DNA of 64,000 nt, from the NCBI RefSeq assembly GCF_016925495.1, contig NZ_CP070491.1:1-64000 (forward strand), given 5' to 3'. Origin of the DNA: Methylococcus sp. EFPC2 (GTDB lineage: Bacteria; Pseudomonadota; Gammaproteobacteria; Methylococcales; Methylococcaceae). How positions within the stretch are numbered: the first letter of the stretch is position 1; each line of letters opens with the position of its first letter. This document shows positions 1 to 64,000 of this stretch, piece after piece. The translations under genes were made by a program, and so were the position numbers. The notes below the pieces were generated by a model. That model ran no database searches. It was not told the origin of the DNA and saw only the letters and a list, made by a program, of their open reading frames with translations.

Positions 1-366
1 GTACTGCGCATCCTGACAGACCGCGGCACCGAGTACTGTGGCAAGGCCGAAACGCACGACTATCAGCTCTATCTGGCGCTCAACGACATCGAGCACACCA
101 AGACCCGGGCGCATCATCCACAGACCAATGGCATCTGCGAACGCTTCCACAAAACCCTGTTACAGGAGTTTTATCAGGTCGCTTTCCGCAAGAAGCTTTA
201 TCTATCCATGGACGAGCTGCAGGCCGACCTGGATGCCTGGATCGACCATTACAACCAGGAGCGAACTCATCAGGGTAAGATGTGCTGCGGACGCACACCC
301 CTACAAACACTTCATGCTGGAAAGGAGGTGTGGGACCAAAAAGTCAGCCACTTGAATTTGATCTGA
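1..366 (+). CDS. IS481/IS3-type transposase, C-terminal part
   Basis: This is the C-terminal 121 residues of a DDE transposase with an rve-type integrase core; the start is upstream of the window. The second catalytic Asp sits in TDRGTEYCG, the motif HHPQTNGICERFHKT carries the catalytic Glu, and a WIDHYNQERTHQG block follows, all typical of IS481/IS3 enzymes. The frame is intact to the TGA at 364-366. It lies against the 3' end of lapD on the opposite strand and seems to have inserted in the intergenic space without breaking that gene. IS481 rather than IS3 is a judgement from overall sequence flavour and the TGT...ACA end. Confidence 0.8.
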   Translation, partial: VLRILTDRGTEYCGKAETHDYQLYLALNDIEHTKTRAHHPQTNGICERFHKTLLQEFYQVAFRKKLYLSMDELQADLDAWIDHYNQERTHQGKMCCGRTPLQTLHAGKEVWDQKVSHLNLI

Positions 367-419
367 CAACCAGGCGCACCCAAAACGGGTAACTGTCAGA
401 TCAAGTCTGAACTTCTACA
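1..419 (+). mobile_element. IS481-like insertion sequence, right end only
   Basis: The window opens inside an insertion sequence. Its transposase frame ends at 366, and the element appears to finish with an inverted-repeat-like end at 394-419 that starts TGTCAGATC and finishes CTACA, the TGT...ACA pattern usual for IS481 ends. An internal inverted pair, ATCTGACA (361-368) and TGTCAGAT (394-401), could form a hairpin just after the stop codon. The left end lies outside the window, so the family call rests on the catalytic domain and this one end. Confidence 0.6.
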
Positions 420-449
420 CTTGAGGGGTGGCGGGAACGGAGTGAGCCT

Positions 450-484
450 CCTCACTCCTCACTCCTCACTCCTCACTCCTCACT
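450..484. repeat. Heptanucleotide tandem repeat (CCTCACT)x5
   Basis: Five perfect head-to-tail copies of CCTCACT, with partial copies on each side, lie at the 3' end of lapD. On the minus strand the unit reads AGTGAGG and includes TGA, so lapD stops in the repeat (466-468). Gain or loss of units would therefore change only what lies beyond the stop codon. Confidence 0.85.
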
Positions 485-2406
485 CCTCCACTCTCCAGCC
501 CATCCACCCAGTGGCCCTGCACGCCGTCCACGCCCAATTCGACCAACTGGGCTTGCTGGGCTTCGCTTTCCACCTGGGTGGCGATGAGCGTCAGGTTAAG
601 GCCGTGGGCCAAATGGGCGAGCGACTGTAGATAAAAGCGGCCGCTCACGTCGTCCAGGATGCGGCGGACGAGGGTGCCATCGAGCTTGAGATAGTCCGGG
701 CGCCAGTCGAGCAGATAGCCGAAGTCCGCGAACCGTCTTCCGAACCGGTCCAGCCCTATACCCACGCCGCGCTCGCGCAGCTTTTTCAGTGCGTGTCCGA
801 CGGATTCGCGGTGGGTGAGGAAAGCCGCCTCACCGGTTTCCACCAGCAGCCGCCCGCCGACATCGCGCGGCGACAAGGCATCCAGCAGGTCGTTCACAAA
901 GCGCTCGTCGGCAAGCGATTCCGCGGCCAGATTCACCGCGCAGGGCGGGCCGTTTCGATCTGCGCGCTTCAGTTCGGCGAGCACGAGGGCGATCACCTGA
1001 CGGTCGAGTTCACCCTGCAGGCCATTACGTTCGGCGAACGGCAGGAAGGCGTGGGCTGGAAGCAGGCGGCCGTCCGCATCCGGCAGTCGGGCGTAGGCTT
1101 CCCGATGCAGGGAAATACCGCGCCGCGGGTCGGCCACGGCCTGCCAGCGCAGGGACAGCGTTTGGTTAGCGAGTTGTGTCTTCAGCCACAGATCACGTTC
1201 CTGCTCGTCTTGCGGGTTCCGTGGTTCGCTGACGATGAGGCCGGCGCCTTGGGCTTGCGCCCGCCGCAGGGCCGCGTCGGCCAGCGAGAGCGCTTCTGTC
1301 GCAGTCAGGCCGTCGGTCAGTTCGCAGATCCCGAAACAGGCGGTAAGCGGCGGATCGCCGTTGCCGCTGGCCACAGTATCCGTCAGTTCGGCCTGTAGGC
1401 ATGCGGCCAGCCGGGACATGGGCTCCGGCCCCAGGTTTTCAGCAAGCAGGGCGAAGGTGGCGCTTTCAAGGCGTACCAGGAGCGCGCCGCTCTGTCCCTT
1501 GACGGCCCGCTTCAGCGTTTTCGCGGCCGCGGACAGGATGCGGTCGGCGTTGGCCCGACCCAGTCGGGCGTTGAGGGCTTGAAATCCATCGATCTGGATC
1601 AGCATCAACTGGCGGGTTTCGTTCGTTTCCCAGGTTTCCGCCAGGGCGTTCTGCAGGAAGCGTGCATTGGGCAGGCCAGTGAGTGGATCGCGGTAGGCGA
1701 GTTCGCGCAGGCTTTCCGCGGAGGCCGAGTATTCGCTGAAAAGTCCGCGGAATTTGTCCGATAGCAGGTTCAGGGCCTCGGTGATACGGCGCAGTTCGCG
1801 GATGCGCGGCAGGTTTTTCTGCGTGGTGAATTCGAGACGGGCAACGCGCAAGGCCTGATCTTCCAGGGTGCGCAGGGAAGCCAGTATCCAGCGCAGTCCC
1901 GCGGCGACCAGCAGGCTGGACGCCAGCCAGCCCAGCACGAACCAGCGTCCCAGCGACCACAGGTCCAGCCAAAGGGCGCGGTAGGCATAACCCGGATGAC
2001 TGCCGACGGTCACCATGCCGGATTGTTTCCAGCCGTTCATGATAGGCGCACCCAGCAGGGGGGTGGGCAGGGGAAGGGCGGCAACCAGCCAGCCCGGTAC
2101 ATCGGTAGGCCGGGGGTTGGCTTGGCGTTCGATCAGCTGGGATCCGTCGGCCGCGCGCACCAGGATGGTCTGGTAATAGCCCCCGTCGAAGATCGCGTCG
2201 ACCAGGCTTTCCGCCCCGGCGAGGTCGTTGGCGGCCAGATAGGGCTGCAGGGCGAGGCCCAGCGCGATGGCGGTGTCTTGGGCATGCGAGGCCAGTTGTT
2301 CCTTCCATTGCTCGCGGTTGTGCTGAGCTACGATGGCGAGGGCTCCTACCGTGATCGGCAGCAAGAGCAGGGTCATCAACAGGGTGATGAGGCGCGATAG
2401 CGTCAT
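466..2406 (-). CDS. lapD: LapD-like c-di-GMP receptor (degenerate GGDEF-EAL)
   Basis: An inner-membrane c-di-GMP receptor of 646 residues. It has an N-terminal membrane helix (about 4-24), a periplasmic LapD/MoxY-type sensor region, a second helix near 158-180, a HAMP-like linker, then GGDEF and EAL domains. Both domains look catalytically dead: the GGDEF signature is replaced by a sequence like RLESATFALL, and the EAL motif reads REAYARL. This fits a binding protein rather than an enzyme. The start is taken at 2406 because its ATG overlaps the lapG stop (ATGA), although the frame stays open upstream. In the known family, LapD bound to c-di-GMP sequesters LapG at the membrane and so keeps an adhesin on the cell surface. 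No LapA-type adhesin is encoded in this window. Confidence 0.85.
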   Translation of the reverse strand: MTLSRLITLLMTLLLLPITVGALAIVAQHNREQWKEQLASHAQDTAIALGLALQPYLAANDLAGAESLVDAIFDGGYYQTILVRAADGSQLIERQANPRPTDVPGWLVAALPLPTPLLGAPIMNGWKQSGMVTVGSHPGYAYRALWLDLWSLGRWFVLGWLASSLLVAAGLRWILASLRTLEDQALRVARLEFTTQKNLPRIRELRRITEALNLLSDKFRGLFSEYSASAESLRELAYRDPLTGLPNARFLQNALAETWETNETRQLMLIQIDGFQALNARLGRANADRILSAAAKTLKRAVKGQSGALLVRLESATFALLAENLGPEPMSRLAACLQAELTDTVASGNGDPPLTACFGICELTDGLTATEALSLADAALRRAQAQGAGLIVSEPRNPQDEQERDLWLKTQLANQTLSLRWQAVADPRRGISLHREAYARLPDADGRLLPAHAFLPFAERNGLQGELDRQVIALVLAELKRADRNGPPCAVNLAAESLADERFVNDLLDALSPRDVGGRLLVETGEAAFLTHRESVGHALKKLRERGVGIGLDRFGRRFADFGYLLDWRPDYLKLDGTLVRRILDDVSGRFYLQSLAHLAHGLNLTLIATQVESEAQQAQLVELGVDGVQGHWVDGLESGGVRSEE

Positions 2407-3098
2407 GGCAGATGGGCTCCCAAAGTGTCGCCGTCCAGTTCGTGTTGCATGCGCGTCAGCAGCTCGCGCCAGAGTCCGAGATCGTTGCTCGTGCGTCCGC
2501 GTTCCTTGGCGCGCCACAGGCCGGCGCCATTGAAGCCATAGATCGGCATCAGATCGCGCCGCTGGCTGGCCGGCAATATGGCCGGATTGAGGTTGTCGAG
2601 TATCAGCGGTTCGGCACTGGGCAGGGGGTAGTAACTCAGCACCATGTGCGCCTGGATCTTGCCTTGCTCGGGTATGAAAGCCTTGACGTAGCTGATGCGT
2701 AGCTTGTCGTCGGCGATGCCCAGGCGGCGCAGGGTGAAATATTTGGCGATGGCGAAGTCCTCACAATCCCCTCCCTTGGTGACCAGCAGCTCGATGGGCG
2801 TGGCCCAGTAGTTTTCCTGGCCCCAATGCGCGCTGTCATCTTTTTGCGGGATGCGGTTGAAGAAGGCATTGACGGTGGCCAGCGTGTCGATTTCGTTGGT
2901 GCCGGGGTTGGAGTCCATGAGTTTCTTCCATTCCAGCAGGCGGCTTTTTGCCTCCTCACCGTATTGACGCGTCACATCCTTGAGCAGTTTGTCGGTCAAT
3001 TCGAGGGTGGGTTCGGCCAGGACCATAAAGGCGGCCAGCCACAAGCCCAGGAGCAGGCTTCCGCCCCGGCGGGGCACAGTCACCCTAGGCGCGCGCAT
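2403..3098 (-). CDS. lapG: LapG-like periplasmic cysteine protease
   Basis: A bacterial transglutaminase-like cysteine proteinase (DUF920/LapG). From the ATG at 3098 it has 231 residues with a hydrophobic export signal (SLLLGLWLAAFMVLAEP). The catalytic Cys is near residue 112 in GGDCEDFA, the His is in QAHMVLSY, and the Asp is in ILDNLNP. LapG homologues cut the N terminus of a large surface adhesin when released by LapD. The frame is open up to 3182, but an upstream start would overlap the RMD1 gene and spoil the signal peptide. Its TGA overlaps the lapD ATG, so the two are probably translationally coupled. Confidence 0.85.
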   Translation of the reverse strand: MRAPRVTVPRRGGSLLLGLWLAAFMVLAEPTLELTDKLLKDVTRQYGEEAKSRLLEWKKLMDSNPGTNEIDTLATVNAFFNRIPQKDDSAHWGQENYWATPIELLVTKGGDCEDFAIAKYFTLRRLGIADDKLRISYVKAFIPEQGKIQAHMVLSYYPLPSAEPLILDNLNPAILPASQRRDLMPIYGFNGAGLWRAKERGRTSNDLGLWRELLTRMQHELDGDTLGAHLP

Positions 3099-3118
3099 GA
3101 ACGGCGTCCCGGTTCCCG

Positions 3119-3904
3119 CTAGAACAGTTTTTCGTAGAGGGAAAGGGCGATCTCGACGACGATGAGGATGACGATGTACCACTCGACGCGCAGGCTCTTG
3201 CGGGTGTTGACCAGGTCCAGATAGGTCTCGGCGGTACGCGAAACCAGGTCGAGCTTGCGCGACAGCCAGACGTCGCGCTCGCGCAATTCGTATTCGGTCG
3301 CCAGGCGCTCGTAGAGCCGGTCGAGCTCGGCGTCGTCCCAGACGATCTCGGGCTTCTCGGTCACCTCGGCGCGGCCCACGGTGCGGGCGAGTATGGAAAG
3401 CACGGTGCCGATCTGGTTGAGGATGTCGGTCTTGCCGCGCGCAGGGTCCAGGCCGCGGCTGAGGCGCTCGGCCAGTTGTTCGATGGGATCGAAGGCCGCG
3501 GCCACGCTTTGTTCGTAATAGGACAGCACGCAGCTTTTGGCCAGCACGTGGGCGACGACTTGTAAGCGTCCCACCGAGGCCTCGCGCAAGGGCAGCCGGC
3601 CTTCCGCGTCCAGGCGCTCGGTGCTTACCGGGTCTATCACCAGAGTGACCTCCTCGATCTCTGGCTCGGGGAAGGGGTCGCGCACCGAATCTTCCAGGCT
3701 GCGCAGGATGTCGGACTCTTCCTGCTGGGTCAGGCCGAAGGTTACGACCACGCCGAAGCGGAAGATCATGCTGTAGCCGTGCTGTCCGATCAGCATGACG
3801 ACCGGCCCGGCCGCCCGGCTACCGGTACGCGCCAGTTCGCGCAGGTCTATCCGGCTGCCCAGAAAAAGGGCCCGGGCCGACAGGGTTTTCGCTGCTTCCG
3901 CCAT
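3119..3904 (-). CDS. RMD1/YagE family (DUF155) protein
   Basis: A 261-residue protein of the RMD1/DUF155 family. The conserved core runs through residues about 45-225 (GYSMIFRFGVVVTFG, ILARTVGRAEVTEKPEIVWDD), and there is one C-terminal membrane helix (WYIVILIVVEIALSLYE). In eukaryotes relatives sit in mitochondrial or vacuolar membranes; the bacterial role is unknown. It ends 21 bases before the chosen lapG start, so the three minus-strand genes may form one operon. No link to adhesin control is known. Confidence 0.8.
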   Translation of the reverse strand: MAEAAKTLSARALFLGSRIDLRELARTGSRAAGPVVMLIGQHGYSMIFRFGVVVTFGLTQQEESDILRSLEDSVRDPFPEPEIEEVTLVIDPVSTERLDAEGRLPLREASVGRLQVVAHVLAKSCVLSYYEQSVAAAFDPIEQLAERLSRGLDPARGKTDILNQIGTVLSILARTVGRAEVTEKPEIVWDDAELDRLYERLATEYELRERDVWLSRKLDLVSRTAETYLDLVNTRKSLRVEWYIVILIVVEIALSLYEKLF

Positions 3905-4047
3905 CGAAGGACTCCCTTGGAATGTGCCGCGCTCAGCTTATCACGCCGGCCGCGTTTTCCGCCTGCTCGGCCGGCGGCGCGATTGCCAATAGCGCTCCCG
4001 CTCCCTAGGATCCGACTCTGGTTTCATTACCCCGGAGTCATGACGCG

Positions 4048-4839
4048 ATGGATGAAGTGGATTACGAGATTTTCGGCACGGAGATGCAGTACGTCGAGGT
4101 CGAGCTGGATCCCGGCGAAGCGGCGGTGGGCGAAGCCGGCGCGATGATGTACATGCAGGACGGCATCGAGATGGACACCGTGTTCGGTGACGGCTCGCAG
4201 CAAGGCGGCCTGTTCAGCAAACTGCTGGGCGCGGGCAAGCGTTTGCTCACCGGCGAATCCCTGTTCACCACGGTGTTCTACAACCAGGGCGGCGGCAAGC
4301 GCCGCGTCGCCTTCGCGGCCCCTTATCCCGGCAAGATCGTCCCGGTGCATCTGGCCGAGGTCGGCGGCACGCTGATCTGCCAGAAGGATGCATTCCTCTG
4401 CGCCGCCAAGGGCGTGTCCTTGGGCATCGCCTTCCAGAAGAAGCTGGGTGTCGGCCTGTTCGGCGGCGAAGGATTCATCATGGAACGGCTGGAAGGCGAC
4501 GGCTGGGCCTTCGTCCATGCCGGCGGCACCCTGCTGGAGCGCACCCTGGCACCCGGCGAGCGATTGCGGGTCGATACCGGCTGCGTGGTGGCTTTTCAGC
4601 CCACGGTGGATTTCGACATCCAGTACGTCGGCAAGATCAAATCCGCCCTGTTCGGCGGCGAAGGCCTGTTCTTCGCCAACCTGAGCGGTCCCGGCAAGGT
4701 CTGGCTGCAATCGCTACCCCTTTCGCGCCTGGCCAATCGCATCCTGTCCGCCTCCTCGGCCGGCCTGGGCCGCGGCAAGGACGAAGGTTCGCTGCTGGGC
4801 GGCGTGGCGCTGGGCGATCTGTTCGGCGGCGACGACTGA
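4048..4839 (+). CDS. TIGR00266/AIM24 family protein
   Basis: A 263-residue protein of the AIM24/TIGR00266 family. Characteristic stretches are [16 protein letters not shown] near the N terminus, the Gly-rich [13 protein letters not shown] block and a second [14 protein letters not shown] block, giving the repeated beta-rich fold of the family. No signal peptide is visible. The ATG follows a short intergenic stretch after the divergent RMD1 gene. The biochemical role of the family in bacteria is not established. A repeat-rich spacer separates it from the next gene. Confidence 0.85.
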
Positions 4840-4865
4840 TCAGACAGCAATGTCACGCAGTATTC

Positions 4866-5014
4866 CCTCTCCCACTGGGAAGGTCGCGGCTGAAGCGACG
4901 TTTGCGATTGGACGAGGGCAGGGTGAGGGAACTACTCGGATGTTCACCGCCTTGCCGGTAGCCTCCGGTGCTTCAGTCCCTCACCCCAACCCCTCTCCCA
5001 AAGGGCGAGGGGCT
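4866..5014. repeat. Inverted-repeat element (GGTGAGGGA / TCCCTCACC)
   Basis: An intergenic element with opposed GCAGGGTGAGGGA and TCCCTCACCCC arms and flanking CCTCTCCCA motifs. It resembles the short palindromic elements scattered in many proteobacterial genomes, and a related CTTCTCCCAAAGAGAGAAG motif lies at 43501. It carries no coding signal. Confidence 0.6.
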
Positions 5015-5066
5015 TAATTCAACACCAAGGACCCTCTCGCTGGCTCAATGAAACGATCGGCACATC

Positions 5067-6173
5067 ATGAAATCTGACACTGAAGTTTCAGGCGCGGCAC
5101 GCGGCGCGTTCGCGGGCCGCTTGTTCGGTCCGGATTTACCCGGCGCCGGGGTTCTAGCCGAATGCCGCTGGGGCGCGGGCGTGGTTTATCTGCGCTGCGG
5201 CGAGCGGCGCATCGACGTCGCCGTCGCCCGCTTGTATATCGAGGCCGCCGGCTTCAACCACGGCCAGACGCGCGTGAGCTGGGCGGGTGAAGGCGGCGAT
5301 TACGCCTTGTTCCTCGAACACGGCGCCGCGCAGGCCTTTGCTGCCGCGGCTCCGGCCGAACTGGCGCTCGGCTTGCGGGCGGCGGGGCAAACGCGTCGGG
5401 GGCTGGAGCACCGTTTTCGTCTGGGTTGGGCCGTGCTGGGCGGAGTCTTGGCCGCGCCGCTGCTGGCGCTGATGGTTTTCCTGGCCAAGGCCGATGACAT
5501 CGCCGATTGGGTGGCCGAGCACGTGCCGCCGGAATTCGAGGCGCAGCTCGGCGATGGCGTGTTGCAGCAGACCCGCGCCCAGAGCAAGCTCAGCGACGAC
5601 AGTCCCGCCGCCAAAACGGTGCGCGGAATCGGCGAGCGGCTGGTGCCGGGCAGCCGCCACCATTACCGCTGGTTCGTTGCCGACAATCCGGAGATCAATG
5701 CATTCGCCGCGCCCGGCGGCGTGGTGGTAGTCAACGCCGGGCTGATCGCCGCCGTGGACAATGGCGAAGAACTGGCCGGCGTGCTGGCGCACGAAGTGTC
5801 CCACGTCGAACTGCGCCACAGCGTGAAGGCCGCGGTCAAGATGCTGGGCCTGCGCGCATTGTGGTCGCTGGCACTGGGCGATTATTCCGGCACCCTGGCC
5901 GGCGAAGCCGCCGCCCAACTCACCGGCCTGAAGTTCTCCCGCGACGCCGAAGCCCAAGCCGACCTGGAAGGCCTGCACCGCCTCGCTGCCGCGGGCATCT
6001 CGCCGGCCGGCATGCCCAGCTTCTTCGCCAAGCTGGCGGAAAAGGAGGGCGCGGCCAAGCTCCCGGCCCTGCTCTCCACCCATCCCCTATCCGAAGACCG
6101 CCGCGAGCGCCTGCAAACCGAACTGGCAGCCTTGCCCAAAAGAGATTACCCGCCGCTGCCTTTTCAAAAGTAG
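5067..6173 (+). CDS. M48 family metalloprotease
   Basis: A 368-residue membrane-associated peptidase of family M48. An N-terminal region of about 110 residues is followed by one membrane helix (AVLGGVLAAPLLALMVFL) and a catalytic domain. The zinc motif HEVSH is at residues 242-246, and the downstream Glu ligand is probably in SRDAEAQADLEGL. Relatives (HtpX, BepA/LoiP type) act in envelope protein quality control; this specific role is unproven. The last ~108 codons are duplicated as non-coding fragments at 39407-39733 and, shorter, at 39891-40033. A MITE-like repeat begins immediately after the stop codon. Confidence 0.85.
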   Translation: MKSDTEVSGAARGAFAGRLFGPDLPGAGVLAECRWGAGVVYLRCGERRIDVAVARLYIEAAGFNHGQTRVSWAGEGGDYALFLEHGAAQAFAAAAPAELALGLRAAGQTRRGLEHRFRLGWAVLGGVLAAPLLALMVFLAKADDIADWVAEHVPPEFEAQLGDGVLQQTRAQSKLSDDSPAAKTVRGIGERLVPGSRHHYRWFVADNPEINAFAAPGGVVVVNAGLIAAVDNGEELAGVLAHEVSHVELRHSVKAAVKMLGLRALWSLALGDYSGTLAGEAAAQLTGLKFSRDAEAQADLEGLHRLAAAGISPAGMPSFFAKLAEKEGAAKLPALLSTHPLSEDRRERLQTELAALPKRDYPPLPFQK

Positions 6174-6175
6174 AG

Positions 6176-6512
6176 CCATAGGATGCGCTGAGCTTGCGAA
6201 GCGAATTGCTCGCGTACAAGACGGCAAAATGACCGACTATCGCCGGTTCAATATGGTTTTTTTACAGTTAATTTTGCCGAGCGTCAGGGTAATATTTTAT
6301 TCGTTGAAAATATCGATCTACTACGAATGACCTTCCGCCATAGCCAAGGGCGAAAGAATTTCTGCAAGCCGCATCAGATGGCGCGAGCAGGGTTTATGGC
6401 AGTGCCGGTTTTGGGAATATTTATTGACCGAGCAGGAGAGTTTTTCATCGAAACCGGTTATTGACGTAAGCCTACGCGCGCGATGCGCTTCGTGGCCTCA
6501 GCACATCCTATG
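6176..6512. repeat. MITE-like repeat, copy A (CCATAGGATGCGCTGAG ends)
   Basis: A 337-base element begins CCATAGGATGCGCTGAG and ends CTCAGCACATCCTATG, giving near-perfect terminal inverted repeats. Its ends match copies at 40531-40882 and 39324-39405, while the centre differs from copy to copy. It starts within three bases of the M48 stop codon. No transposase is encoded, so it would need to be moved by another element. Confidence 0.8.
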
Positions 6513-6609
6513 ATCCTCCATCGTCTCCACGATTTACACCACTTCCGTGCCGCCGGCCGGCCGCCATGCAGGCTCACCGACCGCGGCGCTACGTCGTCGA
6601 CTTCCGCCG

Positions 6610-6738
6610 TCAAGGCGGCAAGGTGAACGCCAGCAGCGGATCACCCATCCGATAAATTTTCTCCTTGCGCAACTCCGCCGCAAACAGCTCAGTCTTGATC
6701 GCGCTCTTTGGGGACTTCGGCGCCTTTGCCTTAGTCAT
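6610..6738 (-). pseudogene. Probable IS5-type transposase N-terminal relic
   Basis: A 42-codon minus-strand frame encodes a Lys-rich start and the block FAAELRKEKIYRMGDPLL, which resembles the extreme N terminus of IS5-family transposases (a -LxxLGDPL- pattern). It then stops. Nothing of the catalytic domain follows, so it is read as a truncated relic or an unrelated small frame. The rest of the 6513-6832 spacer shows no gene. Confidence 0.35.
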
Positions 6739-6832
6739 GGCCGTAGCTCACGCAGCTGGATTGACGATAGCCCCATTTTACCGGGCAGAAGTCGAATAGC
6801 AGAGGTTTTTCGAGGTGCCAAGTATTAGCGAG

Positions 6833-8380
6833 TTAATACGCGTTAGGGTCGCGGAATACCTTGATCATGGTCCGAAAAATGATCTTAAGATCCAACAGCA
6901 AGCTCCAGTGTTGGATATATTGCAGGTCATAGGTCACTCTTTGTTCCATTTTTTCGAGCGTATCGGTTTCACCCCGGCAGCCACTCACTTGCGCCAACCC
7001 TGTGATACCGGGTTTCACCTTATGTCTTAGCATGTATTGAGATATTTCTTTGCGATATTGCTCATTATGCGCAACAGCATGTGGTCTTGGACCGACGATG
7101 GACATGCGGCCCTGAAGCACATTAAAAAACTGAGGTAACTCATCGAGCGACGTTCTGCGCAAAAAAGCGCCAAATGGCCGAATCCGTGGGTCACTGCGGG
7201 TGGCCTGTTGGACGTTGGAGCCGTTCTCACACACTGTCATAGTTCGAAACTTCCACACATCAATGGCTTTACCATCCACGCCATAACGCCGCTGCCTGAA
7301 AATCACCGGTCCGGGGGAGCTGATTTTGACGCCAATGGCAATAAGTACCATCGGAATCAACGCAAACAAGAGTATCAGTGCCGAAAGCAATAAATCTTCG
7401 GCACGCTTGATCAATCCGTCGAGGGGCTCTTGATCAAAGGGGGAGCCATAAACGCTGAAGCACGGAATACCCTGTATCATCACGCAACGCGAGCTGACCA
7501 GATTGAAAACGAATAGATCGGGTACATAGAATACTGTAGCTGTCGTATCCCCCAATTTTTCCATGATTTCCCGCACCCGTATTTCCGCTTGCAACGGCAG
7601 GCATACAAAGACAACCTCCACATGCCCTGTCCGAGCGTCCTCATAGAGTTGGGAAAACCCGCCTTTCAACTCTCCATCAGCACACTCTAACCGACGACCT
7701 CCTTCGGGTTTTCGATCGTCGTAATACCCTATCAAACGATACCCCAATGAAGGCATTTCATTAAAAGAGGAAAGCAATCTCTTACCTAGATGGTTTGCCC
7801 CGACGACGCCCATGCCAATCGTATTCCTTTCAGGTACTGGAGAGGCTCTGACGAGGTAATGGTACGAGGCATGAAAAGTGCCTATGGCGATCAATGTCAC
7901 GATCAACCAAATGGCGACAGTAAGCCGGGAAGTTTCCACACCAAATTTCGAGAAAAAGAAGAATAAGACGAGCGTCAATACCGTTAATAACCATGCGCTA
8001 GTAATGCGAAACAGGCTGTCGGAAAGTGTCGTTCCGCGCCAATTAACATAAACCTCGTTGTACTCGGCGAAAAATTGAAACAATAGTAGTCCGGTGATCG
8101 CGTATGTCAGGTAAAGCTCGCTCCAAGCGTATTCACCCGGCCAGTAGAAATTGAGGACCAGCATTGCGCCCCAGAGCGACATCAGCACGATACAACTGTC
8201 TATTACGCGAACCAACGCTTGCTGCTTGGTTTGGTGCTGGCGAACGAACGCCTGCCCATAGTTGAGTTTGTATTCCGTGCTATGCATGGCGGCGAGACTA
8301 TTTCCCGGCAAAGGGCTGGACATGGACGCGGAGTTCTCCGTAGAAATGGGCAACGCTAATGTCGCACTACAGTGTTGCAT
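6833..8380 (-). CDS. Polyprenyl-phosphate sugar phosphotransferase (WcaJ-like)
   Basis: A 515-residue polyprenyl glycosylphosphotransferase that would start the polysaccharide by moving a sugar-1-phosphate onto undecaprenyl phosphate. The N-terminal half has four or more membrane helices and a Rossmann-like region (VVGANHLGKRLLSSF). A helix near 340 leads to the bacterial sugar transferase domain with SSPGPVIFRQRRYG, DVWKFRTM, RRTSLDELPQFFNVL and VKPGITGLAQVSG, the standard signature. Later in-frame ATGs at 8323 and 8287 are possible starts. It is transcribed away from the rest of the locus across a ~530-base spacer. Whether glucose or galactose is loaded cannot be told from sequence. Confidence 0.9.
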   Translation of the reverse strand: MQHCSATLALPISTENSASMSSPLPGNSLAAMHSTEYKLNYGQAFVRQHQTKQQALVRVIDSCIVLMSLWGAMLVLNFYWPGEYAWSELYLTYAITGLLLFQFFAEYNEVYVNWRGTTLSDSLFRITSAWLLTVLTLVLFFFFSKFGVETSRLTVAIWLIVTLIAIGTFHASYHYLVRASPVPERNTIGMGVVGANHLGKRLLSSFNEMPSLGYRLIGYYDDRKPEGGRRLECADGELKGGFSQLYEDARTGHVEVVFVCLPLQAEIRVREIMEKLGDTTATVFYVPDLFVFNLVSSRCVMIQGIPCFSVYGSPFDQEPLDGLIKRAEDLLLSALILLFALIPMVLIAIGVKISSPGPVIFRQRRYGVDGKAIDVWKFRTMTVCENGSNVQQATRSDPRIRPFGAFLRRTSLDELPQFFNVLQGRMSIVGPRPHAVAHNEQYRKEISQYMLRHKVKPGITGLAQVSGCRGETDTLEKMEQRVTYDLQYIQHWSLLLDLKIIFRTMIKVFRDPNAY

Positions 8381-8909
8381 TGGTATTACGGAGCCAAGTC
8401 CAAAAATAGCTATTAAAATATAGCGCTACGTAATGCCCGCCTCTATCGCAATCTTTATCCAGCCTTTTGGTCTTCGGGTTGGCAGTGGCCGCCGCACTGG
8501 CCATTTATCAAGCTTAAATTGAAGTTCGTACGCATTGCGCACTGATTGGCGCGGTTCGAGCGGTGATGCGGGCGTTCAATGGCTTATCCATTATTTGATA
8601 TCGGAATTCACATATCGCGTGCTCTGGCGGCTACCGACCCCGACGTTACGTCGGTCACACGGACCTTCTGGGCCGTTGGATAGCAAAATGCCGTAAATAC
8701 GCGTCGTCATCGAATTGACATAACTACTCATTACAATGCGCGCCTGATTTGCTTTTTTGGCCTAGGTAAAATTTGTACGCACTCCTTCTTCGGATCTTAG
8801 GCGAACGGCAACTAATTGATTGTGCAGATAATGCAGCGCTGGTTAACCGTGGATGAAGCCAACCGGTGTACGGGGTCCTTTTGGATGGTTTTAATGTTTT
8901 GGTGTGATA
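8381..8909. other. Divergent intergenic region of the polysaccharide locus
   Basis: This 529-base spacer separates the minus-strand sugar transferase from the plus-strand genes and should hold both promoters. A palindrome, CCGACGTTACGTCGG, lies near 8640-8655 and is a possible operator. No convincing sigma-54 (-24/-12) site was seen, and no gene or RNA was recognised. Confidence 0.4.
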
Positions 8910-9752
8910 ATGAATGGCAATAAACCTAGCTCGTTTGTTTCTATCGGGTTGGAGGGTGTCCTTATTTTGGTAGCGTTTGCAGGCGTGGCCCAAGCGGCGC
9001 CGACCCCTTGGAAAGGTATTGCAGACTACAAAAGTGCGCCGGGCAGCGTTGGTGACGAGGATTTAGTAGGCCCCTTCAGTACCTATGATTTCGGTACGGG
9101 TGTGGTGTTGTCCAAACTGATTTCAGGGGACGGTCAGCATGTTGGCGACGTTTTCCAGGGTTACTATCAGACCTATGTTCAAGGGCACGAGTTAAACGCC
9201 TTACCGGTGAGTGCAGGCGGTTTGAACTCAAACTACGAACTGACGGTCGTAGCCGAATTTCAAGAGACAATAACCGGTATAACTGCTTTCGGTCCCACCT
9301 TTAGCGTGACAGGCGGCAGTGCTGCGCTGTATTTCGATACCTCGCCCGATAGGAGTTATGTATCTGACTCTGGCTTTAACAATGGCGTGCCAATACTGAC
9401 CGGTAGGATTACCTCGGGCAGCGCTTTTTTTGTTTCGCCAATTGGTATGGGTTCTTCCCAGTTTGAATTGAGTTTGAACGGTACTTTTAGTGGTTATAAC
9501 TCCGCTGTTTACGAGCCTGACACCATTGGTGGCGGGATCGCTAATTTTAATTTGCGCGCTACGTTGAGCGATCTCGTTTTTTTAAACACGATATCGACTG
9601 TACAGGGCGAGAGTAAGGTTGGAAATATACTGTTGGCCGGAGATGGGGGGCTGCAGCTGACGACGGCGGTACCTATTCCTTTCGCAGGATGGTTGTTCGG
9701 CGCTGCCTTGGTGGGCCTGACATTGGTTCATCGGCAAAAATCAGATCTTTAA
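8910..9752 (+). CDS. VPxP-CTERM sorted secreted protein
   Basis: A 280-residue secreted protein of unknown function. An N-terminal signal peptide (VLILVAFAGVAQAAP) is followed by a Gly/Ser/Thr-rich beta-type body. A C-terminal sorting tail comprises VPIPFAGWLFGAALVGL, a hydrophobic helix and a short basic end (HRQKSDL). The tail is the gammaproteobacterial VPLPA variant of PEP-CTERM, which exosortases recognise. An ATG at 8910 is preferred over the GTG at 8904, although neither has a strong ribosome site. The matching exosortase is 24 kb downstream in the same locus. The protein is probably a matrix or surface component. Confidence 0.75.
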   Translation: MNGNKPSSFVSIGLEGVLILVAFAGVAQAAPTPWKGIADYKSAPGSVGDEDLVGPFSTYDFGTGVVLSKLISGDGQHVGDVFQGYYQTYVQGHELNALPVSAGGLNSNYELTVVAEFQETITGITAFGPTFSVTGGSAALYFDTSPDRSYVSDSGFNNGVPILTGRITSGSAFFVSPIGMGSSQFELSLNGTFSGYNSAVYEPDTIGGGIANFNLRATLSDLVFLNTISTVQGESKVGNILLAGDGGLQLTTAVPIPFAGWLFGAALVGLTLVHRQKSDL

Positions 9753-10173
9753 GATGTTAGGCGTACACCGCTGCTTGAGTTGGATTCGGGAGAGTGGGTT
9801 TTGGGCTTGTCTTTAGGATCTTAAAGAGCCTCTGATTTAGCCCTGCGACGGGTTCGGGACGAATGGAAACGTGCTCGTGTTTGCTAGTGTCGAAGTATGA
9901 CTGAAGTCGACTTGTTCAGCGCTTCCTTCCGTGGATTCGTGACCGCGTCGCTATCGGGTGATGATGAATCATTGGTGCTTCCATAGCTGGGACATCGGTG
10001 GTGTTTCCTCGTTCGCCGTACCCAGTGTTAAACGAAGGATGTCTTACTCTGGTTTCAATCTGTATTTACCGCTGATGTGAACGGAGTTCCCCGTTTGGGA
10101 TGCCAATCCAGATCCATATTGCGCCGCCTATTCGGTGCCGACACGACGGATAGCCACCGATACATTTGATTAA
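9753..10173. other. Intergenic region, no gene seen
   Basis: These 421 bases between the sorted protein and the export operon hold no credible frame, RNA or strong hairpin. A promoter for the export genes is expected here, but none could be placed with confidence. Confidence 0.4.
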
Positions 10174-10794
10174 TTGAAAACATTCCCCGACGTATTACTT
10201 GCTTCCACCGTGAAAATTGCGACTTTGTTCTCGATCGCGGGAAAATATTGGGTTCTCGCCCTTGTATATGTGGGTATCCTCTGGATTCCCGCTTGCTCAT
10301 ATGCAGAAGACGTCTATCGGCTCAACACGGGCGACAAGTTGAGAATAGATGTTTGGCAAGAAGAAAATCTGCGCGCAGACGTCATTGTGTTGCCTGACGG
10401 CACGATCAATTTTCCCTTGGTGGGATCGGTGCCCGTAGCCGGAAAAACCACCACCGAACTTGCCTCAGTCCTGAAAGAAAAATTGTCCGACTTCATCCCG
10501 GGTCCGGAAGTAAATGTGGCCTTGGTGACGCTTGAAGGCAATGTCATTTATGTCATTGGGGAGGTCACCAGACCCGGTCCCCTTATCATGACGAGAAACA
10601 TGACGGTCGTGCAAGCTCTCAGTATGGCAGGCGGCTTGACGCCATTCGCCGAAAAAAATGACATCCACATTTTACGCGCCGATCAGGGACGGAACACCGT
10701 TTCGATACCCTTCCGATATGGAGATGTTGAGGATGGTGATAAGTTGGACTCTATTGTTCCGCTGCAAAGCGGCGACACCATCATCGTCCCCTGA
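10174..10794 (+). CDS. Wza-like polysaccharide export protein
   Basis: A 206-residue outer-membrane export protein with the Poly_export domain (VYRLNTGDKLRIDVW through DGTINFPLVGSVPVAG) followed by one SLBB-type domain (VYVIGEVTRPGPLIM-like stretch and VVQALSMAGGLTPFA). The start is uncertain: TTG at 10174 or in-frame GTG at 10210. Either keeps the hydrophobic leader, which ends LWIPAC, a possible lipobox. It would form the outer-membrane channel for the polysaccharide and is followed at once by the beta-barrel, chain-length and kinase genes. It is short for a full Wza, as is usual in exosortase-linked loci. Confidence 0.85.
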   Translation: MKTFPDVLLASTVKIATLFSIAGKYWVLALVYVGILWIPACSYAEDVYRLNTGDKLRIDVWQEENLRADVIVLPDGTINFPLVGSVPVAGKTTTELASVLKEKLSDFIPGPEVNVALVTLEGNVIYVIGEVTRPGPLIMTRNMTVVQALSMAGGLTPFAEKNDIHILRADQGRNTVSIPFRYGDVEDGDKLDSIVPLQSGDTIIVP

Positions 10795-10823
10795 ATATCA
10801 CTATCGTATTTGGAAATTCAGGT

Positions 10824-12020
10824 GTGCGTAAACGAAGGTGGTTTTGCATTGTTTGCGCGGGCGTCGCGCATTACGCGATGGCTGCCGAGTGGCATATCAA
10901 AGGCGCCTATACGCAGGAACTCCAACACGACGACAACATCGGCATGCGAACCGGGAAAACTGAGGTTTACGGTACAGTGTTGCGACCGAGCTTCGATGCT
11001 GGCTGGCGAGATGGCGCCATGAACATCGGCATCAACGGAACCGGGGAAGTCCGCCGTTATGATGACGATCTTTGGGATTGTGAAACCTTTGGTATGGGCA
11101 TGAGGCCGAGCTATCAAGGCCGAAAACATGAATTCTCCCTGACGGGTGGTTATTCCCAGTCCTGCACTTACACTCAACAAGCGACCGACACGGGGATCTT
11201 GTTACCTAAGAATCAGTCGGAGAATTACAACCTAGCCCCCGCCTGGAGTTGGCAATGGTCGGCGCGCGATCAATTCACTGTCGGCCCGTCGTACAGCCAA
11301 ACTGATTACATTTCGACAGGAGCGGCCAATGGTTTCACCTCTACGCCTTTCCAAGGCAACAAGACATACGGTATCAATCTGTCCGAAATGCATCGGCAAA
11401 GTCCCCGTCTTTCGTTGACCGGCAGCACATTTTACTCTCATTCCAGCTACACCGGAGCTCATGCATCTAGTCAAGATGTCTTTGGCTTTCAATTGGGGGC
11501 GCAATACCAGATTTCGCGTGCATGGTCCATTAATGGCAGCGCCGGCGGACGTTGGGTCGAGTCACAAGTTCGGAGTAGCGGATTAGGCGACAGTCATACA
11601 CCCGGTACGCCCCAATTCGGCGAGTTGGCCAATATCGCGTTGAGCCACAAAGGTAAATATGCCACTTCATCGGTGACCTTTTCCCGAACCGTCAACCCCA
11701 GCGCGTTTGGCCAAGTAACTCAATACACGTCCGTCTCCGCACGTTATAGCTACCCGATCACGCGCCATCTTTCCTGGTCGCTTGACGGCAGTTATCAGCA
11801 GAACGAATCAGCAAGCCAAAGCTCATTCCAAACGCGCCAAAACCGAACCTTTTTCTCTGCGTCTTCCGGACTTACTTGGCAGTTCGCTAAACACTGGCGC
11901 TTGTCCGGAAACTACCGCTATCGCCGGCAGGAATACGACAGCATCCCCGGCGTACGAGACTCCAATGCCGTCACCGTAGACATCTCCTACGACTGGGATG
12001 GTTTGCGGGAAGCGCGCTAA
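10824..12020 (+). CDS. Outer-membrane beta-barrel protein of EPS locus
   Basis: A 398-residue protein with a cleavable signal (FCIVCAGVAHYAMAAE) and alternating polar/aromatic beta strands throughout. Aromatic-rich strand ends such as LSLTGSTFYSHSSY and WRLSGNYRYRRQEY are typical of an outer-membrane barrel. The GTG at 10824 is the start used. Its place between the Wza-like and Wzz-like genes matches the PEP-CTERM-system-associated barrel proteins found in exosortase EPS clusters. Its exact job, secretion pore or assembly partner, is inferred from position only. Confidence 0.7.
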   Translation: MRKRRWFCIVCAGVAHYAMAAEWHIKGAYTQELQHDDNIGMRTGKTEVYGTVLRPSFDAGWRDGAMNIGINGTGEVRRYDDDLWDCETFGMGMRPSYQGRKHEFSLTGGYSQSCTYTQQATDTGILLPKNQSENYNLAPAWSWQWSARDQFTVGPSYSQTDYISTGAANGFTSTPFQGNKTYGINLSEMHRQSPRLSLTGSTFYSHSSYTGAHASSQDVFGFQLGAQYQISRAWSINGSAGGRWVESQVRSSGLGDSHTPGTPQFGELANIALSHKGKYATSSVTFSRTVNPSAFGQVTQYTSVSARYSYPITRHLSWSLDGSYQQNESASQSSFQTRQNRTFFSASSGLTWQFAKHWRLSGNYRYRRQEYDSIPGVRDSNAVTVDISYDWDGLREAR

Positions 12021-12040
12021 CTCGATCGTCCAGTACCCGC

Positions 12041-13798
12041 ATGGAACAAGAAGAAAACGTCAAAACTATCGCCGAGTACCTCGAGGTACTTAAACGGCGA
12101 AAGTACATAGCGCTGGTTTCATTTGTAACAATCAGCTTCCTGGGATTTGTGTTGGCGATGAAGTTACCGCCGGTGTATCGCTCGTCAGCCACCATCTTGA
12201 TCGAGGACCAGCAGATTCCTCGCAGCATGGTGCAAACCACAATTACCGATTTTGCCGACAAACGCATAGAGCTCATCAAACAGCGTGTGATGACGCGGGA
12301 TCGGATACTCGGCATCATTCAGAAACATAAACTTTACCTCGACGATCGCGACAAGCTGGTACCCAGCGAACTCGTAAAACGTTTTCAAGAGGATACAGAA
12401 ATCCAGATGATCGCTGCCAATGTAGCGGACCCCCAGCGCGGTAGCGGAAAAGCCACGATCGCGTTCACCATATCGTTCAGCGATCGGCTGCCAAATGTGG
12501 CGCAAGGGGTTTCGAATGAATTGGTGAGCTTATTTCTCGAAGAGAATACCCGTGTGCGGGCCCAGCGAGCGGCCAAAACAACGGAGTTTCTCAATGAAGA
12601 AGCTGAAAAGCTTAAACACGAAATCCTGATGCTGGAAACCCGGATTGTCGATTATAAAGCCAAATACGGCAAGAGTTTGCCGGATATGTTGCAGGTTAAT
12701 CTCACCGCCGTAGAACGAACCAATGAATCGCTCAGGCAGACCGACAACGACATTCGGCTTGCTCGTGATCGCATTACGTATCTTTCTGATGCGCTGCTGC
12801 AAGCAAAGGAAAACTCGGCCACTACCAGCGGCAGGCAGGCGGACAAACCTATGGGCAAAGCGGAGCAGATGCGATTGCTTAAATCGCAGTTTATACGGCT
12901 CAGTTCGCTTTATACGCCTTCTCATCCCGATGTATTAAGGGTAAAGCGGCAGATTGTCAGCATGGATCCCAGCTTTACTGGCGCGGAGGCTACGCGGAGC
13001 GATGTGAGTTCCGAATTACTTAAGGCGGAGGCGGAACTCGTTCTGTTGAAGGACAAGTATGCCGACAATCACCCGGATGTCGTCAAACTGCAACAACAGC
13101 TTGCTACCTTGAGGCAAAAGGCTGACGCGGCGGCGACCCAAGATGGGAATGATTCGGAAAACACGGTCAAAGGGGACCCCGCCTATTTGTCACTATCCAA
13201 TCAGCTCCTTAGCACTCAGCATGAGCTGGAGAACTCGCTGAAACGTAGGGAGGAGTTACAAGGCGACCTGCGGGAATTGCAGGCCCGAGTCGACCAAACC
13301 CCCTTGGTGGAAAAGCAATATGCCGAATTGCAGAGAGATCGCCAAAATAGCCTGAATAAATATGCGGAGCTGGAAGCTAAGAGCCGAGAGGCCAAATTGG
13401 CTCAGACATTGGAAGAGGAGCAAAAGGGCGAGACCTTCACCCTGATCGAGCCCCCTGTAGCGCCAGACAAGCCCGAGAAACCTAACCGCAAAAAAATTAT
13501 CGCGCTGGGTGCGGGAGTTGGCTTAGGGACCGGCTTGGCACTCATGATTTTGCTGGAGCTTCTATATGAAAGAGTGCGTGGACCAAAAGCCTTGGAACGC
13601 ATCGCCGGGATGGCTCCGTTAGTGGTTATTCCATATATAGAGACCCCGGCAGATATAAGAAAACGCAAGGCCCAAGTACAGCTCACAAGTATTGTAATCG
13701 GGGGAGCAATTGTCGCCATCACACTACTGACTCATTTTTATGTTATGCCTTTAGAACAAATTGGGGCGGCCGTAGTAGTGAAGATAGGTCGGCTATAG
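12041..13798 (+). CDS. Wzz-type chain-length determinant (GNVR domain)
   Basis: A 585-residue polysaccharide co-polymerase. An N-terminal cytoplasmic tail and membrane helix (IALVSFVTISFLGFVLAM) lead into the Wzz domain. Long periplasmic coiled coils (about 190-470) follow, with a GNVR-like block near LVEKQYAELQRDRQ, then a helix near 485-505 and a last helix (TSIVIGGAIVAITLL). It ends without a kinase domain; the kinase is the next gene. It would set chain length and couple the inner-membrane polymerase to the outer-membrane channel. It begins 20 bases after the barrel gene. Confidence 0.88.
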   Translation: MEQEENVKTIAEYLEVLKRRKYIALVSFVTISFLGFVLAMKLPPVYRSSATILIEDQQIPRSMVQTTITDFADKRIELIKQRVMTRDRILGIIQKHKLYLDDRDKLVPSELVKRFQEDTEIQMIAANVADPQRGSGKATIAFTISFSDRLPNVAQGVSNELVSLFLEENTRVRAQRAAKTTEFLNEEAEKLKHEILMLETRIVDYKAKYGKSLPDMLQVNLTAVERTNESLRQTDNDIRLARDRITYLSDALLQAKENSATTSGRQADKPMGKAEQMRLLKSQFIRLSSLYTPSHPDVLRVKRQIVSMDPSFTGAEATRSDVSSELLKAEAELVLLKDKYADNHPDVVKLQQQLATLRQKADAAATQDGNDSENTVKGDPAYLSLSNQLLSTQHELENSLKRREELQGDLRELQARVDQTPLVEKQYAELQRDRQNSLNKYAELEAKSREAKLAQTLEEEQKGETFTLIEPPVAPDKPEKPNRKKIIALGAGVGLGTGLALMILLELLYERVRGPKALERIAGMAPLVVIPYIETPADIRKRKAQVQLTSIVIGGAIVAITLLTHFYVMPLEQIGAAVVVKIGRL

Positions 13799-13964
13799 GA
13801 AACGAATTTAGTATTCGAATTTCGCCGGAAAGCGAAGGGTATGTATACGTAGTTCTGAGATGTTCACTGCTAGGACGTGATAGGGCTATCTAATAGCGCC
13901 GGCAAGCCAAGGCCTGGCTAGGCCATACGACTCAACCTGCTTTGCTTTATCTAGGTTAAAGATT

Positions 13965-14714
13965 TTGGAACAAAGCTCAATTCAGCACAAATCTGTCCCT
14001 CCGATTCAATATACCCGGACCCGGCGGATTACCGTTAACCCCGGCCTAATGCGCGATCGGCGACTGGTCATGGGACTGAGAAACGACCCGTACGCCGACG
14101 TTTTTCGATTGTTACGCACGAATATATTGCGGCAGCTCCGCGAAAAACGGTGGACCAGTCTGGCGATCGTCGCACCCACAGCGGAATGCGGAAAAACCTT
14201 CGTTACGGTTAACCTGGCTATTGCTCTGGCCATGGAAGTTAACCAGACCGTGCTCGTCGTTGACGCCGACCTACGAAAACCCAATGTTGCCTGGTATTTC
14301 GGGATGAAACCCGAGAAAGGCTTGCTGGATTACCTGCAAGATGACGTAACGGTGGAAGACCTTTTGGTGAACCCTGGTTTTGACCGACTGGTGGTTCTGC
14401 CAGGACGCGGTACGACAGAACACTCGTCCGAGTTACTGGCACTGCCGCGAATGACTTCCCTAGTAACGGAGCTCAAAACGCGTTACGACTCACGCATCGT
14501 GCTATTCGATCTTCCTCCGCTGCTCGCTTCGGACGACGCAATGCTGTTCATGCCGCATTACGACGCAGCACTGCTGGTGATTGAGGATGGCAAGAATACA
14601 CCGGGTGAAATACGGCACTCGATCAATATACTCGACGGTACTCCGCTTGCTGGCATGGTGCTGAACAAATCGCGCGCCGTCACCGTAACACCCTATCAGC
14701 GCGCCACGGGTTAA
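13965..14714 (+). CDS. CpsD/CapB-type tyrosine autokinase
   Basis: A 249-residue cytoplasmic BY-kinase. It has a Walker A-type loop with an unusual middle (APTAECGKTFVTVN), Walker A' (VLVVDADLRKPN) and Walker B (IVLFDLPPLLASDDA). The start is a TTG at 13965, with no ATG in a suitable place. BY-kinases normally end in a tyrosine cluster that is autophosphorylated. Here the tail holds only one Tyr (TPYQRATG), so signalling by a Tyr cluster looks lost or moved elsewhere. It should cycle with the Wzz-like protein just upstream, 166 bases away. Confidence 0.82.
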   Translation: MEQSSIQHKSVPPIQYTRTRRITVNPGLMRDRRLVMGLRNDPYADVFRLLRTNILRQLREKRWTSLAIVAPTAECGKTFVTVNLAIALAMEVNQTVLVVDADLRKPNVAWYFGMKPEKGLLDYLQDDVTVEDLLVNPGFDRLVVLPGRGTTEHSSELLALPRMTSLVTELKTRYDSRIVLFDLPPLLASDDAMLFMPHYDAALLVIEDGKNTPGEIRHSINILDGTPLAGMVLNKSRAVTVTPYQRATG

Positions 14715-14743
14715 AAGCGGCCACAAGAGACGTGGGCTACACC

Positions 14744-15541
14744 ATGAACAATCGAGTGCACATAATGGGTATCGATTTCGACCCATTGACCATGGCTGAT
14801 GTGGTTGCCACGGTATTAACTTGGGCGGGCGAGACATATCACACATGCCGGTATGTGGTGACACCAAACGTTAATCATGTCGTGACCTTCCAGGATAACG
14901 ATGGCCTTCAGGCCGCGTATCGAGACGCTTCCTTAGTAGTGGTTGACGGGAAGCCGGTATTGCTGGCTTCTCGATTGCTTGGCAAGCGGCTGCCGGGCTT
15001 AGTGCCAGGTAGCGATCTCTGCCCAGTTTTGTTCGACACAGCAGTCAAACAATCGGGACTGCGAGTTTTTTTGCTTGGCGCCGGAGATGGCGTGGCTGAG
15101 CGGGCCGCCAGAGTTATCCAGGCGCGTTGGCCATGGATTTCGGTTTGTGGTTACTACACCCCTCCGATGGGTTTCAACTCCGAATCGCACGAGAACGCCG
15201 AAGTGATCGATTGCATCAACGCGGCGCAGCCCGATGTGCTGCTCATAGGACTCGGGGCCCCGAAACAGGAAATCTGGATACATGCCATGCGGGCTCAACT
15301 TCACGTCAAAGTCGCCTTGTGCATCGGCGCGGCCATCGACTTTCTCGCGGGAGAAAAAACTAGGGCACCCAAGTGGATGCGGTTTGTGGGTTTGGAATGG
15401 CTGCACCGGGCGCTGAGCGAGCCGAAACGACTCGCTGGTCGATATTGGCATGATGCCAAAGTATTTCCCCTCTTGGTACTTCGCGACCGTTCGCGATTGA
15501 AACGAGTCCGCACCATGCTCCAGCGATCACCCATTCGCTAA
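14744..15541 (+). CDS. WecG/TagA/CpsF family glycosyltransferase
   Basis: A 265-residue GT26 enzyme that adds the second sugar to a lipid-linked acceptor. Hallmarks are TPNVNHVVTFQDN near the N terminus, VVVDGKPVLLASRLLG, and the diagnostic GLGAPKQEIWIH. The ATG at 14744 is chosen over an in-frame GTG at 14732 because the upstream AAGAGA would then be spaced normally. The gene follows the kinase closely and would act after the WcaJ-like enzyme on the inner face of the membrane. Confidence 0.88.
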   Translation: MNNRVHIMGIDFDPLTMADVVATVLTWAGETYHTCRYVVTPNVNHVVTFQDNDGLQAAYRDASLVVVDGKPVLLASRLLGKRLPGLVPGSDLCPVLFDTAVKQSGLRVFLLGAGDGVAERAARVIQARWPWISVCGYYTPPMGFNSESHENAEVIDCINAAQPDVLLIGLGAPKQEIWIHAMRAQLHVKVALCIGAAIDFLAGEKTRAPKWMRFVGLEWLHRALSEPKRLAGRYWHDAKVFPLLVLRDRSRLKRVRTMLQRSPIR

Positions 15542-15568
15542 AATCCGGACAAAACAGGGGACACGAAC

Positions 15569-17908
15569 ATGGACCACAAGTATTCGGCACTAATATTGTT
15601 CGCCTTGTTAGTTTTGTCATTTCCCCCGGTTCAAGCATGTGAAGCGCCGTCCGAAAGCTTTTGCGCCGATTACTTCCGGGGCATCGGCCTGTCCGGCCCC
15701 GTCCTGGCCACCGAAACGACGTCAAAAATCGATTTCGACTGGAAAAACGGTCGACCACATAGGCGAGTATCCGCGAACTTCTTCTCTGCACGCTGGGAAG
15801 GCATATTCGACTTCGACGCGCATCCCTATGAATTCATGGTGCGGGCTGACGACGGTATTCGCGTGGCTATCGATGGAACTATCGTCATCGACCGATGGAA
15901 GCCTACGCGTGGACAAAAAAATAGGACCACTCTAACGCCCGGGTCAGGCAAACATCGTATCACCGTTGAATATTTCGAATTAACCGGATTGGCGGGGGCG
16001 ACTGTCGATTGGCACCCTATTACGTCCACTAACTCCGTAGCCTTTGTAACGTATAACGCGAAAGGCGCGCTCGCTGTAAGCCAGCAAGCCCCGTGGACAA
16101 ATTCGCCACCTCGCTTGCCCATCGGTATCAATCTTTCCACTTTTGATTACTGGAATTCCGCGGTTCCTTTCAAAGATCTTATGATGCAATCGGGGGTTGT
16201 CGGTGTATATAAACAGGCCTCCAATGACCGCTGCGAGACACAACCACCGCTAGTTAACAATGGATACCCTAAATACGTTCCAGCGGGGTGCCGTATTAGA
16301 ATTTTTAGCACTTTCCAAATCAAAAATGAATATTGGCCAAATGGTGTCCCTACCTATCGTCCAGGACATTATGTCTTACTTCACAAAGGAGTCGGCACAA
16401 TAAAACTTAGCTGGGATGCCGCAAACGTTAAGTATACGAGCGCGGGGCGCATCGAATTCGACGTTCCGACACCTGGCACTGGCTTACAAATAGAAATCGT
16501 AAATTCCGATAATAACAATCCCGTTCATGATATGCACATCGTTCACGCAGACGATGAAGCTACGTTTAGAACGCAGCCATTCAATGAAAAGTGGCTGAAC
16601 ATTTTGAAACCGTTTAATGTCATCCGGTTCATGGACTGGGGGAGAGTCTCCCAGAATATCACGAAATATTCGGGGGCCGCTGTTGCACATACGACCAATA
16701 CCCTGACGCTGCCTAGCAGTGCGCCTTCCGTCGACAATCTGTTCAATGGTATGGTGACCATGATCAATGTCAATGGAAAATATCCGCGAGTATTCATCGA
16801 AAAGTATGACGGCGCAAGCAGAACGCTTTTTCTGCGCTCCCCCATAGAACTATCGACTACGGGTGCGCAGCCCACGCTTACTATCTTCGATTTTCCCAAT
16901 AAAACCTGGGAGGAACGGGCTCAGCCCACGACGTTGGGGCAGACTACCAACGCCGGGGTGGCATTCGAATACATGATAGACCTAGCCAATACCATTAATG
17001 CCAATCCATGGATCAATATTCCAACAGCCGCGGATGATCGCTTTGTACAAGAACTCGCGAAACTTATCAAAAGCCGGCTAAAGCCCACGCTCAAATGCTA
17101 CATTGAATACTCCAATGAAACTTGGAACTACGGGTGGCCCGGGTATCATTACTCAGAAGCCAAAGTCAACGACATGAAATTGACTGGCACATGGATACCA
17201 GCCGATGCCTGGCAGGCCTATCGCGCTGTTGAAATCTTCCGCATTTTCAACCAAGTATTCGGCGAGCGTGACCTGCGCGAACAACGAAACGGGAGCCGTT
17301 TGGTAAGGGTGTTGACCTCTCAGACCGCTTGGCTGGACCGTGCTATGAAAGTTATGGATTGGACCAACAGCGGCAATACCTATCCCACGCTAGGGATACC
17401 CGCCCATAAATTTGCCGACGCTTGGGGCATGACAACCTATTTTTCTGCCCCGGGAGGCGCTAAAACAATAGAACTGGCTTCGACAACAGAGTTGATCGAT
17501 ATGCAAATTGCGGCCATTGACCAAGAGGTTGCAAAAACGCCTAAACCGGGCTTGTTCCGACAAATAATTGAAGCATGCCGTAAACGCGGGCTGCAAGTCG
17601 TCGCGTACGAGGGTGGTACCCACTTGCTCGCTCCCCAAGAACGCACGGACTTGGTTGCCAAAGTGGTATTAACCAACCGGGAGTCAAGAATGGAGCAGTT
17701 ATACAGCCATGCCTTAACCGCCTGGGAAAATCTGGCGAAAGAATATGGCTCGAGTGCGATCGGCGTTTGGAATCAATACTATGATGTTGGCCGATATTCA
17801 AAATATGGCTACTGGGGCATTTTGGAGTCCACCTATCAAGATCCCAGCACGGTGCCAAAATACAAAGCCATACAGTCCTTTGTGAACGGCAATCGCGTTA
17901 ACAATTGA
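15569..17908 (+). CDS. Secreted PA14-domain protein, possible glycoside hydrolase
   Basis: A 779-residue exported protein. A signal peptide (ALILFALLVLSFPPVQA) precedes a PA14 domain at about 25-150 (FEFMVRADDG-like core, here YEFMVRADDGIRVAIDG). A long C-terminal region follows, with motifs such as CYIEYSNETWNYGW and WINIPTAADDRF. The E-x-SNE-W pattern resembles the acid/base strand of alpha/beta-barrel glycoside hydrolases, but no family is assigned. PA14 domains often bind carbohydrate. Placed among polysaccharide genes, it may trim or bind the product outside the cell. No VPxP tail is present, so it is not an exosortase substrate. Confidence 0.65.
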   Translation: MDHKYSALILFALLVLSFPPVQACEAPSESFCADYFRGIGLSGPVLATETTSKIDFDWKNGRPHRRVSANFFSARWEGIFDFDAHPYEFMVRADDGIRVAIDGTIVIDRWKPTRGQKNRTTLTPGSGKHRITVEYFELTGLAGATVDWHPITSTNSVAFVTYNAKGALAVSQQAPWTNSPPRLPIGINLSTFDYWNSAVPFKDLMMQSGVVGVYKQASNDRCETQPPLVNNGYPKYVPAGCRIRIFSTFQIKNEYWPNGVPTYRPGHYVLLHKGVGTIKLSWDAANVKYTSAGRIEFDVPTPGTGLQIEIVNSDNNNPVHDMHIVHADDEATFRTQPFNEKWLNILKPFNVIRFMDWGRVSQNITKYSGAAVAHTTNTLTLPSSAPSVDNLFNGMVTMINVNGKYPRVFIEKYDGASRTLFLRSPIELSTTGAQPTLTIFDFPNKTWEERAQPTTLGQTTNAGVAFEYMIDLANTINANPWINIPTAADDRFVQELAKLIKSRLKPTLKCYIEYSNETWNYGWPGYHYSEAKVNDMKLTGTWIPADAWQAYRAVEIFRIFNQVFGERDLREQRNGSRLVRVLTSQTAWLDRAMKVMDWTNSGNTYPTLGIPAHKFADAWGMTTYFSAPGGAKTIELASTTELIDMQIAAIDQEVAKTPKPGLFRQIIEACRKRGLQVVAYEGGTHLLAPQERTDLVAKVVLTNRESRMEQLYSHALTAWENLAKEYGSSAIGVWNQYYDVGRYSKYGYWGILESTYQDPSTVPKYKAIQSFVNGNRVNN

Positions 17909-18831
17909 TGCGGTATATCTATGCATGCATGTTTATACTCGATCGCCGATGGCTACATGACCAACTATACCGTTGAGGTTAAGGGTACAGGCCTCACTAC
18001 ATTAATTATTTATTCGGGATAGCAGAAGTTTCTGTGATCCCGTTGACAGCGGTGTCACTGCCTGGAAGCCATCACCAGCCTTGTCGCTCCGACAGCCCTA
18101 ATTGGAGTGTTTGTATAAGAGTCGCACCGGTGGGTAGTCGCCGCCGGGACGAAAAGTTTTGTAGTATTTTATCCTGACGCCGGAAATGAGGATTGTCGAT
18201 TTAGGGGGGGCAGTCACAAATATGGGATATTATACTCCCACTTTAATCTAATCTGTCTCAACCCGCCTGGCGTAGTTGCAACGAATCATAATACCCGTTA
18301 AACAACGTTACGAGTGTCGTAAGCTATTGAGTCTCAGATGGCTATTACCAACAGATTTCATATGAGGAAGTGCCTTACTTTAAAGCCGGATATTTTCGTC
18401 TTATATCTAGTAACGGCTTTATCGATCATGTTGGGAGCAGGCTAAGCGGCTAGAGTTTGCCTGTGAGGTTAATTGCTTATCTCAAAACACTGGGTTCAGA
18501 TCCAATGCAAATAGCCACCTGCAGAGGCATATTTCGGCGAGCCGTTTTGGTGGTTGTACCTCAAAATCCGCAGCAGTTCTTTGTGAAAACATGGTCGGAA
18601 AACCTACCCGCGTGGACTGAAAGAGTAGCGACTACTACGGTATTGATCGAGGCAATTAACAGGGCTATTTCCCCACCGAAATATATCTTCTGAATTGAGC
18701 TTCTTTCCAAGGCCATTTATCGCTTTTCAGTCGTCTAGCAAGATAAAATTCTTGAAAGTTATCCATGTATGAGCGGATGAGAGCCACCATTCGGACGATG
18801 GGCGGAGATGACAGTGCCACTTGGTATTGCA
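17909..18831. other. AT-rich intergenic region without a supported gene
   Basis: About 920 bases with many stops in all frames. A 78-codon plus frame at 18457-18693 has no recognisable domain and no ribosome site. The region may be a decayed gene, because its right side leads into a diverged copy of the downstream 3'-end repeat. No RNA gene or terminator was recognised. Confidence 0.4.
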
Positions 18832-18958
18832 GGCGACTAAATAGCGTACGCACTGATGGAGCATGTAGGCCGGTTCTGAGTGCGTCTTGTACGAAGAATA
18901 GTGACCCAGTTAATAGGTTAACCACCAAGTATTGTCCCTAAGGTGTAAGAATTAACCC
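18832..18958 (+). repeat. Diverged direct repeat, left copy
   Basis: About 125 bases match 20291-20399 with scattered substitutions. Shared blocks include TGGAGCATGTA, a CGGTTCTG/CCGTTCTG block and AATAGT followed by TTAATA. The right copy contains the stop codon of the polymerase gene, and this copy has a TGA in the same place. It ends where the hydrophobic N terminus of that gene begins. Confidence 0.65.
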
Positions 18959-19004
18959 GAATATATTTTCGTATCTTGTCCTCTTTGGCTGGCCTTTTAT
19001 TTGC

Positions 19005-20315
19005 TTGGCGATTTATCGGCGCTTGCCGATTGGACCGGCAACCATTTGGTCAATATTAGGAGCCTATTTGATTTTGCCGGTTGGCAATGCGGTAGACCTG
19101 CCTCTCCTTCCCCCCTTGGACAAGATAACTATTCCGAATGTAGCGGCATTTTTGGTTTGCAGGTTTCTGCTTGGCCGGCCTGTAAATCTATTGCCAAGTG
19201 GAGGTTGGGGCAAATGGCTGATGATTGTTTACTTATTGAGCCCATTCGTAACGGCCGCAGTTAATAGTGATCCCGTAATCGCGGGTCCACGGTATATCGG
19301 AGGTATGGATTATTATGATGCGCTATCCGATGTCATTAGACAGAGCTTATTTATTGTGCCCTTCGCGCTCGGTCGACAACTTCTGACTTCCGCCAGCGAT
19401 AGTGAAAATATAATTCGAGCTCTGGTGGTTGCCGGTATTGTTTACTCGCTACCCATGCTTTTTGAAGTTCGCATGAGCCCTCAACTTCATACGTGGATTT
19501 ATGGGTATTTTCCACATAGTTTTCTTCAGCAGATGCGCGATGGGGGATTTCGGCCCGTGGTTTTCCTCGGGCATGGCCTATGGGTGGCGTTTTTTGCTAT
19601 GACGGCCGTGGTAGGGGCGGCTACGTTGTGGCAGGCACGGATTTCCGTCGGGCGCTTTAATCCTGCAGGTGTGCTGGCTTACTTAAGCGTGGTTCTGCTC
19701 TTATGCAAGAGTATGGCATCGATGCTTTATGCGGCTGTGCTGCTTTTATTTATTCGCTTTACGTCCGTCACCACTCAACTGAATATCGCGAGATGTATAG
19801 TGCTTATTACCTTGCTGTATCCAATGTTGCGAGCCATGGAATGCTTTCCTGTGCAGGGCATCGAGGAAATGGCTGCGTCGGTTAGCAAGGAAAGAGCGCA
19901 ATCCCTGAAGTTTCGACTAGATAACGAAGAAATCTTGCTCGCCCGTGCTAGGGAGCGAGCTTTTTCGGGCTGGGGAAGTTGGGGACGCAATAGGGTTTAC
20001 GACGAGGCTACCGGCGATGATTTGTCGGTCACGGATGGCCGTTGGATTATCGTGATGGGCCAATACGGCTGGTTCGGTTACATTGCTGAGTTCGGCTTAT
20101 TGGCATTGCCTGTTTTTAGAGCGTTTAAGGCAAGTCGTTATGTTCCCATTAAGAAGGATAGAATTATCCTGGGCGCGCTATCGCTCATACTGGCGATTAG
20201 CCTACTTGATTTGCTCGTTAACGCTTCAGTGACGCCTTGGACCTGGCTAATTGCCGGTAGCTTGCTTGGTCGATGCGAATCTATTAATCCGGCCACTAAA
20301 AGGCGTGCATACTGA
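19005..20315 (+). CDS. O-antigen polymerase/ligase-like membrane protein
   Basis: A protein of at least 436 residues with about ten membrane helices and a large loop in the C-terminal third. This is the layout of Wzy polymerases and O-antigen ligases; sequence alone does not separate them. The first conventional start is TTG at 19005, but the frame is open from 18942 and encodes INPNIFSYLVLFGWPFIC directly before it. That looks like a true first helix with no ATG, GTG or TTG ahead of it. The real N terminus may therefore use a rare codon or have been altered at the repeat junction. It is the only polymerase candidate in the locus. Confidence 0.7.
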   Translation: MAIYRRLPIGPATIWSILGAYLILPVGNAVDLPLLPPLDKITIPNVAAFLVCRFLLGRPVNLLPSGGWGKWLMIVYLLSPFVTAAVNSDPVIAGPRYIGGMDYYDALSDVIRQSLFIVPFALGRQLLTSASDSENIIRALVVAGIVYSLPMLFEVRMSPQLHTWIYGYFPHSFLQQMRDGGFRPVVFLGHGLWVAFFAMTAVVGAATLWQARISVGRFNPAGVLAYLSVVLLLCKSMASMLYAAVLLLFIRFTSVTTQLNIARCIVLITLLYPMLRAMECFPVQGIEEMAASVSKERAQSLKFRLDNEEILLARARERAFSGWGSWGRNRVYDEATGDDLSVTDGRWIIVMGQYGWFGYIAEFGLLALPVFRAFKASRYVPIKKDRIILGALSLILAISLLDLLVNASVTPWTWLIAGSLLGRCESINPATKRRAY

Positions 20316-20399
20316 ATGGAGCATGTATGCCCGTTCTGTGCGCGTTTTTGTATGAAAAATAGTAGTCAGGTTAATATTTTAAGGCACGAGGATTAGCCG
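20291..20399 (+). repeat. Diverged direct repeat, right copy
   Basis: Right-hand partner of 18832-18958. It spans the last eight codons of the polymerase-like gene and runs about 85 bases beyond its stop. Together the copies bracket that gene, as expected after a duplication or a recombination that brought in a new polymerase. Confidence 0.65.
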
Positions 20400-20549
20400 A
20401 CACAAAAGCACCTGGCTATATTATGAGCTTAGTTACTTACTATTTGTTGTGTCCATCGGAATGTCAACAGCATTGCTTACAGAGTGGGCTGGCGTGCGTA
20501 GTTAAATAGGCTAGGCCTCCCGTAGCATAATGGAAATAACCGCAAGAAA

Positions 20550-21890
20550 ATGTCGACGTCAACTATTGCTCAGACTCGCCTGCGTGGCAGGGTTATTCAA
20601 GCCGGGTTCTGGTGGGTCTCTGGTTACACGGTAAATCAGGTCTTGCGATTTGCAGGCAACCTCATTCTGACTCGACTTTTGTTTCCTGATGCATTCGGTC
20701 TCTTGGCTATCGTTCAGACGGTCATACTCGGATTCACGATGCTCTCGGATATGGGGGTTGCTCCTTGCATCGTCCAGAACAAGCGGGGCGATGATTCAGC
20801 GTTTCTAAATACCGCCTGGACGATACAAGTAGTCCGAGGTTGTCTGCTGTGGGGTTTGTTGTGGATCGCATCGAAGCCATCAGCGGCATTTTATGAGCAG
20901 CCCCTTCTGGCGGAATTGTTGCCTGCAGCCGGGTTAACCGCGCTCATCACGGGATTTAACTCAACGAAACTCGCGACCGCCGACCGTCATTTGGAAGCCG
21001 CGCGAGTCACGCTCATCGACCTCGGTTCCTATGCATTTGGCTTAGTGATCACTGTCCTTTGGGCCTGGGCCGAACATACGGTATGGGCTTTGGTTTGGGG
21101 TAGCGTCATTGGCGCGGTGACGAAGATGTTTGCCAGCCACCTTGCGCTGCATGGCGTGAAGAATTGGTTTCATTGGGATGACGCATCGGCTCGAACTCTG
21201 TTTGGCTTTGGGCAATGGGTGTTTGTCAGCTCTCTGATCACATTTCTTGCGGGAGAGGGAAACAAGTTGTTGATCGGCGCCATGTTGGATATTCATCAAC
21301 TCGCTTTTTACACCCTGGCGAGCACCATGAATGTCATGTTCATGCAGGCTTGCCAGCAGGTTGCAGCGAAGGTCCTGTTTCCATCTTATGCAGAAATTAT
21401 CCGGAACCACCCGGAGCGACTTTATGGTGCGCTTGAGAAAGGCAGGCTCGCGATCATTCTGCCGGGCTGGCTCGTTGCCGTGTTCTTCGTATTTCTCGGC
21501 GATACGGTGATGCGGCTGTTTTATGACGCGAGATATGCGGATTCCGGCACCATGTTACAACTGCTTGCTATCGGCTCCCTGAGCGCTGTGATGAGTTTGT
21601 CATATGCCGGTGTTCTAATGGCAAAAGGGATGGTTGGCAGAAGCGCAATGCTCCAGGCTGTTCAGGTATTGATTCAAATTGGAGCCATGTTGGTGGGGCA
21701 TCAGCTTAGTGGGGTATATGGCCTGATGGTAGGTTTGGCAGTGGCCAATTGGATCGTGTATTTCGTCGTGGCTATAGTATTTGCGCGATTATCTCTCTGG
21801 CACCCGAGAGTCGATCTACCTTTCCTTGGGATGTCGGCGGTGGTGTTATTTCTTGCAATAAATTATGGCCTATTACCGACTCGCGGGTGA
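20550..21890 (+). CDS. Wzx-like oligosaccharide flippase
   Basis: A 446-residue MOP-superfamily flippase of the Polysacc_synt type. It starts RVIQAGFWWVSGYTVNQVLRFAGN, then LTRLLFPDAFGLLAIVQT, a classic N terminus. About 12 helices follow, with Arg-rich cytoplasmic loops. It would move lipid-linked repeat units to the periplasmic face. The ATG at 20550 follows a 150-base spacer. The stop nearly touches the next gene (3 bases), which starts an uninterrupted run of glycosyltransferases. Confidence 0.9.
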   Translation: MSTSTIAQTRLRGRVIQAGFWWVSGYTVNQVLRFAGNLILTRLLFPDAFGLLAIVQTVILGFTMLSDMGVAPCIVQNKRGDDSAFLNTAWTIQVVRGCLLWGLLWIASKPSAAFYEQPLLAELLPAAGLTALITGFNSTKLATADRHLEAARVTLIDLGSYAFGLVITVLWAWAEHTVWALVWGSVIGAVTKMFASHLALHGVKNWFHWDDASARTLFGFGQWVFVSSLITFLAGEGNKLLIGAMLDIHQLAFYTLASTMNVMFMQACQQVAAKVLFPSYAEIIRNHPERLYGALEKGRLAIILPGWLVAVFFVFLGDTVMRLFYDARYADSGTMLQLLAIGSLSAVMSLSYAGVLMAKGMVGRSAMLQAVQVLIQIGAMLVGHQLSGVYGLMVGLAVANWIVYFVVAIVFARLSLWHPRVDLPFLGMSAVVLFLAINYGLLPTRG

Positions 21891-21893
21891 GTT

Positions 21894-22712
21894 ATGTCGG
21901 TTGATATCCTAATGATCACTTGGAACAGATTCCATTACGCTAAGCGCACTATCGACAACCTGCTGGCGACGAATGACGACTTCAGGCTTTATTGGTGGGA
22001 TAACGGGTCTTCGGACGGCGTGGCGGAATATATTTCGGCTCTCGAAGACCCAAGAATCGTGCTCAGGCATAAGCATGATTCGAATGTGATGCAGGCGGTT
22101 CCGACACGTTGGTTCCTGGAGCAAAGCAAGGCGGATGTCATCGGCAAAATCGATGATGACACGCTGGTTCCAGATGGCTGGATCAAAACGATACGGCCGG
22201 CCGTCGAACGGCATGACAGACTGGGTATGGTGGGGTGTTGGACATTCTGGCCGGAGGATTTCGAGAGGAACGCCGGGGTTGCGCAGAAAAAGATACGGGG
22301 ATTCGACCCACATCGGGTTCTCTCGAATCTCGGCATAGGTGGTACCGCTTTTCTGATGAAAAAATCGCTGGCATTGAAGTATTTGATCAAGAGCCACAAT
22401 GGCACGGCATTTCCGATCGATCGGGCAAAAATGTCCGCAGAGGGATACTGCAGCGGGTGGTACTACCCCTTGATATGGGCGGAGCACATGGATGATCCAA
22501 GATCGGAGTATTGCCTCGGCTACGACGAAAGCAGCGGGGGCATGTCGGCGCTTTCGGCAAAGGTGAGAGGGTTCAAAACGCAACAGGAATTTCTAAACTG
22601 GATAAAGACCGATGCCGACAGGATTCTTGATGCCGATACGTCAGTACAAATAAAAAAGTACAAGTTTGATAACTCCATACTCGGTCGGGTCATGAGAAGG
22701 CTGAGGCGATAA
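21894..22712 (+). CDS. GT2 family glycosyltransferase
   Basis: A 272-residue cytoplasmic GT-A enzyme. The N-terminal VDILMITWNRFHYAKRTID gives the nucleotide-binding strand, and the metal-binding DxD lies in IGKIDDDTLVPDGW. A C-terminal helical tail has basic residues that may touch the membrane. It begins 3 bases after the flippase stop and ends 7 bases before the next gene, so co-transcription is likely. Donor and acceptor are unknown. Confidence 0.82.
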   Translation: MSVDILMITWNRFHYAKRTIDNLLATNDDFRLYWWDNGSSDGVAEYISALEDPRIVLRHKHDSNVMQAVPTRWFLEQSKADVIGKIDDDTLVPDGWIKTIRPAVERHDRLGMVGCWTFWPEDFERNAGVAQKKIRGFDPHRVLSNLGIGGTAFLMKKSLALKYLIKSHNGTAFPIDRAKMSAEGYCSGWYYPLIWAEHMDDPRSEYCLGYDESSGGMSALSAKVRGFKTQQEFLNWIKTDADRILDADTSVQIKKYKFDNSILGRVMRRLRR

Positions 22713-22719
22713 ACCCATC

Positions 22720-23904
22720 ATGAAAAAAATGCTAGTGGGTTACGTGCCGGAGTCATTTCCGCAAGTTTCGGAGACGTTTGTCATAAACGAAATATGGGGC
22801 ATGTTGGAGCGAGGTTACGCGGTTTGCGTAATACCGAGATTGCACGTGCCTGTCGTTAGCGGAATGCATGACCGATACTATGCTATTAGGGGGGCAATCG
22901 ATCTTGTGAATTTCCAAGGCGCTATGTTTTCGTTATCGGCCTTCCTGATCGGTTGTTTATATGGAGGTCAAATAAGACCCCGAATTAGGCTTGTCAGTAT
23001 GGCTCGGCATTTCAGGAACGCCGTCGGCATCGCAAAACACTATATCCGTCTGGCGAGCGCGAGGCCTGATGTATTGATTACCCATTTTGCTTACGACAAT
23101 GCGGTGGCCAGTTCACTTTATTCCCAAAGGAATAACGTCAAAAATATATTATGGATGCACGGCTCGGATATTCATACAGTGCCTCATCGTAGCCTTAAAT
23201 GGATAACTAATAACTGTGCGGCAATTGTGACAAATTCGATGCACTCGCGTCGTCTCATCCGGGAGCTGGGCATTGATGTACCTATCCACGTTTCGTCACT
23301 TGGCGTAAACCTTTCGCGGTTCGATGTCTCGGATAATGCAGACAAACATGTCCGGCCCGTGATCATTTGCGTTGCTCGATTAGGGCATGGGAAGGACCAC
23401 ATGTTCCTTCTACGGGTGTTTGCGTTAGTCAAGAAGGCTTTGCCCAAGGCGGAGTTATGGCTCGTTGGTGATGGACCCAATCGAGAGAAGCTCGAACAAT
23501 ACGTTTGTGATCTGAATATCCAGGATGTGGTTTTTCATGGAAATCAACCTCAAGAGACTGTGTCCTGCATGTTGAGGCAGTCGTGGGTTTGCGTTTTATT
23601 TAGTGACATGGAAGGTTTGGGCGTGGCCTTGTTGGAGGCGCATGCGAGCGGGGTACCATGCCTATGCAATTCAGTCGGAGGAATGCCAGAGGTCGTCAGT
23701 GATGAAGAAACTGGGTTTGTAATCGATAAGACGGCTGACGATGCGGAACGATCGGCGGCCGATAGATGCGTACAGTTGCTTTCGAATGACGAACTAAGAA
23801 AAACCATGGGTGAGAAAGCAAGATCGAGGGCCGAATCTCATTTCTCCGAGGACCTTCATTTTGAAATGATGGACCGCCTCGTTAAGCAGATAACGGCGCG
23901 ATAG
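22720..23904 (+). CDS. GT4 family glycosyltransferase
   Basis: A 394-residue GT-B enzyme. The N-terminal domain (GYVPESFPQVSETFVINEI) binds acceptor, and the C-terminal Rossmann domain (VARLGHGKDHMFLLRVFALV; LWLVGDGPNREKLEQ) binds the sugar nucleotide. The family E-x7-E motif is in SDMEGLGVALLEAHASG. Its N terminus resembles that of the later GT4 at 32106 (YFINQYPAVSHSFIRREI), so both may act on related acceptors. ATG at 22720. Confidence 0.88.
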   Translation: MKKMLVGYVPESFPQVSETFVINEIWGMLERGYAVCVIPRLHVPVVSGMHDRYYAIRGAIDLVNFQGAMFSLSAFLIGCLYGGQIRPRIRLVSMARHFRNAVGIAKHYIRLASARPDVLITHFAYDNAVASSLYSQRNNVKNILWMHGSDIHTVPHRSLKWITNNCAAIVTNSMHSRRLIRELGIDVPIHVSSLGVNLSRFDVSDNADKHVRPVIICVARLGHGKDHMFLLRVFALVKKALPKAELWLVGDGPNREKLEQYVCDLNIQDVVFHGNQPQETVSCMLRQSWVCVLFSDMEGLGVALLEAHASGVPCLCNSVGGMPEVVSDEETGFVIDKTADDAERSAADRCVQLLSNDELRKTMGEKARSRAESHFSEDLHFEMMDRLVKQITAR

Positions 23905-23917
23905 CGGTGATCGTCCG

Positions 23918-24937
23918 ATGATGCATAGCGCCAAGAAAAGGGTATGGGTGGTGATAGTTAACTATCGTGCGCCGGATCTGGTTATCGATTGTCTGCGTTC
24001 TTTTTCGGCTACGGACTGGAATTTGCGCAATGGATATGTCGTGGTGGTAGACAATAATTCGGGTGATCGTTCCGAGCAAATGCTCTCTGACTTCATCGCT
24101 CGAAGTGGCTTGTCATCCTGGGTTAGCCTGGCCACTCAGGAGCGTAACGGCGGATTCGCCTATGGCAATAACGCCGCCCTACGCATGGCCTTGGGGGGGG
24201 AGGCGCCACCGGATTATGTGATGCTGCTCAATCCGGACACGATACTCCGCTCCGGCGCGATCCAGACCCTAGTGGAATTCATGGACGGGCACCCCCAGGT
24301 CGGCGTCGCCGGCAGTCTATTGGAGACACCCGAAGGCGGCGTGGACTGTTCGGCTCACCGGGTGCATTCCCCCCTGAGCGAGTTGAACGACGGCGCGCGG
24401 TTGGGCGTATTGAGCCGATTGCTACGTGGCTATGTGGTTTCCGAGGCGCCGCGCATGAAGGCTCATGCCTGTGACTGGGTTTCGGGGGCTAGCATGATCA
24501 TCCGGCGCCCTGTGATTGAAGACATTGGCCTTATGGACGAAGGTTTTTTCCTTTACTTCGAGGAGGTCGACTACTGCTGGCGCGCCAAGAATGCGGGCTG
24601 GGAATGCTGGTATGTACCCGAGTCGCGTGTGATGCATTTGGAAGGCGCGTCGACAGGCATCAAATCGGGAGCAAAGCGGCGCGCGAGGTATTGGTATGAC
24701 TCGCGCCGTTACTTTTTCATCAAACATTACGGTGTTGCGGGGCTGTTTTTCGCCGACGGCCTCTGGGCTCTCGGGCGTCTCACGTTTCTGTTGCGCCAAT
24801 GCTTACATCTCGGTGGCTCGAATAGGCCCGCAGAGCCCAAACGGTTTATGTTCGACTTGCTATGGGGCGATCTGCGTTTCTTCCTTCAAGGGCAATTATG
24901 GAAGTTAGGGCGCCCGACGCAAGGCCGGCGAGTATAA
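23918..24937 (+). CDS. GT2 family (rhamnosyltransferase-like) glycosyltransferase
   Basis: A 339-residue GT-A enzyme. It shows VVIVNYRAPDLVIDCLRSF, VVDNNSGDRSEQM, a metal site in MLLNPDTILRSG, and the catalytic region WVSGASMIIRRPVIEDIG followed by DEGFFLYFEEVDYCWRAK. This set is typical of the GT2 group often annotated as rhamnosyltransferases. The C terminus ends with amphipathic segments. The ATG is 13 bases after the previous stop. The sugar is unproven. Confidence 0.86.
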   Translation: MMHSAKKRVWVVIVNYRAPDLVIDCLRSFSATDWNLRNGYVVVVDNNSGDRSEQMLSDFIARSGLSSWVSLATQERNGGFAYGNNAALRMALGGEAPPDYVMLLNPDTILRSGAIQTLVEFMDGHPQVGVAGSLLETPEGGVDCSAHRVHSPLSELNDGARLGVLSRLLRGYVVSEAPRMKAHACDWVSGASMIIRRPVIEDIGLMDEGFFLYFEEVDYCWRAKNAGWECWYVPESRVMHLEGASTGIKSGAKRRARYWYDSRRYFFIKHYGVAGLFFADGLWALGRLTFLLRQCLHLGGSNRPAEPKRFMFDLLWGDLRFFLQGQLWKLGRPTQGRRV

Positions 24938-24977
24938 GCATGATCGCGACCAGTTGCACGAGGAGGAATAGCGTACC

Positions 24978-26216
24978 GTGGACATGAAGAATTCGTCGGA
25001 TCATGCCGCAAACGATAACAGGTCGGCGAACATGCGTTCAGGCGCATTTGACGTTATGTATGTCGAGGGTCCGGGCGACATTGTGGAATCCTTTCTCCGC
25101 TGGCATAGCCAACAGGATGTGGTTACGGAAACAGCAATAACCTTTAGTGGGCAGTTCTTCGATTATTGCGAGCAGAATTCGCTCCGTGCCTACGCTGTTT
25201 CCTATAGCAACGATACAAGAAAGGAGAGCACCGAACAGTTTCGGGTTGAAAACCGGCCAAAACGGATCTTTGGTGCCGGCGCTCTGTATCACTTTTCGCA
25301 AATCGTTTACGGGCTGAGTATTCTCGCAACGGCGATAAGGGTCCGCCCCAAAGCCTTGCATGTAACGTCCGGTGTGACCTATTGGTTTGTCTTGGCGCCT
25401 CTCAAATTATTAAACATCAGAATAGTTCCTCATTTTCACAATGCCTTATGGCCCAAGGGCAATCGTCCGCGTGATCCTATAAAACGAGTTTTATTGGCAT
25501 TGGATGGTTGGTTTATAAAGAATATCGCCTTTGCATCCGTATGTGTATCCCCGGAAGTCGAAAGGCAAATCAAGCAGCTAGCAAAAACAGACAAAATATC
25601 GGTGAATCAGTTTTGTGCGCAATTCCATCGACAGGATTTTGAAAATCGCCAGGTCCTTCTGAGGCATGATCAGAAACCATTTGTAGTGGTTTTCGCCGGG
25701 CGGGTCGAGCGTAACAAGGGTGTTTTCGACATTCTGGACATGGCGGATCGTCTACGCGATAAAAACGTGGTGTTCGAAATTTGTGGGGGTGGCTCGGCGC
25801 TGGAGGAGTTACGCAATGAGTGTACCCAGCGCAATCTCGAACTATTTGTGCATATTAGAGGGCAACTGGAACGCCCCGAGTTACTGAAGGCTTACCAGCG
25901 TAGCCATGTGGTCATAATCCCAACGCGGAGCGACTTAATTGAAGGTTTTGCAATGGTTGCTGCTGAGGCAATTTTGCTGGGGCGCCCAATCATCACTTCG
26001 GACGTTGTCCCGGCACTGGAAGTGTTAGGAGGCGCTGCGCTGGCGGCAAAGGCCGACGACATAGCGGATTATGTGGCGGCTATTCATAAACTGCTCCATG
26101 ATAAGGTTTTGTACGAACAATTGTGCGAAAACTGTATTCCTTTAAGAGAGCAATTCCTCAATGGTAAAAACGGTCTGACTATGACGCTTAATAATTTAAA
26201 TGGCAGAATGCCGTAG
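24978..26216 (+). CDS. GT4 family glycosyltransferase
   Basis: A 412-residue GT-B enzyme. A perfect AGGAGG (24961-24966) lies 11 bases before the GTG at 24978, which is why this start is used rather than the ATG at 24984. The donor-binding half contains VVFAGRVERNKGVFDILDMADRL in two parts and VFEICGGGSALEELR. The family E-x7-E region is IEGFAMVAAEAILLGRPII. The N terminus has an unusual polar head of about 25 residues. It is followed by a 204-base gap, which may mark an operon break. Confidence 0.83.
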   Translation: MDMKNSSDHAANDNRSANMRSGAFDVMYVEGPGDIVESFLRWHSQQDVVTETAITFSGQFFDYCEQNSLRAYAVSYSNDTRKESTEQFRVENRPKRIFGAGALYHFSQIVYGLSILATAIRVRPKALHVTSGVTYWFVLAPLKLLNIRIVPHFHNALWPKGNRPRDPIKRVLLALDGWFIKNIAFASVCVSPEVERQIKQLAKTDKISVNQFCAQFHRQDFENRQVLLRHDQKPFVVVFAGRVERNKGVFDILDMADRLRDKNVVFEICGGGSALEELRNECTQRNLELFVHIRGQLERPELLKAYQRSHVVIIPTRSDLIEGFAMVAAEAILLGRPIITSDVVPALEVLGGAALAAKADDIADYVAAIHKLLHDKVLYEQLCENCIPLREQFLNGKNGLTMTLNNLNGRMP

Positions 26217-26420
26217 TGTCGTAAGAAGCCTCTGGTTGCGGAGTCGAGCCAGAAGCCTAAGATTACGAAAATCTTAGACTTATGGCGACTAAACTTTTCG
26301 AAAAAAATAACAATGGTCGGTCTCTATAATTTTATGGCCTGCGGGTGTTATCTGATTTCCGTGAACTGATATGCAGTTATCCGGTGTCTCTTATCTTAAG
26401 GACATATTTATTTTTAAGCT

Positions 26421-27407
26421 ATGAAGTTAGGTATTGTGGTAATCGGCCGAAACGAAGGGGAAAGACTTCGTGGCTGCTTGAAATCCGTCAGTTCATCGGG
26501 TAGCGCAGTGATCTATGTAGATTCCGGGTCTACGGATAGCTCCGTTTTAATGGCGCGAAACATGGGGCTCAACGTTATTGAATTGGATCGCTCTTCCCCG
26601 TTTTCGGCGGCCCGAGCCCGCAATGAAGGCTTTGAGTATTTGCTTCGGCATTTTCCCGAGATCCGTTACGTGCAATTCATCGATGGCGACTGCACGCTCG
26701 CTCCCGGTTGGCTTGCCGCTGCCGAGGCGGCCCTTGACTGCTCCACCGAATGCGCGGCAATGATCGGTCACTTGCAGGAGCGGAACCCAGACGCGACGCC
26801 TTATAACCGCCTATGCGCCTTGGAATGGAAGTCGGTACCGGGCGTACTGACCGACTTCGGTGCTTTGGGCGGGATTTCGATGATTCGGGCCAGTGTGTTT
26901 CAGCAACTAGGTGGGTTTAATCAGGAGGTAATCGCCGGAGAGGACTCGGAGTTGGGTGTTCGCATGACTCTGGCAGGTTACAAGGTTATTAAAATCGATC
27001 ATGCCATGGCTGCGCACGATGCCGACATGCATCGGTTTATGCAATGGTGGAAGCGCGCTGTGCGCGGAGGCCACGCCATCGGTCAACGCGCTCACCTCAA
27101 TGGCAATTCGGCTGTAAGGGATTGCATTAAGGAGCGGAAAAGTACGTGGTTTTGGGGGGTAGGCCTTCCTCTGCTCACAGCTATTAGCGCAATTCCATCC
27201 AATAGTTTGAGCTTGCTTTTATTGGGAGGATATTTAGTGCTCGGCGTGCGAATTTTTCACTATCGGCATAGCCACGGAGATAGTGTAGCCGACGCGTTGC
27301 TTTATTCTCAATTCACGGTTCTTGGTAAGTTCGCCGGTGGCGTAGGTCTCATCAAGTTCTACTTGAATATGATGCTGAAACGCTATCACTTAATTGAGTA
27401 CAAATAG
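26421..27407 (+). CDS. GT2 family glycosyltransferase
   Basis: A 328-residue enzyme beginning KLGIVVIGRNEGERLRGCLK, with YVDSGSTDSSV and the DxD-like FIDGDCTLAPGW. The C-terminal half contains GEDSELGVRMTLAGYKV, then a membrane segment (LSLLLLGGYLVLGVRIF). This is the membrane-anchored GT2 type found in succinoglycan-like clusters. It uses an ATG at 26421 after the 204-base gap; the gap shows no other feature. Confidence 0.83.
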   Translation: MKLGIVVIGRNEGERLRGCLKSVSSSGSAVIYVDSGSTDSSVLMARNMGLNVIELDRSSPFSAARARNEGFEYLLRHFPEIRYVQFIDGDCTLAPGWLAAAEAALDCSTECAAMIGHLQERNPDATPYNRLCALEWKSVPGVLTDFGALGGISMIRASVFQQLGGFNQEVIAGEDSELGVRMTLAGYKVIKIDHAMAAHDADMHRFMQWWKRAVRGGHAIGQRAHLNGNSAVRDCIKERKSTWFWGVGLPLLTAISAIPSNSLSLLLLGGYLVLGVRIFHYRHSHGDSVADALLYSQFTVLGKFAGGVGLIKFYLNMMLKRYHLIEYK

Positions 27408-27486
27408 ATTATCTATTCTGCCGCGGTTAAATATAAACGAGGCAATATAGGCTTTCTGATTTTTCATGTCATAAGCAAATCAAACA

Positions 27487-29610
27487 ATGACCAATAAAAA
27501 GTGGAAGGTTGGCCTGCTCGGTGCGGGCTATATATCCGAGGCGCACGCGCGCGCATTGCATGCCAACATGCATACCGAATTGAAAGCGGTCTGCGACCTT
27601 TCCCTCGGGCGGGCGGAAAGAGCTTCCAAGCTTTACGGCATCCCTCACGTATTTTCTTCTCTCGACGATTTGCTGAATTCCGATGTGGATGTCGTTCATG
27701 TGTTGTTGCCGCCCGATGCACATTTCTCGACGTGCAGGCGAATCTTGGAGTCGGGGCGGCATGCGTTGCTCGAGAAACCCATGGGAATAAATGCCATCGA
27801 GTGTCGAGAGTTGGTCGAGATTGCGGACCGGAAACAGGTAAAACTAGGGGTCAATCACAATTTTTTGTTCCTTCGCGGGTATGAGAAATTGCGCCGCCAC
27901 GCGAGAGATGGGACCTTGGGTAAACTCGATCAGGTAACCATTAATTGGTTATTCCCGCTAGGTTTTATTAAGTTCGGTCCCTTCGACAACTGGATGCTGA
28001 GGGAACCACAAAACTTGTTTTTTGAATTAGGACCGCACTTGGTGGCATTTATGCTTGACTTGGTCGGCCCGATGGAACGAGTGTCGACGGACATATTCAA
28101 ACCCATCGATCTACCGGGTGGCGCGAGGACATATAGGCGGTGGCACGTTCACGGCGTCAACGCGGATACCGGTGTCGATTTAAATCTTTCGGTTTTACCC
28201 GGATGCACTGATCGCTCCATCAGCGTGCGTGGGCATGCGGCTTCCTCTAGATACGACTTTGACCGTGACCTATATTGCTTGGACGAACCCAGCGGGGCTG
28301 GGGTGCATTTCGATAGTTTCCTGACTGCGGAATACATTGCGCTGCAATACGCGACAAACGGATTGAGGAACTTCGGCCGTTCGATATTGGGGAAATTCAA
28401 GAAGGCTCCTTCGGCAAACCCCTACTTTGAAAGTATCGAACGCAGCGTCGCAGCATTTTACCAGGGGCTGCCGAATGATTTGGATCCTCGCCTGGATGGC
28501 AGGTTCGGGGTGCAGGTCATTGAAACCTGTGAGCAGATCGCCAAGCACGCCGAGTTCGCCGCGCCCGCGCCGTCGACTCAAGCCTGGGTCGTTTCTCCTC
28601 CATTGAGTCGGCCTACCGCGTTGGTCATCGGCGGCACCGGCTTTATTGGAAAATATGTGGTGAGGGCACTCGTTAACCGTGGGCTCGGCGTGAGGGTAGT
28701 CACTCGCGGGGGTAGGGCCGGCCAGATCGTTTTGGCTGGCTTGCCGGTGGAGTTGGTGCAGGGTGATTTGGCTGATCCGGTTTTCATGGATGAAGCGATG
28801 AACGGGATAGATACCGTTTACCATCTGGCTAAAGCCGAGGGGAAAAACTGGAATGACTATTACACGCAGGATGTTCTGGTTACCAAAAACATCGGTGAGT
28901 GCGCATTGGCTCGAGGCGTTAAGCGCTTCATCTATACCGGCACTATCGACTCCTATTATTCCGCCGATGCGCATGCCGTCATCACATCCGATACTCCCCT
29001 GGATCCCAATATAGCTCGTCGTAATCTCTATGCCCGATCCAAGGCGGCATGCGAGTCCTTGCTCATGGAAATGTTCAGAACCAAGGGCTTGCCTTTAATC
29101 ATCTTTCGGCCAGGCATAGTCATCGGTGAGGGCTGTCCACCCGCTCATTGGGGTGTCGGTATGTTTGAATCGGATACGCGAGTTCAGTTGTGGGGTGATG
29201 GCACTAATAAATTGCCGTTTGTCTTGGTGGAGGACGTTGCGGAAGCACTCGTGATGGCGCTTGACAAGCCCGGTATAGAGGGTCAGGCATTCCTACTCAC
29301 GGATGCCCCTCTGCTCAGTGCACGGGAGTATGTCGACATCGTATCGAAAGAAATAGGAACTAAGTTGCGAGTCGAGCCTACGCCAGCCTGGAAAATATTT
29401 ATTAGTGATTGTATCAAGGAAGCCGCGAAGAATATTATTCGACATCCTAACCGCCGTATCCCTAGTTATCGTGATTGGGACTCCCGAAGTCACAGGGCTC
29501 TGTACGATAGTTCGAAAACAAAAAAGGTTCTCGGTTGGTCCCCTTCCGGGGATCGAGAGGATGTCATTCAACGCGGAATTATCCTGGCCGTGAGAGAGTT
29601 CATGCGTTAA
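27487..29610 (+). CDS. Gfo/Idh/MocA oxidoreductase fused to SDR epimerase
   Basis: A 707-residue two-enzyme fusion in one uninterrupted frame. Residues 1-~365 form a Gfo/Idh/MocA NAD(P)-dependent dehydrogenase: Rossmann start VGLLGAGYISEAHARAL, EKPMGINAIEC with the conserved Lys, and a C-terminal sheet domain. Residues ~377-707 form an extended SDR: ALVIGGTGFIGKYVVRAL, then the active-site Tyr515 and Lys519 in NLYARSKAACESLL. Each domain has standard family length with a linker of about 12 residues. In this setting the pair may make an unusual nucleotide sugar by consecutive oxidation and epimerisation or reduction; the substrate is unknown. Confidence 0.85.
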   Translation: MTNKKWKVGLLGAGYISEAHARALHANMHTELKAVCDLSLGRAERASKLYGIPHVFSSLDDLLNSDVDVVHVLLPPDAHFSTCRRILESGRHALLEKPMGINAIECRELVEIADRKQVKLGVNHNFLFLRGYEKLRRHARDGTLGKLDQVTINWLFPLGFIKFGPFDNWMLREPQNLFFELGPHLVAFMLDLVGPMERVSTDIFKPIDLPGGARTYRRWHVHGVNADTGVDLNLSVLPGCTDRSISVRGHAASSRYDFDRDLYCLDEPSGAGVHFDSFLTAEYIALQYATNGLRNFGRSILGKFKKAPSANPYFESIERSVAAFYQGLPNDLDPRLDGRFGVQVIETCEQIAKHAEFAAPAPSTQAWVVSPPLSRPTALVIGGTGFIGKYVVRALVNRGLGVRVVTRGGRAGQIVLAGLPVELVQGDLADPVFMDEAMNGIDTVYHLAKAEGKNWNDYYTQDVLVTKNIGECALARGVKRFIYTGTIDSYYSADAHAVITSDTPLDPNIARRNLYARSKAACESLLMEMFRTKGLPLIIFRPGIVIGEGCPPAHWGVGMFESDTRVQLWGDGTNKLPFVLVEDVAEALVMALDKPGIEGQAFLLTDAPLLSAREYVDIVSKEIGTKLRVEPTPAWKIFISDCIKEAAKNIIRHPNRRIPSYRDWDSRSHRALYDSSKTKKVLGWSPSGDREDVIQRGIILAVREFMR

Positions 29611-29740
29611 ACAGTTGCATAGAAAACTTATAACCTTTGTGCCCGATTACTGAATGGGTTCGCGAATTACCGCAACATAAATTTAAAGGCCGATTAGTTG
29701 CCGTGGGCGTGATCGGATTAATGAATCAGAGGGAATTACA

Positions 29741-30943
29741 GTGTCGATACCGGTGCTTGCTGTCTTAGTGTGGATTTTAGCTTTGGCGGTACTATCGCCG
29801 ATGCTGGTGGTCATCTTGGAAATTTTCGGGGCGCTGATAAACAGAGAGCCGTCCCGTGTCGGGGGGGGCGCAGGTGCTTATCCGGCAACGGTGGTGCTAG
29901 TTCCGGCGCACAACGAAGAGGCCAGCATCCCTGTGACGCTGTCTTCGATCCGGGATGGCCTGCCGGAGAATTCCAGGATCTTAGTTGTCGCGCACAACTG
30001 TTCAGATGCGACGGCGCGTATCGCCCGCGGTGCGGGGGTTGAGGTGTTGGAAGCGAATGACGAAGGCAAGGGAGGCAAGCCGGATGCGCTGAAGGCGGGC
30101 CTGAGTGCGCTGGATGTTGATCCACCGGCGGTCGTAGTCATTATCGATGCCGATTGCCGCGTCGAGCCAGGCGCTATTGCGACGCTGGCCACAGCGGCGC
30201 ATGCGTTGAATTGGCCCGTGATGGGCGCATATACCTTCTCTCCCGCTGACGGCAGCGTGGGGATGGCGACGGTGTCGAGTCTGGCCATTCTTCTTAAGAA
30301 CTTCATCAGGCCGCTCGGTTTGCATTTCTTTGAACTTCCCTGTTTGCTCAACGGCTCCGGTTCTGCTTATCCGTTCGAATTGATCCGCCACGCCCCTCAC
30401 GGTGAAGGATCCATCGCGGAAGACTATCAACTGACGATCGACTTGTTGCGCCGCGGTTATCCGACGCGATTCGTGCCGGAGGCGAAAATTTACACCCAGC
30501 TTCCAAAGCAAATGGGCACGGCGTTGAAACAGCGTCGTCGCTGGGAACATGGCCATCTCTGGTTGGCACTTAGCAAGGCTCCTGTCTTGCTCTGGGAGGG
30601 CATAGTCAAAAGAAACCTGGACTATTGTGCCCTCGCCCTCGAGGTTTCCGTTCCGCCACTGGGTTTTCTTCTGTTGCTGTGGGGCGGGGTGCTCGGACTC
30701 ATCGTCGGCCTTTATCCCCTGCACGGACAATTTGGCGCGATGGTCACCGTGCTTGCGGGCGGGCTTGCGCTGATAGGCATGCTCGTTTTCAGCTGGCTCC
30801 AATTCGCCGGAGTCTCTCAAACACTTTCAGCCTTGGCGTCGGTTCCACGCTACCTGCTATGGAAGTTACCGATGTACGGCGCCTTTTTCCGGCGACGCGA
30901 AACCCGCTGGATGAAGACGGAAAGAGACAACGTCGCGTCCTGA
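29741..30943 (+). CDS. Membrane GT2 glycosyltransferase (QxxRW type)
   Basis: A 400-residue enzyme with an N-terminal membrane helix (VLAVLVWILALAVLSPMLVV). A GT2 core follows with VVLVPAHNEEASIPVTL, the metal site in VVIIDADCRVEPGA, the EDYQLTIDLL acid and the QRRRWEHGH motif. The C terminus has at least two more helices. QxxRW is shared with cellulose and hyaluronan synthases and marks inverting membrane GT2s. It could add a backbone sugar or act processively. It starts with GTG at 29741. Confidence 0.85.
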   Translation: MSIPVLAVLVWILALAVLSPMLVVILEIFGALINREPSRVGGGAGAYPATVVLVPAHNEEASIPVTLSSIRDGLPENSRILVVAHNCSDATARIARGAGVEVLEANDEGKGGKPDALKAGLSALDVDPPAVVVIIDADCRVEPGAIATLATAAHALNWPVMGAYTFSPADGSVGMATVSSLAILLKNFIRPLGLHFFELPCLLNGSGSAYPFELIRHAPHGEGSIAEDYQLTIDLLRRGYPTRFVPEAKIYTQLPKQMGTALKQRRRWEHGHLWLALSKAPVLLWEGIVKRNLDYCALALEVSVPPLGFLLLLWGGVLGLIVGLYPLHGQFGAMVTVLAGGLALIGMLVFSWLQFAGVSQTLSALASVPRYLLWKLPMYGAFFRRRETRWMKTERDNVAS

Positions 30944-31118
30944 GGGAGTTACGGGCGGGCTGGCGACCAAATCGGCTTAGCCCGGCTGGTTGCCCCCCAC
31001 CCCAAATCCAAATTCTTGGCTTATGCGATGGACGCGCCAGGCCGACTTACGCCGCATGCGCAGAACTGTCATGTTGATATGGAATAGTGTGAGGTTTACA
31101 AATGGAGAATCAAACACT

Positions 31119-32057
31119 ATGTCGTTGAGAATTACCGTGACGGGGGGAGCCGGGTTTCTGGGTTCTCATTTATGTGACCGTTTGGTGGCGGAAGGCCATG
31201 AAGTGCTTTGCGTCGACAACTTCTTTACCGGGCGGCGCGCCAACGTTACCCAACTTTTACCCAACGCGAATTTTGAAGTCCTACGCCATGATGTGACCTT
31301 CCCACTCTATGTGGAAACCGACCATATCTACAATCTGGCATGCCCGGCTTCGCCGATCCACTACCAGTTCGATCCGGTCCAGACCACCAAGACCAGCGTG
31401 CACGGCGCGATCAATATGCTGGGTCTGGCCAAACGGGTTAAAGCACGAATCCTCCAAGCCTCGACTTCCGAAGTGTACGGCGATCCGGAGGTTCATCCTC
31501 AGATCGAGTCGTATTGGGGGCGTGTCAATCCGGTTGGTCCGCGCAGTTGTTACGATGAGGGCAAGCGTTGCGCCGAGACCTTGTTTTTCGACTACCGCCG
31601 CCAGCATGGGCTCGACATCAAGGTCGTTCGAATCTTCAACACCTACGGACCCCGCATGGCACTCAACGACGGCCGAGTGGTGAGCAACTTCATCGTTCAG
31701 GCCCTCAAGGGGGACGACATCACGATTTATGGCGATGGCAACCAGACCCGCTCCTTCTGTTATGTGGACGACTTGGTAGACGGCTTCCTCAAAATGATGG
31801 GGACGGAAAACGGTTTCTGCGGCCCCGTCAACCTAGGTAATCCCGTGGAGTTCACGATTGCCGAACTGGCCGAGAAGGTCGTTAGCCTGTGCGGTGGGCG
31901 TTCCAAAGTCGTATACCAGCCACTCCCGCAGGACGACCCGCAACAACGCCAGCCGGACATCTCGGTGGCTCGCGAGCGATTGGAATGGGAGCCCAAGGTT
32001 GCGTTGTCGGATGGGCTCAAGGAGACCATAGGGTATTTTCGTAAAGTACTCGCTTGA
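31119..32057 (+). CDS. UDP-glucuronate decarboxylase (UXS-type SDR)
   Basis: A 312-residue extended SDR that converts UDP-glucuronate to UDP-xylose. Evidence is the NAD motif [10 protein letters not shown], the UXS hallmark [29 protein letters not shown], and the catalytic Tyr/Lys in [10 protein letters not shown]. The frame extends upstream to 30990, but the ATG at 31119, with GGAG at 31104-31107, starts the Rossmann fold properly. It would supply UDP-xylose for the polysaccharide. No UDP-glucose dehydrogenase is seen in the window, so UDP-glucuronate must come from elsewhere. Confidence 0.9.
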
Positions 32058-32105
32058 ACAGGCAACTTGCTCGCCAACTCAAAGCCGAACGGTACCCTGA
32101 ATTAA

Positions 32106-33326
32106 ATGCGCATCGCTTATTTCATCAACCAGTATCCCGCTGTAAGCCACTCCTTCATTCGTCGCGAGATTCTGGCCCTGGAAACGCTAGGTCTCGAGGT
32201 GCACCGCTTTGCGATCCGCATGGAGCGCAGCGGGGTCGTGGACGATGCTGATCTCAAGGAGGCCGAAGCCACGCGGCATATCGTCAAGACGCTTCCGCGA
32301 GAACTGGTTTCGATCCTGCTCAGGCAGGTTTTTTTCAATCCCGCCCGTTCAGTTCGTGCTTTGCTGTTCGCGATGCGCTTTGCGGCTCGCAGTGACAGAA
32401 AGCCGGGAAAAGCCCTGCTTTGTCTGATGGAGGCCTGTGTGCTCAGCGATTGGGCGCGCAGACAGGGCATCCGGCATATCCATGCCCATTTCGGGACAAA
32501 CTCCACCACCGTAGCCATGCTTGCCAGCGCCCTGGGCGGGCCGGGTTACAGCTTTACGGCGCATGGCCCGGAGGAGTTCGACAAGGCGGAATCCATCGGT
32601 TTGCGAGAGAAAATCGGGCACGCCCGCTTCGTCGTTGCCGTCTCGAGTTACGGCCGAGCTCAGCTGTATCGTTGGGCGGATTTCGACGACTGGAAGAAAA
32701 TCCACATCATCCATTGTGGCTTGGACGCGAGTTTTCTGAATGTACCGATCACTCCCGTGCCCGACCAGGTGAGGATCATTTGTGTCGGGAGGTTGAGCGA
32801 ACAGAAGGGTCAGATAATGCTGATTCAGGCCGTATCCAGACTGGTTGCGGAAGGGCTCTCGCTTAACCTCGTCTTGGTCGGCAATGGCCCGCTGCGTGGG
32901 GAGATCGAAAGGCTGATCGCCGAAAATGGTCTTTCCGCGCATGTCGAGTTGACCGGATCGTTAAGCGGAGAGCAAATCCGCGGGCGGATCGCGGATTCGC
33001 GTATTTTCGTGCTCCCGAGCTTCGCCGAGGGTTTGCCGGTGGTCATCATGGAAGCATTCGCATTGGGGCGGCCGGTTATCAGCACCTATGTTGCCGGGAT
33101 TCCGGAATTGGTGAGTGACGGCGTGAATGGCTGGCTGGTGCCAGCCGGCGCGGTGGAGGAACTGGTTTCCGCCGTGCGACTGGCACTCATGGCGACTCCG
33201 CGGGAGCTAAGCGAAATGGGGAGCGCTGGTCGACAGCAGGTTCTCGAACACTACGCGATCGACGCACAGGCTAGGAAACTCAGTGAATTGTTTCTTAAGG
33301 CTATCGAAACTGCCGACACGCCTTAG
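32106..33326 (+). CDS. GT4 family glycosyltransferase (WcaL-like)
   Basis: A 406-residue GT-B enzyme beginning RIAYFINQYPAVSHSFIRRE. It includes HAHFGTNSTTVAMLAS and the donor site RIICVGRLSEQKGQ, followed by VLVGNGPLRGEIERL, and carries the E-x7-E motif in PSFAEGLPVVIMEAF. The N terminus matches the group annotated as colanic acid WcaL. Its stop overlaps the end of a transposase-like relic on the other strand. It is the last glycosyltransferase before the exosortase, from which a 630-base spacer separates it. Confidence 0.88.
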   Translation: MRIAYFINQYPAVSHSFIRREILALETLGLEVHRFAIRMERSGVVDDADLKEAEATRHIVKTLPRELVSILLRQVFFNPARSVRALLFAMRFAARSDRKPGKALLCLMEACVLSDWARRQGIRHIHAHFGTNSTTVAMLASALGGPGYSFTAHGPEEFDKAESIGLREKIGHARFVVAVSSYGRAQLYRWADFDDWKKIHIIHCGLDASFLNVPITPVPDQVRIICVGRLSEQKGQIMLIQAVSRLVAEGLSLNLVLVGNGPLRGEIERLIAENGLSAHVELTGSLSGEQIRGRIADSRIFVLPSFAEGLPVVIMEAFALGRPVISTYVAGIPELVSDGVNGWLVPAGAVEELVSAVRLALMATPRELSEMGSAGRQQVLEHYAIDAQARKLSELFLKAIETADTP

Positions 33327-33394
33327 CTACTGCGGGCAAGCCATTCTTTGACTGCCAGACTGCGATGACCCCGCAGGTTGTCAAGGACCGGAAA
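33323..33394 (-). pseudogene. IS630-like transposase relic
   Basis: A minus-strand stretch reads VLDNLRGHRSLAVKEWLA and then stops. This matches the DN-x-x-x-H segment of IS630-type transposases (the second catalytic Asp region). No start, first Asp or C-terminal Glu motif can be joined in frame. It is a small decayed fragment that overlaps the final bases of the GT4 gene. The remainder of the spacer to 33962 shows no supported gene; a 63-codon frame at 33676 is not convincing. Confidence 0.4.
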
Positions 33395-33962
33395 CTTCCG
33401 TGGACTCTGCCCTCTAGATCTTCGCGCAACGCTCAAGTTCGTCCTTATAGACGAATAGCGTGCCACTCCTTCGGGCCCGTCTGGCCGGGTTTCGAGTCCC
33501 AAGCATACGGAGTTCGCCGAGCGCGCAGGGTGAGGCCCACGCGCGGGACCGCCATCTCTTGGCTTATGAGCGAGCGATTTCATATTGATGTCATAACTTT
33601 GGGCCATAGTAGGCGGATATATCGTGCACTTGAGCGAACAGCTCATCTAAATGCCCTCCACTATCCTGAGTTTCTATGACCGTCTTAATCACATTTGACC
33701 CGGCTAATGCCACCCCTGGCGTAAGCCCTAACAGCGCTTGCGGCACGGTGCCTGCGAGGACTGTAACTCTGTCATGGGAAGACTCGTGTGGGGCGATCAG
33801 CCATGCGTTTCAGACGCTCCCCCTCTATTTCCCAATTCCGGTTAACAGGTTTCCGGCTTGGATTTAGGTCATAACGAATAAAACCTACCTAAACATGGCC
33901 GATTATTAAAAATAAACGACCACGCAGATAGTACAAAAGCCGGACCGCAAAGATTATTGCAT

Positions 33963-35552
33963 ATGAGTCTAAGCGTGAATCAAGAACAAAAAACATATTG
34001 GCGTTTAGGGGCGGCAACCTGGGGGGTTCTCGTGCTTACCCTATTGCTCGCGATCTGGTCATATTATGGCGGTCTTGCGAATTTGGTCGAGCGCTGGAAT
34101 GCCGAGGAGGAATACAATCACGGATATTTTCTTCCTCTCGTGACCCTGGTTTTTCTTTGGCAGCGGGGGGCAATACTTAAGACGCTAGATTTGCCACCAT
34201 CCTGGCATGGCCCAGTTCTGGTCGTAACAGCCTTGCTGATGTTAACAATTGGCGAACTAAGCGCAATATATTTATTAATCCATTACTCATTCGTCCTGCT
34301 GCTGATGGGCCTATCTCTCGCAGTTTTGGGATGGTCCGGTACGCGATACACTTTCGTACCCATCGGAATATTGGTATTCGCAATTCCAATTCCCTATTTC
34401 TTGGAGGCAACCGTCACCTCCAAATTACAGCTGATTTCCTCGACGCTCGGGGTTGCCTTGATCCGCCTGTTCAGCGTTCCTGTTTTCAGGGAGGGAAATC
34501 TCATCGATCTCGGCGTATTCAAGTTGGAAGTGATAGAAGCATGCAGCGGGCTTACCTATCTGTATCCATTACTCGGCTTTGGGTGTATATGCGCATACTT
34601 GTATGCCGGAAGTCCTTGGAAAAGAGCGCTCCTGATATTTTCCACCTTACCCATAGCGATATTGCTCAATAGCTTCCGAATAGGAATGATCGGGATATTA
34701 GTGAAATATTTCGGAGGAGATCAAGCGCGCGGTTTTCTCCATGATTTCGAGGGTTTCGCCGTTTTCATGGTATGCGTTGCAATATTATTTGCCGAAATGT
34801 GGGGATTGACATTGGTAGGTCGGGACCGACGTCCATTTGGTGAGGTGTTCGGACTCAAGTTTGAAGCGGATACGGCGGCCGGCAAGGCTGAAACCAGATT
34901 CCGCCGTCCGCCGAAACCACTAATTATATGCGCCTTGTCCGTTGCGGTGTCAGCGTCGCTAATACCTTCGTTGAATGCAAGGACGGAGGTAAGGCCAAGT
35001 CGCTCATACTTCTCTTCCTTCGCTCGAACAATTGGAGAGTGGCGTAGCCATCCTGGAACATTGGACGAGGCAACACTGAAAACTCTGGGGCTTACAGATT
35101 ATTTGCTGTCCGACTTCAGCAATGCCGCGGGTGAATCCGTAAACTTTTATGTCGCTTATTATGAATCGCAACGTAAAGGCGTGTCGCCGCATTCTCCAGC
35201 CGTTTGCCTGCCTGGTGGGGGGTGGCAAATCATGGATTTTCAGCGTAAAACCTTTTCGAGTTTAGCGCATAAAGAAAATATATTCGAGTTTAACCGAGTT
35301 GTTATCAACAAAGGAAAAAGTAAGCAGCTCGTGTACTATTGGTTTGAAGAAAGAGGTCGCATTCTCGCGGATGAATACACGGTAAAGTGGTATTTGTTTC
35401 GCGATGCTTTGTTAGACAACAGGACGGATGGCGCATTGGTACGCGTGACTACACCGATCATCGACGGCGAAGCGGATGAGGTTGCGGACAATCGCTTAAC
35501 TGATTTCATTTCCGGGGTATTACCTATTCTGCCAGAATTTGTTCCGCATTGA
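33963..35552 (+). CDS. Exosortase fused to EpsI domain (XrtD/XrtA type)
   Basis: A 529-residue inner-membrane transpeptidase-like enzyme. The N-terminal 300 residues hold about eight helices with the catalytic triad of exosortases: Cys194 in EACSGLTYLYP, Arg239 in LNSFRIGM and His260 in FLHDFEG. Residues ~340-520 are an EpsI domain (EWRSHPGTLDE; SPAVCLPGGGW). This fusion, together with VPxP tails on substrates, fits the VPLPA-CTERM-specific XrtD group. Exosortases cut their substrates at the PEP-like motif for transfer to the surface. The ATG at 33963 is used; a TTG lies two codons earlier. Confidence 0.9.
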   Translation: MSLSVNQEQKTYWRLGAATWGVLVLTLLLAIWSYYGGLANLVERWNAEEEYNHGYFLPLVTLVFLWQRGAILKTLDLPPSWHGPVLVVTALLMLTIGELSAIYLLIHYSFVLLLMGLSLAVLGWSGTRYTFVPIGILVFAIPIPYFLEATVTSKLQLISSTLGVALIRLFSVPVFREGNLIDLGVFKLEVIEACSGLTYLYPLLGFGCICAYLYAGSPWKRALLIFSTLPIAILLNSFRIGMIGILVKYFGGDQARGFLHDFEGFAVFMVCVAILFAEMWGLTLVGRDRRPFGEVFGLKFEADTAAGKAETRFRRPPKPLIICALSVAVSASLIPSLNARTEVRPSRSYFSSFARTIGEWRSHPGTLDEATLKTLGLTDYLLSDFSNAAGESVNFYVAYYESQRKGVSPHSPAVCLPGGGWQIMDFQRKTFSSLAHKENIFEFNRVVINKGKSKQLVYYWFEERGRILADEYTVKWYLFRDALLDNRTDGALVRVTTPIIDGEADEVADNRLTDFISGVLPILPEFVPH

Positions 35553-35671
35553 GTATTCGCCGGAGCGTCCGCAAATTGCCTGCCGGTTCGGCGGGGCTGC
35601 GGATAGTCAGTTCTATCGTAGATAATTTTTGCGCCCTGCTAAATCCATATAACGCTTGAAGGATACTTTTT

Positions 35672-38600
35672 GTGAACGCAAAACTCAATGTTTCCCGCTA
35701 CGCCGACCTTTCAAAAGCTGCGGCTATTTGCCTTCCTCTGTTATTCACCGCGTGCGGGAAGGACGACCCCCAGAAATTTCTGCAGGAAGGGAAGGTTCTG
35801 TTCGAAAAAGGGGAGCTGGAGGCCGCGCGCGTTCAGTACAAGAATGCGCTGCAAATTAATCCCAAGCTATCCGAAGCTTATTATCAGATTGCTCTCCTAG
35901 AGGAGAAGAGGCGCGACTGGAAGGCTATGATGGGAGCGCTGCTCGAAACGGTTGCACTTGATTTTAGGCACCTCGATGCCCATGTTAAACTTGGGCAGAT
36001 ATATATACTGAGCGGGCAGCTTGATAAGGCCGCCGAGGAGGCAAGACAAGCTTTAGAACTCGATCAGGAAAGCCCTACTGCGATCTTGTTTGATGCCTCT
36101 CTCCGGTTGCGGCAGGGCAATATAACCGAGGCGCTGCAGAGGGTAGAGCGCGTTTTGAGCAAAGCGCCTTTTAACGTTGATGCAATCGGGCTAAAAGCCT
36201 CCATTCTGGTCGCAGATAAACATCCCGGAGACGCCAAGGCGGTATTGATTGAAGGCATCGAACAAAATCCGGACGCCGTTGCATTGCGTTTATTGAAAAT
36301 AAGGCTGGAAGTTGGAGCTAAAAATTTCGATGTTGCGATTCACGATTACGATACCTTAATTGAAAAATATCCGGATGATCCCGGGTTCCGTACTTCCCAG
36401 GTCGCGCTTTTATCAGATCTCGGTCGTTTTGAGCAAGCCGAAAGCAATTTGCGGAAGCTTATTCAAAAATATCCTACTGATGTTGATTTTAAACTCAAAT
36501 TGGTCGACCTAATTCAGCGGCGTAATATTGATCAGACGGAAACCATCTTGAAGGAGTTTATCTCGGAAGCGCCGCAAGAACTCAAACTAAAGCTCCGTCT
36601 TGTCGACTATTACTTGACACGTCAACGTTACTCGGATGCTAAAGTCCCACTAAATGAGATAGTGGCGACAGACCCCAAAGCCAAGGACGGTCTCAGCGCT
36701 AAAGTCAAGCTCGCAGAAATCGCACTGTTGCAGCAAGATGTTGCTAGGGCTGAAAGTCTGGCCGAAGAGGTGCTCGGTGTCGACGTCAATAATAGCGACG
36801 CTCTGATGCTGAGAACAGAGCTGCGTCTTAATAAGAAAGATGCCGATGGTGCTATTTCCGACTTGCGTATTGTGTTGCGGGATAAGCCAAATTTCGAGAA
36901 AGCTATGATTTTGATGGGGCAGGCCCACCTGCTCAAGGGGGAAAAGGAAGTTGCCGAAAGCGAATGGCGCAAGGTGCTTGAAATCAATCCCGGCAACATG
37001 AACGCCATCGTTGCGCTGTCTAATCAACTGGTTAAACGCGGGGACGCTGAAAAGGCGGAGGAGATTATTAGTAAGGCGGCCAAGGTAAATCCCAGTAGTC
37101 CCGCACTATTGGAAATGTTGATTCAACTTCAAGCCACCAAAAGGGATTGGGCCGGAGCCCATGCAACACTCGATCGCTTGAAAAAAATTGCTCAGGCAGA
37201 TTTGGCGACGATATATTGGGAGGGGTTGCTGGCGTCCCAAGAGGGCCGTACTGGTGAGGCCTTAGCTCAATATCGGGATTTCTTAAGCCAGAGACCGGAC
37301 AACAGCCAAGTTCTTTCCAGCCTGGTTGGACTTTATGAAAAATCAGGAAGGCGAACGGATTTGATTTCTTTTCTCCACGGTTTCATAGAAAAGAATCCAC
37401 GCGTTATAGGAGGTTATGATGCCCTGGTTATGGCATATTTAGCGGAAAACAAACCGGAAGACGCTGATAAGGTTATTCAACGGGCCATCGAAAACTTGCC
37501 AGATGACGTAGAGCTTAAACTTAAACGTGTGAGTTTGTTGGAGTCTCGCAGTGCGTCGCTCGCAGAAGCCACGCTGAAAGACTATATAGAAGAAAATCCT
37601 AAAGATGCTCGGTTAAAAGCCCGTCTCGTTAGCTTTTTTATTGCCAATAAACGCTATTCGGATGCATCGGCGATTCTCAAAGCGACGATAGATGCCGATC
37701 CAGCCGGTAAGGATGCACTGTCCGCCAAATTGAAACTTGCTGAGGTTGCGATGTTCCAGGGAGATGCGGTTTCGGCGACGGCGTTGGCGGATGAGGTTTT
37801 AAAGACCGAGCCCAATCATATCGATGCACTCATGATGCGCGCGACCTTGCGGCTATCCCAAGGAGACTCGGTGGGTACCTTGAATGACCTTCAAGTTGTA
37901 CTGAATGAAAAACCGAATTTCGAAAGAGCATTGCTGTTAACTGCACAGGCGCATTATTCGAATGGCGATGGCGAAAAAGCCGAAAGGGATTGGCGCGGAA
38001 TATTGGGGGTTAACCCGGCCAACTTGGATGCTCTTGTTCCTTTGACGCAGCTTATCATAAGACGCGGTGATTGGATCGAAGTAGCGGCTCTGTTGGATAA
38101 AGCAATCCAGGGCGCGCCTGGTAATACTCAAGTGCTTGAGTACATTATTCAGGTCAAGGCTACCCATAAAGATTGGACAGGTGCGCAAACCGTTATTGCA
38201 GAGCTTCGTAAACAACCACAAGGCGAGCTGCCGGCAATAATGTGGGAAGCAACTTTGGCGATGGGCCAAAATCAATTCGAATCCGCCATTAAACTGTGTA
38301 AAGAGACGCTGGGTAAAAACCCGAACCTTCCCAGCGTTATGTCTGCCCTGGCCAGGGCTTATGAAGCAGCAGGGCGGCAAGCTGAGCGTATAGCGTATTT
38401 CAATTCGTTCTTACAGAAACACCCGGATATAGGGGCAGCTCATGAAGCCCTGGCTATCGCCTATGCGTCGAGCAAGAAATGGAGCGAAGCTGAAAGGGTC
38501 TTGCAGGCCAGGTTGAAGAACGATCCAAAGTCCATCGGAGTTTATAGCCTGCTGGGTAAAATATACGCGGAGCAGAACAAGGGCGATCAGGTTATTTCGA

Positions 38601-39112
38601 TTTACCGGAAGGGTTTGGACGCCTCTCCTGCCAATCCCCAACTTTTGCTTGAGTTAGCGAAGTTTTATAATCAGAAAAGGGAAAGTCTGAGGGCGATGGA
38701 AACCTATGAAGAGATTCTAAGGAGCCATCCGGACAATGTGGAGGCCGCCAATAATCTGGCAGATTTGCTGGTGAATACAAAAAATGACAGCGAAGCCTTA
38801 TCTCGTGCTAGGCGACTCGTCGAGCCACTGAAGAATTCGACGAATCCCGTTTTCCTCGACACCTATGCATGGGTGCTATTTAAATCAGGTGACCCCGTGG
38901 TCGCACTGTCGGTATTGAAAAAAGTTGCGAATGCTTTGCCCACTAACGCCGTGGTTCGTTATCATCTTGGGGAGGTTCTTTATAAAAATGGAGATATTCC
39001 TGCGGCTAAGACCGAACTCGAAAAAGCGCTTTCTCTTGCTAAAGGTCTAGGATTTCTCCCCGAGATCGAACGGGTAAATGAAATTTTGAGTCAGATTAAG
39101 AGCCCGAGTTGA
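35672..39112 (+). CDS. PrsT-like TPR lipoprotein of the exosortase system
   Basis: A 1146-residue exported TPR protein. It has a lipoprotein signal ending LLFTAC (Cys near residue 28), then about 30 tetratricopeptide repeats to the C terminus. The sequence matches the PEP-CTERM-system TPR lipoprotein group (PrsT), which accompanies exosortase loci and is usually about 900 residues. Residues ~270-610 and ~611-950 are similar end to end (for example DALMLRTELRL and DALMMRATLRL, 342 residues apart), so the extra length comes from an internal duplication. It starts with GTG at 35672, 119 bases after the exosortase. It probably scaffolds export or assembly in the envelope. Confidence 0.87.
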   Translation: MNAKLNVSRYADLSKAAAICLPLLFTACGKDDPQKFLQEGKVLFEKGELEAARVQYKNALQINPKLSEAYYQIALLEEKRRDWKAMMGALLETVALDFRHLDAHVKLGQIYILSGQLDKAAEEARQALELDQESPTAILFDASLRLRQGNITEALQRVERVLSKAPFNVDAIGLKASILVADKHPGDAKAVLIEGIEQNPDAVALRLLKIRLEVGAKNFDVAIHDYDTLIEKYPDDPGFRTSQVALLSDLGRFEQAESNLRKLIQKYPTDVDFKLKLVDLIQRRNIDQTETILKEFISEAPQELKLKLRLVDYYLTRQRYSDAKVPLNEIVATDPKAKDGLSAKVKLAEIALLQQDVARAESLAEEVLGVDVNNSDALMLRTELRLNKKDADGAISDLRIVLRDKPNFEKAMILMGQAHLLKGEKEVAESEWRKVLEINPGNMNAIVALSNQLVKRGDAEKAEEIISKAAKVNPSSPALLEMLIQLQATKRDWAGAHATLDRLKKIAQADLATIYWEGLLASQEGRTGEALAQYRDFLSQRPDNSQVLSSLVGLYEKSGRRTDLISFLHGFIEKNPRVIGGYDALVMAYLAENKPEDADKVIQRAIENLPDDVELKLKRVSLLESRSASLAEATLKDYIEENPKDARLKARLVSFFIANKRYSDASAILKATIDADPAGKDALSAKLKLAEVAMFQGDAVSATALADEVLKTEPNHIDALMMRATLRLSQGDSVGTLNDLQVVLNEKPNFERALLLTAQAHYSNGDGEKAERDWRGILGVNPANLDALVPLTQLIIRRGDWIEVAALLDKAIQGAPGNTQVLEYIIQVKATHKDWTGAQTVIAELRKQPQGELPAIMWEATLAMGQNQFESAIKLCKETLGKNPNLPSVMSALARAYEAAGRQAERIAYFNSFLQKHPDIGAAHEALAIAYASSKKWSEAERVLQARLKNDPKSIGVYSLLGKIYAEQNKGDQVISIYRKGLDASPANPQLLLELAKFYNQKRESLRAMETYEEILRSHPDNVEAANNLADLLVNTKNDSEALSRARRLVEPLKNSTNPVFLDTYAWVLFKSGDPVVALSVLKKVANALPTNAVVRYHLGEVLYKNGDIPAAKTELEKALSLAKGLGFLPEIERVNEILSQIKSPS

Positions 39113-39238
39113 CGGTTCTTCTTCGTGTACAAGGAAGTAGCAGAGGCATAGCGGTAAGGTAAGATGTGTTTGGTACGGTGCCTGTCTTCGCAAGTCATGA
39201 AAGGCGCCGGCCGAATTATTAGCCCGGCCCAAAAATAC

Positions 39239-39292
39239 CGTTCGCCCTAAGCCTGTCGAAGGGCGGGTTTCGACAAGCTCAACCCGAACGGG
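39239..39292. repeat. Palindromic repeat (CTGTCGAA / TTCGACA type)
   Basis: Opposed arms CGTTCGCCCTAAGCCTGTCGAA and TTCGACAAGCTCAACCCGAACG flank a short GGGCGGG centre. It belongs to a palindromic repeat type common in gammaproteobacterial intergenic regions. It lies about 130 bases after the TPR gene and could form a hairpin there, but no T-tract follows. Confidence 0.65.
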
Positions 39293-39323
39293 ACCAGTCA
39301 AATCTCGGGCCCGGTTAATAGGA

Positions 39324-39405
39324 CCATAGGATGTGCCAATGGAGGATGCACATCAAAATTGGGTGCCGCGAATGATACGCTTCGTGACCTTAGCGCAACC
39401 TATGG
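39324..39405. repeat. MITE-like repeat, short copy C
   Basis: An 82-base copy bounded by GGACCATAGG and CCTATGGTCC (39321-39408 including flanks). Its right half matches copy B at 40665-40733 (CCGCGAATGAT-CGCTTCGTG block), while the rest of the longer copies is missing. It abuts the start of the duplicated M48 fragment. Confidence 0.7.
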
Positions 39406-39406
39406 T

Positions 39407-39733
39407 CCTGCGCGCATTGTGGTCGCTGGCGCTAGGCGATTATTCCGGCACCCTGGCCGGCGAAGCCGCCGCCCAGCTCACCGAATTGAAGTTCTCCCGT
39501 GACGCCGAAGCCCAGGTCGACCTGGAAGGCCTGCGCCGCCTGGATGCGGCCGGCATCTCGCCCGCCGGCATGCCCAGCTTCTTCGCCAAGCTGGCGGAAA
39601 AGGAAGGCGCGGCCCGGCTCCCCCGGCCCTGCTCTCCACCCATCCCTCTCAGAAGACCGCCGCGAGCGCCTGCAAGCCGAACTGGTGGCCCTGCCCAAGA
39701 GGGATTACCCGCCGCTGCCTTTTCAAAAGTAGG
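39407..39733 (+). pseudogene. Duplicated 3' fragment of the M48 protease gene (1)
   Basis: It matches 5849-6173 of the intact M48 gene nearly base for base, covering the last ~108 codons without the HEVSH site. It has an extra C in the run near 39620 and small changes near 39650, so the reading frame is lost before the final codons, although the original TAG is present at 39731-39733. It cannot encode an active protease and is best seen as a recombination product. Confidence 0.85.
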
Positions 39734-39803
39734 CTGGGATCACCGTAGGGAATCCCAGCATGCCGGGCCGTCTGCTGGGTCGCGTTTGCTCATTCCAGCC
39801 TAC
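39731..39803. repeat. Short repeat following M48 fragment (1)
   Basis: It starts TAGGCTGGGAT, contains a GGGAATCCCAGC hairpin arm and ends CATTCCAGCCTAC. The same ~73-base unit follows fragment 2 at 40031, and a related hairpin lies at 61789-61814. It travels with the M48 tail in both copies here but not at the intact gene. Confidence 0.65.
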
Positions 39804-39807
39804 ATAC

Positions 39808-39891
39808 TCGTAGGTTGGGTTAGGCGCCAGCCGTAACCCAACGATTTGGGGATGTTGGGTTACGCGATAAAGCCGCTAACCCAACCTACGA
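39808..39891. repeat. Palindromic-ended repeat (TCGTAGGTTGGGTTAG)
   Basis: An 84-base element with perfect terminal inverted repeats TCGTAGGTTGGGTTAG and CTAACCCAACCTACGA. It carries an internal GTAACCCAACG and GTTGGGTTACGC pair, a familiar MITE/REP type. It sits between the two M48 gene fragments. Confidence 0.75.
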
Positions 39892-40033
39892 GCTGGCGGA
39901 AAAGGAAGGCGCTGCCAAGCGCCCGGCCCTGCTGTCCACCCATCCCCTATCCGAAGACCGCCGCGAACGCCTGCAAGCCGAACTGGCGGCCTTGCCCAAA
40001 AGATATTACCCGCCGCTGCCTTTTCAAAAGTAG
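39891..40033 (+). pseudogene. Duplicated 3' fragment of the M48 protease gene (2)
   Basis: It matches the last ~145 bases of the intact M48 gene (6029-6173), including the TAG stop. It is preceded by a palindromic repeat and followed by the same short repeat as fragment 1. With no start or catalytic site it is a relic. Confidence 0.85.
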
Positions 40034-40104
40034 GCCGGGATGAGCATAGGGAATCCCTGCATGCCGGGCCGTCTGCTGGGTCGCGTTTGCTTATTCCAGC
40101 ATAC
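40031..40104. repeat. Short repeat following M48 fragment (2)
   Basis: Second copy of the unit at 39731-39803. It reads TAGGCCGGGAT at the left, shares GCCGGGCCGTCTGCTGGGTC and ends TTATTCCAGCATAC. A few substitutions separate the two copies. Confidence 0.65.
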
Positions 40105-40281
40105 GCGCTATCTATCTTGGCTCAGAGCACGGATATACAGAAGGGATGACCGGAGAGAACAAGGTTTGTTGTCTAGCGACGGCCGGCGTGATAGAAAATG
40201 CCAGAGCTATACGAAAACAATTCAACTACTTGTTAGCCACATAAATGCAAAGCCGACAATCAAGGCGCGAGAAAAACAAAT

Positions 40282-40536
40282 ATGCAGTTTAGAGAAATTA
40301 CTCTTATCCAGTCCAGTATCGATAATGGGCGCATCTATTTCCCGATTAACGACGCAAAATTCTTTCCAGTTGACTCGCTAGCCGATAGGGCTGGCGATGG
40401 TCACAAGGGTAACCCAGTATGGTTCCGTGCTGGAAGCTTCGAAATCGAGAGTGATGTTCGAGTTTCAAGTGGGCAGCGACTAAGCCCAAGAAAAACATTC
40501 TCCCCGTTTCTCAAATCTGTGTCGGCAGAGCCATAG
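40282..40536 (+). CDS. Hypothetical protein truncated by a MITE-like repeat
   Basis: An 84-residue frame starting MQFREITLIQSSIDNGRIYFP, with a body that looks like a genuine fold (FFPVDSLADR; ESDVRVSSGQRLSPR). Its stop codon is the TAG inside the CCATAGG end of repeat copy B, so the original gene probably continued and was cut when the repeat arrived. The family is not recognised. The body seems unrelated to the neighbouring M48 fragments. Confidence 0.45.
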   Translation: MQFREITLIQSSIDNGRIYFPINDAKFFPVDSLADRAGDGHKGNPVWFRAGSFEIESDVRVSSGQRLSPRKTFSPFLKSVSAEP

Positions 40537-40882
40537 GATGCGCTGAGCTCGCGAAGCGCATCACTCGCGTACAAGACAGGTAAAATGACCGACTGTCGCC
40601 GGTTCTATATACCCGGTGTAGCATGGTTTTTACGGTTAATCTTGTCGACGACTATAGGGTGTTCCTATGGAGGAGACACATTAAAAATCGACTACCGCGA
40701 ATGATGCGCTTCGTGGCCTCAGCGCATCCTATGATCCTGGCCCTATTCAAGCTTATATTGCTATGTAAAGGTCGGGCTATTATCCGATCAATAGGGGTTA
40801 TTAAGGAGGTTTTTTCATCGAGGCCGGTAATTGACGTAAGCCTACGCGAGCGATGCGCTTCGCGAGCTCAGCACATCCTATG
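40531..40882. repeat. MITE-like repeat, copy B (composite)
   Basis: A 352-base copy of the 6176-6512 element, with the same CCATAGGATGCGCTGAG and CTCAGCACATCCTATG ends. It contains an additional internal end (AGCGCATCCTATG at 40721-40733), so it may be two nested units. It cuts the hypothetical gene on its left and ends 54 bases before murI. Confidence 0.8.
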
Positions 40883-40936
40883 TACCCTTACGTTTATACC
40901 ATATTAAAACCAGTTATTTCAGCAGGAAAATGTTTA

Positions 40937-41764
40937 ATGAATAACCCGCTCGTCCGTACCCGAACAATCGGCGTCTTCGATTCCGGAGTGGGTGGATTAT
41001 CGGTGCTCAAGGCAATTCGACTGGGACACCCGACGGTCAATTTCATTTATATCGCCGATTCGGGAAACGCCCCGTACGGAGGCCGGCCGGCGGAATTCAT
41101 AGAACGCAGGGCATCGCAAATAGCGGACGCCTTGGTCGAAGGAGGAGCGGAGATCATAGTCGTCGCTTGTAATACGGCGACCGCTGTCGCGGTAGAGAAG
41201 CTTCGCTCGCAGTTATCGATCCCCGTCGTAGCCATGGAGCCGGCGATAAAACCTGCGGTTGGATATACGCGAACCGGGGTTATCGGGGTGCTCGCAACGG
41301 AAAGGACGCTGGAGAGCATGGCTGTGAAAAGGCTATGTCGGGAATACGGCCAGGGGGTGAACGTGCTTTTGCAACCCTGTCCCGGCTTGGTCGAAATGGT
41401 CGAGCGTGGAGAACTGTCGACCGAGCCCACTCGCGCCTACCTTCGAAATCTGATCAACCCGTTGATAGCCCAAGGAGCCGACACGCTCGTGCTCGGATGC
41501 ACGCATTACGTATTTCTGGAGCCCGAGATCCGAAAAATTGCAGGGCCTGGAGTCGAAATCGTTGAATCGTCCGAGGCCGTCGCCCGACAGGTTATCCGCC
41601 ATCTCGGCAGTGAGAGAGCGCCGGCGTTAGCAAAACACACGAGCCAAGAATCGTTCCTTACCACGGGCTTACCGGACCATGCTGAGAAAATATTCTCACA
41701 GCTGTGGGGCGCGCCGGTTGAAGTACGCGCACTTGAAACGGGAAATATCCGCGCGCATGCCTAA
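40937..41764 (+). CDS. murI: Glutamate racemase
   Basis: A 275-residue cytoplasmic enzyme that makes D-glutamate for peptidoglycan. The substrate Asp is in GVFDSGVGGLSVL, the two catalytic Cys are in VVACNTATAVA and VLGCTHYVFLEP, and EPAIKPA is the usual mid motif. The ATG at 40937 follows AGCAGGAAAA; the open frame upstream to 40853 is repeat-derived and is not used. Because repeat copy B lies just upstream, the original promoter may be displaced and transcription may come from inside the repeat. Confidence 0.92.
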   Translation: MNNPLVRTRTIGVFDSGVGGLSVLKAIRLGHPTVNFIYIADSGNAPYGGRPAEFIERRASQIADALVEGGAEIIVVACNTATAVAVEKLRSQLSIPVVAMEPAIKPAVGYTRTGVIGVLATERTLESMAVKRLCREYGQGVNVLLQPCPGLVEMVERGELSTEPTRAYLRNLINPLIAQGADTLVLGCTHYVFLEPEIRKIAGPGVEIVESSEAVARQVIRHLGSERAPALAKHTSQESFLTTGLPDHAEKIFSQLWGAPVEVRALETGNIRAHA

Positions 41765-41823
41765 GCAGCCCATGGAGTGGACTCCTCCGCGCTTCGTGTC
41801 GCCCGCCGCTCATCGGCGCGTTA

Positions 41824-41926
41824 GGGCTGTAGGAAAAGCCTTTTTCGTAAATTTTGACCCGAACAAATCAATCGCTTGGTTCGCGAAAATCACCCAGAAC
41901 AGGTTTTTTCGATGTCCTCATTAGGC
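41824..41926. repeat. Direct repeat, copy 1 (pairs with 44095-44196)
   Basis: About 100 bases shared with 44095-44196. The common core includes GGCTGTAG, CTTTTTCGTAAATTTTG, GAAAATCACCCA and AACAGG, ending TTAGGC. It lies directly before the AraC-type gene, as its partner lies before the GrpB gene. Its origin is unknown; it may derive from an insertion sequence. Confidence 0.7.
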
Positions 41927-41940
41927 GGCAGGAGGCGACT

Positions 41941-42648
41941 TTGTTCATACAATTTGAAGATCGGCCGTCAGACTCGGCCGTGGTCGAAAGGATTTTTCAG
42001 TGTCACAGCGGGCGGGCCGGTACTTTTCACTCAATGGCCATGTGCAACTGGTCCATGGTCGTCACTCGCCACCAGGGCAGGACGTTCCTGACCGTCCGCG
42101 GTCCGGAAACCCGGGCCAGCATGGCGGACTGCCCGGCGGACGGAGAGTGGATCGGCATCCATTTCAAGCTCGGTACTTTCATGCCGCTGATGCCGACCGG
42201 CATGCTGCGTGACCGGAACGACGTGATTCTGGCCGACGCATCGGCCAGATCGTTTTGGCTGTATGGTTCCGCCTGGGAATATCCGTCCTTCGAGAATGCC
42301 GATACGTTCGTCGATAGGCTGGTGAAATGGGGGCTGGTCGTGACGGACCCCCGTATCGAAACCGCCTTGCGCGGCAGGCCGGAGGGGCTTTCCCAGCGTA
42401 GCGGGCAGCGACATTTTCTGCGGGCGACCGGCATGACCCAAGCGACGATACGCCAGATCGAACGCGCCCGTCACGCCACCAGCCTGCTGCAAAGCGGAAC
42501 TGCCATCCTTCAGGCGGTGCATGAGGCAGGCTATTACGACCAGGCGCATATGACGCGCTCGTTGAGGCATTTCATCGGGCAGACGCCGTTGCAGATCGCC
42601 CGCGGGCAGGAGCAGTTGTCGCTTTTGTACAAGACCGGCGATAGCTGA
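41941..42648 (+). CDS. AraC-family transcriptional regulator
   Basis: A 235-residue regulator with an N-terminal sensor-like region and a C-terminal AraC-type double helix-turn-helix. The second HTH shows ILQAVHEAGYYDQAHMTRSLRHFIGQTP, here given as AVHEAGYYDQAHMTRSLR plus FIGQTP, the family signature. The start is set at TTG 41941 because GGAGG (41931-41935) is spaced correctly and the frame upstream of it consists of repeat sequence. It precedes the DoxX-like gene by 43 bases and may control it. The inducer is unknown. Confidence 0.82.
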   Translation: MFIQFEDRPSDSAVVERIFQCHSGRAGTFHSMAMCNWSMVVTRHQGRTFLTVRGPETRASMADCPADGEWIGIHFKLGTFMPLMPTGMLRDRNDVILADASARSFWLYGSAWEYPSFENADTFVDRLVKWGLVVTDPRIETALRGRPEGLSQRSGQRHFLRATGMTQATIRQIERARHATSLLQSGTAILQAVHEAGYYDQAHMTRSLRHFIGQTPLQIARGQEQLSLLYKTGDS

Positions 42649-42691
42649 CCCGGTAGGGTGGCGACATCGTAACCATCACCGGAGACATGAT

Positions 42692-43078
42692 ATGGAAGCC
42701 ATAACACCCACGCGGCGCTGGAGCGGAAGAATCCTGAGCGGGATCGTTGTTCTTTTCCTGTTCGCAGACGCTGCCGGAAAACTTCTGCAAGTTGGCCCGG
42801 TCATGGAGGGGACCGTCATACTCGGCTATCCCGACAGCGTGGTCTTCCCTATCGGGGTATTGCTGATGCTGGGCGTCATCCTCTATGCCATCCCCAGGAC
42901 ATCGCTGCTCGGCGCGATCTATCTCACCGGCTTTCTCGGTGGAGCATGCGCAACACATATTCGTATCGGCAGCCCGCTGTTCACGCATGTGCTGTTCAGT
43001 GCCTATGTGGCGCTATTCATGTGGGGTGGCCTCGCGCTACGGAATCCACCGCTCACCTTGTTGTTGATCGGCCGTTGA
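42692..43078 (+). CDS. DoxX-like membrane protein
   Basis: A 128-residue protein with four membrane helices (SGIVVLFLFADAAGKLLQ; SVVFPIGVLLMLGVILYAIP; GAIYLTGFLGGACATHIR; VALFMWGGLAL) and the GGACATHIR-type pattern of DoxX-like proteins. The function of this small group is not known. It lies just after the AraC regulator in the same direction, a pairing often seen where a regulator controls a neighbouring gene. Confidence 0.8.
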   Translation: MEAITPTRRWSGRILSGIVVLFLFADAAGKLLQVGPVMEGTVILGYPDSVVFPIGVLLMLGVILYAIPRTSLLGAIYLTGFLGGACATHIRIGSPLFTHVLFSAYVALFMWGGLALRNPPLTLLLIGR

Positions 43079-43106
43079 CGCGCCATCCGGCAGGCGAAGG
43101 CAGACC

Positions 43107-43702
43107 ATGCAGGCATTACCACTCACCCATGCCATCGGCCTGGCGGAGCGTTCCATGCGCGCACTGCTTGAGCGGGAACTTGATGAAGCCGGCCTCTCAT
43201 TTCCTGATTGGATCGTGCTGGTGTTCACCAGCGCAGCGCCGCTGGATATTGAACAAGTGATTCAACGGCAACTCGACAACCATATCGTCCCGGATCCGAC
43301 GGATGTTCAACGGGCGATCGACAGGCTAGTGGAAGCGGGCTTGATCGTCTGCAAGGAGAACGTGCTGGTTCATACCGGGAGAGACCGCTCGGCCCCATGG
43401 CCCACGGATTGTAGCCTTGGAACCGAGCGTTCACGGGAGCGACTGCCATACAAGGCAGTCGACCCCAGCTCACCTTCCCTCATCCGGCCCTTCGGGCCAC
43501 CTTCTCCCAAAGAGAGAAGGGGATAAGGAGCGACCTGCGGTAGCCGGTTCCGGTAGGATCTGCAGTGTTCAGCGAATACAGCGGCAAGGCCGAGGGAGTA
43601 GCGCAGGCTTTATACGGTAACTTGCCCCGATCGGATCTGGAGGCTACGCATCGAACGCTTATGGAAATCGCCACCCGTGCAAAGAAGCTGCTAAGTCGAT
43701 AA
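43107..43702 (+). pseudogene. MarR-like gene interrupted by a repeat
   Basis: The first part (43107-~43380) encodes a winged-helix-like N terminus, THAIGLAERSMRALLEREL, and ERAIDRLVEAG-like recognition helices. After an insert of about 180 bases, the frame at 43562-43702 reads AVFSEYSGKAEGVAQALYG and continues to LSR-stop, a plausible C-terminal helix. The two parts lie in different frames, so no full protein can be made. Family assignment to MarR-like regulators is from overall pattern only. Confidence 0.6.
43381..43560. repeat. MITE-like insert in the MarR-like gene
   Basis: About 180 bases containing GGCCCTTCGGGCC and CTTCTCCCAAAGAGAGAAG hairpins and an inner ACTGCC-N-GGCAGT pair. The edges are approximate because no clear target duplication could be set. 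The insert breaks the reading frame of the surrounding gene. Confidence 0.55.
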
Positions 43703-43720
43703 GACAATAGGGGACAGGTC

Positions 43721-43954
43721 ATGACGTTTCAGGCATATCTCGACAACATCAAGGCAAAAACCGGAAAGACGCCCGACGATTTCAGGCAACTGGCCTCAGA
43801 GGCGGGGATATTGAATTCCGGTATGAAAGCTGGCGAACTGGTCGCCTGGCTGAAGCAGGAGTTCGACCTGGGTCACGGCCATTCGATGGCGATCTGGGCC
43901 GTGTTCAAGGACCAGGGCTGGGTCGATTCTCCGAAAGGCAAGAAGCCGGGCTGA
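43721..43954 (+). CDS. DUF4287 domain protein
   Basis: A 77-residue protein, MTFQAYLDNIKAKTGKTPDD at the start, with MKAGELVAWLKQEFDLGHGHS and a C-terminal AIWAVFKDQGWV. This is the DUF4287 fold and length. The role is unknown; relatives are small and often stand alone next to regulators. It starts 18 bases after the broken MarR-like gene. Confidence 0.85.
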   Translation: MTFQAYLDNIKAKTGKTPDDFRQLASEAGILNSGMKAGELVAWLKQEFDLGHGHSMAIWAVFKDQGWVDSPKGKKPG

Positions 43955-44094
43955 GTCTTTCAGACGCGGTCCAGCGAGGCATAGCGCGCAGTCAAGAGTT
44001 AGCGCCAGGATGATGGCGACGCGCTGTTGCCCAACCCATCTATCCACCGTACCCACGAGAAAAGCCGAGCAGGTCCGGTGATTTTGGAGGTTGA

Positions 44095-44196
44095 GGCTGT
44101 AGAAATCCCTTTTTCGTAAATTTTGCGCCAAACAAACCAACTCGTTGGGCTCGTGAAAATCACCCAAAACAGGGGTTTTCCACGCCCTCGTTAGGC
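44095..44196. repeat. Direct repeat, copy 2 (pairs with 41824-41926)
   Basis: Partner of the repeat at 41824-41926, sharing CTTTTTCGTAAATTTTG and GAAAATCACCC and ending TTAGGC, then CTCTGTAGGAATTGTC before the GrpB gene. The two copies enclose about 2.2 kb of genes running from the AraC regulator to DUF4287. Confidence 0.7.
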
Positions 44197-44213
44197 TCTG
44201 TAGGAATTGTCGG

Positions 44214-44777
44214 ATGATCACCCAGGATGAAAACGGAAGATGGAGTAACCACGCGGAAGACATCATCGACATCGTGCCGTACGACCGGCGTTGGGTTGAG
44301 CAATTCGCCGACGAGCGCCGGGCTATTCGGGACTGTGTAGACGCCGCCATTCCGCTGGTCATCGAGCATTTTGGGAGCACGGCGATCCCCGGCGCAGCCG
44401 CGAAACCGATCATCGATATCATGATAGGGGCAGACCGTCGGCATTGGCCCGCGACCATCCAGGCGCTGAAGCGCATGGCGTATGTCCATTGGGAAGATAA
44501 TCCCGACGCCGATCGGGAGTTCCTGGTCAAAGGGATGCCGCCGTTCGGCACGCGCCGCACGCACCACGTCCACATCAACGAGGTTAGCGGCCCTCTCTGG
44601 GAGCGCCTGCTCTTCCGCGATTACCTGCAAAGCCACGCGGAAGACCGCAGCGCCTACACCGACCTGAAGGTTAGTTTGGCCGTCGAGTATCCCGAGGATA
44701 GGGAAGCGTATACGCGGGGCAAAGATGCCCTCGTGGCAGAGATCATGGCCCGCGCACGAAGCTGGCGGTGCGCCTGA
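44214..44777 (+). CDS. GrpB family (UPF0157) protein
   Basis: A 187-residue protein with the GrpB nucleotidyltransferase-like pattern: IVPYDRRWVEQFADER, EHFGSTAIPGAAAKPIIDI and FGTRRTHHVHI followed by LLFRDYLQSH. Biochemical function is unproven; the fold belongs to the nucleotidyltransferase superfamily. Its ATG lies 17 bases after the direct repeat. The roughly 300 bases downstream contain GC-rich inverted segments (GGGCACCC/GGGTGCCC) but no gene. Confidence 0.88.
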   Translation: MITQDENGRWSNHAEDIIDIVPYDRRWVEQFADERRAIRDCVDAAIPLVIEHFGSTAIPGAAAKPIIDIMIGADRRHWPATIQALKRMAYVHWEDNPDADREFLVKGMPPFGTRRTHHVHINEVSGPLWERLLFRDYLQSHAEDRSAYTDLKVSLAVEYPEDREAYTRGKDALVAEIMARARSWRCA

Positions 44778-45086
44778 CGTCACGCAACACGAAACACCGA
44801 TCCGCGTGGGTCCTATGGGCCCAACTACCTTCGGCATTTTCAAAAATCGAGGGTGAGTGGCGCGCCGTACCACCTCAGGGGAGGCTGCGCATGTAGTGCC
44901 GGGCTCGGGTTGACACGGCCACCGGGCCTGGGCACCCTCTGTCAGCCGTGGGCCGGGTGCCCACGCGTTTCCATACTGAGGTCCGCCGGGACGCGGGGCG
45001 ATTAGCCGCACTGCGGTGTCCGGCGGTTTTGCAACATGGGAAGTGGCCGGACAGGCGCTTCCGGCAGCGTCGTTTGCAAGGAATTC

Positions 45087-48000
45087 ATGTCCATACGCCG
45101 CATAGTCTCCATCGAGCAGACCGAATGGTCGCTCGCCCCGCCGCGCGCCTGGGTCCGGCCGCGCGATATCGACTGGTCGTGGCGTCCGCCGGAATTGGGC
45201 GCCGTGGCCTGCCTGCTGCTCGACGAGCAGCATCACGTCGCCACGCAGTCCGTCTATCAGCGCTCGGTGCGCATGCTGCTTAATCTGTCCGCCGTGCAGG
45301 CCTTGAGCCAGGTGGAGATCGAGTTCGACCCCGCCGCGCAGAGGTTGCGGGTGCACGACGTGGCGGTGTGGCGGATGGAAAGCGACGGCGCGTGGCGGCG
45401 CCGGGAGCCCGTGCAACGCGAGGCCTTCCTGCTGCGCCAGCGCGAGCAGCAATTCGAGCAGCAAATGCTGAACGGTCGCGTCTCGCTGGTGGCCTTGCTG
45501 GAAGACGTCCGCGTCGGCGATGCGATCGATCTCGCCTGGACCCTGGAGCCCCGCGAGCCGTTGCCGGGGTTGCTGTTCACCGCCTTCCACACTTTCGCCT
45601 GGACGGTGCCGGTGGGCTCGGCCAGCGTAGCACTGCATCTCGACCGTGAACATCCCGTGCAATGGCGACTGACGACGCCGGAGGGGCAGCCTGCGCCGAC
45701 GGAGGATGTGCAGGCCGACTGCGCAAGCTGGTGTTTCGAGCGGCCACCGGTGTTCCAGCCGGAGTCGAACGTGCCCGGCTCGCATTGGGCATGGCCGGTG
45801 CTCGAGGTCACCGCCTGGCAGAGCTGGGCCGAGGTGGCGCGCTTTATCTGCGCGCTGTGGGCCGAGGCGTTGAGCGACGACTTGCCGGCCATCGCCGCGG
45901 AAGCGGCGCGGCTGGAGGAAGGCCGCAGCACGGAGGAGGCGATCCGCGCCGCCGTGCGCTTCGTGCAGGAAGATGTCCGCTACCTGGCGATCGATTTCGG
46001 CCACGGCGCTGGCATGCTGCCGAGCGGCGCGGGGACGGTGCTGCGACGGCGCTTCGGCGATTGCAAGGACAAGTCCGTGCTGCTATCGGCGCTACTGTGT
46101 GCGCTGGGCGTCGAAGCCAGGCCGGTGCTGGTCGGGACCGGCTGGCGGGAAGCGGTCGCGCGCTTGTTGCCGTCCACCGCTTGTTTCAATCATGCGATCG
46201 TGGCCTTCGGGTTCGAAGGCCAGCGTTATTTCGTCGATCCGACCGTCGTGGGGCAGGGCGGCGATCTGGCCCATCTCGTCGCACCCCCCTACGGCGTCGC
46301 CCTGGAAATCGACGCGGCGACGGAGGCGCTCACCGAGCTGCCGGCGTTGGCACCCGCGGAGATTTCCCTGACCGAGACGTTCACGCTGGACCGGCGCGGC
46401 AAGGAGGGCGCGGTCGAGCAGGAGTTGCGGGCGACCGCCTGGTTTGCGGACGACATCCGCGCGTTGCTGCTGCGCCAGGGGCTCCCCGCGTTCGCCAAGG
46501 CGCGCGCCGAGGTGCTGCAACAGCATTTCCCCGCGCTCGCACCCGATGCGGAAAGCACCGCACTGGAAGACGACGCCGACGACAATGCCATCTGCCTGAG
46601 CACGCGCCATGGCTTGCCGACTTGGGGCAGGGTGGATCGCAAGCCGCCCGATTTCTTCGTTTACGGCGCCCATGGGCTTTTTCTCGGCGTGGAAGCGGTG
46701 GACGAGCGCGAGCAGCGTCGCCTGCCCTGGGCCTTGCGCCACCCGATGACGGTGCATCATCGCGTGGTGGTGCGCGGCAAGCCGGTGCGCAAGTCTAAGC
46801 CGGAATACTTCGAGGTCGAGGGGCCGGGATTCCTCTACAGCTGCCAAGTGCGCTCCCGCCGCCGGGAGGTGAGTTTCGATTACCGCTGGGAGACCACCGC
46901 CCGCGAGATTCCGGCTGACCGGTGGGGCGAGTATTGCCAGTCGCGGAGCCGGGCGCTCGAGCGGGCGGGCGCCACCGTAGCGACGATCGCACCGACGATG
47001 GCTGCATTGTTTCGCCGCTACGCGGTCGCCATCGGCATCGTCGCGGGATTGGCGGTGGCCGGCTACCGCAACGGCGAGCGCAATCGCGTGATCGCCGAGG
47101 CCGGCGGCGTCGAGCGCGCCGCCGGCAAGGTCTGGGATTATGTGAAGCACGGCGATTTCTCGCAGGCCTACGAACTGGGCCGTGAGATCCGCCCGCACTA
47201 CGGCAACAACTTCGACATCCAGGCGATATTCGCCGAAGCCGCGATCCGGACCGGCCATTTGGGCGAAGCGGAAGACGCCCTGGCCCAGGCGCGGCGCCTG
47301 AAGCCGGACGACCCCCTGCCGAAAGTGCTCGGCGCCTTGATGCTCTCGGTGCGCGGCGACCTCGTCCAGGCCCGTTCGCGCCTGGCGCAAATCGCCGCCG
47401 AACCCGGCGCGACGGACCCGGTTTTCCTCGAACTCGCGCGCGTGACGGAACGGATCGGCGACCGGGTGGCCGCGCGAGCGGCCTGGGAGACGGTGCTGGC
47501 GCGCCAGCCGGCCCAGCCCGAGGCCTTGTTTAGCCTCGCCTACCTGATGTGGCAGGGAGGCGAGCGGACGCAGGCGGACACCCTGATCAACGGGGCCATC
47601 ACCGCCCAGCCGGCACGGAGCCCGGTGCTGGAAGGGGCGCTGGCGCGCTATTACCTGGCAACCGCCCGTCCGCGAGTAGGCTTGGCGCCGGCCAAGCGCG
47701 CGACGGAACTCGCTCCGACCGATCCTTTGCTTGCCCGGCAATACGCGATGACCTTGCTTAACGCCGGCGAACGGTCGGCGGCGGTCGGTGCCGCCCAGAG
47801 CATGACCGAACGCTTCCCGCGCAATCCGCTCGCGATCAGCGCGCTCGCGATCACGGCCGCCACGGCCGGCGAGGATGCCCGCGCCGAGGCCGCGTTCCGG
47901 TCATGGCTGGATCTCGCCGGAGACGATCCGGACGCCCATTCGGGCTACGGTTATTTTCTCCATCGCATCGGCCGCGAAACCGAAGCCCGCAAGGTGTTGG

Positions 48001-48155
48001 AAGAAGCGACGCGGCGCTTCCCGGGCAGTGGCAACCTGTGGCTGAACTATGCCGTGGTGCTCGAAGCCCTGGGCGAAAGCGGCACCGCGGCCAATGCGCG
48101 CAGCCAGGCGGCTCGCCTGATGACCGCCGAGCAGAAGGCGACGCTGGTGCGCTGA
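45087..48155 (+). CDS. DUF3857/transglutaminase-like protein with TPRs
   Basis: A 1022-residue protein. Residues ~1-230 are a DUF3857-like beta domain. A transglutaminase-like core follows with Cys326 in RRRFGDCKDKSVLL, His369 in FNHAIVAFG and Asp384 in FVDPTV, so the triad is intact. A helix near 640-660 (YAVAIGIVAGLAVAGY) separates it from about eight TPRs. There is no signal peptide; the N terminus is probably cytosolic or the helix anchors it. AAGGA before the ATG at 45087 decides the start (the frame is open from 45036). The substrate is unknown. Confidence 0.82.
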   Translation: MSIRRIVSIEQTEWSLAPPRAWVRPRDIDWSWRPPELGAVACLLLDEQHHVATQSVYQRSVRMLLNLSAVQALSQVEIEFDPAAQRLRVHDVAVWRMESDGAWRRREPVQREAFLLRQREQQFEQQMLNGRVSLVALLEDVRVGDAIDLAWTLEPREPLPGLLFTAFHTFAWTVPVGSASVALHLDREHPVQWRLTTPEGQPAPTEDVQADCASWCFERPPVFQPESNVPGSHWAWPVLEVTAWQSWAEVARFICALWAEALSDDLPAIAAEAARLEEGRSTEEAIRAAVRFVQEDVRYLAIDFGHGAGMLPSGAGTVLRRRFGDCKDKSVLLSALLCALGVEARPVLVGTGWREAVARLLPSTACFNHAIVAFGFEGQRYFVDPTVVGQGGDLAHLVAPPYGVALEIDAATEALTELPALAPAEISLTETFTLDRRGKEGAVEQELRATAWFADDIRALLLRQGLPAFAKARAEVLQQHFPALAPDAESTALEDDADDNAICLSTRHGLPTWGRVDRKPPDFFVYGAHGLFLGVEAVDEREQRRLPWALRHPMTVHHRVVVRGKPVRKSKPEYFEVEGPGFLYSCQVRSRRREVSFDYRWETTAREIPADRWGEYCQSRSRALERAGATVATIAPTMAALFRRYAVAIGIVAGLAVAGYRNGERNRVIAEAGGVERAAGKVWDYVKHGDFSQAYELGREIRPHYGNNFDIQAIFAEAAIRTGHLGEAEDALAQARRLKPDDPLPKVLGALMLSVRGDLVQARSRLAQIAAEPGATDPVFLELARVTERIGDRVAARAAWETVLARQPAQPEALFSLAYLMWQGGERTQADTLINGAITAQPARSPVLEGALARYYLATARPRVGLAPAKRATELAPTDPLLARQYAMTLLNAGERSAAVGAAQSMTERFPRNPLAISALAITAATAGEDARAEAAFRSWLDLAGDDPDAHSGYGYFLHRIGRETEARKVLEEATRRFPGSGNLWLNYAVVLEALGESGTAANARSQAARLMTAEQKATLVR

Positions 48156-48475
48156 GACGGGACTGCGGCCCCGTGCGTTGATGCCCGGATAGGCGAACGC
48201 GCCTTGAACCCAAGCTCGGTTCCGATCAGGGCGGCGCGAACTTTCGGCGGCCATGAATACTATCGGCTTGGCGTCCAGCGCGGCGTTCGCGATTGTCGGG
48301 GCCATTTCCTGTATCCCATTCAGTTCAACCGAGTCGGCCGTCACTCTGTTTTTTTAAGCTTGGATTTAACTTCCTGTGGTACTAATTATTTTCCTTAAAA
48401 GGTCTTTCGGTCACGCCTATACCGCGTGTCATCGCAAGGAAGGTAATGAACCGTTTACGTCTTGGAGGCCACCCT

Positions 48476-49636
48476 ATGAGCAATAAAATGTACTGCTTGG
48501 CCCCGGTCTTGGCTGGTGTATGCGCCGTGTTCGCTGCACCTATCGCGCAGGCCTCATCGTCCTACGGCACGCTGTCGAATTTCGACGTTTACAACGATTC
48601 GACCAGCACGTCGTATCACGGCTTTGAAATAGAATTCGAGCACTTCTCGCCCAGCCAGTTCTACAGCTACGGCGGCGTGCCCTACACCTTCAACAACCTC
48701 CATTTCGGCGCCGGCAAGGTGAGCAGCGACGGCGTCAATACGATCGTACGCTACTTCAAGGGCACTCCCGGCGACGTCTCCACGCAATGGTCGGTACAAC
48801 CCTGGAACGGCGTGATATTCGCGACCGGCGGCCATGCCTGCGTGTCTATCTCCGGATGCGAACATTTCGGTACGGTACTCACGGCCGCCCCCTCCGCTAC
48901 ACACTATTACTGGCTCGACGCCAACGGCAACCGCGACACGGCGAATCCGGTCAACCTGCTTGCGCCCATCGTAACCATTGCGCCTCCCCCTCCACCCGCT
49001 CCGGCCCAGCCGCCCCAACCGGCGGTCGTCCAGGCCGTGGTTGCCGCGCCGCCGCCTCCGCCGGCCGCACCCGTCCAATATGAGTTCGGCGACGCGGTTT
49101 GGGTGAAAGTATTCAAGACGGAAGTGAACCACGAGAACAAGTCCAGGCTGGAAGATCTCATGGCGGACAAGCCGGAGAAGATCGCCGATGCGGGCGACGG
49201 AGTGCCGGAAGTGGAATGGAAGCTGATCCAACACTATAACGACATCAACGGTGACCACGATGCTGCCAAGGCCGCCAAGGGCGTGGCCGACAGCGGGGAG
49301 CAAGAGGTTGGCGCAGGTAACGAGCAGGTGCTGAGGACTTATCAGTTTTTCAAGTTCACCGGCAAGTACAACGATGAGGACGGTTCGCATGAAGCCTGGT
49401 GTTCGGATATCGGCACGTGCGAAGACGACGTGGCGTCCGGCAATGCAGATGCCGCCAGGAATATTGAGTTGTACGTCGGAAAGATGATAGGGCAGCAGAT
49501 GGTGGCCGCAGACCTGAATCTGGGTGCAAATGCCGTGGTGCCGGTGCCTCCGGCGGTCTGGCTGTTCGGCTCCGCCCTTGTGGGTTTGGGCGTGGTCGGC
49601 AAACGCCGCCCGGCCGCAACGACCGAGAGTTCCTAA
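48476..49636 (+). CDS. VPxP-CTERM sorted secreted protein with Pro-rich linker
   Basis: A 386-residue exported protein. It has a signal peptide (LAGVCAVFAAPIAQAS), a beta-rich N-terminal domain to about 160, a Pro-rich linker (APPPPPAPAQPPQP and AAPPPPPAAPVQ), then a Cys-containing domain with acidic stretches. The sorting tail VPVPPAVWLFGSALVGLG ends in the basic KRR. GGAGG at 48464-48468 sets the ATG at 48476; the ATG at 48446 is less likely. It is a probable substrate of the exosortase 13 kb upstream. Its function is not recognised. Confidence 0.83.
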   Translation: MSNKMYCLAPVLAGVCAVFAAPIAQASSSYGTLSNFDVYNDSTSTSYHGFEIEFEHFSPSQFYSYGGVPYTFNNLHFGAGKVSSDGVNTIVRYFKGTPGDVSTQWSVQPWNGVIFATGGHACVSISGCEHFGTVLTAAPSATHYYWLDANGNRDTANPVNLLAPIVTIAPPPPPAPAQPPQPAVVQAVVAAPPPPPAAPVQYEFGDAVWVKVFKTEVNHENKSRLEDLMADKPEKIADAGDGVPEVEWKLIQHYNDINGDHDAAKAAKGVADSGEQEVGAGNEQVLRTYQFFKFTGKYNDEDGSHEAWCSDIGTCEDDVASGNADAARNIELYVGKMIGQQMVAADLNLGANAVVPVPPAVWLFGSALVGLGVVGKRRPAATTESS

Positions 49637-49650
49637 GCGCTTTCTTCAAG

Positions 49651-49679
49651 GCCCGAGGCGTTGGTCACGCGCTTCGGGC
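49651..49679 (+). terminator. Candidate terminator hairpin
   Basis: Arms GCCCGAGGCG and CGCTTCGGGC pair over 10 positions with one G-T pair around a 9-base loop, 15 bases after the stop of the sorted protein. The tail that follows (TCTATCGCTCTTTCCCTTTT) is only modestly T-rich, so termination strength is uncertain. Confidence 0.5.
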
Positions 49680-49814
49680 TCTATCGCTCTTTCCCTTTTC
49701 CGGCAGCCGGGTTGGCAGGAGCTCCCAGATGTCGTCGCAACTCATTTAAGCCCATAAGCTTGAATGGGTCGTCCCCGGCTCATACCGATAGGAAGTCCAG
49801 TCCGGGGGCGTTGC

Positions 49815-49956
49815 TCATATAACCAGATGCCCTTGTTTGTCTGCGACGGTGACGGTGGCCTGGGTGTCGGCATTGAACTGGACGAAGTCGGCTTCGATGC
49901 CTTGCTGAAGATGACAAAGAGGCCGGGTCGACCTTGATGAAGCGGATACCGAACAT
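49815..49956 (-). pseudogene. SPFH/band-7-like gene relic
   Basis: On the minus strand a start-like MFGIRFIKVDP, typical of an SPFH-family N terminus, is followed in another frame by a segment ending ADFVQFNADTQATVTV and a stop. The reading frame is broken and only about 45 codons remain. It is a decayed gene start; the family call is tentative. The rest of the spacer to 50109 shows nothing further. Confidence 0.35.
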
Positions 49957-50109
49957 GGACGTGCTCCTTTTAGACACGCCTTAAAATCCGGCGGACAGGG
50001 TTTTTCAAATAAGGTGGGGTTTGTGAGCCGATTTCGGTGAGCGGTCAAATGCTATAGTTCGGTCCGCCGTTTTCGACCGTCCGCTGCCCTTAAACACAGG
50101 AATTTGCCC

Positions 50110-51486
50110 ATGCATCCGGCCCTCGTCCGCCACGCCTTGTTTCCCCTGCATGAATGGGCGATGAAACGCCCGACTTTGAGTTATCTGGCGGAAATCGAAA
50201 AGGCGCAGTGGCTGAGCCGCGAGGAACTGGAGGCCTTGCAGGCACGCAAGCTCAAGGATTTGCTGGCGACGGCGCAGGCGCACAGCCCCTGGCACGCCGA
50301 ACGCATTCAGGCGGCGGGGTTGGAGCCGAGCTCTGGTGGGCCCTTGACCCTGGCCGATTTGCCCAAGCTGCCGACCATGACCCGCGCCGATGCCAGCGCC
50401 AACCGCGATCGCCTGGTGTGGAAGGAAGCGCCGGGCGGGGTGTTTCCCTACACCACCGGCGGGTCGAGCGGCCAGCCTTTGATCTTTTATTTCGGCCGCA
50501 AGCGCCAGGCCGCCGACGCCGCCTGCCGTTTCCGCGCACGCCGCTGGTGGGGGCAGGATGTCGGCGAGCGCGAGGTCTTCCTGTGGGGCGCACCGGTCGA
50601 ACTGAACAAGACCGACCGCATCAAGACCCTGCGCGACCGGCTGTTCAACCAGTTGCTGCTCAACGCCTTCGAGATGAAGCCGGAGCGCATGGACGACTAT
50701 CTCGTGGCCATCGAGCGTTTCAACCCGCGTTGCATCTACGGCTATGCCAGCAGCCTGGCCCTGCTGGCGGCGCACGCCAAGAGCCGGGGAAACAGCCTGA
50801 AACTGCCGGATTTGCGCGTCGTTGGAGCGACCGGCGAGCCGCTTTATCCCGAGCAACGGGCCATCATCCAGGAAGTTTTCGGCGCGCCGGCGGCCAACGA
50901 ATACGGCTGCCGCGACGGCGGACTGGTGGCGCTGGAATCGCCCGATGGCCAGATGCTGGTGAACAGCGAATCCATCATCCTGGAAGTGCTGGACGCGCAG
51001 GGCAGGGCGGTCGCGCCCGGCGAGATGGGCGAGGCGGTGCTCACCCATTTGTGCTCCGAGGCCCAACCCTTCATCCGCTACCGCACCGGCGACATGGTGC
51101 GGCAGTCCGACGCGCATTGCCGGGCCGGCCGCGGCCTGCACGTGATCGCCGAAGTGGTCGGCCGGCGCACCGATTTCGTCGTCAAGCCGGACGGCACCAT
51201 CATGCACGCCCTTGCGGTCATCTACGTACTGCGGGCGGTCAAGGGCGTGGGCGAGTTCAAAATCATCCAGCATGCGACCGACCGGCTGGAGGTCCAGATC
51301 GTCCCCGACGCTTACTGGCAGGACTGCGCCAAAGATCTCATCACCGAACAGCTTCGCGCGCGTATGGGCGCATCGGTCGCGGTCGATATCGAATTGAAGC
51401 AAAGCATCCCGCCCGAGGCTTCCGGCAAGCATCGCTATGTGGTGAGCCATGTTTCTTTGCCGGACAATTTGCTAGTTGCGGAGTAG
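50110..51486 (+). CDS. CapK-like adenylate-forming enzyme
   Basis: A 458-residue AMP-forming enzyme of the phenylacetate-CoA ligase/CapK family. The ATP loop is YTTGGSSGQPLIFYFG, followed by YGYASSLALLA, ATGEPLYPEQ, YGCRDGGLVALE and the hinge RTGDMVRQ. These enzymes activate carboxylic acids. CapK-type members are found beside polysaccharide and exosortase genes, where their substrate is unknown. The start is ATG 50110 (TTG two codons earlier). It ends 56 bases before the FeoB-like gene. Confidence 0.83.
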   Translation: MHPALVRHALFPLHEWAMKRPTLSYLAEIEKAQWLSREELEALQARKLKDLLATAQAHSPWHAERIQAAGLEPSSGGPLTLADLPKLPTMTRADASANRDRLVWKEAPGGVFPYTTGGSSGQPLIFYFGRKRQAADAACRFRARRWWGQDVGEREVFLWGAPVELNKTDRIKTLRDRLFNQLLLNAFEMKPERMDDYLVAIERFNPRCIYGYASSLALLAAHAKSRGNSLKLPDLRVVGATGEPLYPEQRAIIQEVFGAPAANEYGCRDGGLVALESPDGQMLVNSESIILEVLDAQGRAVAPGEMGEAVLTHLCSEAQPFIRYRTGDMVRQSDAHCRAGRGLHVIAEVVGRRTDFVVKPDGTIMHALAVIYVLRAVKGVGEFKIIQHATDRLEVQIVPDAYWQDCAKDLITEQLRARMGASVAVDIELKQSIPPEASGKHRYVVSHVSLPDNLLVAE

Positions 51487-51542
51487 AATGCGAATCTATC
51501 GCAATTACGCGACATATCTGTCGCTCTGCTCCGACTCCAACG

Positions 51543-53600
51543 ATGGCCATCCAAGAAACGATCATTCCCTTACGTACCCCGCTGTTTCGCGGCGAAAAGC
51601 GCTTGCGCATCGCCCTGGTGGGTTTGCCCAACAGCGGCAAGAGCACCTTGTTCCGCGCGGTGTCCAGCACCTCCGTGCAGACCGGCGAACTGGCGGGCAC
51701 GCACAGAGCCTATAGCGAGTGCGCCGTGCAGATCGGCCTGGACGAAGCCCGCCTGGTCCTGCTGCCGGGAGTGGGCATGCTCAGCCATGCCTCCTATGAC
51801 GATCGCATCACCCTGCAATATTTGCTGTGGGGGGACGAGCGTCCGCCGGTATCCGTGCATGAGCCGGGCGGCCCTCCGGCGCCTTTCGCGCCGCCGGACG
51901 TCATCATCCAGGTGGTCGACAGCACGGCTCTGGAACGTCACCTGGAGCTGACCCTGCAACTGACGCAATTGGGCCGGCCGCTGGTGATTGCGCTCAACAT
52001 GGCCGACCAGGCCTGGGAAAAGGGCTTGCACATCCATGCCGAACGCCTGGGGCAGCGGCTAGGGGTGCGGGTGGTCTCGACCTCCGCGCTGAAGGGGCAT
52101 GGTCTGTCCGAACTGTTCAGCACGGCGGTGGAGGCGGTGCGGGATAAGCAGGTGCCGCTGCCGCAGTTGCCGAGCGGCCATATCGGCAGGGTCTTGGAAC
52201 CGCTGAAACAGGTCTTGAGCAAGCCGGAATTGCAGGCCGCTTTCCGCGTGCCGGAGCCGTTTTTGCTTTCGCAGATCGCCGCCAACGACGGCTATTTCAT
52301 GAGCGAGGTGGGGCAGCATTTTCCCGCGCTGCTGCCGGAGCTGATCGCGCTGCGCAAGTCCGCGGAAGCCGAGCTGCCCCGGCCTCTGGACGAGGAGTTG
52401 CACGCGGACCGCCACCATCAGGCCGCGACGCTGTTCGAGGCGGTCAGCCGCATCGGCGCGCCGCACGAAGGCCGAAGCTGGCGCGACTGGCTGGACGCCC
52501 TGTTTCTGAATCCGTACTGGGGCCTGCTCGGCAGCCTGGCGGTGTTTGCCGTGATCCTGTTCGTGGTGTTCCAGGTGAGCGCCTGGCTGGACTCGCTCAC
52601 GGCGGCGAAACTGATCGCAGCGGTCGCCGACTGGCACCCGGAAACGACGCAGGATGTGGTGCTGCGCGCCGTGGTGGATGGCTTGATCGGCCTGGTGGGT
52701 ATCGTGGTGCCCTACATGATCCCGCTGGTCCTGCTGCTGGTGGCGCTGGAAGAATCCGGCCTGATGCAGCGCATCGCCTTCGTGATCGACCGCGGTTTTC
52801 ACCACGTCGGCCTGCACGGCGCGGTCGCGGTGTCTTTTCTACTCGGGCTGGGCTGCAATGTGCCGGCGATTTCGGCCGCGGCCAGGGCCGCCACCGGCCG
52901 CGAGCGGGTCATTGCCTCGCTGCTCATCACCTTCGTGCCGTGTTCGGCGCGTTCGGCCATCATCCTGGCCTTGGCCGGCAAGTATCTGGGCGGCCTGGGG
53001 GTACTGGGGATATTCGCGCTCACGCTGATCATCATCGCCTTGCTGGGGCGCGTCCTGGCCAACCGCTTTCCCGAGAGCGGTCCGGGCCAGGTGCAGGAGA
53101 TTCCGCCCTACCGGCTGCCGCGCCTGCGCTCCCTCCTGCTCACCACCTGGTCGCGCACCAGCGACGTGCTGACCATCGTCACGCCCCTGCTGGTCGGCGG
53201 CAGCATCGTGCTCGCCTTGCTCGATCATTACCAGGCCAGCGCACTCATCAACACCGCGCTGCTGCCCATCACCGACTGGTGGCTGGGTCTGCCTGTCCTG
53301 CTGGGCGTGCCCATCCTGTTCGGCATCTTGCGCAAGGAACTGTCCCTGCTGATGGTCTACCAGGCCCTGGGCGGTTTCGAGATCGACAGCCAGTTGAACG
53401 CCGGACAGATCGTCACCTTTCTGGTCTTCCTCACCTTCTATTTTCCCTGCGTGTCGACCTTCGCCATCATGCTGAAGACCATAGGCCGCAAGCAGGCCTT
53501 ATTCTCGGTAGCTCTGTCGGTAGGCGTGGCCTTGCTGGTGAGCGGCGCGGTGCGCTGGGCCATCGCGGCCTGGGAGCAGGTTTCGCCCTTGCTGGCCTAG
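51543..53600 (+). CDS. feoB: FeoB-like ferrous iron transporter (divergent G domain)
   Basis: A 685-residue membrane GTPase of the FeoB family. The N-terminal G domain has G1 GLPNSGKST (27-35) and G4 NMADQ. The usual G3 DLPGTYSL is replaced by LLPGVGMLSHA, and the switch I region is also unusual (GTHRAYSE). At least eight helices follow, with Gate motifs including LGCNVPAI and FVPCSARSAI. It is shorter than most FeoB proteins and has no FeoA next to it. The function is probably Fe(II) uptake, but the altered G3 leaves GTP hydrolysis in question. The start ATG is at 51543. Confidence 0.82.
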   Translation: MAIQETIIPLRTPLFRGEKRLRIALVGLPNSGKSTLFRAVSSTSVQTGELAGTHRAYSECAVQIGLDEARLVLLPGVGMLSHASYDDRITLQYLLWGDERPPVSVHEPGGPPAPFAPPDVIIQVVDSTALERHLELTLQLTQLGRPLVIALNMADQAWEKGLHIHAERLGQRLGVRVVSTSALKGHGLSELFSTAVEAVRDKQVPLPQLPSGHIGRVLEPLKQVLSKPELQAAFRVPEPFLLSQIAANDGYFMSEVGQHFPALLPELIALRKSAEAELPRPLDEELHADRHHQAATLFEAVSRIGAPHEGRSWRDWLDALFLNPYWGLLGSLAVFAVILFVVFQVSAWLDSLTAAKLIAAVADWHPETTQDVVLRAVVDGLIGLVGIVVPYMIPLVLLLVALEESGLMQRIAFVIDRGFHHVGLHGAVAVSFLLGLGCNVPAISAAARAATGRERVIASLLITFVPCSARSAIILALAGKYLGGLGVLGIFALTLIIIALLGRVLANRFPESGPGQVQEIPPYRLPRLRSLLLTTWSRTSDVLTIVTPLLVGGSIVLALLDHYQASALINTALLPITDWWLGLPVLLGVPILFGILRKELSLLMVYQALGGFEIDSQLNAGQIVTFLVFLTFYFPCVSTFAIMLKTIGRKQALFSVALSVGVALLVSGAVRWAIAAWEQVSPLLA

Positions 53601-53711
53601 GATATGGCTGATATGTGCGTATATGTTCCATGGCTGTCAGCCTATCACCCCAGATTGGCATGATGAACGGAAACCGCTCAATCAATTGGTAGGCAAAGCA
53701 ACGCTCAATCC

Positions 53712-54548
53712 ATGAACGGCTTTAATTGGAAAATCGATTTGCGGCGATGGTTAAACGCAAGTCGTGATATTTCGCCACAATTGGCGGATAAAATTATCGT
53801 TTTCTTCGAAACCGCATTTGAGCATACGCGCTGTCCGCAACGGGCATGGTTTGGCATTCATCCATCAAGAGCAAGTCTTGTTGTTGGCGGCATTTACCTT
53901 GCTGCAATCCAACGTTCAGGAGAAGATCAGGGATTTTGGCTGTTAGTCGATCAACAACACCCGCCAATAGAGAATATTGAATATCGACCAGTAAAGTCTA
54001 CGCAGAAATCAAGATATCCGCTTATATGGGCACATTCTATATCGCTGGCAAATCTTCCCAACTTAATCGCCAATGCGGTTTTATGGGGCTCGTTTTCGGC
54101 AGCCACCGAGAAAGTCCTTGTATCACCGATTGCAAGCGACCGGGATTCCATCCAAAAGCGGCGAAAGAAAAAGCGGCTGAGTGAGTTCTGGGTAGGTAAA
54201 ATAGCCCAGGCGGCCAATGAGCAATTCCAAAATGCAGTCCTCTCTGCATTACGCGACAAACCTGAAATGCGGCGCAAGCGACTAGAAACTGCTCAGGTCA
54301 TTCCGAACAAAATTGGAATTGTGTCCGTTTCCTTTGCGCGTAATCCTGATGTCGTAGCCGAGGTTCTGTTTCGTGCAAATGGATACTGTGAATTCTGCAA
54401 GAATCCGGCACCCTTTACTCGCCGTGCAGATAACTCGCCATATCTTGAGGTCCATCACATAAAAATGCTTGCAGAAGGTGGCGAAGATACGGTTGCCAAT
54501 GCAGTAGCTCTTTGTCCAAACTGTCATAGGCAGGCTCATTATGCCTAA
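53712..54548 (+). CDS. HNH nuclease with N-terminal McrB-like domain
   Basis: A 278-residue protein. The N-terminal part (WFGIHPSRASLVVGGIYLA; QGFWLLVDQ) resembles the DUF3578/MrcB_N modified-DNA reader fold, although this is only a weak impression. The C-terminal HNH nuclease is clear: CEFCKNPAPF, the HNH core YLEVHHIKMLAEGG and a CPNCH second zinc pair. The base composition is visibly more AT-rich than that of the flanking genes. No methylase is nearby, so a type IV restriction-like or housekeeping repair role is possible. Strong palindromes follow the stop codon. Confidence 0.72.
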   Translation: MNGFNWKIDLRRWLNASRDISPQLADKIIVFFETAFEHTRCPQRAWFGIHPSRASLVVGGIYLAAIQRSGEDQGFWLLVDQQHPPIENIEYRPVKSTQKSRYPLIWAHSISLANLPNLIANAVLWGSFSAATEKVLVSPIASDRDSIQKRRKKKRLSEFWVGKIAQAANEQFQNAVLSALRDKPEMRRKRLETAQVIPNKIGIVSVSFARNPDVVAEVLFRANGYCEFCKNPAPFTRRADNSPYLEVHHIKMLAEGGEDTVANAVALCPNCHRQAHYA

Positions 54549-54571
54549 CAATTCATTCCAGCCGACCTGAG

Positions 54572-54598
54572 CGGGCCGGGGTTTGTAACCCCGGCCCG
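54572..54598. repeat. Perfect palindrome after HNH gene
   Basis: A perfect 12-base stem (CGGGCCGGGGTT / AACCCCGGCCCG) with a 3-base TGT loop. It may act as a transcription barrier for the HNH gene but lacks a T-tract. In the remaining spacer to 54887, a GATGCGGTTCGCAGGCTCACC segment near 54817 resembles the ends of the MITE-like repeats elsewhere in the window. Confidence 0.7.
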
Positions 54599-54887
54599 AA
54601 CGTTACGTACCGGTGAACAGTCTTGCTCGCACAAAACGTTACGTCCGGGGTAACATACGCCAGCCGGCTTAGGGGGTAATATCGAGTCCGTGGGTTTTTC
54701 TGCGGGCGAGTAAGTTCTTGATGGCAAGTTCGTTTGCATTTGAGGTACTGCAAGCCCCTGTTTTTCATAACAGGGTGCGCCAAAAAACTTCATGCGAAGA
54801 ACTTAACGCGAGTGATGCGGTTCGCAGGCTCACCGCATCCTACGGCACGGTGTTAGGCGGCTCGCATCCAGCGCATGGAGCCATCGA

Positions 54888-55424
54888 TTACGAAAAGCGC
54901 TCTAGCAACGCGTTGCGTGCGTCCGTAATACGGAGAAACTGTTCGTGGCTGCCGCCGACATCGGGATGCGCTTTCTGGGCGAGCCGCCGATAAGCCTTTT
55001 TGATCTGGGATGGTTCAAGCTTTCCGTCGATCGGCAGGTTCAACGTCTCCCGGTATTGCCGCTCGTCGAGTTGATGGCGGTGGGTTCGGCGCCTCCTCCG
55101 GCCTCCGTTGAATCGCGCATATTTTTCGTTCAATCGCTCCTGCGCGGCACGGCGGGTTTCGTAGGACTCCCGCCGCAACTCCGCTTGATCGTCTTGCCAT
55201 CTCTGGCGCGACATGACGACACAAGCCGCGAAGGCAATCCGACCGCGTGTCTCGAGCTCGTCGAGGCTGAACGGCCCCAACATCTCGAAGGGCGGATCCA
55301 TCCAGGCACTTCTGCCGTCCGCGCCGACCTCGACCCGGCCTATCGTCGCCGTCATGAGGAGTCCGGAAGAGCCGTTCCAGATGACCCATTCCTCTTTGTA
55401 CGCAGGCCGCGGGCGGTCATGCAT
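54888..55424 (-). CDS. J-domain protein with C-terminal DnaJ fold
   Basis: A 178-residue protein with its J domain at the C terminus (about 125-178): YRETLNLPIDGKLEPSQIKK, then the HPD motif in RLAQKAHPDVGG. The N-terminal ~100 residues are novel and rich in charged residues, including a GRRRRRTH segment before the J domain. J domains stimulate DnaK-type chaperones. No DnaK or GrpE gene is near. A small gene lies just upstream on the same strand. Confidence 0.8.
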   Translation of the reverse strand: MHDRPRPAYKEEWVIWNGSSGLLMTATIGRVEVGADGRSAWMDPPFEMLGPFSLDELETRGRIAFAACVVMSRQRWQDDQAELRRESYETRRAAQERLNEKYARFNGGRRRRRTHRHQLDERQYRETLNLPIDGKLEPSQIKKAYRRLAQKAHPDVGGSHEQFLRITDARNALLERFS

Positions 55425-55477
55425 GAGCTGCCTCCGGGCACTTCGCGGTCACGGGGCCGCGCGTTGACGCTGGGGCT

Positions 55478-55726
55478 TCAACGGTCAATGTCGACCTGGA
55501 GCTCACAGCACTCGTGAGGGGGATAGAAGTGAACAGCACTGAGATAGCCCATCTGTAGGGGTTTTGAAAAGACATCCCAATCGGCAGGCAAATTGCGCAC
55601 CAACGATATGGCTACAGCGAGATCGGGCGCCATCCGCCGTCTAACCCGGCGCTGAACCGCACACACCACGGCAAGCCGGCTAGCTCTACGCCAGGCGTCC
55701 GTATCGGCCATGTCGAATGACCTCAA
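55478..55726 (-). CDS. Small hypothetical protein upstream of the J-domain gene
   Basis: An 82-residue frame, Arg-rich, with RRMAPDLAVAISLVRNLPAD and a Cys pair near the end (PPHECCELQVD). It ends 53 bases before the J-domain gene and may be co-transcribed with it. No family was recognised; its size and position would allow a partner or regulator of the chaperone. Confidence 0.45.
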   Translation of the reverse strand: MRSFDMADTDAWRRASRLAVVCAVQRRVRRRMAPDLAVAISLVRNLPADWDVFSKPLQMGYLSAVHFYPPHECCELQVDIDR

Positions 55727-55825
55727 TGGCTAGCCTGCACACGGGCGGTGCTTTGCGCTTTCATTTGGTGCGGTTGAGGCAGTTGTCACGGGCGGACGAT
55801 ACAAGAAGTCCGATTACTTATTAAG

Positions 55826-55892
55826 GTGGCCCGATATATCCCTGGTCTTTATTTGTGGGAGCGGGCTTTAGCCCGCGAAGATCGCGGCCTGG
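55826..55892. repeat. REP-like repeat (GCGGGCTTTAGCCCGC), copy 1
   Basis: It contains the perfect hairpin GCGGGCT-TT-AGCCCGC (55861-55876) and a flank starting GGTGGCCCGA and ending GGCCTG that is shared with 61021-61083. It lies between the J-domain gene group and the 3' end of the UshA-like gene. Confidence 0.75.
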
Positions 55893-55984
55893 GGGCAGGT
55901 TTCGCTAGGGTAGAGCCGGGGGAAGAGGCTAGTCGGTGGGAGCGTCGTCCAACCCGGCAAGCCCGGGTTGGACGAAAGTCTGAC

Positions 55985-57766
55985 TCAGGGGGCCAGGCCG
56001 ATGCGGTCCCGTGCGCCCGGTGCCACCGGCGAGTGGGCCGTGAGGTAGGCTTCCAGCGCGTCGATGTCCTGTGCGCCGCCCAGCCGGTCGCTGCCCTGGG
56101 TAAGGACGTAGAGTTGGTCGCCGCCGTCGGCCATGAAGTTGTTGACCGTCACGCGGTAGCTGGCGGCCGGGTCTACCGTCACCCCGTTGATCTTGATGCT
56201 GGCGGGATCGACGTTGTCGCAGGCCGTGCCCTTTTCTTTCCATTCGTAGCTGAATCCCGCGGAAACCTGCAGGATGCGGTTGAACGGCTGACCCGTGGCC
56301 GGAGCGCCCGCCGGATAGCCCTCGGTGCAGCCGGTGAACTGCTGTTCCAGCAGCGTGTGGATCTGCGCGCCCGTCAGGGTGAGCGTCACCAGGCTGTTGC
56401 CGAAGGGCTGCACGGTGAAGGCCTCGCCGTAGGTGACCTTGCCGTCGCCTTCGCCGGCGGGGCTGGACGCATAACTCAGGTTGGCGCGTATGCCGCCCGG
56501 GTTCATAAAGGCCGCGGCGGCGTCTCCGAAGCCCGGATTCCGGGTCGCTTCCAGTTGCGCGTCGGCGATCACGTCGCCCAGGGTCGATTCGCCCGCGCCC
56601 GTGCTGTCGCGAGTGAGGCTGGCGGAGATCGAGCCGATGACGCGGTTGGCGATGGGGGTGGCCAACGCCCTGTAGCCGTCCACGACCGACTTGATGGCCG
56701 CATCCGGCGTGACGGTGGCATCGGCACGGTCGACCAGCACGTTTTGCGCGCTCACGGCCAGGACATGGCCGGTCTTGTTGTCGACGCTCAGATCGATGTC
56801 GGTGAGGATGCGGCCTATGGAATTGGCGCTCGTCACCGGTATCAGCCGGCCGGCCTGGTTGGCGATGAGGCAGTTATAAGCCTGGTGGGTATGGCCGGAA
56901 ATGACCAGATCCACCGCGTCGTCCAGCGCATGGACGATGGGCTTGAGCGGCGTGCCTTCCAGGTCGCCGGAGCAGGAATTCATGGTCGAGGCGTTCTGTG
57001 CCGTCGGCACCGTGCCGCCCTGGTGGACCAGCACCACGATGGCCTCGACGCCGCGCGCCTTGAGCTTGGGTATCAGCGCGTTGACGGTGGCCGCCTCGTC
57101 CTTGAACTGCAGGCCGGCCACGCCCGTCGGCGTGACGATGGTGGGGGTTTCCTTCAGCGTCATGCCGATGAATCCGACCCGCACCTTGCCGTAATGCTTG
57201 ATGGCGTAGGGCGGGAAGATCGTCTTGCCGGTGGCGGTTTCTTCCACGTTGGCGGCGAGGAACTTGAAATCCGCGCCGGCGAATTCGCCTTCGTCGTTGA
57301 CCGGCGCGCCGGCTTCGGCGCCCTTGCAGGAGTTCGGGTCGGTGGGATGGCAGCCGCCTTTCTGCATGCGCTCGAGTTCTTCCTTGCCTTCGTCGAACTC
57401 GTGATTGCCGACGGCGTTGAATTCCAGGCCCGTCATGTTCATGGTTTCGATGGTCGGCTCGTCGTGGAACAAGGCGGAAATCAAAGGCGTCGCACCGATC
57501 AAATCGCCCGCGGATACCACCGTCGTGGTTGGATTCTCGGCCCTGTATTTGGCGATGTAGCCGGCCAGCCAGTCCACGCCGCCCACCGGCGTGGCGGGCG
57601 AACTCGCACCGGTCAGCCGGAAAGTGCCCGGCGATTCGATCTGGCCGTGAAAGTCGTTGAAGGCCACGATCTTGACGGTGGTGGTGCCGGTGGGGATCAC
57701 GGCGTGGGCGCAGCCGTTGGCCGCCATCCCTAGGGCGATGCCCAGGGCGATTCTTGTGAGTTTCAT
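55985..57766 (-). CDS. UshA-like 5'-nucleotidase/2',3'-cyclic phosphodiesterase
   Basis: A 593-residue periplasmic enzyme with a signal peptide (RIALGIALGMAANGCAHA). The metallophosphoesterase core shows FNDFHGQIE, VVSAGDLIGATP, VGNHEFDEG, VLVHQGG and ISGHTHQAY. The 5'-nucleotidase C-terminal domain follows (about 350-560) with GGIRANLSY and FGNSLVTLTLTG. It releases phosphate from nucleotides outside the cytoplasm. A Pho-box-like pair lies 160-185 bases upstream, so it may be induced by phosphate starvation together with the divergent phosphatase genes. Confidence 0.87.
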   Translation of the reverse strand: MKLTRIALGIALGMAANGCAHAVIPTGTTTVKIVAFNDFHGQIESPGTFRLTGASSPATPVGGVDWLAGYIAKYRAENPTTTVVSAGDLIGATPLISALFHDEPTIETMNMTGLEFNAVGNHEFDEGKEELERMQKGGCHPTDPNSCKGAEAGAPVNDEGEFAGADFKFLAANVEETATGKTIFPPYAIKHYGKVRVGFIGMTLKETPTIVTPTGVAGLQFKDEAATVNALIPKLKARGVEAIVVLVHQGGTVPTAQNASTMNSCSGDLEGTPLKPIVHALDDAVDLVISGHTHQAYNCLIANQAGRLIPVTSANSIGRILTDIDLSVDNKTGHVLAVSAQNVLVDRADATVTPDAAIKSVVDGYRALATPIANRVIGSISASLTRDSTGAGESTLGDVIADAQLEATRNPGFGDAAAAFMNPGGIRANLSYASSPAGEGDGKVTYGEAFTVQPFGNSLVTLTLTGAQIHTLLEQQFTGCTEGYPAGAPATGQPFNRILQVSAGFSYEWKEKGTACDNVDPASIKINGVTVDPAASYRVTVNNFMADGGDQLYVLTQGSDRLGGAQDIDALEAYLTAHSPVAPGARDRIGLAP

Positions 57767-57929
57767 GATGTCTTTTCTCCGAATAATCAGGTGTTACGGC
57801 GGCCTAAGCGTGCGACCAGGCGCGTACCGCCGACCGCAAACAGTCTAATCGCCGGGGGAACCGGCACGGCCGCGTGGCCGTTCGCATCGGGTGCGTCGAC
57901 GCCCATGGCCCGGCGGGATTAAACGCAAG

Positions 57930-57951
57930 CTCCGTGACAGGGGCATGACGA
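57930..57951 (-). promoter_or_regulatory. Pho-box-like direct repeat, facing the UshA-like gene
   Basis: On the minus strand the sequence reads TCGTCAT-GCCC-CTGTCAC, two 7-base half-sites exactly 11 bases apart. The second half-site differs from the E. coli PhoB consensus CTGTCAT by one base and the first by two. It points toward the UshA-like gene. Confidence 0.6.
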
Positions 57952-57991
57952 AATCGAGACGTGATGCAATCGATCCGGTTTTGCCACGGAC

Positions 57992-58020
57992 CGGTCATCG
58001 ATTCGTCATCAGGCCGTCGC
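57992..58020 (+). promoter_or_regulatory. Pho-box-like triple repeat, facing the PhoD-like gene
   Basis: Three half-sites at 11-base steps: CGGTCAT (57992), TCGTCAT (58003) and a weaker CCGTCGC (58014). A TAGAAT at 58033-58038 is a candidate -10 box about 12 bases after the third half-site. The ATG of the phosphatase is 39 bases beyond that box. Both spacing and orientation fit PhoB-type activation. Confidence 0.6.
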
Positions 58021-58076
58021 ATACCGCTCCCTAGAATCTGCCGCTCCTAACCAATCCCGTTGAGCGGAGGAGTTCC

Positions 58077-59654
58077 ATGCAGACGAAAATTTCCGGCACG
58101 ATCAAGAAAACCGCTTGGCCGGTCTTATTCCTGGCCTTGAGCGGTGCGGCGTATGCGGACGGCGACGCGCCCAGGGTGGAGCAGGGCATACAGTTCGGCG
58201 ACGTGAGCGAAGGGCGCGCCGTCGTGTGGAGCCGCAGCGACCGCCCCGCTCGCTTGTGGGTGGAATACGCGTTCAATCCCGAATTCACCGATGCCAAGGT
58301 CGTCCGCGGTCCGCATGCGCTGGAGCTTACCGACTACACCGCGCGTCAGGACCTGGTGGGCCTCCCCTCGGGCAAGGACGTTTACGTCAAGGTCTGGTTC
58401 GAGGACCTGACCAATGCCCGCAACAAGAGCGAGCCGGTGCTTGGCCGTTTCCACACCATCGGCAAACGGGAGGACATCCGTTTCGTCTGGGGCGGTGATA
58501 CGGCGGGGCAGGGCTGGGGCATCAATACCGCCTTCGGTGGCATGAAGATTTACGAAGCCATGCGCCTGGCGCAGCCGCAGTTCTTCATCCAGAGCGGCGA
58601 CAGCGTTTATTCGGACAGTCCGATCACGGCGACCAAGCCGGCCGAAAATGGCCAGATTTGGACCAATCTCGTCGAATACGGCGTCGACAAGGTCGCCGAA
58701 ACGCTGGACGAATTTCGCGGCCGCTACAAATACAACCTGCTGGACGAAAACTATCGCCGTTTCAACGCCGAGGTGCCGCAGATTTGGCAGTGGGACGACC
58801 ACGAAGTGGTCAACAACTGGTCGGACGCCAAGGATCTGAGCAACGACCCGCGCTACACGGTCAAGGACGTGCCGCTGCTGGTCGCCCGCGCGAGTGAGGC
58901 TTTCCGCGAATACGCGCCGCTGCGCCCGCACACGGCCGACGAGCCGGACCGCATCTACCGCAAGATCGCCTACGGCCCGCTGCTGGACGTATTCGTGATC
59001 GACATGCGCAACTACCGCGGCCCGAACACGGCCAATCTGCAGGCCCAGGAAGGTCCCGAGACGGCCTTCCTGGGCGAGGCACAACTGCGTTGGCTGGAAA
59101 AAGGGCTGAAGGAGTCGCGCGCCACCTGGAAGGTGGTTTCCGCTGACATGCCCATCGGCCTCAACATCGGCGACGGCGTCGATGCGGCGGGTAATGCGCG
59201 CTGGGAAGCCGTCGCCAACGGCAACGACGGCCCGGCCGCAGGCCGCGAATTGGAAATCGCCCGCTTGTTGAGCTTCATCAAGCGCGAGCACGTGGACAAC
59301 GTCGTGTGGCTCACCGCCGACGTGCACTACGCGGCCGCCCACTACTACGACCCGGCCAAGGCCGGTACGCGAGAGTTCAAGCCTTTTTGGGAGTTCGTCG
59401 CCGGCCCGCTCAACGCCGGCTCCTTCGGGCCCAATACCACGGACGGCACTTTCGGACCGCAGGTCGTGTTTTCCAAGGCCCCGCCCGCCGGTCAGGTCAA
59501 CCTCTCGCCCTACGCCGGCCTGCAATTCTTCGGCGAGGTCGACATCGACCACAAAACCCGCGATCTCACCGTGGACCTGAAAGATTTGTACGGCGCCTCG
59601 GTGTTCCGCAAGACGCTGAAGGCCGAAGGCGGCGAACGTCACGAGCACGATTGA
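58077..59654 (+). CDS. PhoD-like alkaline phosphatase/phosphodiesterase
   Basis: A 525-residue exported phosphatase. It has a signal-like N terminus (PVLFLALSGAAYADG), an N-terminal beta domain (QFGDVSEGRAVVWSRSDRPA), then the catalytic domain with WGGDTAGQGWG, IQSGDSVYSD, WQWDDHEVVNNW and VWLTADVHYAAAHYYD, the metal-binding sites of the PhoD family. The ATG follows GGAGGAG at an ideal distance. It should release phosphate from monoesters or diesters. The GlpQ-like gene follows by 114 bases, so the two may share the Pho-box-controlled promoter. Confidence 0.87.
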   Translation: MQTKISGTIKKTAWPVLFLALSGAAYADGDAPRVEQGIQFGDVSEGRAVVWSRSDRPARLWVEYAFNPEFTDAKVVRGPHALELTDYTARQDLVGLPSGKDVYVKVWFEDLTNARNKSEPVLGRFHTIGKREDIRFVWGGDTAGQGWGINTAFGGMKIYEAMRLAQPQFFIQSGDSVYSDSPITATKPAENGQIWTNLVEYGVDKVAETLDEFRGRYKYNLLDENYRRFNAEVPQIWQWDDHEVVNNWSDAKDLSNDPRYTVKDVPLLVARASEAFREYAPLRPHTADEPDRIYRKIAYGPLLDVFVIDMRNYRGPNTANLQAQEGPETAFLGEAQLRWLEKGLKESRATWKVVSADMPIGLNIGDGVDAAGNARWEAVANGNDGPAAGRELEIARLLSFIKREHVDNVVWLTADVHYAAAHYYDPAKAGTREFKPFWEFVAGPLNAGSFGPNTTDGTFGPQVVFSKAPPAGQVNLSPYAGLQFFGEVDIDHKTRDLTVDLKDLYGASVFRKTLKAEGGERHEHD

Positions 59655-59768
59655 GACCGTGGATGCCCCATAGGGGATCCGCCGAGAGCGTGATTCCATC
59701 CGGCGGAACCGGGCGTGGCCCGTTCCGCCCTACACCCATACCCCTGTTTTTCTAGGAGCACATTCGTT

Positions 59769-61016
59769 ATGTTGCAGCATGTACGCAAGCAATCCATTCT
59801 GGCCCTGGCGACCATGGTGGCCCTAAACGCCGGCTGCGCCGAGGCATCCGATCTGCCCACCTTGACCGGCGCGGCGCCCATCGTCATCGGCCACCGCGGC
59901 GCGTCCGGCTATCGGCCGGAACACACCCTCGCGAGTTACGCCCTGGCCATCGAGTTGGGGGCCGACTACATCGAGCCCGACCTCGTTCTGACCCAGGACG
60001 GCCACTTGATCGCCCGTCACGAGCCGGCGATAGGCGGTACCACGGACGTGGCCGACCATCCCGAATTCGCCGACCGCAAGACCACCAAGGTGCTCGACGG
60101 CGTGCCGGTCACCGACTGGTTCGCCAGCGATTTCACCCTGGCCGAGATCAAGACGCTGAAGGCCAAGGAGCGCCTGCCCGCGCTGCGCCCCGGCAACACC
60201 GCCTACGACGGTTTGTACGAGATTCCGACCCTGGACGAGGTCATCGAACTGGCCAAGCGCAAGGGCGAGGAAACCGGTCGTACCATAGGCATTTATCCCG
60301 AAATCAAGCATTCCACCTTCCATGCCGGCCTGTTCGGCGAGCACGTATTCGAGGACAAGCTGCTGAAAAAGCTGCATAAGGAATACGGCAACAGCGAATG
60401 CGCGCCGGTGTTCATCCAGTCCTTCGAAGTGGGCAACCTGCGCTATCTGGCCAGAAAGACCCACATCAAACGGGTGCAGTTGGTCGACGCCAACGGCGTG
60501 AATGCCGACGGCTCGATCTCGCTGGTGCCGCCCTCCAGGCAGCCCTATGACTTCGTCGTGTCGGGCGATGCGCGCACTTTCGGCGACCTGCTCACCGACG
60601 AGGGGCTGGATTTCGTGAAGAGCTACGCCGACGCCATCGGACCCTGGAAGCCCTATCTGGTCAAGACGGTGGATGACGGCGTGGACCGCAACGGCGACGG
60701 CCGGCTCACCATCAACGACCGGTTGGTGGTCGGCAGCACCGGGGTGATCGAGCAGGCGCACGAGAAAGGCTTGCTGGTGCACACCTGGACCTTCCGCAAC
60801 GATTCCAGCGGTTACGGTTTCAGCGATCCGCAGGCGGAAATCAGATACTACTTCGAACTGGGCGTCGACGGCCTGTTCACCGATTTTGCCGACACCGGCG
60901 TGGCCGCGCGCGCCGAACTAGTGGAGGCGGATGATCGTGCCCGGTTATCGGGCCAGTGCGCGTATCGCCACGAACACGGTCGACACGAACGGCAAGGCGA
61001 GCGCCACCGCGACTAA
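59769..61016 (+). CDS. glpQ: GlpQ-like glycerophosphodiester phosphodiesterase
   Basis: A 415-residue periplasmic enzyme that splits glycerophosphodiesters into glycerol-3-phosphate and an alcohol. It has a signal (SILALATMVALNAGCAEA), the catalytic pair in IGHRGASGYRPEHTL, DYIEPDLVLTQDG with LIARHEP, IYPEIKHSTFH and TWTFRND. AGGAG at 59753-59757 supports the ATG at 59769 over the GTG at 59715. The last ~35 residues are Arg/His-rich and unlike normal GlpQ ends, so a late frameshift or readthrough into repeat sequence is possible. Confidence 0.87.
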   Translation: MLQHVRKQSILALATMVALNAGCAEASDLPTLTGAAPIVIGHRGASGYRPEHTLASYALAIELGADYIEPDLVLTQDGHLIARHEPAIGGTTDVADHPEFADRKTTKVLDGVPVTDWFASDFTLAEIKTLKAKERLPALRPGNTAYDGLYEIPTLDEVIELAKRKGEETGRTIGIYPEIKHSTFHAGLFGEHVFEDKLLKKLHKEYGNSECAPVFIQSFEVGNLRYLARKTHIKRVQLVDANGVNADGSISLVPPSRQPYDFVVSGDARTFGDLLTDEGLDFVKSYADAIGPWKPYLVKTVDDGVDRNGDGRLTINDRLVVGSTGVIEQAHEKGLLVHTWTFRNDSSGYGFSDPQAEIRYYFELGVDGLFTDFADTGVAARAELVEADDRARLSGQCAYRHEHGRHERQGERHRD

Positions 61017-61020
61017 GCCA

Positions 61021-61083
61021 GGTGGCCCGAAGTCCCTGGTTTATGGGTGGGAGCGGGCTTTAGCCTGCGAAGATCGAGGCCTG
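61021..61083. repeat. REP-like repeat, copy 2
   Basis: It shares GGTGGCCCGA, GTGGGAGCGGGCTTTAGCC and GAAGATCG-GGCCTG with 55826-55892. The two copies flank the phosphatase gene group on both sides, about 5.2 kb apart. Confidence 0.75.
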
Positions 61084-61100
61084 AAGTCCTCGATCTTCGC
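61067..61100. terminator. Candidate bidirectional terminator hairpin
   Basis: A perfect 13-base stem, GCGAAGATCGAGG / CCTCGATCTTCGC, with an 8-base loop. It sits between the converging glpQ gene and the unknown minus-strand gene. There is no clear T-tract on either side, so its effect is inferred from stem strength and position. Confidence 0.5.
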
Positions 61101-61148
61101 ATGTCCACCGATAAATCACCGGGGATATCCAGGGCACCGTGACGATAT

Positions 61149-61625
61149 TTAGATTCGTCCGAATTCTCCCTCGTCCGGCAGTATGATGATGTGGGTTTGC
61201 GCCTTGACGCGAACGGCCTCGCCGCGTTGGTCGAACCCGAACAGAAAGGTTTCCACCTCGACGAAATCGTCGACGCCGGGTGTCAGTTTGTGCGTGATTT
61301 CCGCGGCGATTTCATCGGCCACTCGTTGCGCCGCCGCTTCGCGGGTATGAAATACGTCCGAGATTTCCCAATCGGCGCCATTCTTGGCCGCGGCGTGTAT
61401 CACGTCCGTCTCGGGAACGATGTAGCCTTCGCCGAAATCGGTGATGAGCCCGCAGGATTTGAACGCCTCCGCCACTTCCCACACCGTCCTCCCGGCCCGC
61501 AACAGCTCAGGTATGGCGACATAGGGATCGCGACGGAAGCGCTTGTCGATGCGCTTGAGTTCGGGCGTATCCCAAAGCTGGTCAAAGTATTCTTCGTCAT
61601 CGATGCTGATGGCCTGGCTGCTCAT
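61149..61625 (-). CDS. Hypothetical protein
   Basis: A 158-residue acidic protein from the ATG at 61625; GGAGTGG upstream on the minus strand supports this start over 61709. It begins MSSQAISIDDEEYFDQLWDT and contains LLRAGRTVWEVAEAFKSCGLI and EVETFLFGFDQRGEAVRVKAQ. There is no signal peptide or membrane segment. The family is not recognised. It converges on glpQ and is followed upstream by a repeat-containing gap before parE. Confidence 0.7.
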   Translation of the reverse strand: MSSQAISIDDEEYFDQLWDTPELKRIDKRFRRDPYVAIPELLRAGRTVWEVAEAFKSCGLITDFGEGYIVPETDVIHAAAKNGADWEISDVFHTREAAAQRVADEIAAEITHKLTPGVDDFVEVETFLFGFDQRGEAVRVKAQTHIIILPDEGEFGRI

Positions 61626-61788
61626 GGATACCACTCCGGTTGCTGCTGCGGGGCACGGAAACCGGGCGTGTCCGGCCCGGCTATAAGCGCTGCCTTCCGC
61701 TGCGCTCATAGCAGTCGCTCCGCCCCGTTTGCCGTAGCGCCCTCGATGGATTGCCCGGCCTCATCATAACGCCGTTTGCAGCCCGCAG

Positions 61789-61814
61789 GCTGGGATGGCA
61801 ACGGGAATCCCAGC
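61789..61814. repeat. Hairpin repeat downstream of parE
   Basis: Arms GCTGGGAT and ATCCCAGC enclose a 10-base loop, and the right part continues to CTTATTCCGGCCTACC. It is a relative of the short repeats following the M48 fragments at 39731 and 40031. It lies ~110 bases past the parE stop and may slow transcription there. Confidence 0.5.
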
Positions 61815-61922
61815 GCGGAGCCTGTTGCCGGGTCGTTGCCGCTTATTCCGGCCTACCTCCTCCAGCTCTTTCTCCAGTTGCAGGATGCGGTGAGGCACCA
61901 ACCGCAGCCATCGTGGTTTCGT

Positions 61923-63812
61923 CTACAAGACCTCCGCCAGATTGCCCTTTTCTTCCAGCCACACTTTTCTATCCGAGGCGCGCTTCTTGGCCAGCAGCAT
62001 GTCGAGTTGCTGGTCGGTGGCGGCCTGGTCGTCCAGGGTGAGCTGTACCAGGCGGCGGGTGTCGGGGTTCATGGTGGTTTCGCGAAGTTGGGATGGATTC
62101 ATTTCGCCCAGGCCCTTGAAGCGCTGCACGTTGACCTTGCCCTTGATCTTCTCGGCCTCGATGCGGTCCAGCACACCTTTCTTCTCCGCTTCGTCCAGCG
62201 CGTAGTAAACCTGCTTGCCGACGTCGATGCGGTAGAGCGGCGGCATGGCGACGAAGACGTGGCCGGCTTCGACCAGGGGGCGGAAATGGCGCACGAACAG
62301 GGCGCACAGCAGGGTGGCGATGTGATTGCCGTCGGAATCGGCATCGGCCAGGATGCAGACCTTGCCGTAGCGCAACTGGCTCACGTCGGTGGAGCCGGGA
62401 TCCACGCCCAAGGCCAGGGCGATGTCGTGCACTTCCTGCGAGGCCAGCACGCCGTCCGATTCCACTTCCCAGGTGTTCAGGATCTTGCCTCTCAACGGCA
62501 TGATGGCCTGGAATTCACGCTCGCGCGCCTGCTTGGCCGAACCGCCGGCGGAATCGCCTTCCACCAGGAACAGCTCGGTGAGATTGGTGTCCTGCGAGCT
62601 GCAATCGGCCAGCTTGCCGGGCAGGGCCGGACCCGAGGTGACTTTCTTGCGTACCACCTGCCGGCTGGCGCGCAAGCGCTTCTGGGCGCTTTCGATGATG
62701 AGCGCGGCGATGCCTTCGCCCGCCGCCGGATGCTGGTTGAGCCAGAGGCTGAAGGCGTCCTTGGCCACGCCGGAGACGAAGGCCACGCATTCGCGTGAAC
62801 TCAGGCGTTCCTTGGTCTGGCCGGAGAACTGCGGCTCCTGCATCTTCACTGACAGCACGTACTGGCAGCGTTCCCAGACGTCTTCCGGAGCGATCTTGAT
62901 GCCACGCGGCAAGAGATTGCGGAAATCGCAGAATTCGCGCATCGCTTCGGTGAGTCCGGCGCGCAGGCCGTTGACGTGGGTGCCGCCCTGCGGTGTGGGC
63001 ACCAGGTTGACATAGCTCTCGGCCACCGCTTCGCGCACCTCGTTGGCCCAGACCACGGCCCAGTCGGCCGCCTCGCCGCTGGCTTCCATGTTGCCGACGA
63101 AAGGTTGCTCGGGCAGGCATTCCACGTCGCCGATCTGGTCCAGCAGATATTGCGGCAGGCCGTTCTCGTAATGCCAGACTTCCTGTTCGCCGCTGGCTTC
63201 GTCCAGCAGGGCGATGCGCAGGCCGGGACAGAGCACGGCCTTGGCGCGCAGCAAATGCTTGAGGCGGGGAACCGCGATGCGCGGCGTATCGAAATAGCGC
63301 GCCTCGGGCCAGAACCGCACCGTGGTGCCGGTCTCGCGCGCCTTGCAGGTACCGGTCTCCGCCAGTTCCGAAGTTTTCTCGCCCTGGGCGAAGCTCATCG
63401 CGTAAGTCTTGCCGCCGCGGCGGATTTCCACCTCCAGCCGGGCCGATAGGGCATTCACCACCGACACGCCCACGCCGTGCAAGCCGCCGGAATAGCGGTA
63501 GTTCTTGTGCGAGAACTTGCCGCCGGCATGCAGCTTGGTCAGGATCACCTCCACGCCGGACACGCCTTCCTCGGGGTGAATGTCCACCGGCATGCCGCGG
63601 CCGTCGTCGCGCACGTCCACCCCGCCGTCGGCCAGCAGTTTGACCTCGATGTTGCGGGCGAAACCGGCCAGGGCTTCGTCCACGCCGTTGTCGATGACTT
63701 CCTGGGCCAGATGGTTGGGGCGGGAGGTGTCGGTGTACATGCCCGGCCGCTTGCGCACGGGATCGAGGCCGCTCAGCACTTCGATGGCGGAGGCGTCGTA
63801 GCTATTGCTCAT
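61923..63812 (-). CDS. parE: DNA topoisomerase IV subunit B
   Basis: A 629-residue GHKL-type ATPase subunit that works with ParC to unlink daughter chromosomes. The N-terminal ATP site is in AQEVIDNGVDEALAGF, with DDGRGMPVDIHPEEG and YRYSGGLHGVGVSVVNALS. The transducer domain follows, then Toprim with LFLVEGDSAGGSAKQAR, PLRGKILNTWEV and ILADADSDGNHIA, and a C-terminal ParE block. The length is that of ParE rather than GyrB. The ATG at 63812 gives the standard MSNSYDASAIEVLSGLDP start. No parC is seen in the window. Confidence 0.93.
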   Translation of the reverse strand: MSNSYDASAIEVLSGLDPVRKRPGMYTDTSRPNHLAQEVIDNGVDEALAGFARNIEVKLLADGGVDVRDDGRGMPVDIHPEEGVSGVEVILTKLHAGGKFSHKNYRYSGGLHGVGVSVVNALSARLEVEIRRGGKTYAMSFAQGEKTSELAETGTCKARETGTTVRFWPEARYFDTPRIAVPRLKHLLRAKAVLCPGLRIALLDEASGEQEVWHYENGLPQYLLDQIGDVECLPEQPFVGNMEASGEAADWAVVWANEVREAVAESYVNLVPTPQGGTHVNGLRAGLTEAMREFCDFRNLLPRGIKIAPEDVWERCQYVLSVKMQEPQFSGQTKERLSSRECVAFVSGVAKDAFSLWLNQHPAAGEGIAALIIESAQKRLRASRQVVRKKVTSGPALPGKLADCSSQDTNLTELFLVEGDSAGGSAKQAREREFQAIMPLRGKILNTWEVESDGVLASQEVHDIALALGVDPGSTDVSQLRYGKVCILADADSDGNHIATLLCALFVRHFRPLVEAGHVFVAMPPLYRIDVGKQVYYALDEAEKKGVLDRIEAEKIKGKVNVQRFKGLGEMNPSQLRETTMNPDTRRLVQLTLDDQAATDQQLDMLLAKKRASDRKVWLEEKGNLAEVL

Positions 63813-64000
63813 TTCGTAGGGGTTCGAGAATTCTGTGGGTGAAGCGGAAGGGCGGGTCGCCCGCCCTAAACTGGCCGGCTAGCCTAGAGGCTCGGCCCTT
63901 GCAAATCAAGTGGATATCGCATTATCCGGTTCCCGGCGCAGGGTGGGTTAGACGCGCAACACACTGAAGTTGACGTCCAGGCGGCCTTACCGCGCGTCGT

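Follow-up and report, generated by a model that had tools for sequence, protein, structure and literature searches.

For many enzymes that modify the sugars of bacterial slime layers no reaction has been assigned, which makes these sugars difficult to predict from sequence. This question is raised by a polysaccharide cluster of Methylococcus sp. EFPC2, in which one gene joins two putative sugar-modifying enzymes in a single chain. What would such a fused protein make, and on behalf of which partner? We analyzed the window, i.e. the whole stretch of 64,000 nucleotides (contig NZ_CP070491.1, positions 1 to 64,000), together with relatives of the fused protein in other genomes and plasmids. The features of the window are the following:

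20550..21890, + strand: Wzx-type flippase (Pfam Polysacc_synt_3)
21894..26216, + strand: four glycosyltransferases in the order GT2, GT4, GT2, GT4 (Pfam)
26421..27407, + strand: GT2 glycosyltransferase with a DGDC motif, the usual upstream partner (Pfam PF00535, alignment)
27487..29610, + strand: fused Gfo/Idh/MocA dehydrogenase - extended SDR protein, 707 aa (Pfam and fused relatives)
27487..28560, + strand: Gfo/Idh/MocA half, ~aa 3-358 (Pfam 7-124, VIA-align range, conservation)
28543..28611, + strand: linker, aa 353-375 (low pLDDT at 360-373)
28606..29607, + strand: extended SDR half, aa 374-707 (Pfam, half-domain model, conservation)
29741..30943, + strand: EpsU-like GT2, below cut-off (profile match)
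30990..32057, + strand: separate extended SDR (profile match)
32106..33326, + strand: GT4 glycosyltransferase, EpsE-like but below the cut-off of that model (profile match)
33957-35552: VPLPA-CTERM exosortase XrtD (533.8 bits, cut-off 400)

Five glycosyltransferases precede the fusion gene, and two more as well as the separate SDR come after it. The cluster is framed by an XrtA-type tyrosine autokinase-like protein (below cut-off), a WecB/TagA glycosyltransferase, XrtD and a PrsT-like TPR protein (413.9 bits, cut-off 312.2). A first-pass annotation had placed the gene in a glycosyltransferase setting, and the locus is indeed a glycosyltransferase/flippase cluster.

A second copy of XrtD is present in the genome of the window (G000:C1:2191284-2192822, 566.6 bits with its neighbours in frame), as is a third, weak relative (G000:C1:952562-953968, 155.2 bits). 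With three candidates scored per genome, XrtD passed its cut-off in at least 22 of 397 genomes. An obligate link to the fusion was rejected, since XrtD was above cut-off in only 3 of 14 fusion genomes (G000, G339 and G373); a match below cut-off was found in the fusion genome G137.

The reading frame starts with ATG at 27487, ends with a stop at 29608-29610 and contains no internal stops. The coordinates, the frame and the length of 707 codons that had been claimed were borne out. GFO_IDH_MocA was found at aa 7-124 (E 2.9e-25; 89.7 bits, cut-off 24) and Epimerase at aa 378-595 (E 2.9e-36) by Pfam, and the two domains, proposed at 1-~365 and ~377-707, were located at ~3-358 and ~375-707. For comparison we used 48 fused proteins, namely that of the window and those of 47 further loci, two of which abut the edge of a contig, L008 with its start and L065 with its end. 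The linker measures 17 to 34 aa over this set. A chance join or a frameshift, the latter raised at first reading, was rejected, as the frame was open across the join in all 48; and the same two-domain order recurs elsewhere, so the halves are not consistently split. The model of the full-length protein (pLDDT 67.8, pTM 0.51), which was based on an alignment of six sequences and had low confidence at aa 267-310, was too weak for a judgement on the domain interface or on channelling.

The first half aligned over ~aa 3-358 with solved Gfo/Idh/MocA structures at Z scores of 31.0-34.2 (VIA-align, 50 rows listed). Since complete structures were aligned over this range, it appears to have both a cofactor domain and a sheet domain. 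A C-terminal alpha/beta sheet domain was recognized by VIA-align on a model of moderate quality; the Pfam model GFO_IDH_MocA_C3 for the C-terminal part stayed below its cut-off (21.9 versus 27). The motifs of this half are D37, E96-K97-P98, E180 and H184. Asp37, Glu96-Lys97-Pro98 and His184 were invariant in 48/48 fused proteins, and Asp at position 180 was confined to four of them (L039-L042), the remaining 44 having Glu. In the window the codon of aa 180 lies at 28024-28026 and specifies Glu where the Gfo active site usually has Asp, the usual residue being the Asp four residues before the His.

Among the fold matches listed for the Gfo half were the sugar 3-dehydrogenases WlbA, GnnA, GenD2, KanD2 and DgpA. 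Within the same 50 rows and the same range of Z, equally good matches were given by inositol dehydrogenases, 1,5-anhydrofructose reductases and further enzymes, so that C3 is no more than the presumed position of oxidation. The best profile match was KanD2 (6jw6) and the third was DgpA1.

An acidic residue after strand 2 goes with an NAD-type pocket. By its place in the sequence Asp37, which follows strand 2, points to NAD in the Gfo half. This is backed by the PDB title of 4l8v, in which the A12K/D35S variant of a myo-inositol dehydrogenase is in complex with NADP; Asp35 of this enzyme corresponds to Asp37 according to our own placement.

In the second half the motifs are GGTGFIG, R407, T486, Y515 and K519. 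Gly382, Gly385, Gly388, Arg407, Tyr515 and Lys519 were invariant in 48/48 fused proteins, with Thr or Ser at position 486 in all of them. Intact Rossmann motifs in both halves and the pair Tyr515/Lys519 in the second had been read from the window; the cofactor glycines and both residues are kept throughout the 48. Because matches to the first half took up the Foldseek and VIA lists of the full-length model, a separate prediction was made for the SDR half (pLDDT 85.1, pTM 0.87). Its best structural match was gox2253 (3wj7) with Z 31.5 over 313 residues. Epimerase Mth375 (Z 30.6) was counted as tied with it, followed by MoeE5 and a UDP-glucose 4-epimerase (both Z 30.3) and by further epimerases at lower values; an NADP+-bound cinnamoyl-CoA reductase was also among the matches. 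With gox2253 best and epimerases tied or nearly so, "epimerase" would be best taken as a family label for this half. Since the half fits epimerases about as well as gox2253, statements on its cofactor type and direction are guesses.

Membership in two named families was rejected. The GalE model (TIGR01179) gave 57.4 bits against a cut-off of 262.3, even though the fold similarity to 4-epimerases is high, and the HpnA model (TIGR03466) gave 106.8 bits against 367.65, so the half is not HpnA. An arginine directly after strand 2 goes with an NADP-type pocket, whereas the NAD-binding 4-epimerases usually carry an acidic residue there. Arg407 after strand 2 therefore points to NADP in the SDR half.

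We give about an even chance to the reading that the fusion is a bifunctional sugar-modifying enzyme with an NAD-linked oxidation by the Gfo half, an NADPH-linked reduction or epimerisation by the SDR half and delivery of the product to the GT2. In a first step the Gfo half with NAD+ would oxidise a ring hydroxyl of a nucleotide-linked sugar, most likely at C3, via Lys97/His184. The SDR half, with Tyr515/Lys519 and the NADP-type pocket at Arg407, would then reduce the resulting keto sugar on its opposite side; alternatively, it would epimerise this sugar before reducing it. Either way an epimeric or otherwise altered NDP-sugar would be left. Use of NAD+ for the oxidation and of NADPH for the reduction would make the conversion one-way. 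As the predicted cofactor types differ (Asp37 NAD, Arg407 NADP), a shuttle on a shared cofactor is not favoured. In a third step the GT2 encoded directly upstream would transfer the product into the polysaccharide repeat. The link between the halves and that to the GT2 are the firmest part of this model, and substrate and product the weakest.

The reverse order has been considered as well: the SDR half would come first, as an epimerase or oxidase of UDP-sugars, and a keto intermediate would then be reduced by the Gfo half. Gfo-family sugar 3-ketoreductases act in deoxysugar pathways, and one of them, Sugar 3-ketoreductase 3rbv, was among the profile matches of the Gfo half; the SDR half in turn matches epimerases up to Z 30.6 as well as Pfam Epimerase. 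Arg407, however, is unlike the acidic residue of the NAD-binding 4-epimerases, and no 4,6-dehydratase was annotated within the 32 kb round the GT2-fusion pair on two Paracoccus plasmids, the rest of these genomes aside. We consider the reverse order unlikely.

The fused protein is scattered over bacteria. Fused relatives were found at five loci of genome_contigs, the values being 74% for Methylomonas lenta as well as for a gammaproteobacterial bin, 48% for a further bin and 43-44% for two Bradyrhizobium. Seven of 72,556 plasmid records carried it at 35-41% (Aquisphaera, Ruegeria, Shinella and Paracoccus); the loci of six of these seven matches were fetched, H4 being left out. In a sample of the phylum, matches to both halves occurred in at least 14 of 397 genomes, counting that of the window (at most two candidates scored per genome). 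Family f70 had such matches in at least 26 of 150 genomes (seven candidates per genome), the one in G510 breaking off at position 594 close to where the contig ends. We took f70 as Rhodobacteraceae-like on account of the grouping of its proteins with the Ruegeria and Paracoccus ones. Among 60 other genomes of the family and order of the window the fusion gave no match at 1e-30. This patchy spread suggests transfer.

Each half was also used as a profile over 219 genomes, with at most nine candidates scored per genome, so that the counts are lower bounds. The five best genomes for the Gfo half were G000, G127, G191, G137 and G242 (548.1 to 154.7 bits, the next one at 121.9), and the same five were the only ones to reach 1e-40 with the SDR half. 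All five proteins are fused. Purifying selection acts on both halves, as dN/dS was 0.06 to 0.26 in three near pairs: for first and second half, respectively, 0.06 and 0.10 between M. lenta and the 74% bin, 0.18 and 0.14 in the Shinella pair, and 0.26 and 0.17 in the Paracoccus pair. Between the window and Methylomonas lenta the synonymous sites were saturated.

The partner that recurs beside the fusion is the GT2. Of 47 loci, 46 had upstream DNA, and an orthologue of the window GT2 lay directly upstream on the same strand in 40 of these, with 8-325 nt between hit ends; since near relatives are included (two Paracoccus, two Shinella and L031/L033), these are not 40 independent events. It was missing upstream in L037-L042, the six least similar fused loci (24-31% identity). 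On the two Paracoccus plasmids the GT2-fusion pair is surrounded by unrelated annotated genes, except that a further glycosyltransferase gene lies ~3 kb away and that one hypothetical gene also occurs at the Ruegeria locus. The window GT4 has a frequent counterpart as second neighbour: of the 47 loci, many with short flanks, 28 had a homologue above 200 bits no farther than 3 kb from the fusion. At L038 a glycosyltransferase gene (11109-12221) shares 4 nt with the end of the fusion; at L037 another one (11105-12283) starts within ~30 nt of the aligned fusion end; the N-termini of these two downstream glycosyltransferases look alike.

The GT2 family was found in at least 28 of 397 genomes (five candidates scored per genome, ~8-10 kb fetched on each side). 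Eight of them carry the fusion and one, G206, a separate pair, and 19 have no Gfo match nearby. Hence the GT2 was rejected as an exclusive partner of the fusion, and GT2s of this family in general do not need its product. Two of the 19 showed a weak match to the SDR profile (24.5 bits at L136 and 63.5 bits at L144). The eight fusion genomes gave the eight best GT2 scores, with a profile that was built from fusion-linked GT2s.

On a tree of 61 rows the fusion-linked GT2s clustered, with 3 label changes compared with 17.1 after shuffling. A single origin was nevertheless not supported there. A smaller tree of 32 rows, with 12 of the 41 fusion-linked GT2s, had united them in one fork (SH-aLRT 93) that also took in one unlinked row, but this fork was absent from the 61-row tree with all 41. 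In the latter they formed two blocks with weak joining forks (33 and 65). At L134 (G327) a GT2 of the fusion subgroup was found with no match to the fusion in the fetched stretch, which is perhaps a loss.

The position of the GT2 also bears on a reading in which the fusion acts after transfer, on a lipid-linked sugar or on the growing chain, and the GT2 acts earlier. GenD2, KanD2 and DgpA act on glycosides, and KanD2 and DgpA1 ranked first and third among the profile matches of the Gfo half, with GenD2 among its best folds; moreover, the GT2 gene precedes the fusion gene in 40/40 linked loci. Against this stands the likeness of the SDR half to enzymes of nucleotide sugars, which would favour an NDP-sugar as substrate, and we regard action after transfer as quite improbable.

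Recurrent genes for a separate dehydrogenase, a separate SDR and a WecB/TagA-like transferase lie around the fusion in L030, L032, L034-L036, L066-L071, L013 and L016. Several such loci add a tyrosine-kinase-like gene, a GMC oxidoreductase, a phosphopantetheinyl transferase and a MupA/Atu3671-type monooxygenase, so that carrier-protein enzymes are present within the polysaccharide cluster there. On the Ruegeria plasmid (L012, 1-3727) adjacent genes for an SDR, an FAD oxidoreductase, GtrA and UbiA are located near the fusion. This group of genes resembles the epimerisation route of the two enzymes DprE1 and DprE2.

A separate-gene counterpart of the fusion was found in one distant genome, G206. 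Here dehydrogenase and SDR are encoded by separate genes in the same order as in the fusion and with overlapping frames; stop and start share ATGA if the first in-frame ATG is the start of the SDR. The G206 dehydrogenase was the seventh match in the list of the Gfo-half profile (114 bits). The locus also holds a GT2 homologous to that of the window (45.7% over 221 aa) and a homologue, at 32%, of the GT4 that starts at 32106 in the window. Because overlapping genes of the same order occur here together with the same GT2, the two halves would act in one pathway; this gene arrangement suggests that fusion is common and not obligatory.

Of the 47 loci, many with short flanks, 14 have a further dehydrogenase gene, and these 14 are all Rhodobacterales-like or Shinella. 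In 10 of the 11 loci with a scored separate SDR this second dehydrogenase and the SDR adjoin (hit gaps of -9 to 112 nt), and Ruegeria is the one in which they lie apart. The separate SDR of Shinella shares 32-36% identity with the SDR halves of L039-L042.

Both pairs were placed on quick IQ-TREE trees of the halves (SH-aLRT only, 22 of the 48 fused proteins). From the final trees we removed the SDR rows L097, L098, L099, L106 and L107, which were wrong, duplicates or of great length, and in place of L078 we used the L111 copy of that gene. Window-type fusions including L037 and L038 stayed together in the first half (97) and in the second (99), and so did L039-L042 (99 and 100). The G206 dehydrogenase joined L039-L042 (97) and the G206 SDR joined the separate Rhodobacterales SDRs (97). 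Since the separate Rhodobacterales/Shinella dehydrogenases fell among single-domain rows (fork 94) and not among fused ones, this second pair was not supported, as far as its dehydrogenase goes, as a split counterpart of the fusion and is at best analogous; its SDR grouped weakly with L039-L042 (86 and 72 in two trees). The tree histories of the two halves differ and do not form one simple history, and the program warned of meeting long branches.

The fusion by itself is no proof of channelling. It is very unlikely, in our opinion, that two independent enzymes of one pathway, with non-consecutive steps, were joined for co-expression without channelling, as in ArnA: joining is dispensable in G206 and the linker varies from 17 to 34 aa, but no other sugar-modifying enzyme is annotated beside the pair on the two Paracoccus plasmids, which leaves no local candidate for an in-between step.

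The preferred reading thus remains that of oxidation by the Gfo half followed by reduction or epimerisation by the SDR half. Judged from its recurrence in scattered bacteria, usually beside one GT2, the fusion probably builds an uncommon sugar for the slime layer of the cell. A narrower version is a hitherto uncharacterised sugar isomerase on one chain: an NDP-sugar would be oxidised at C3 in the Gfo half at the expense of NAD+, and its reduction from the opposite side would follow in the SDR half with NADPH. The resulting C3-epimeric NDP-sugar, for instance of the allo or gulo type, would go to a dedicated GT2, and both genes would form a two-gene cassette across Proteobacteria and Planctomycetota. 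In this full detail we hold it to be rather doubtful. Now that the two-domain enzyme is recognized, along with the transferase that usually accompanies it and a natural relative encoded by separate genes, direct tests can address which reaction it catalyses, whether fusion is needed and which sugar is transferred.

Fused nucleotide-sugar enzymes with several catalytic domains including an extended SDR are known from ArnA and plant RHM. These have other partner domains and no Gfo/Idh/MocA domain. A description of a Gfo-SDR fusion was not found among the open-access papers listed for it. In five annotated plasmid records the annotation names the second half only and hides the Gfo half; WP_168222334.1 and WP_306035513.1, for example, are fused proteins with the same GT2 upstream that are annotated as "NAD-dependent epimerase/dehydratase family protein" and carry no functional assignment.

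The UDP-sugar 3-dehydrogenases WlbA/WbpB and GnnA share with the fusion the Gfo-half fold over ~3-358 and the polysaccharide context, and WbpB is described as an enzyme that oxidises C-3' of a UDP-sugar with NAD+ (PMC10622841). In contrast to the window protein they are free-standing, have ~20% identity to the Gfo half and carry the usual Asp in place of Glu180. The aminoglycoside C-3'' dehydrogenases GenD2/KanD2 include the best profile match of the Gfo half, KanD2, and align at EKP and His; they are not fused, belong to antibiotic pathways, act on glycosides and also have Asp where the window has Glu180. GenD2 is described as a candidate for oxidation of a C-3''-hydroxyl that was tested by knock-out (PMC4340712). 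Nearest to the second half in sequence and fold are extended SDRs like gox2253 (3wj7), HpnA and cinnamoyl-CoA reductase, which are free-standing, unlike the fused protein. Both domains and fused nucleotide-sugar enzymes are already known; as for the pairing of Gfo and SDR, the five plasmid records with annotation give it no name other than that of an epimerase family protein.
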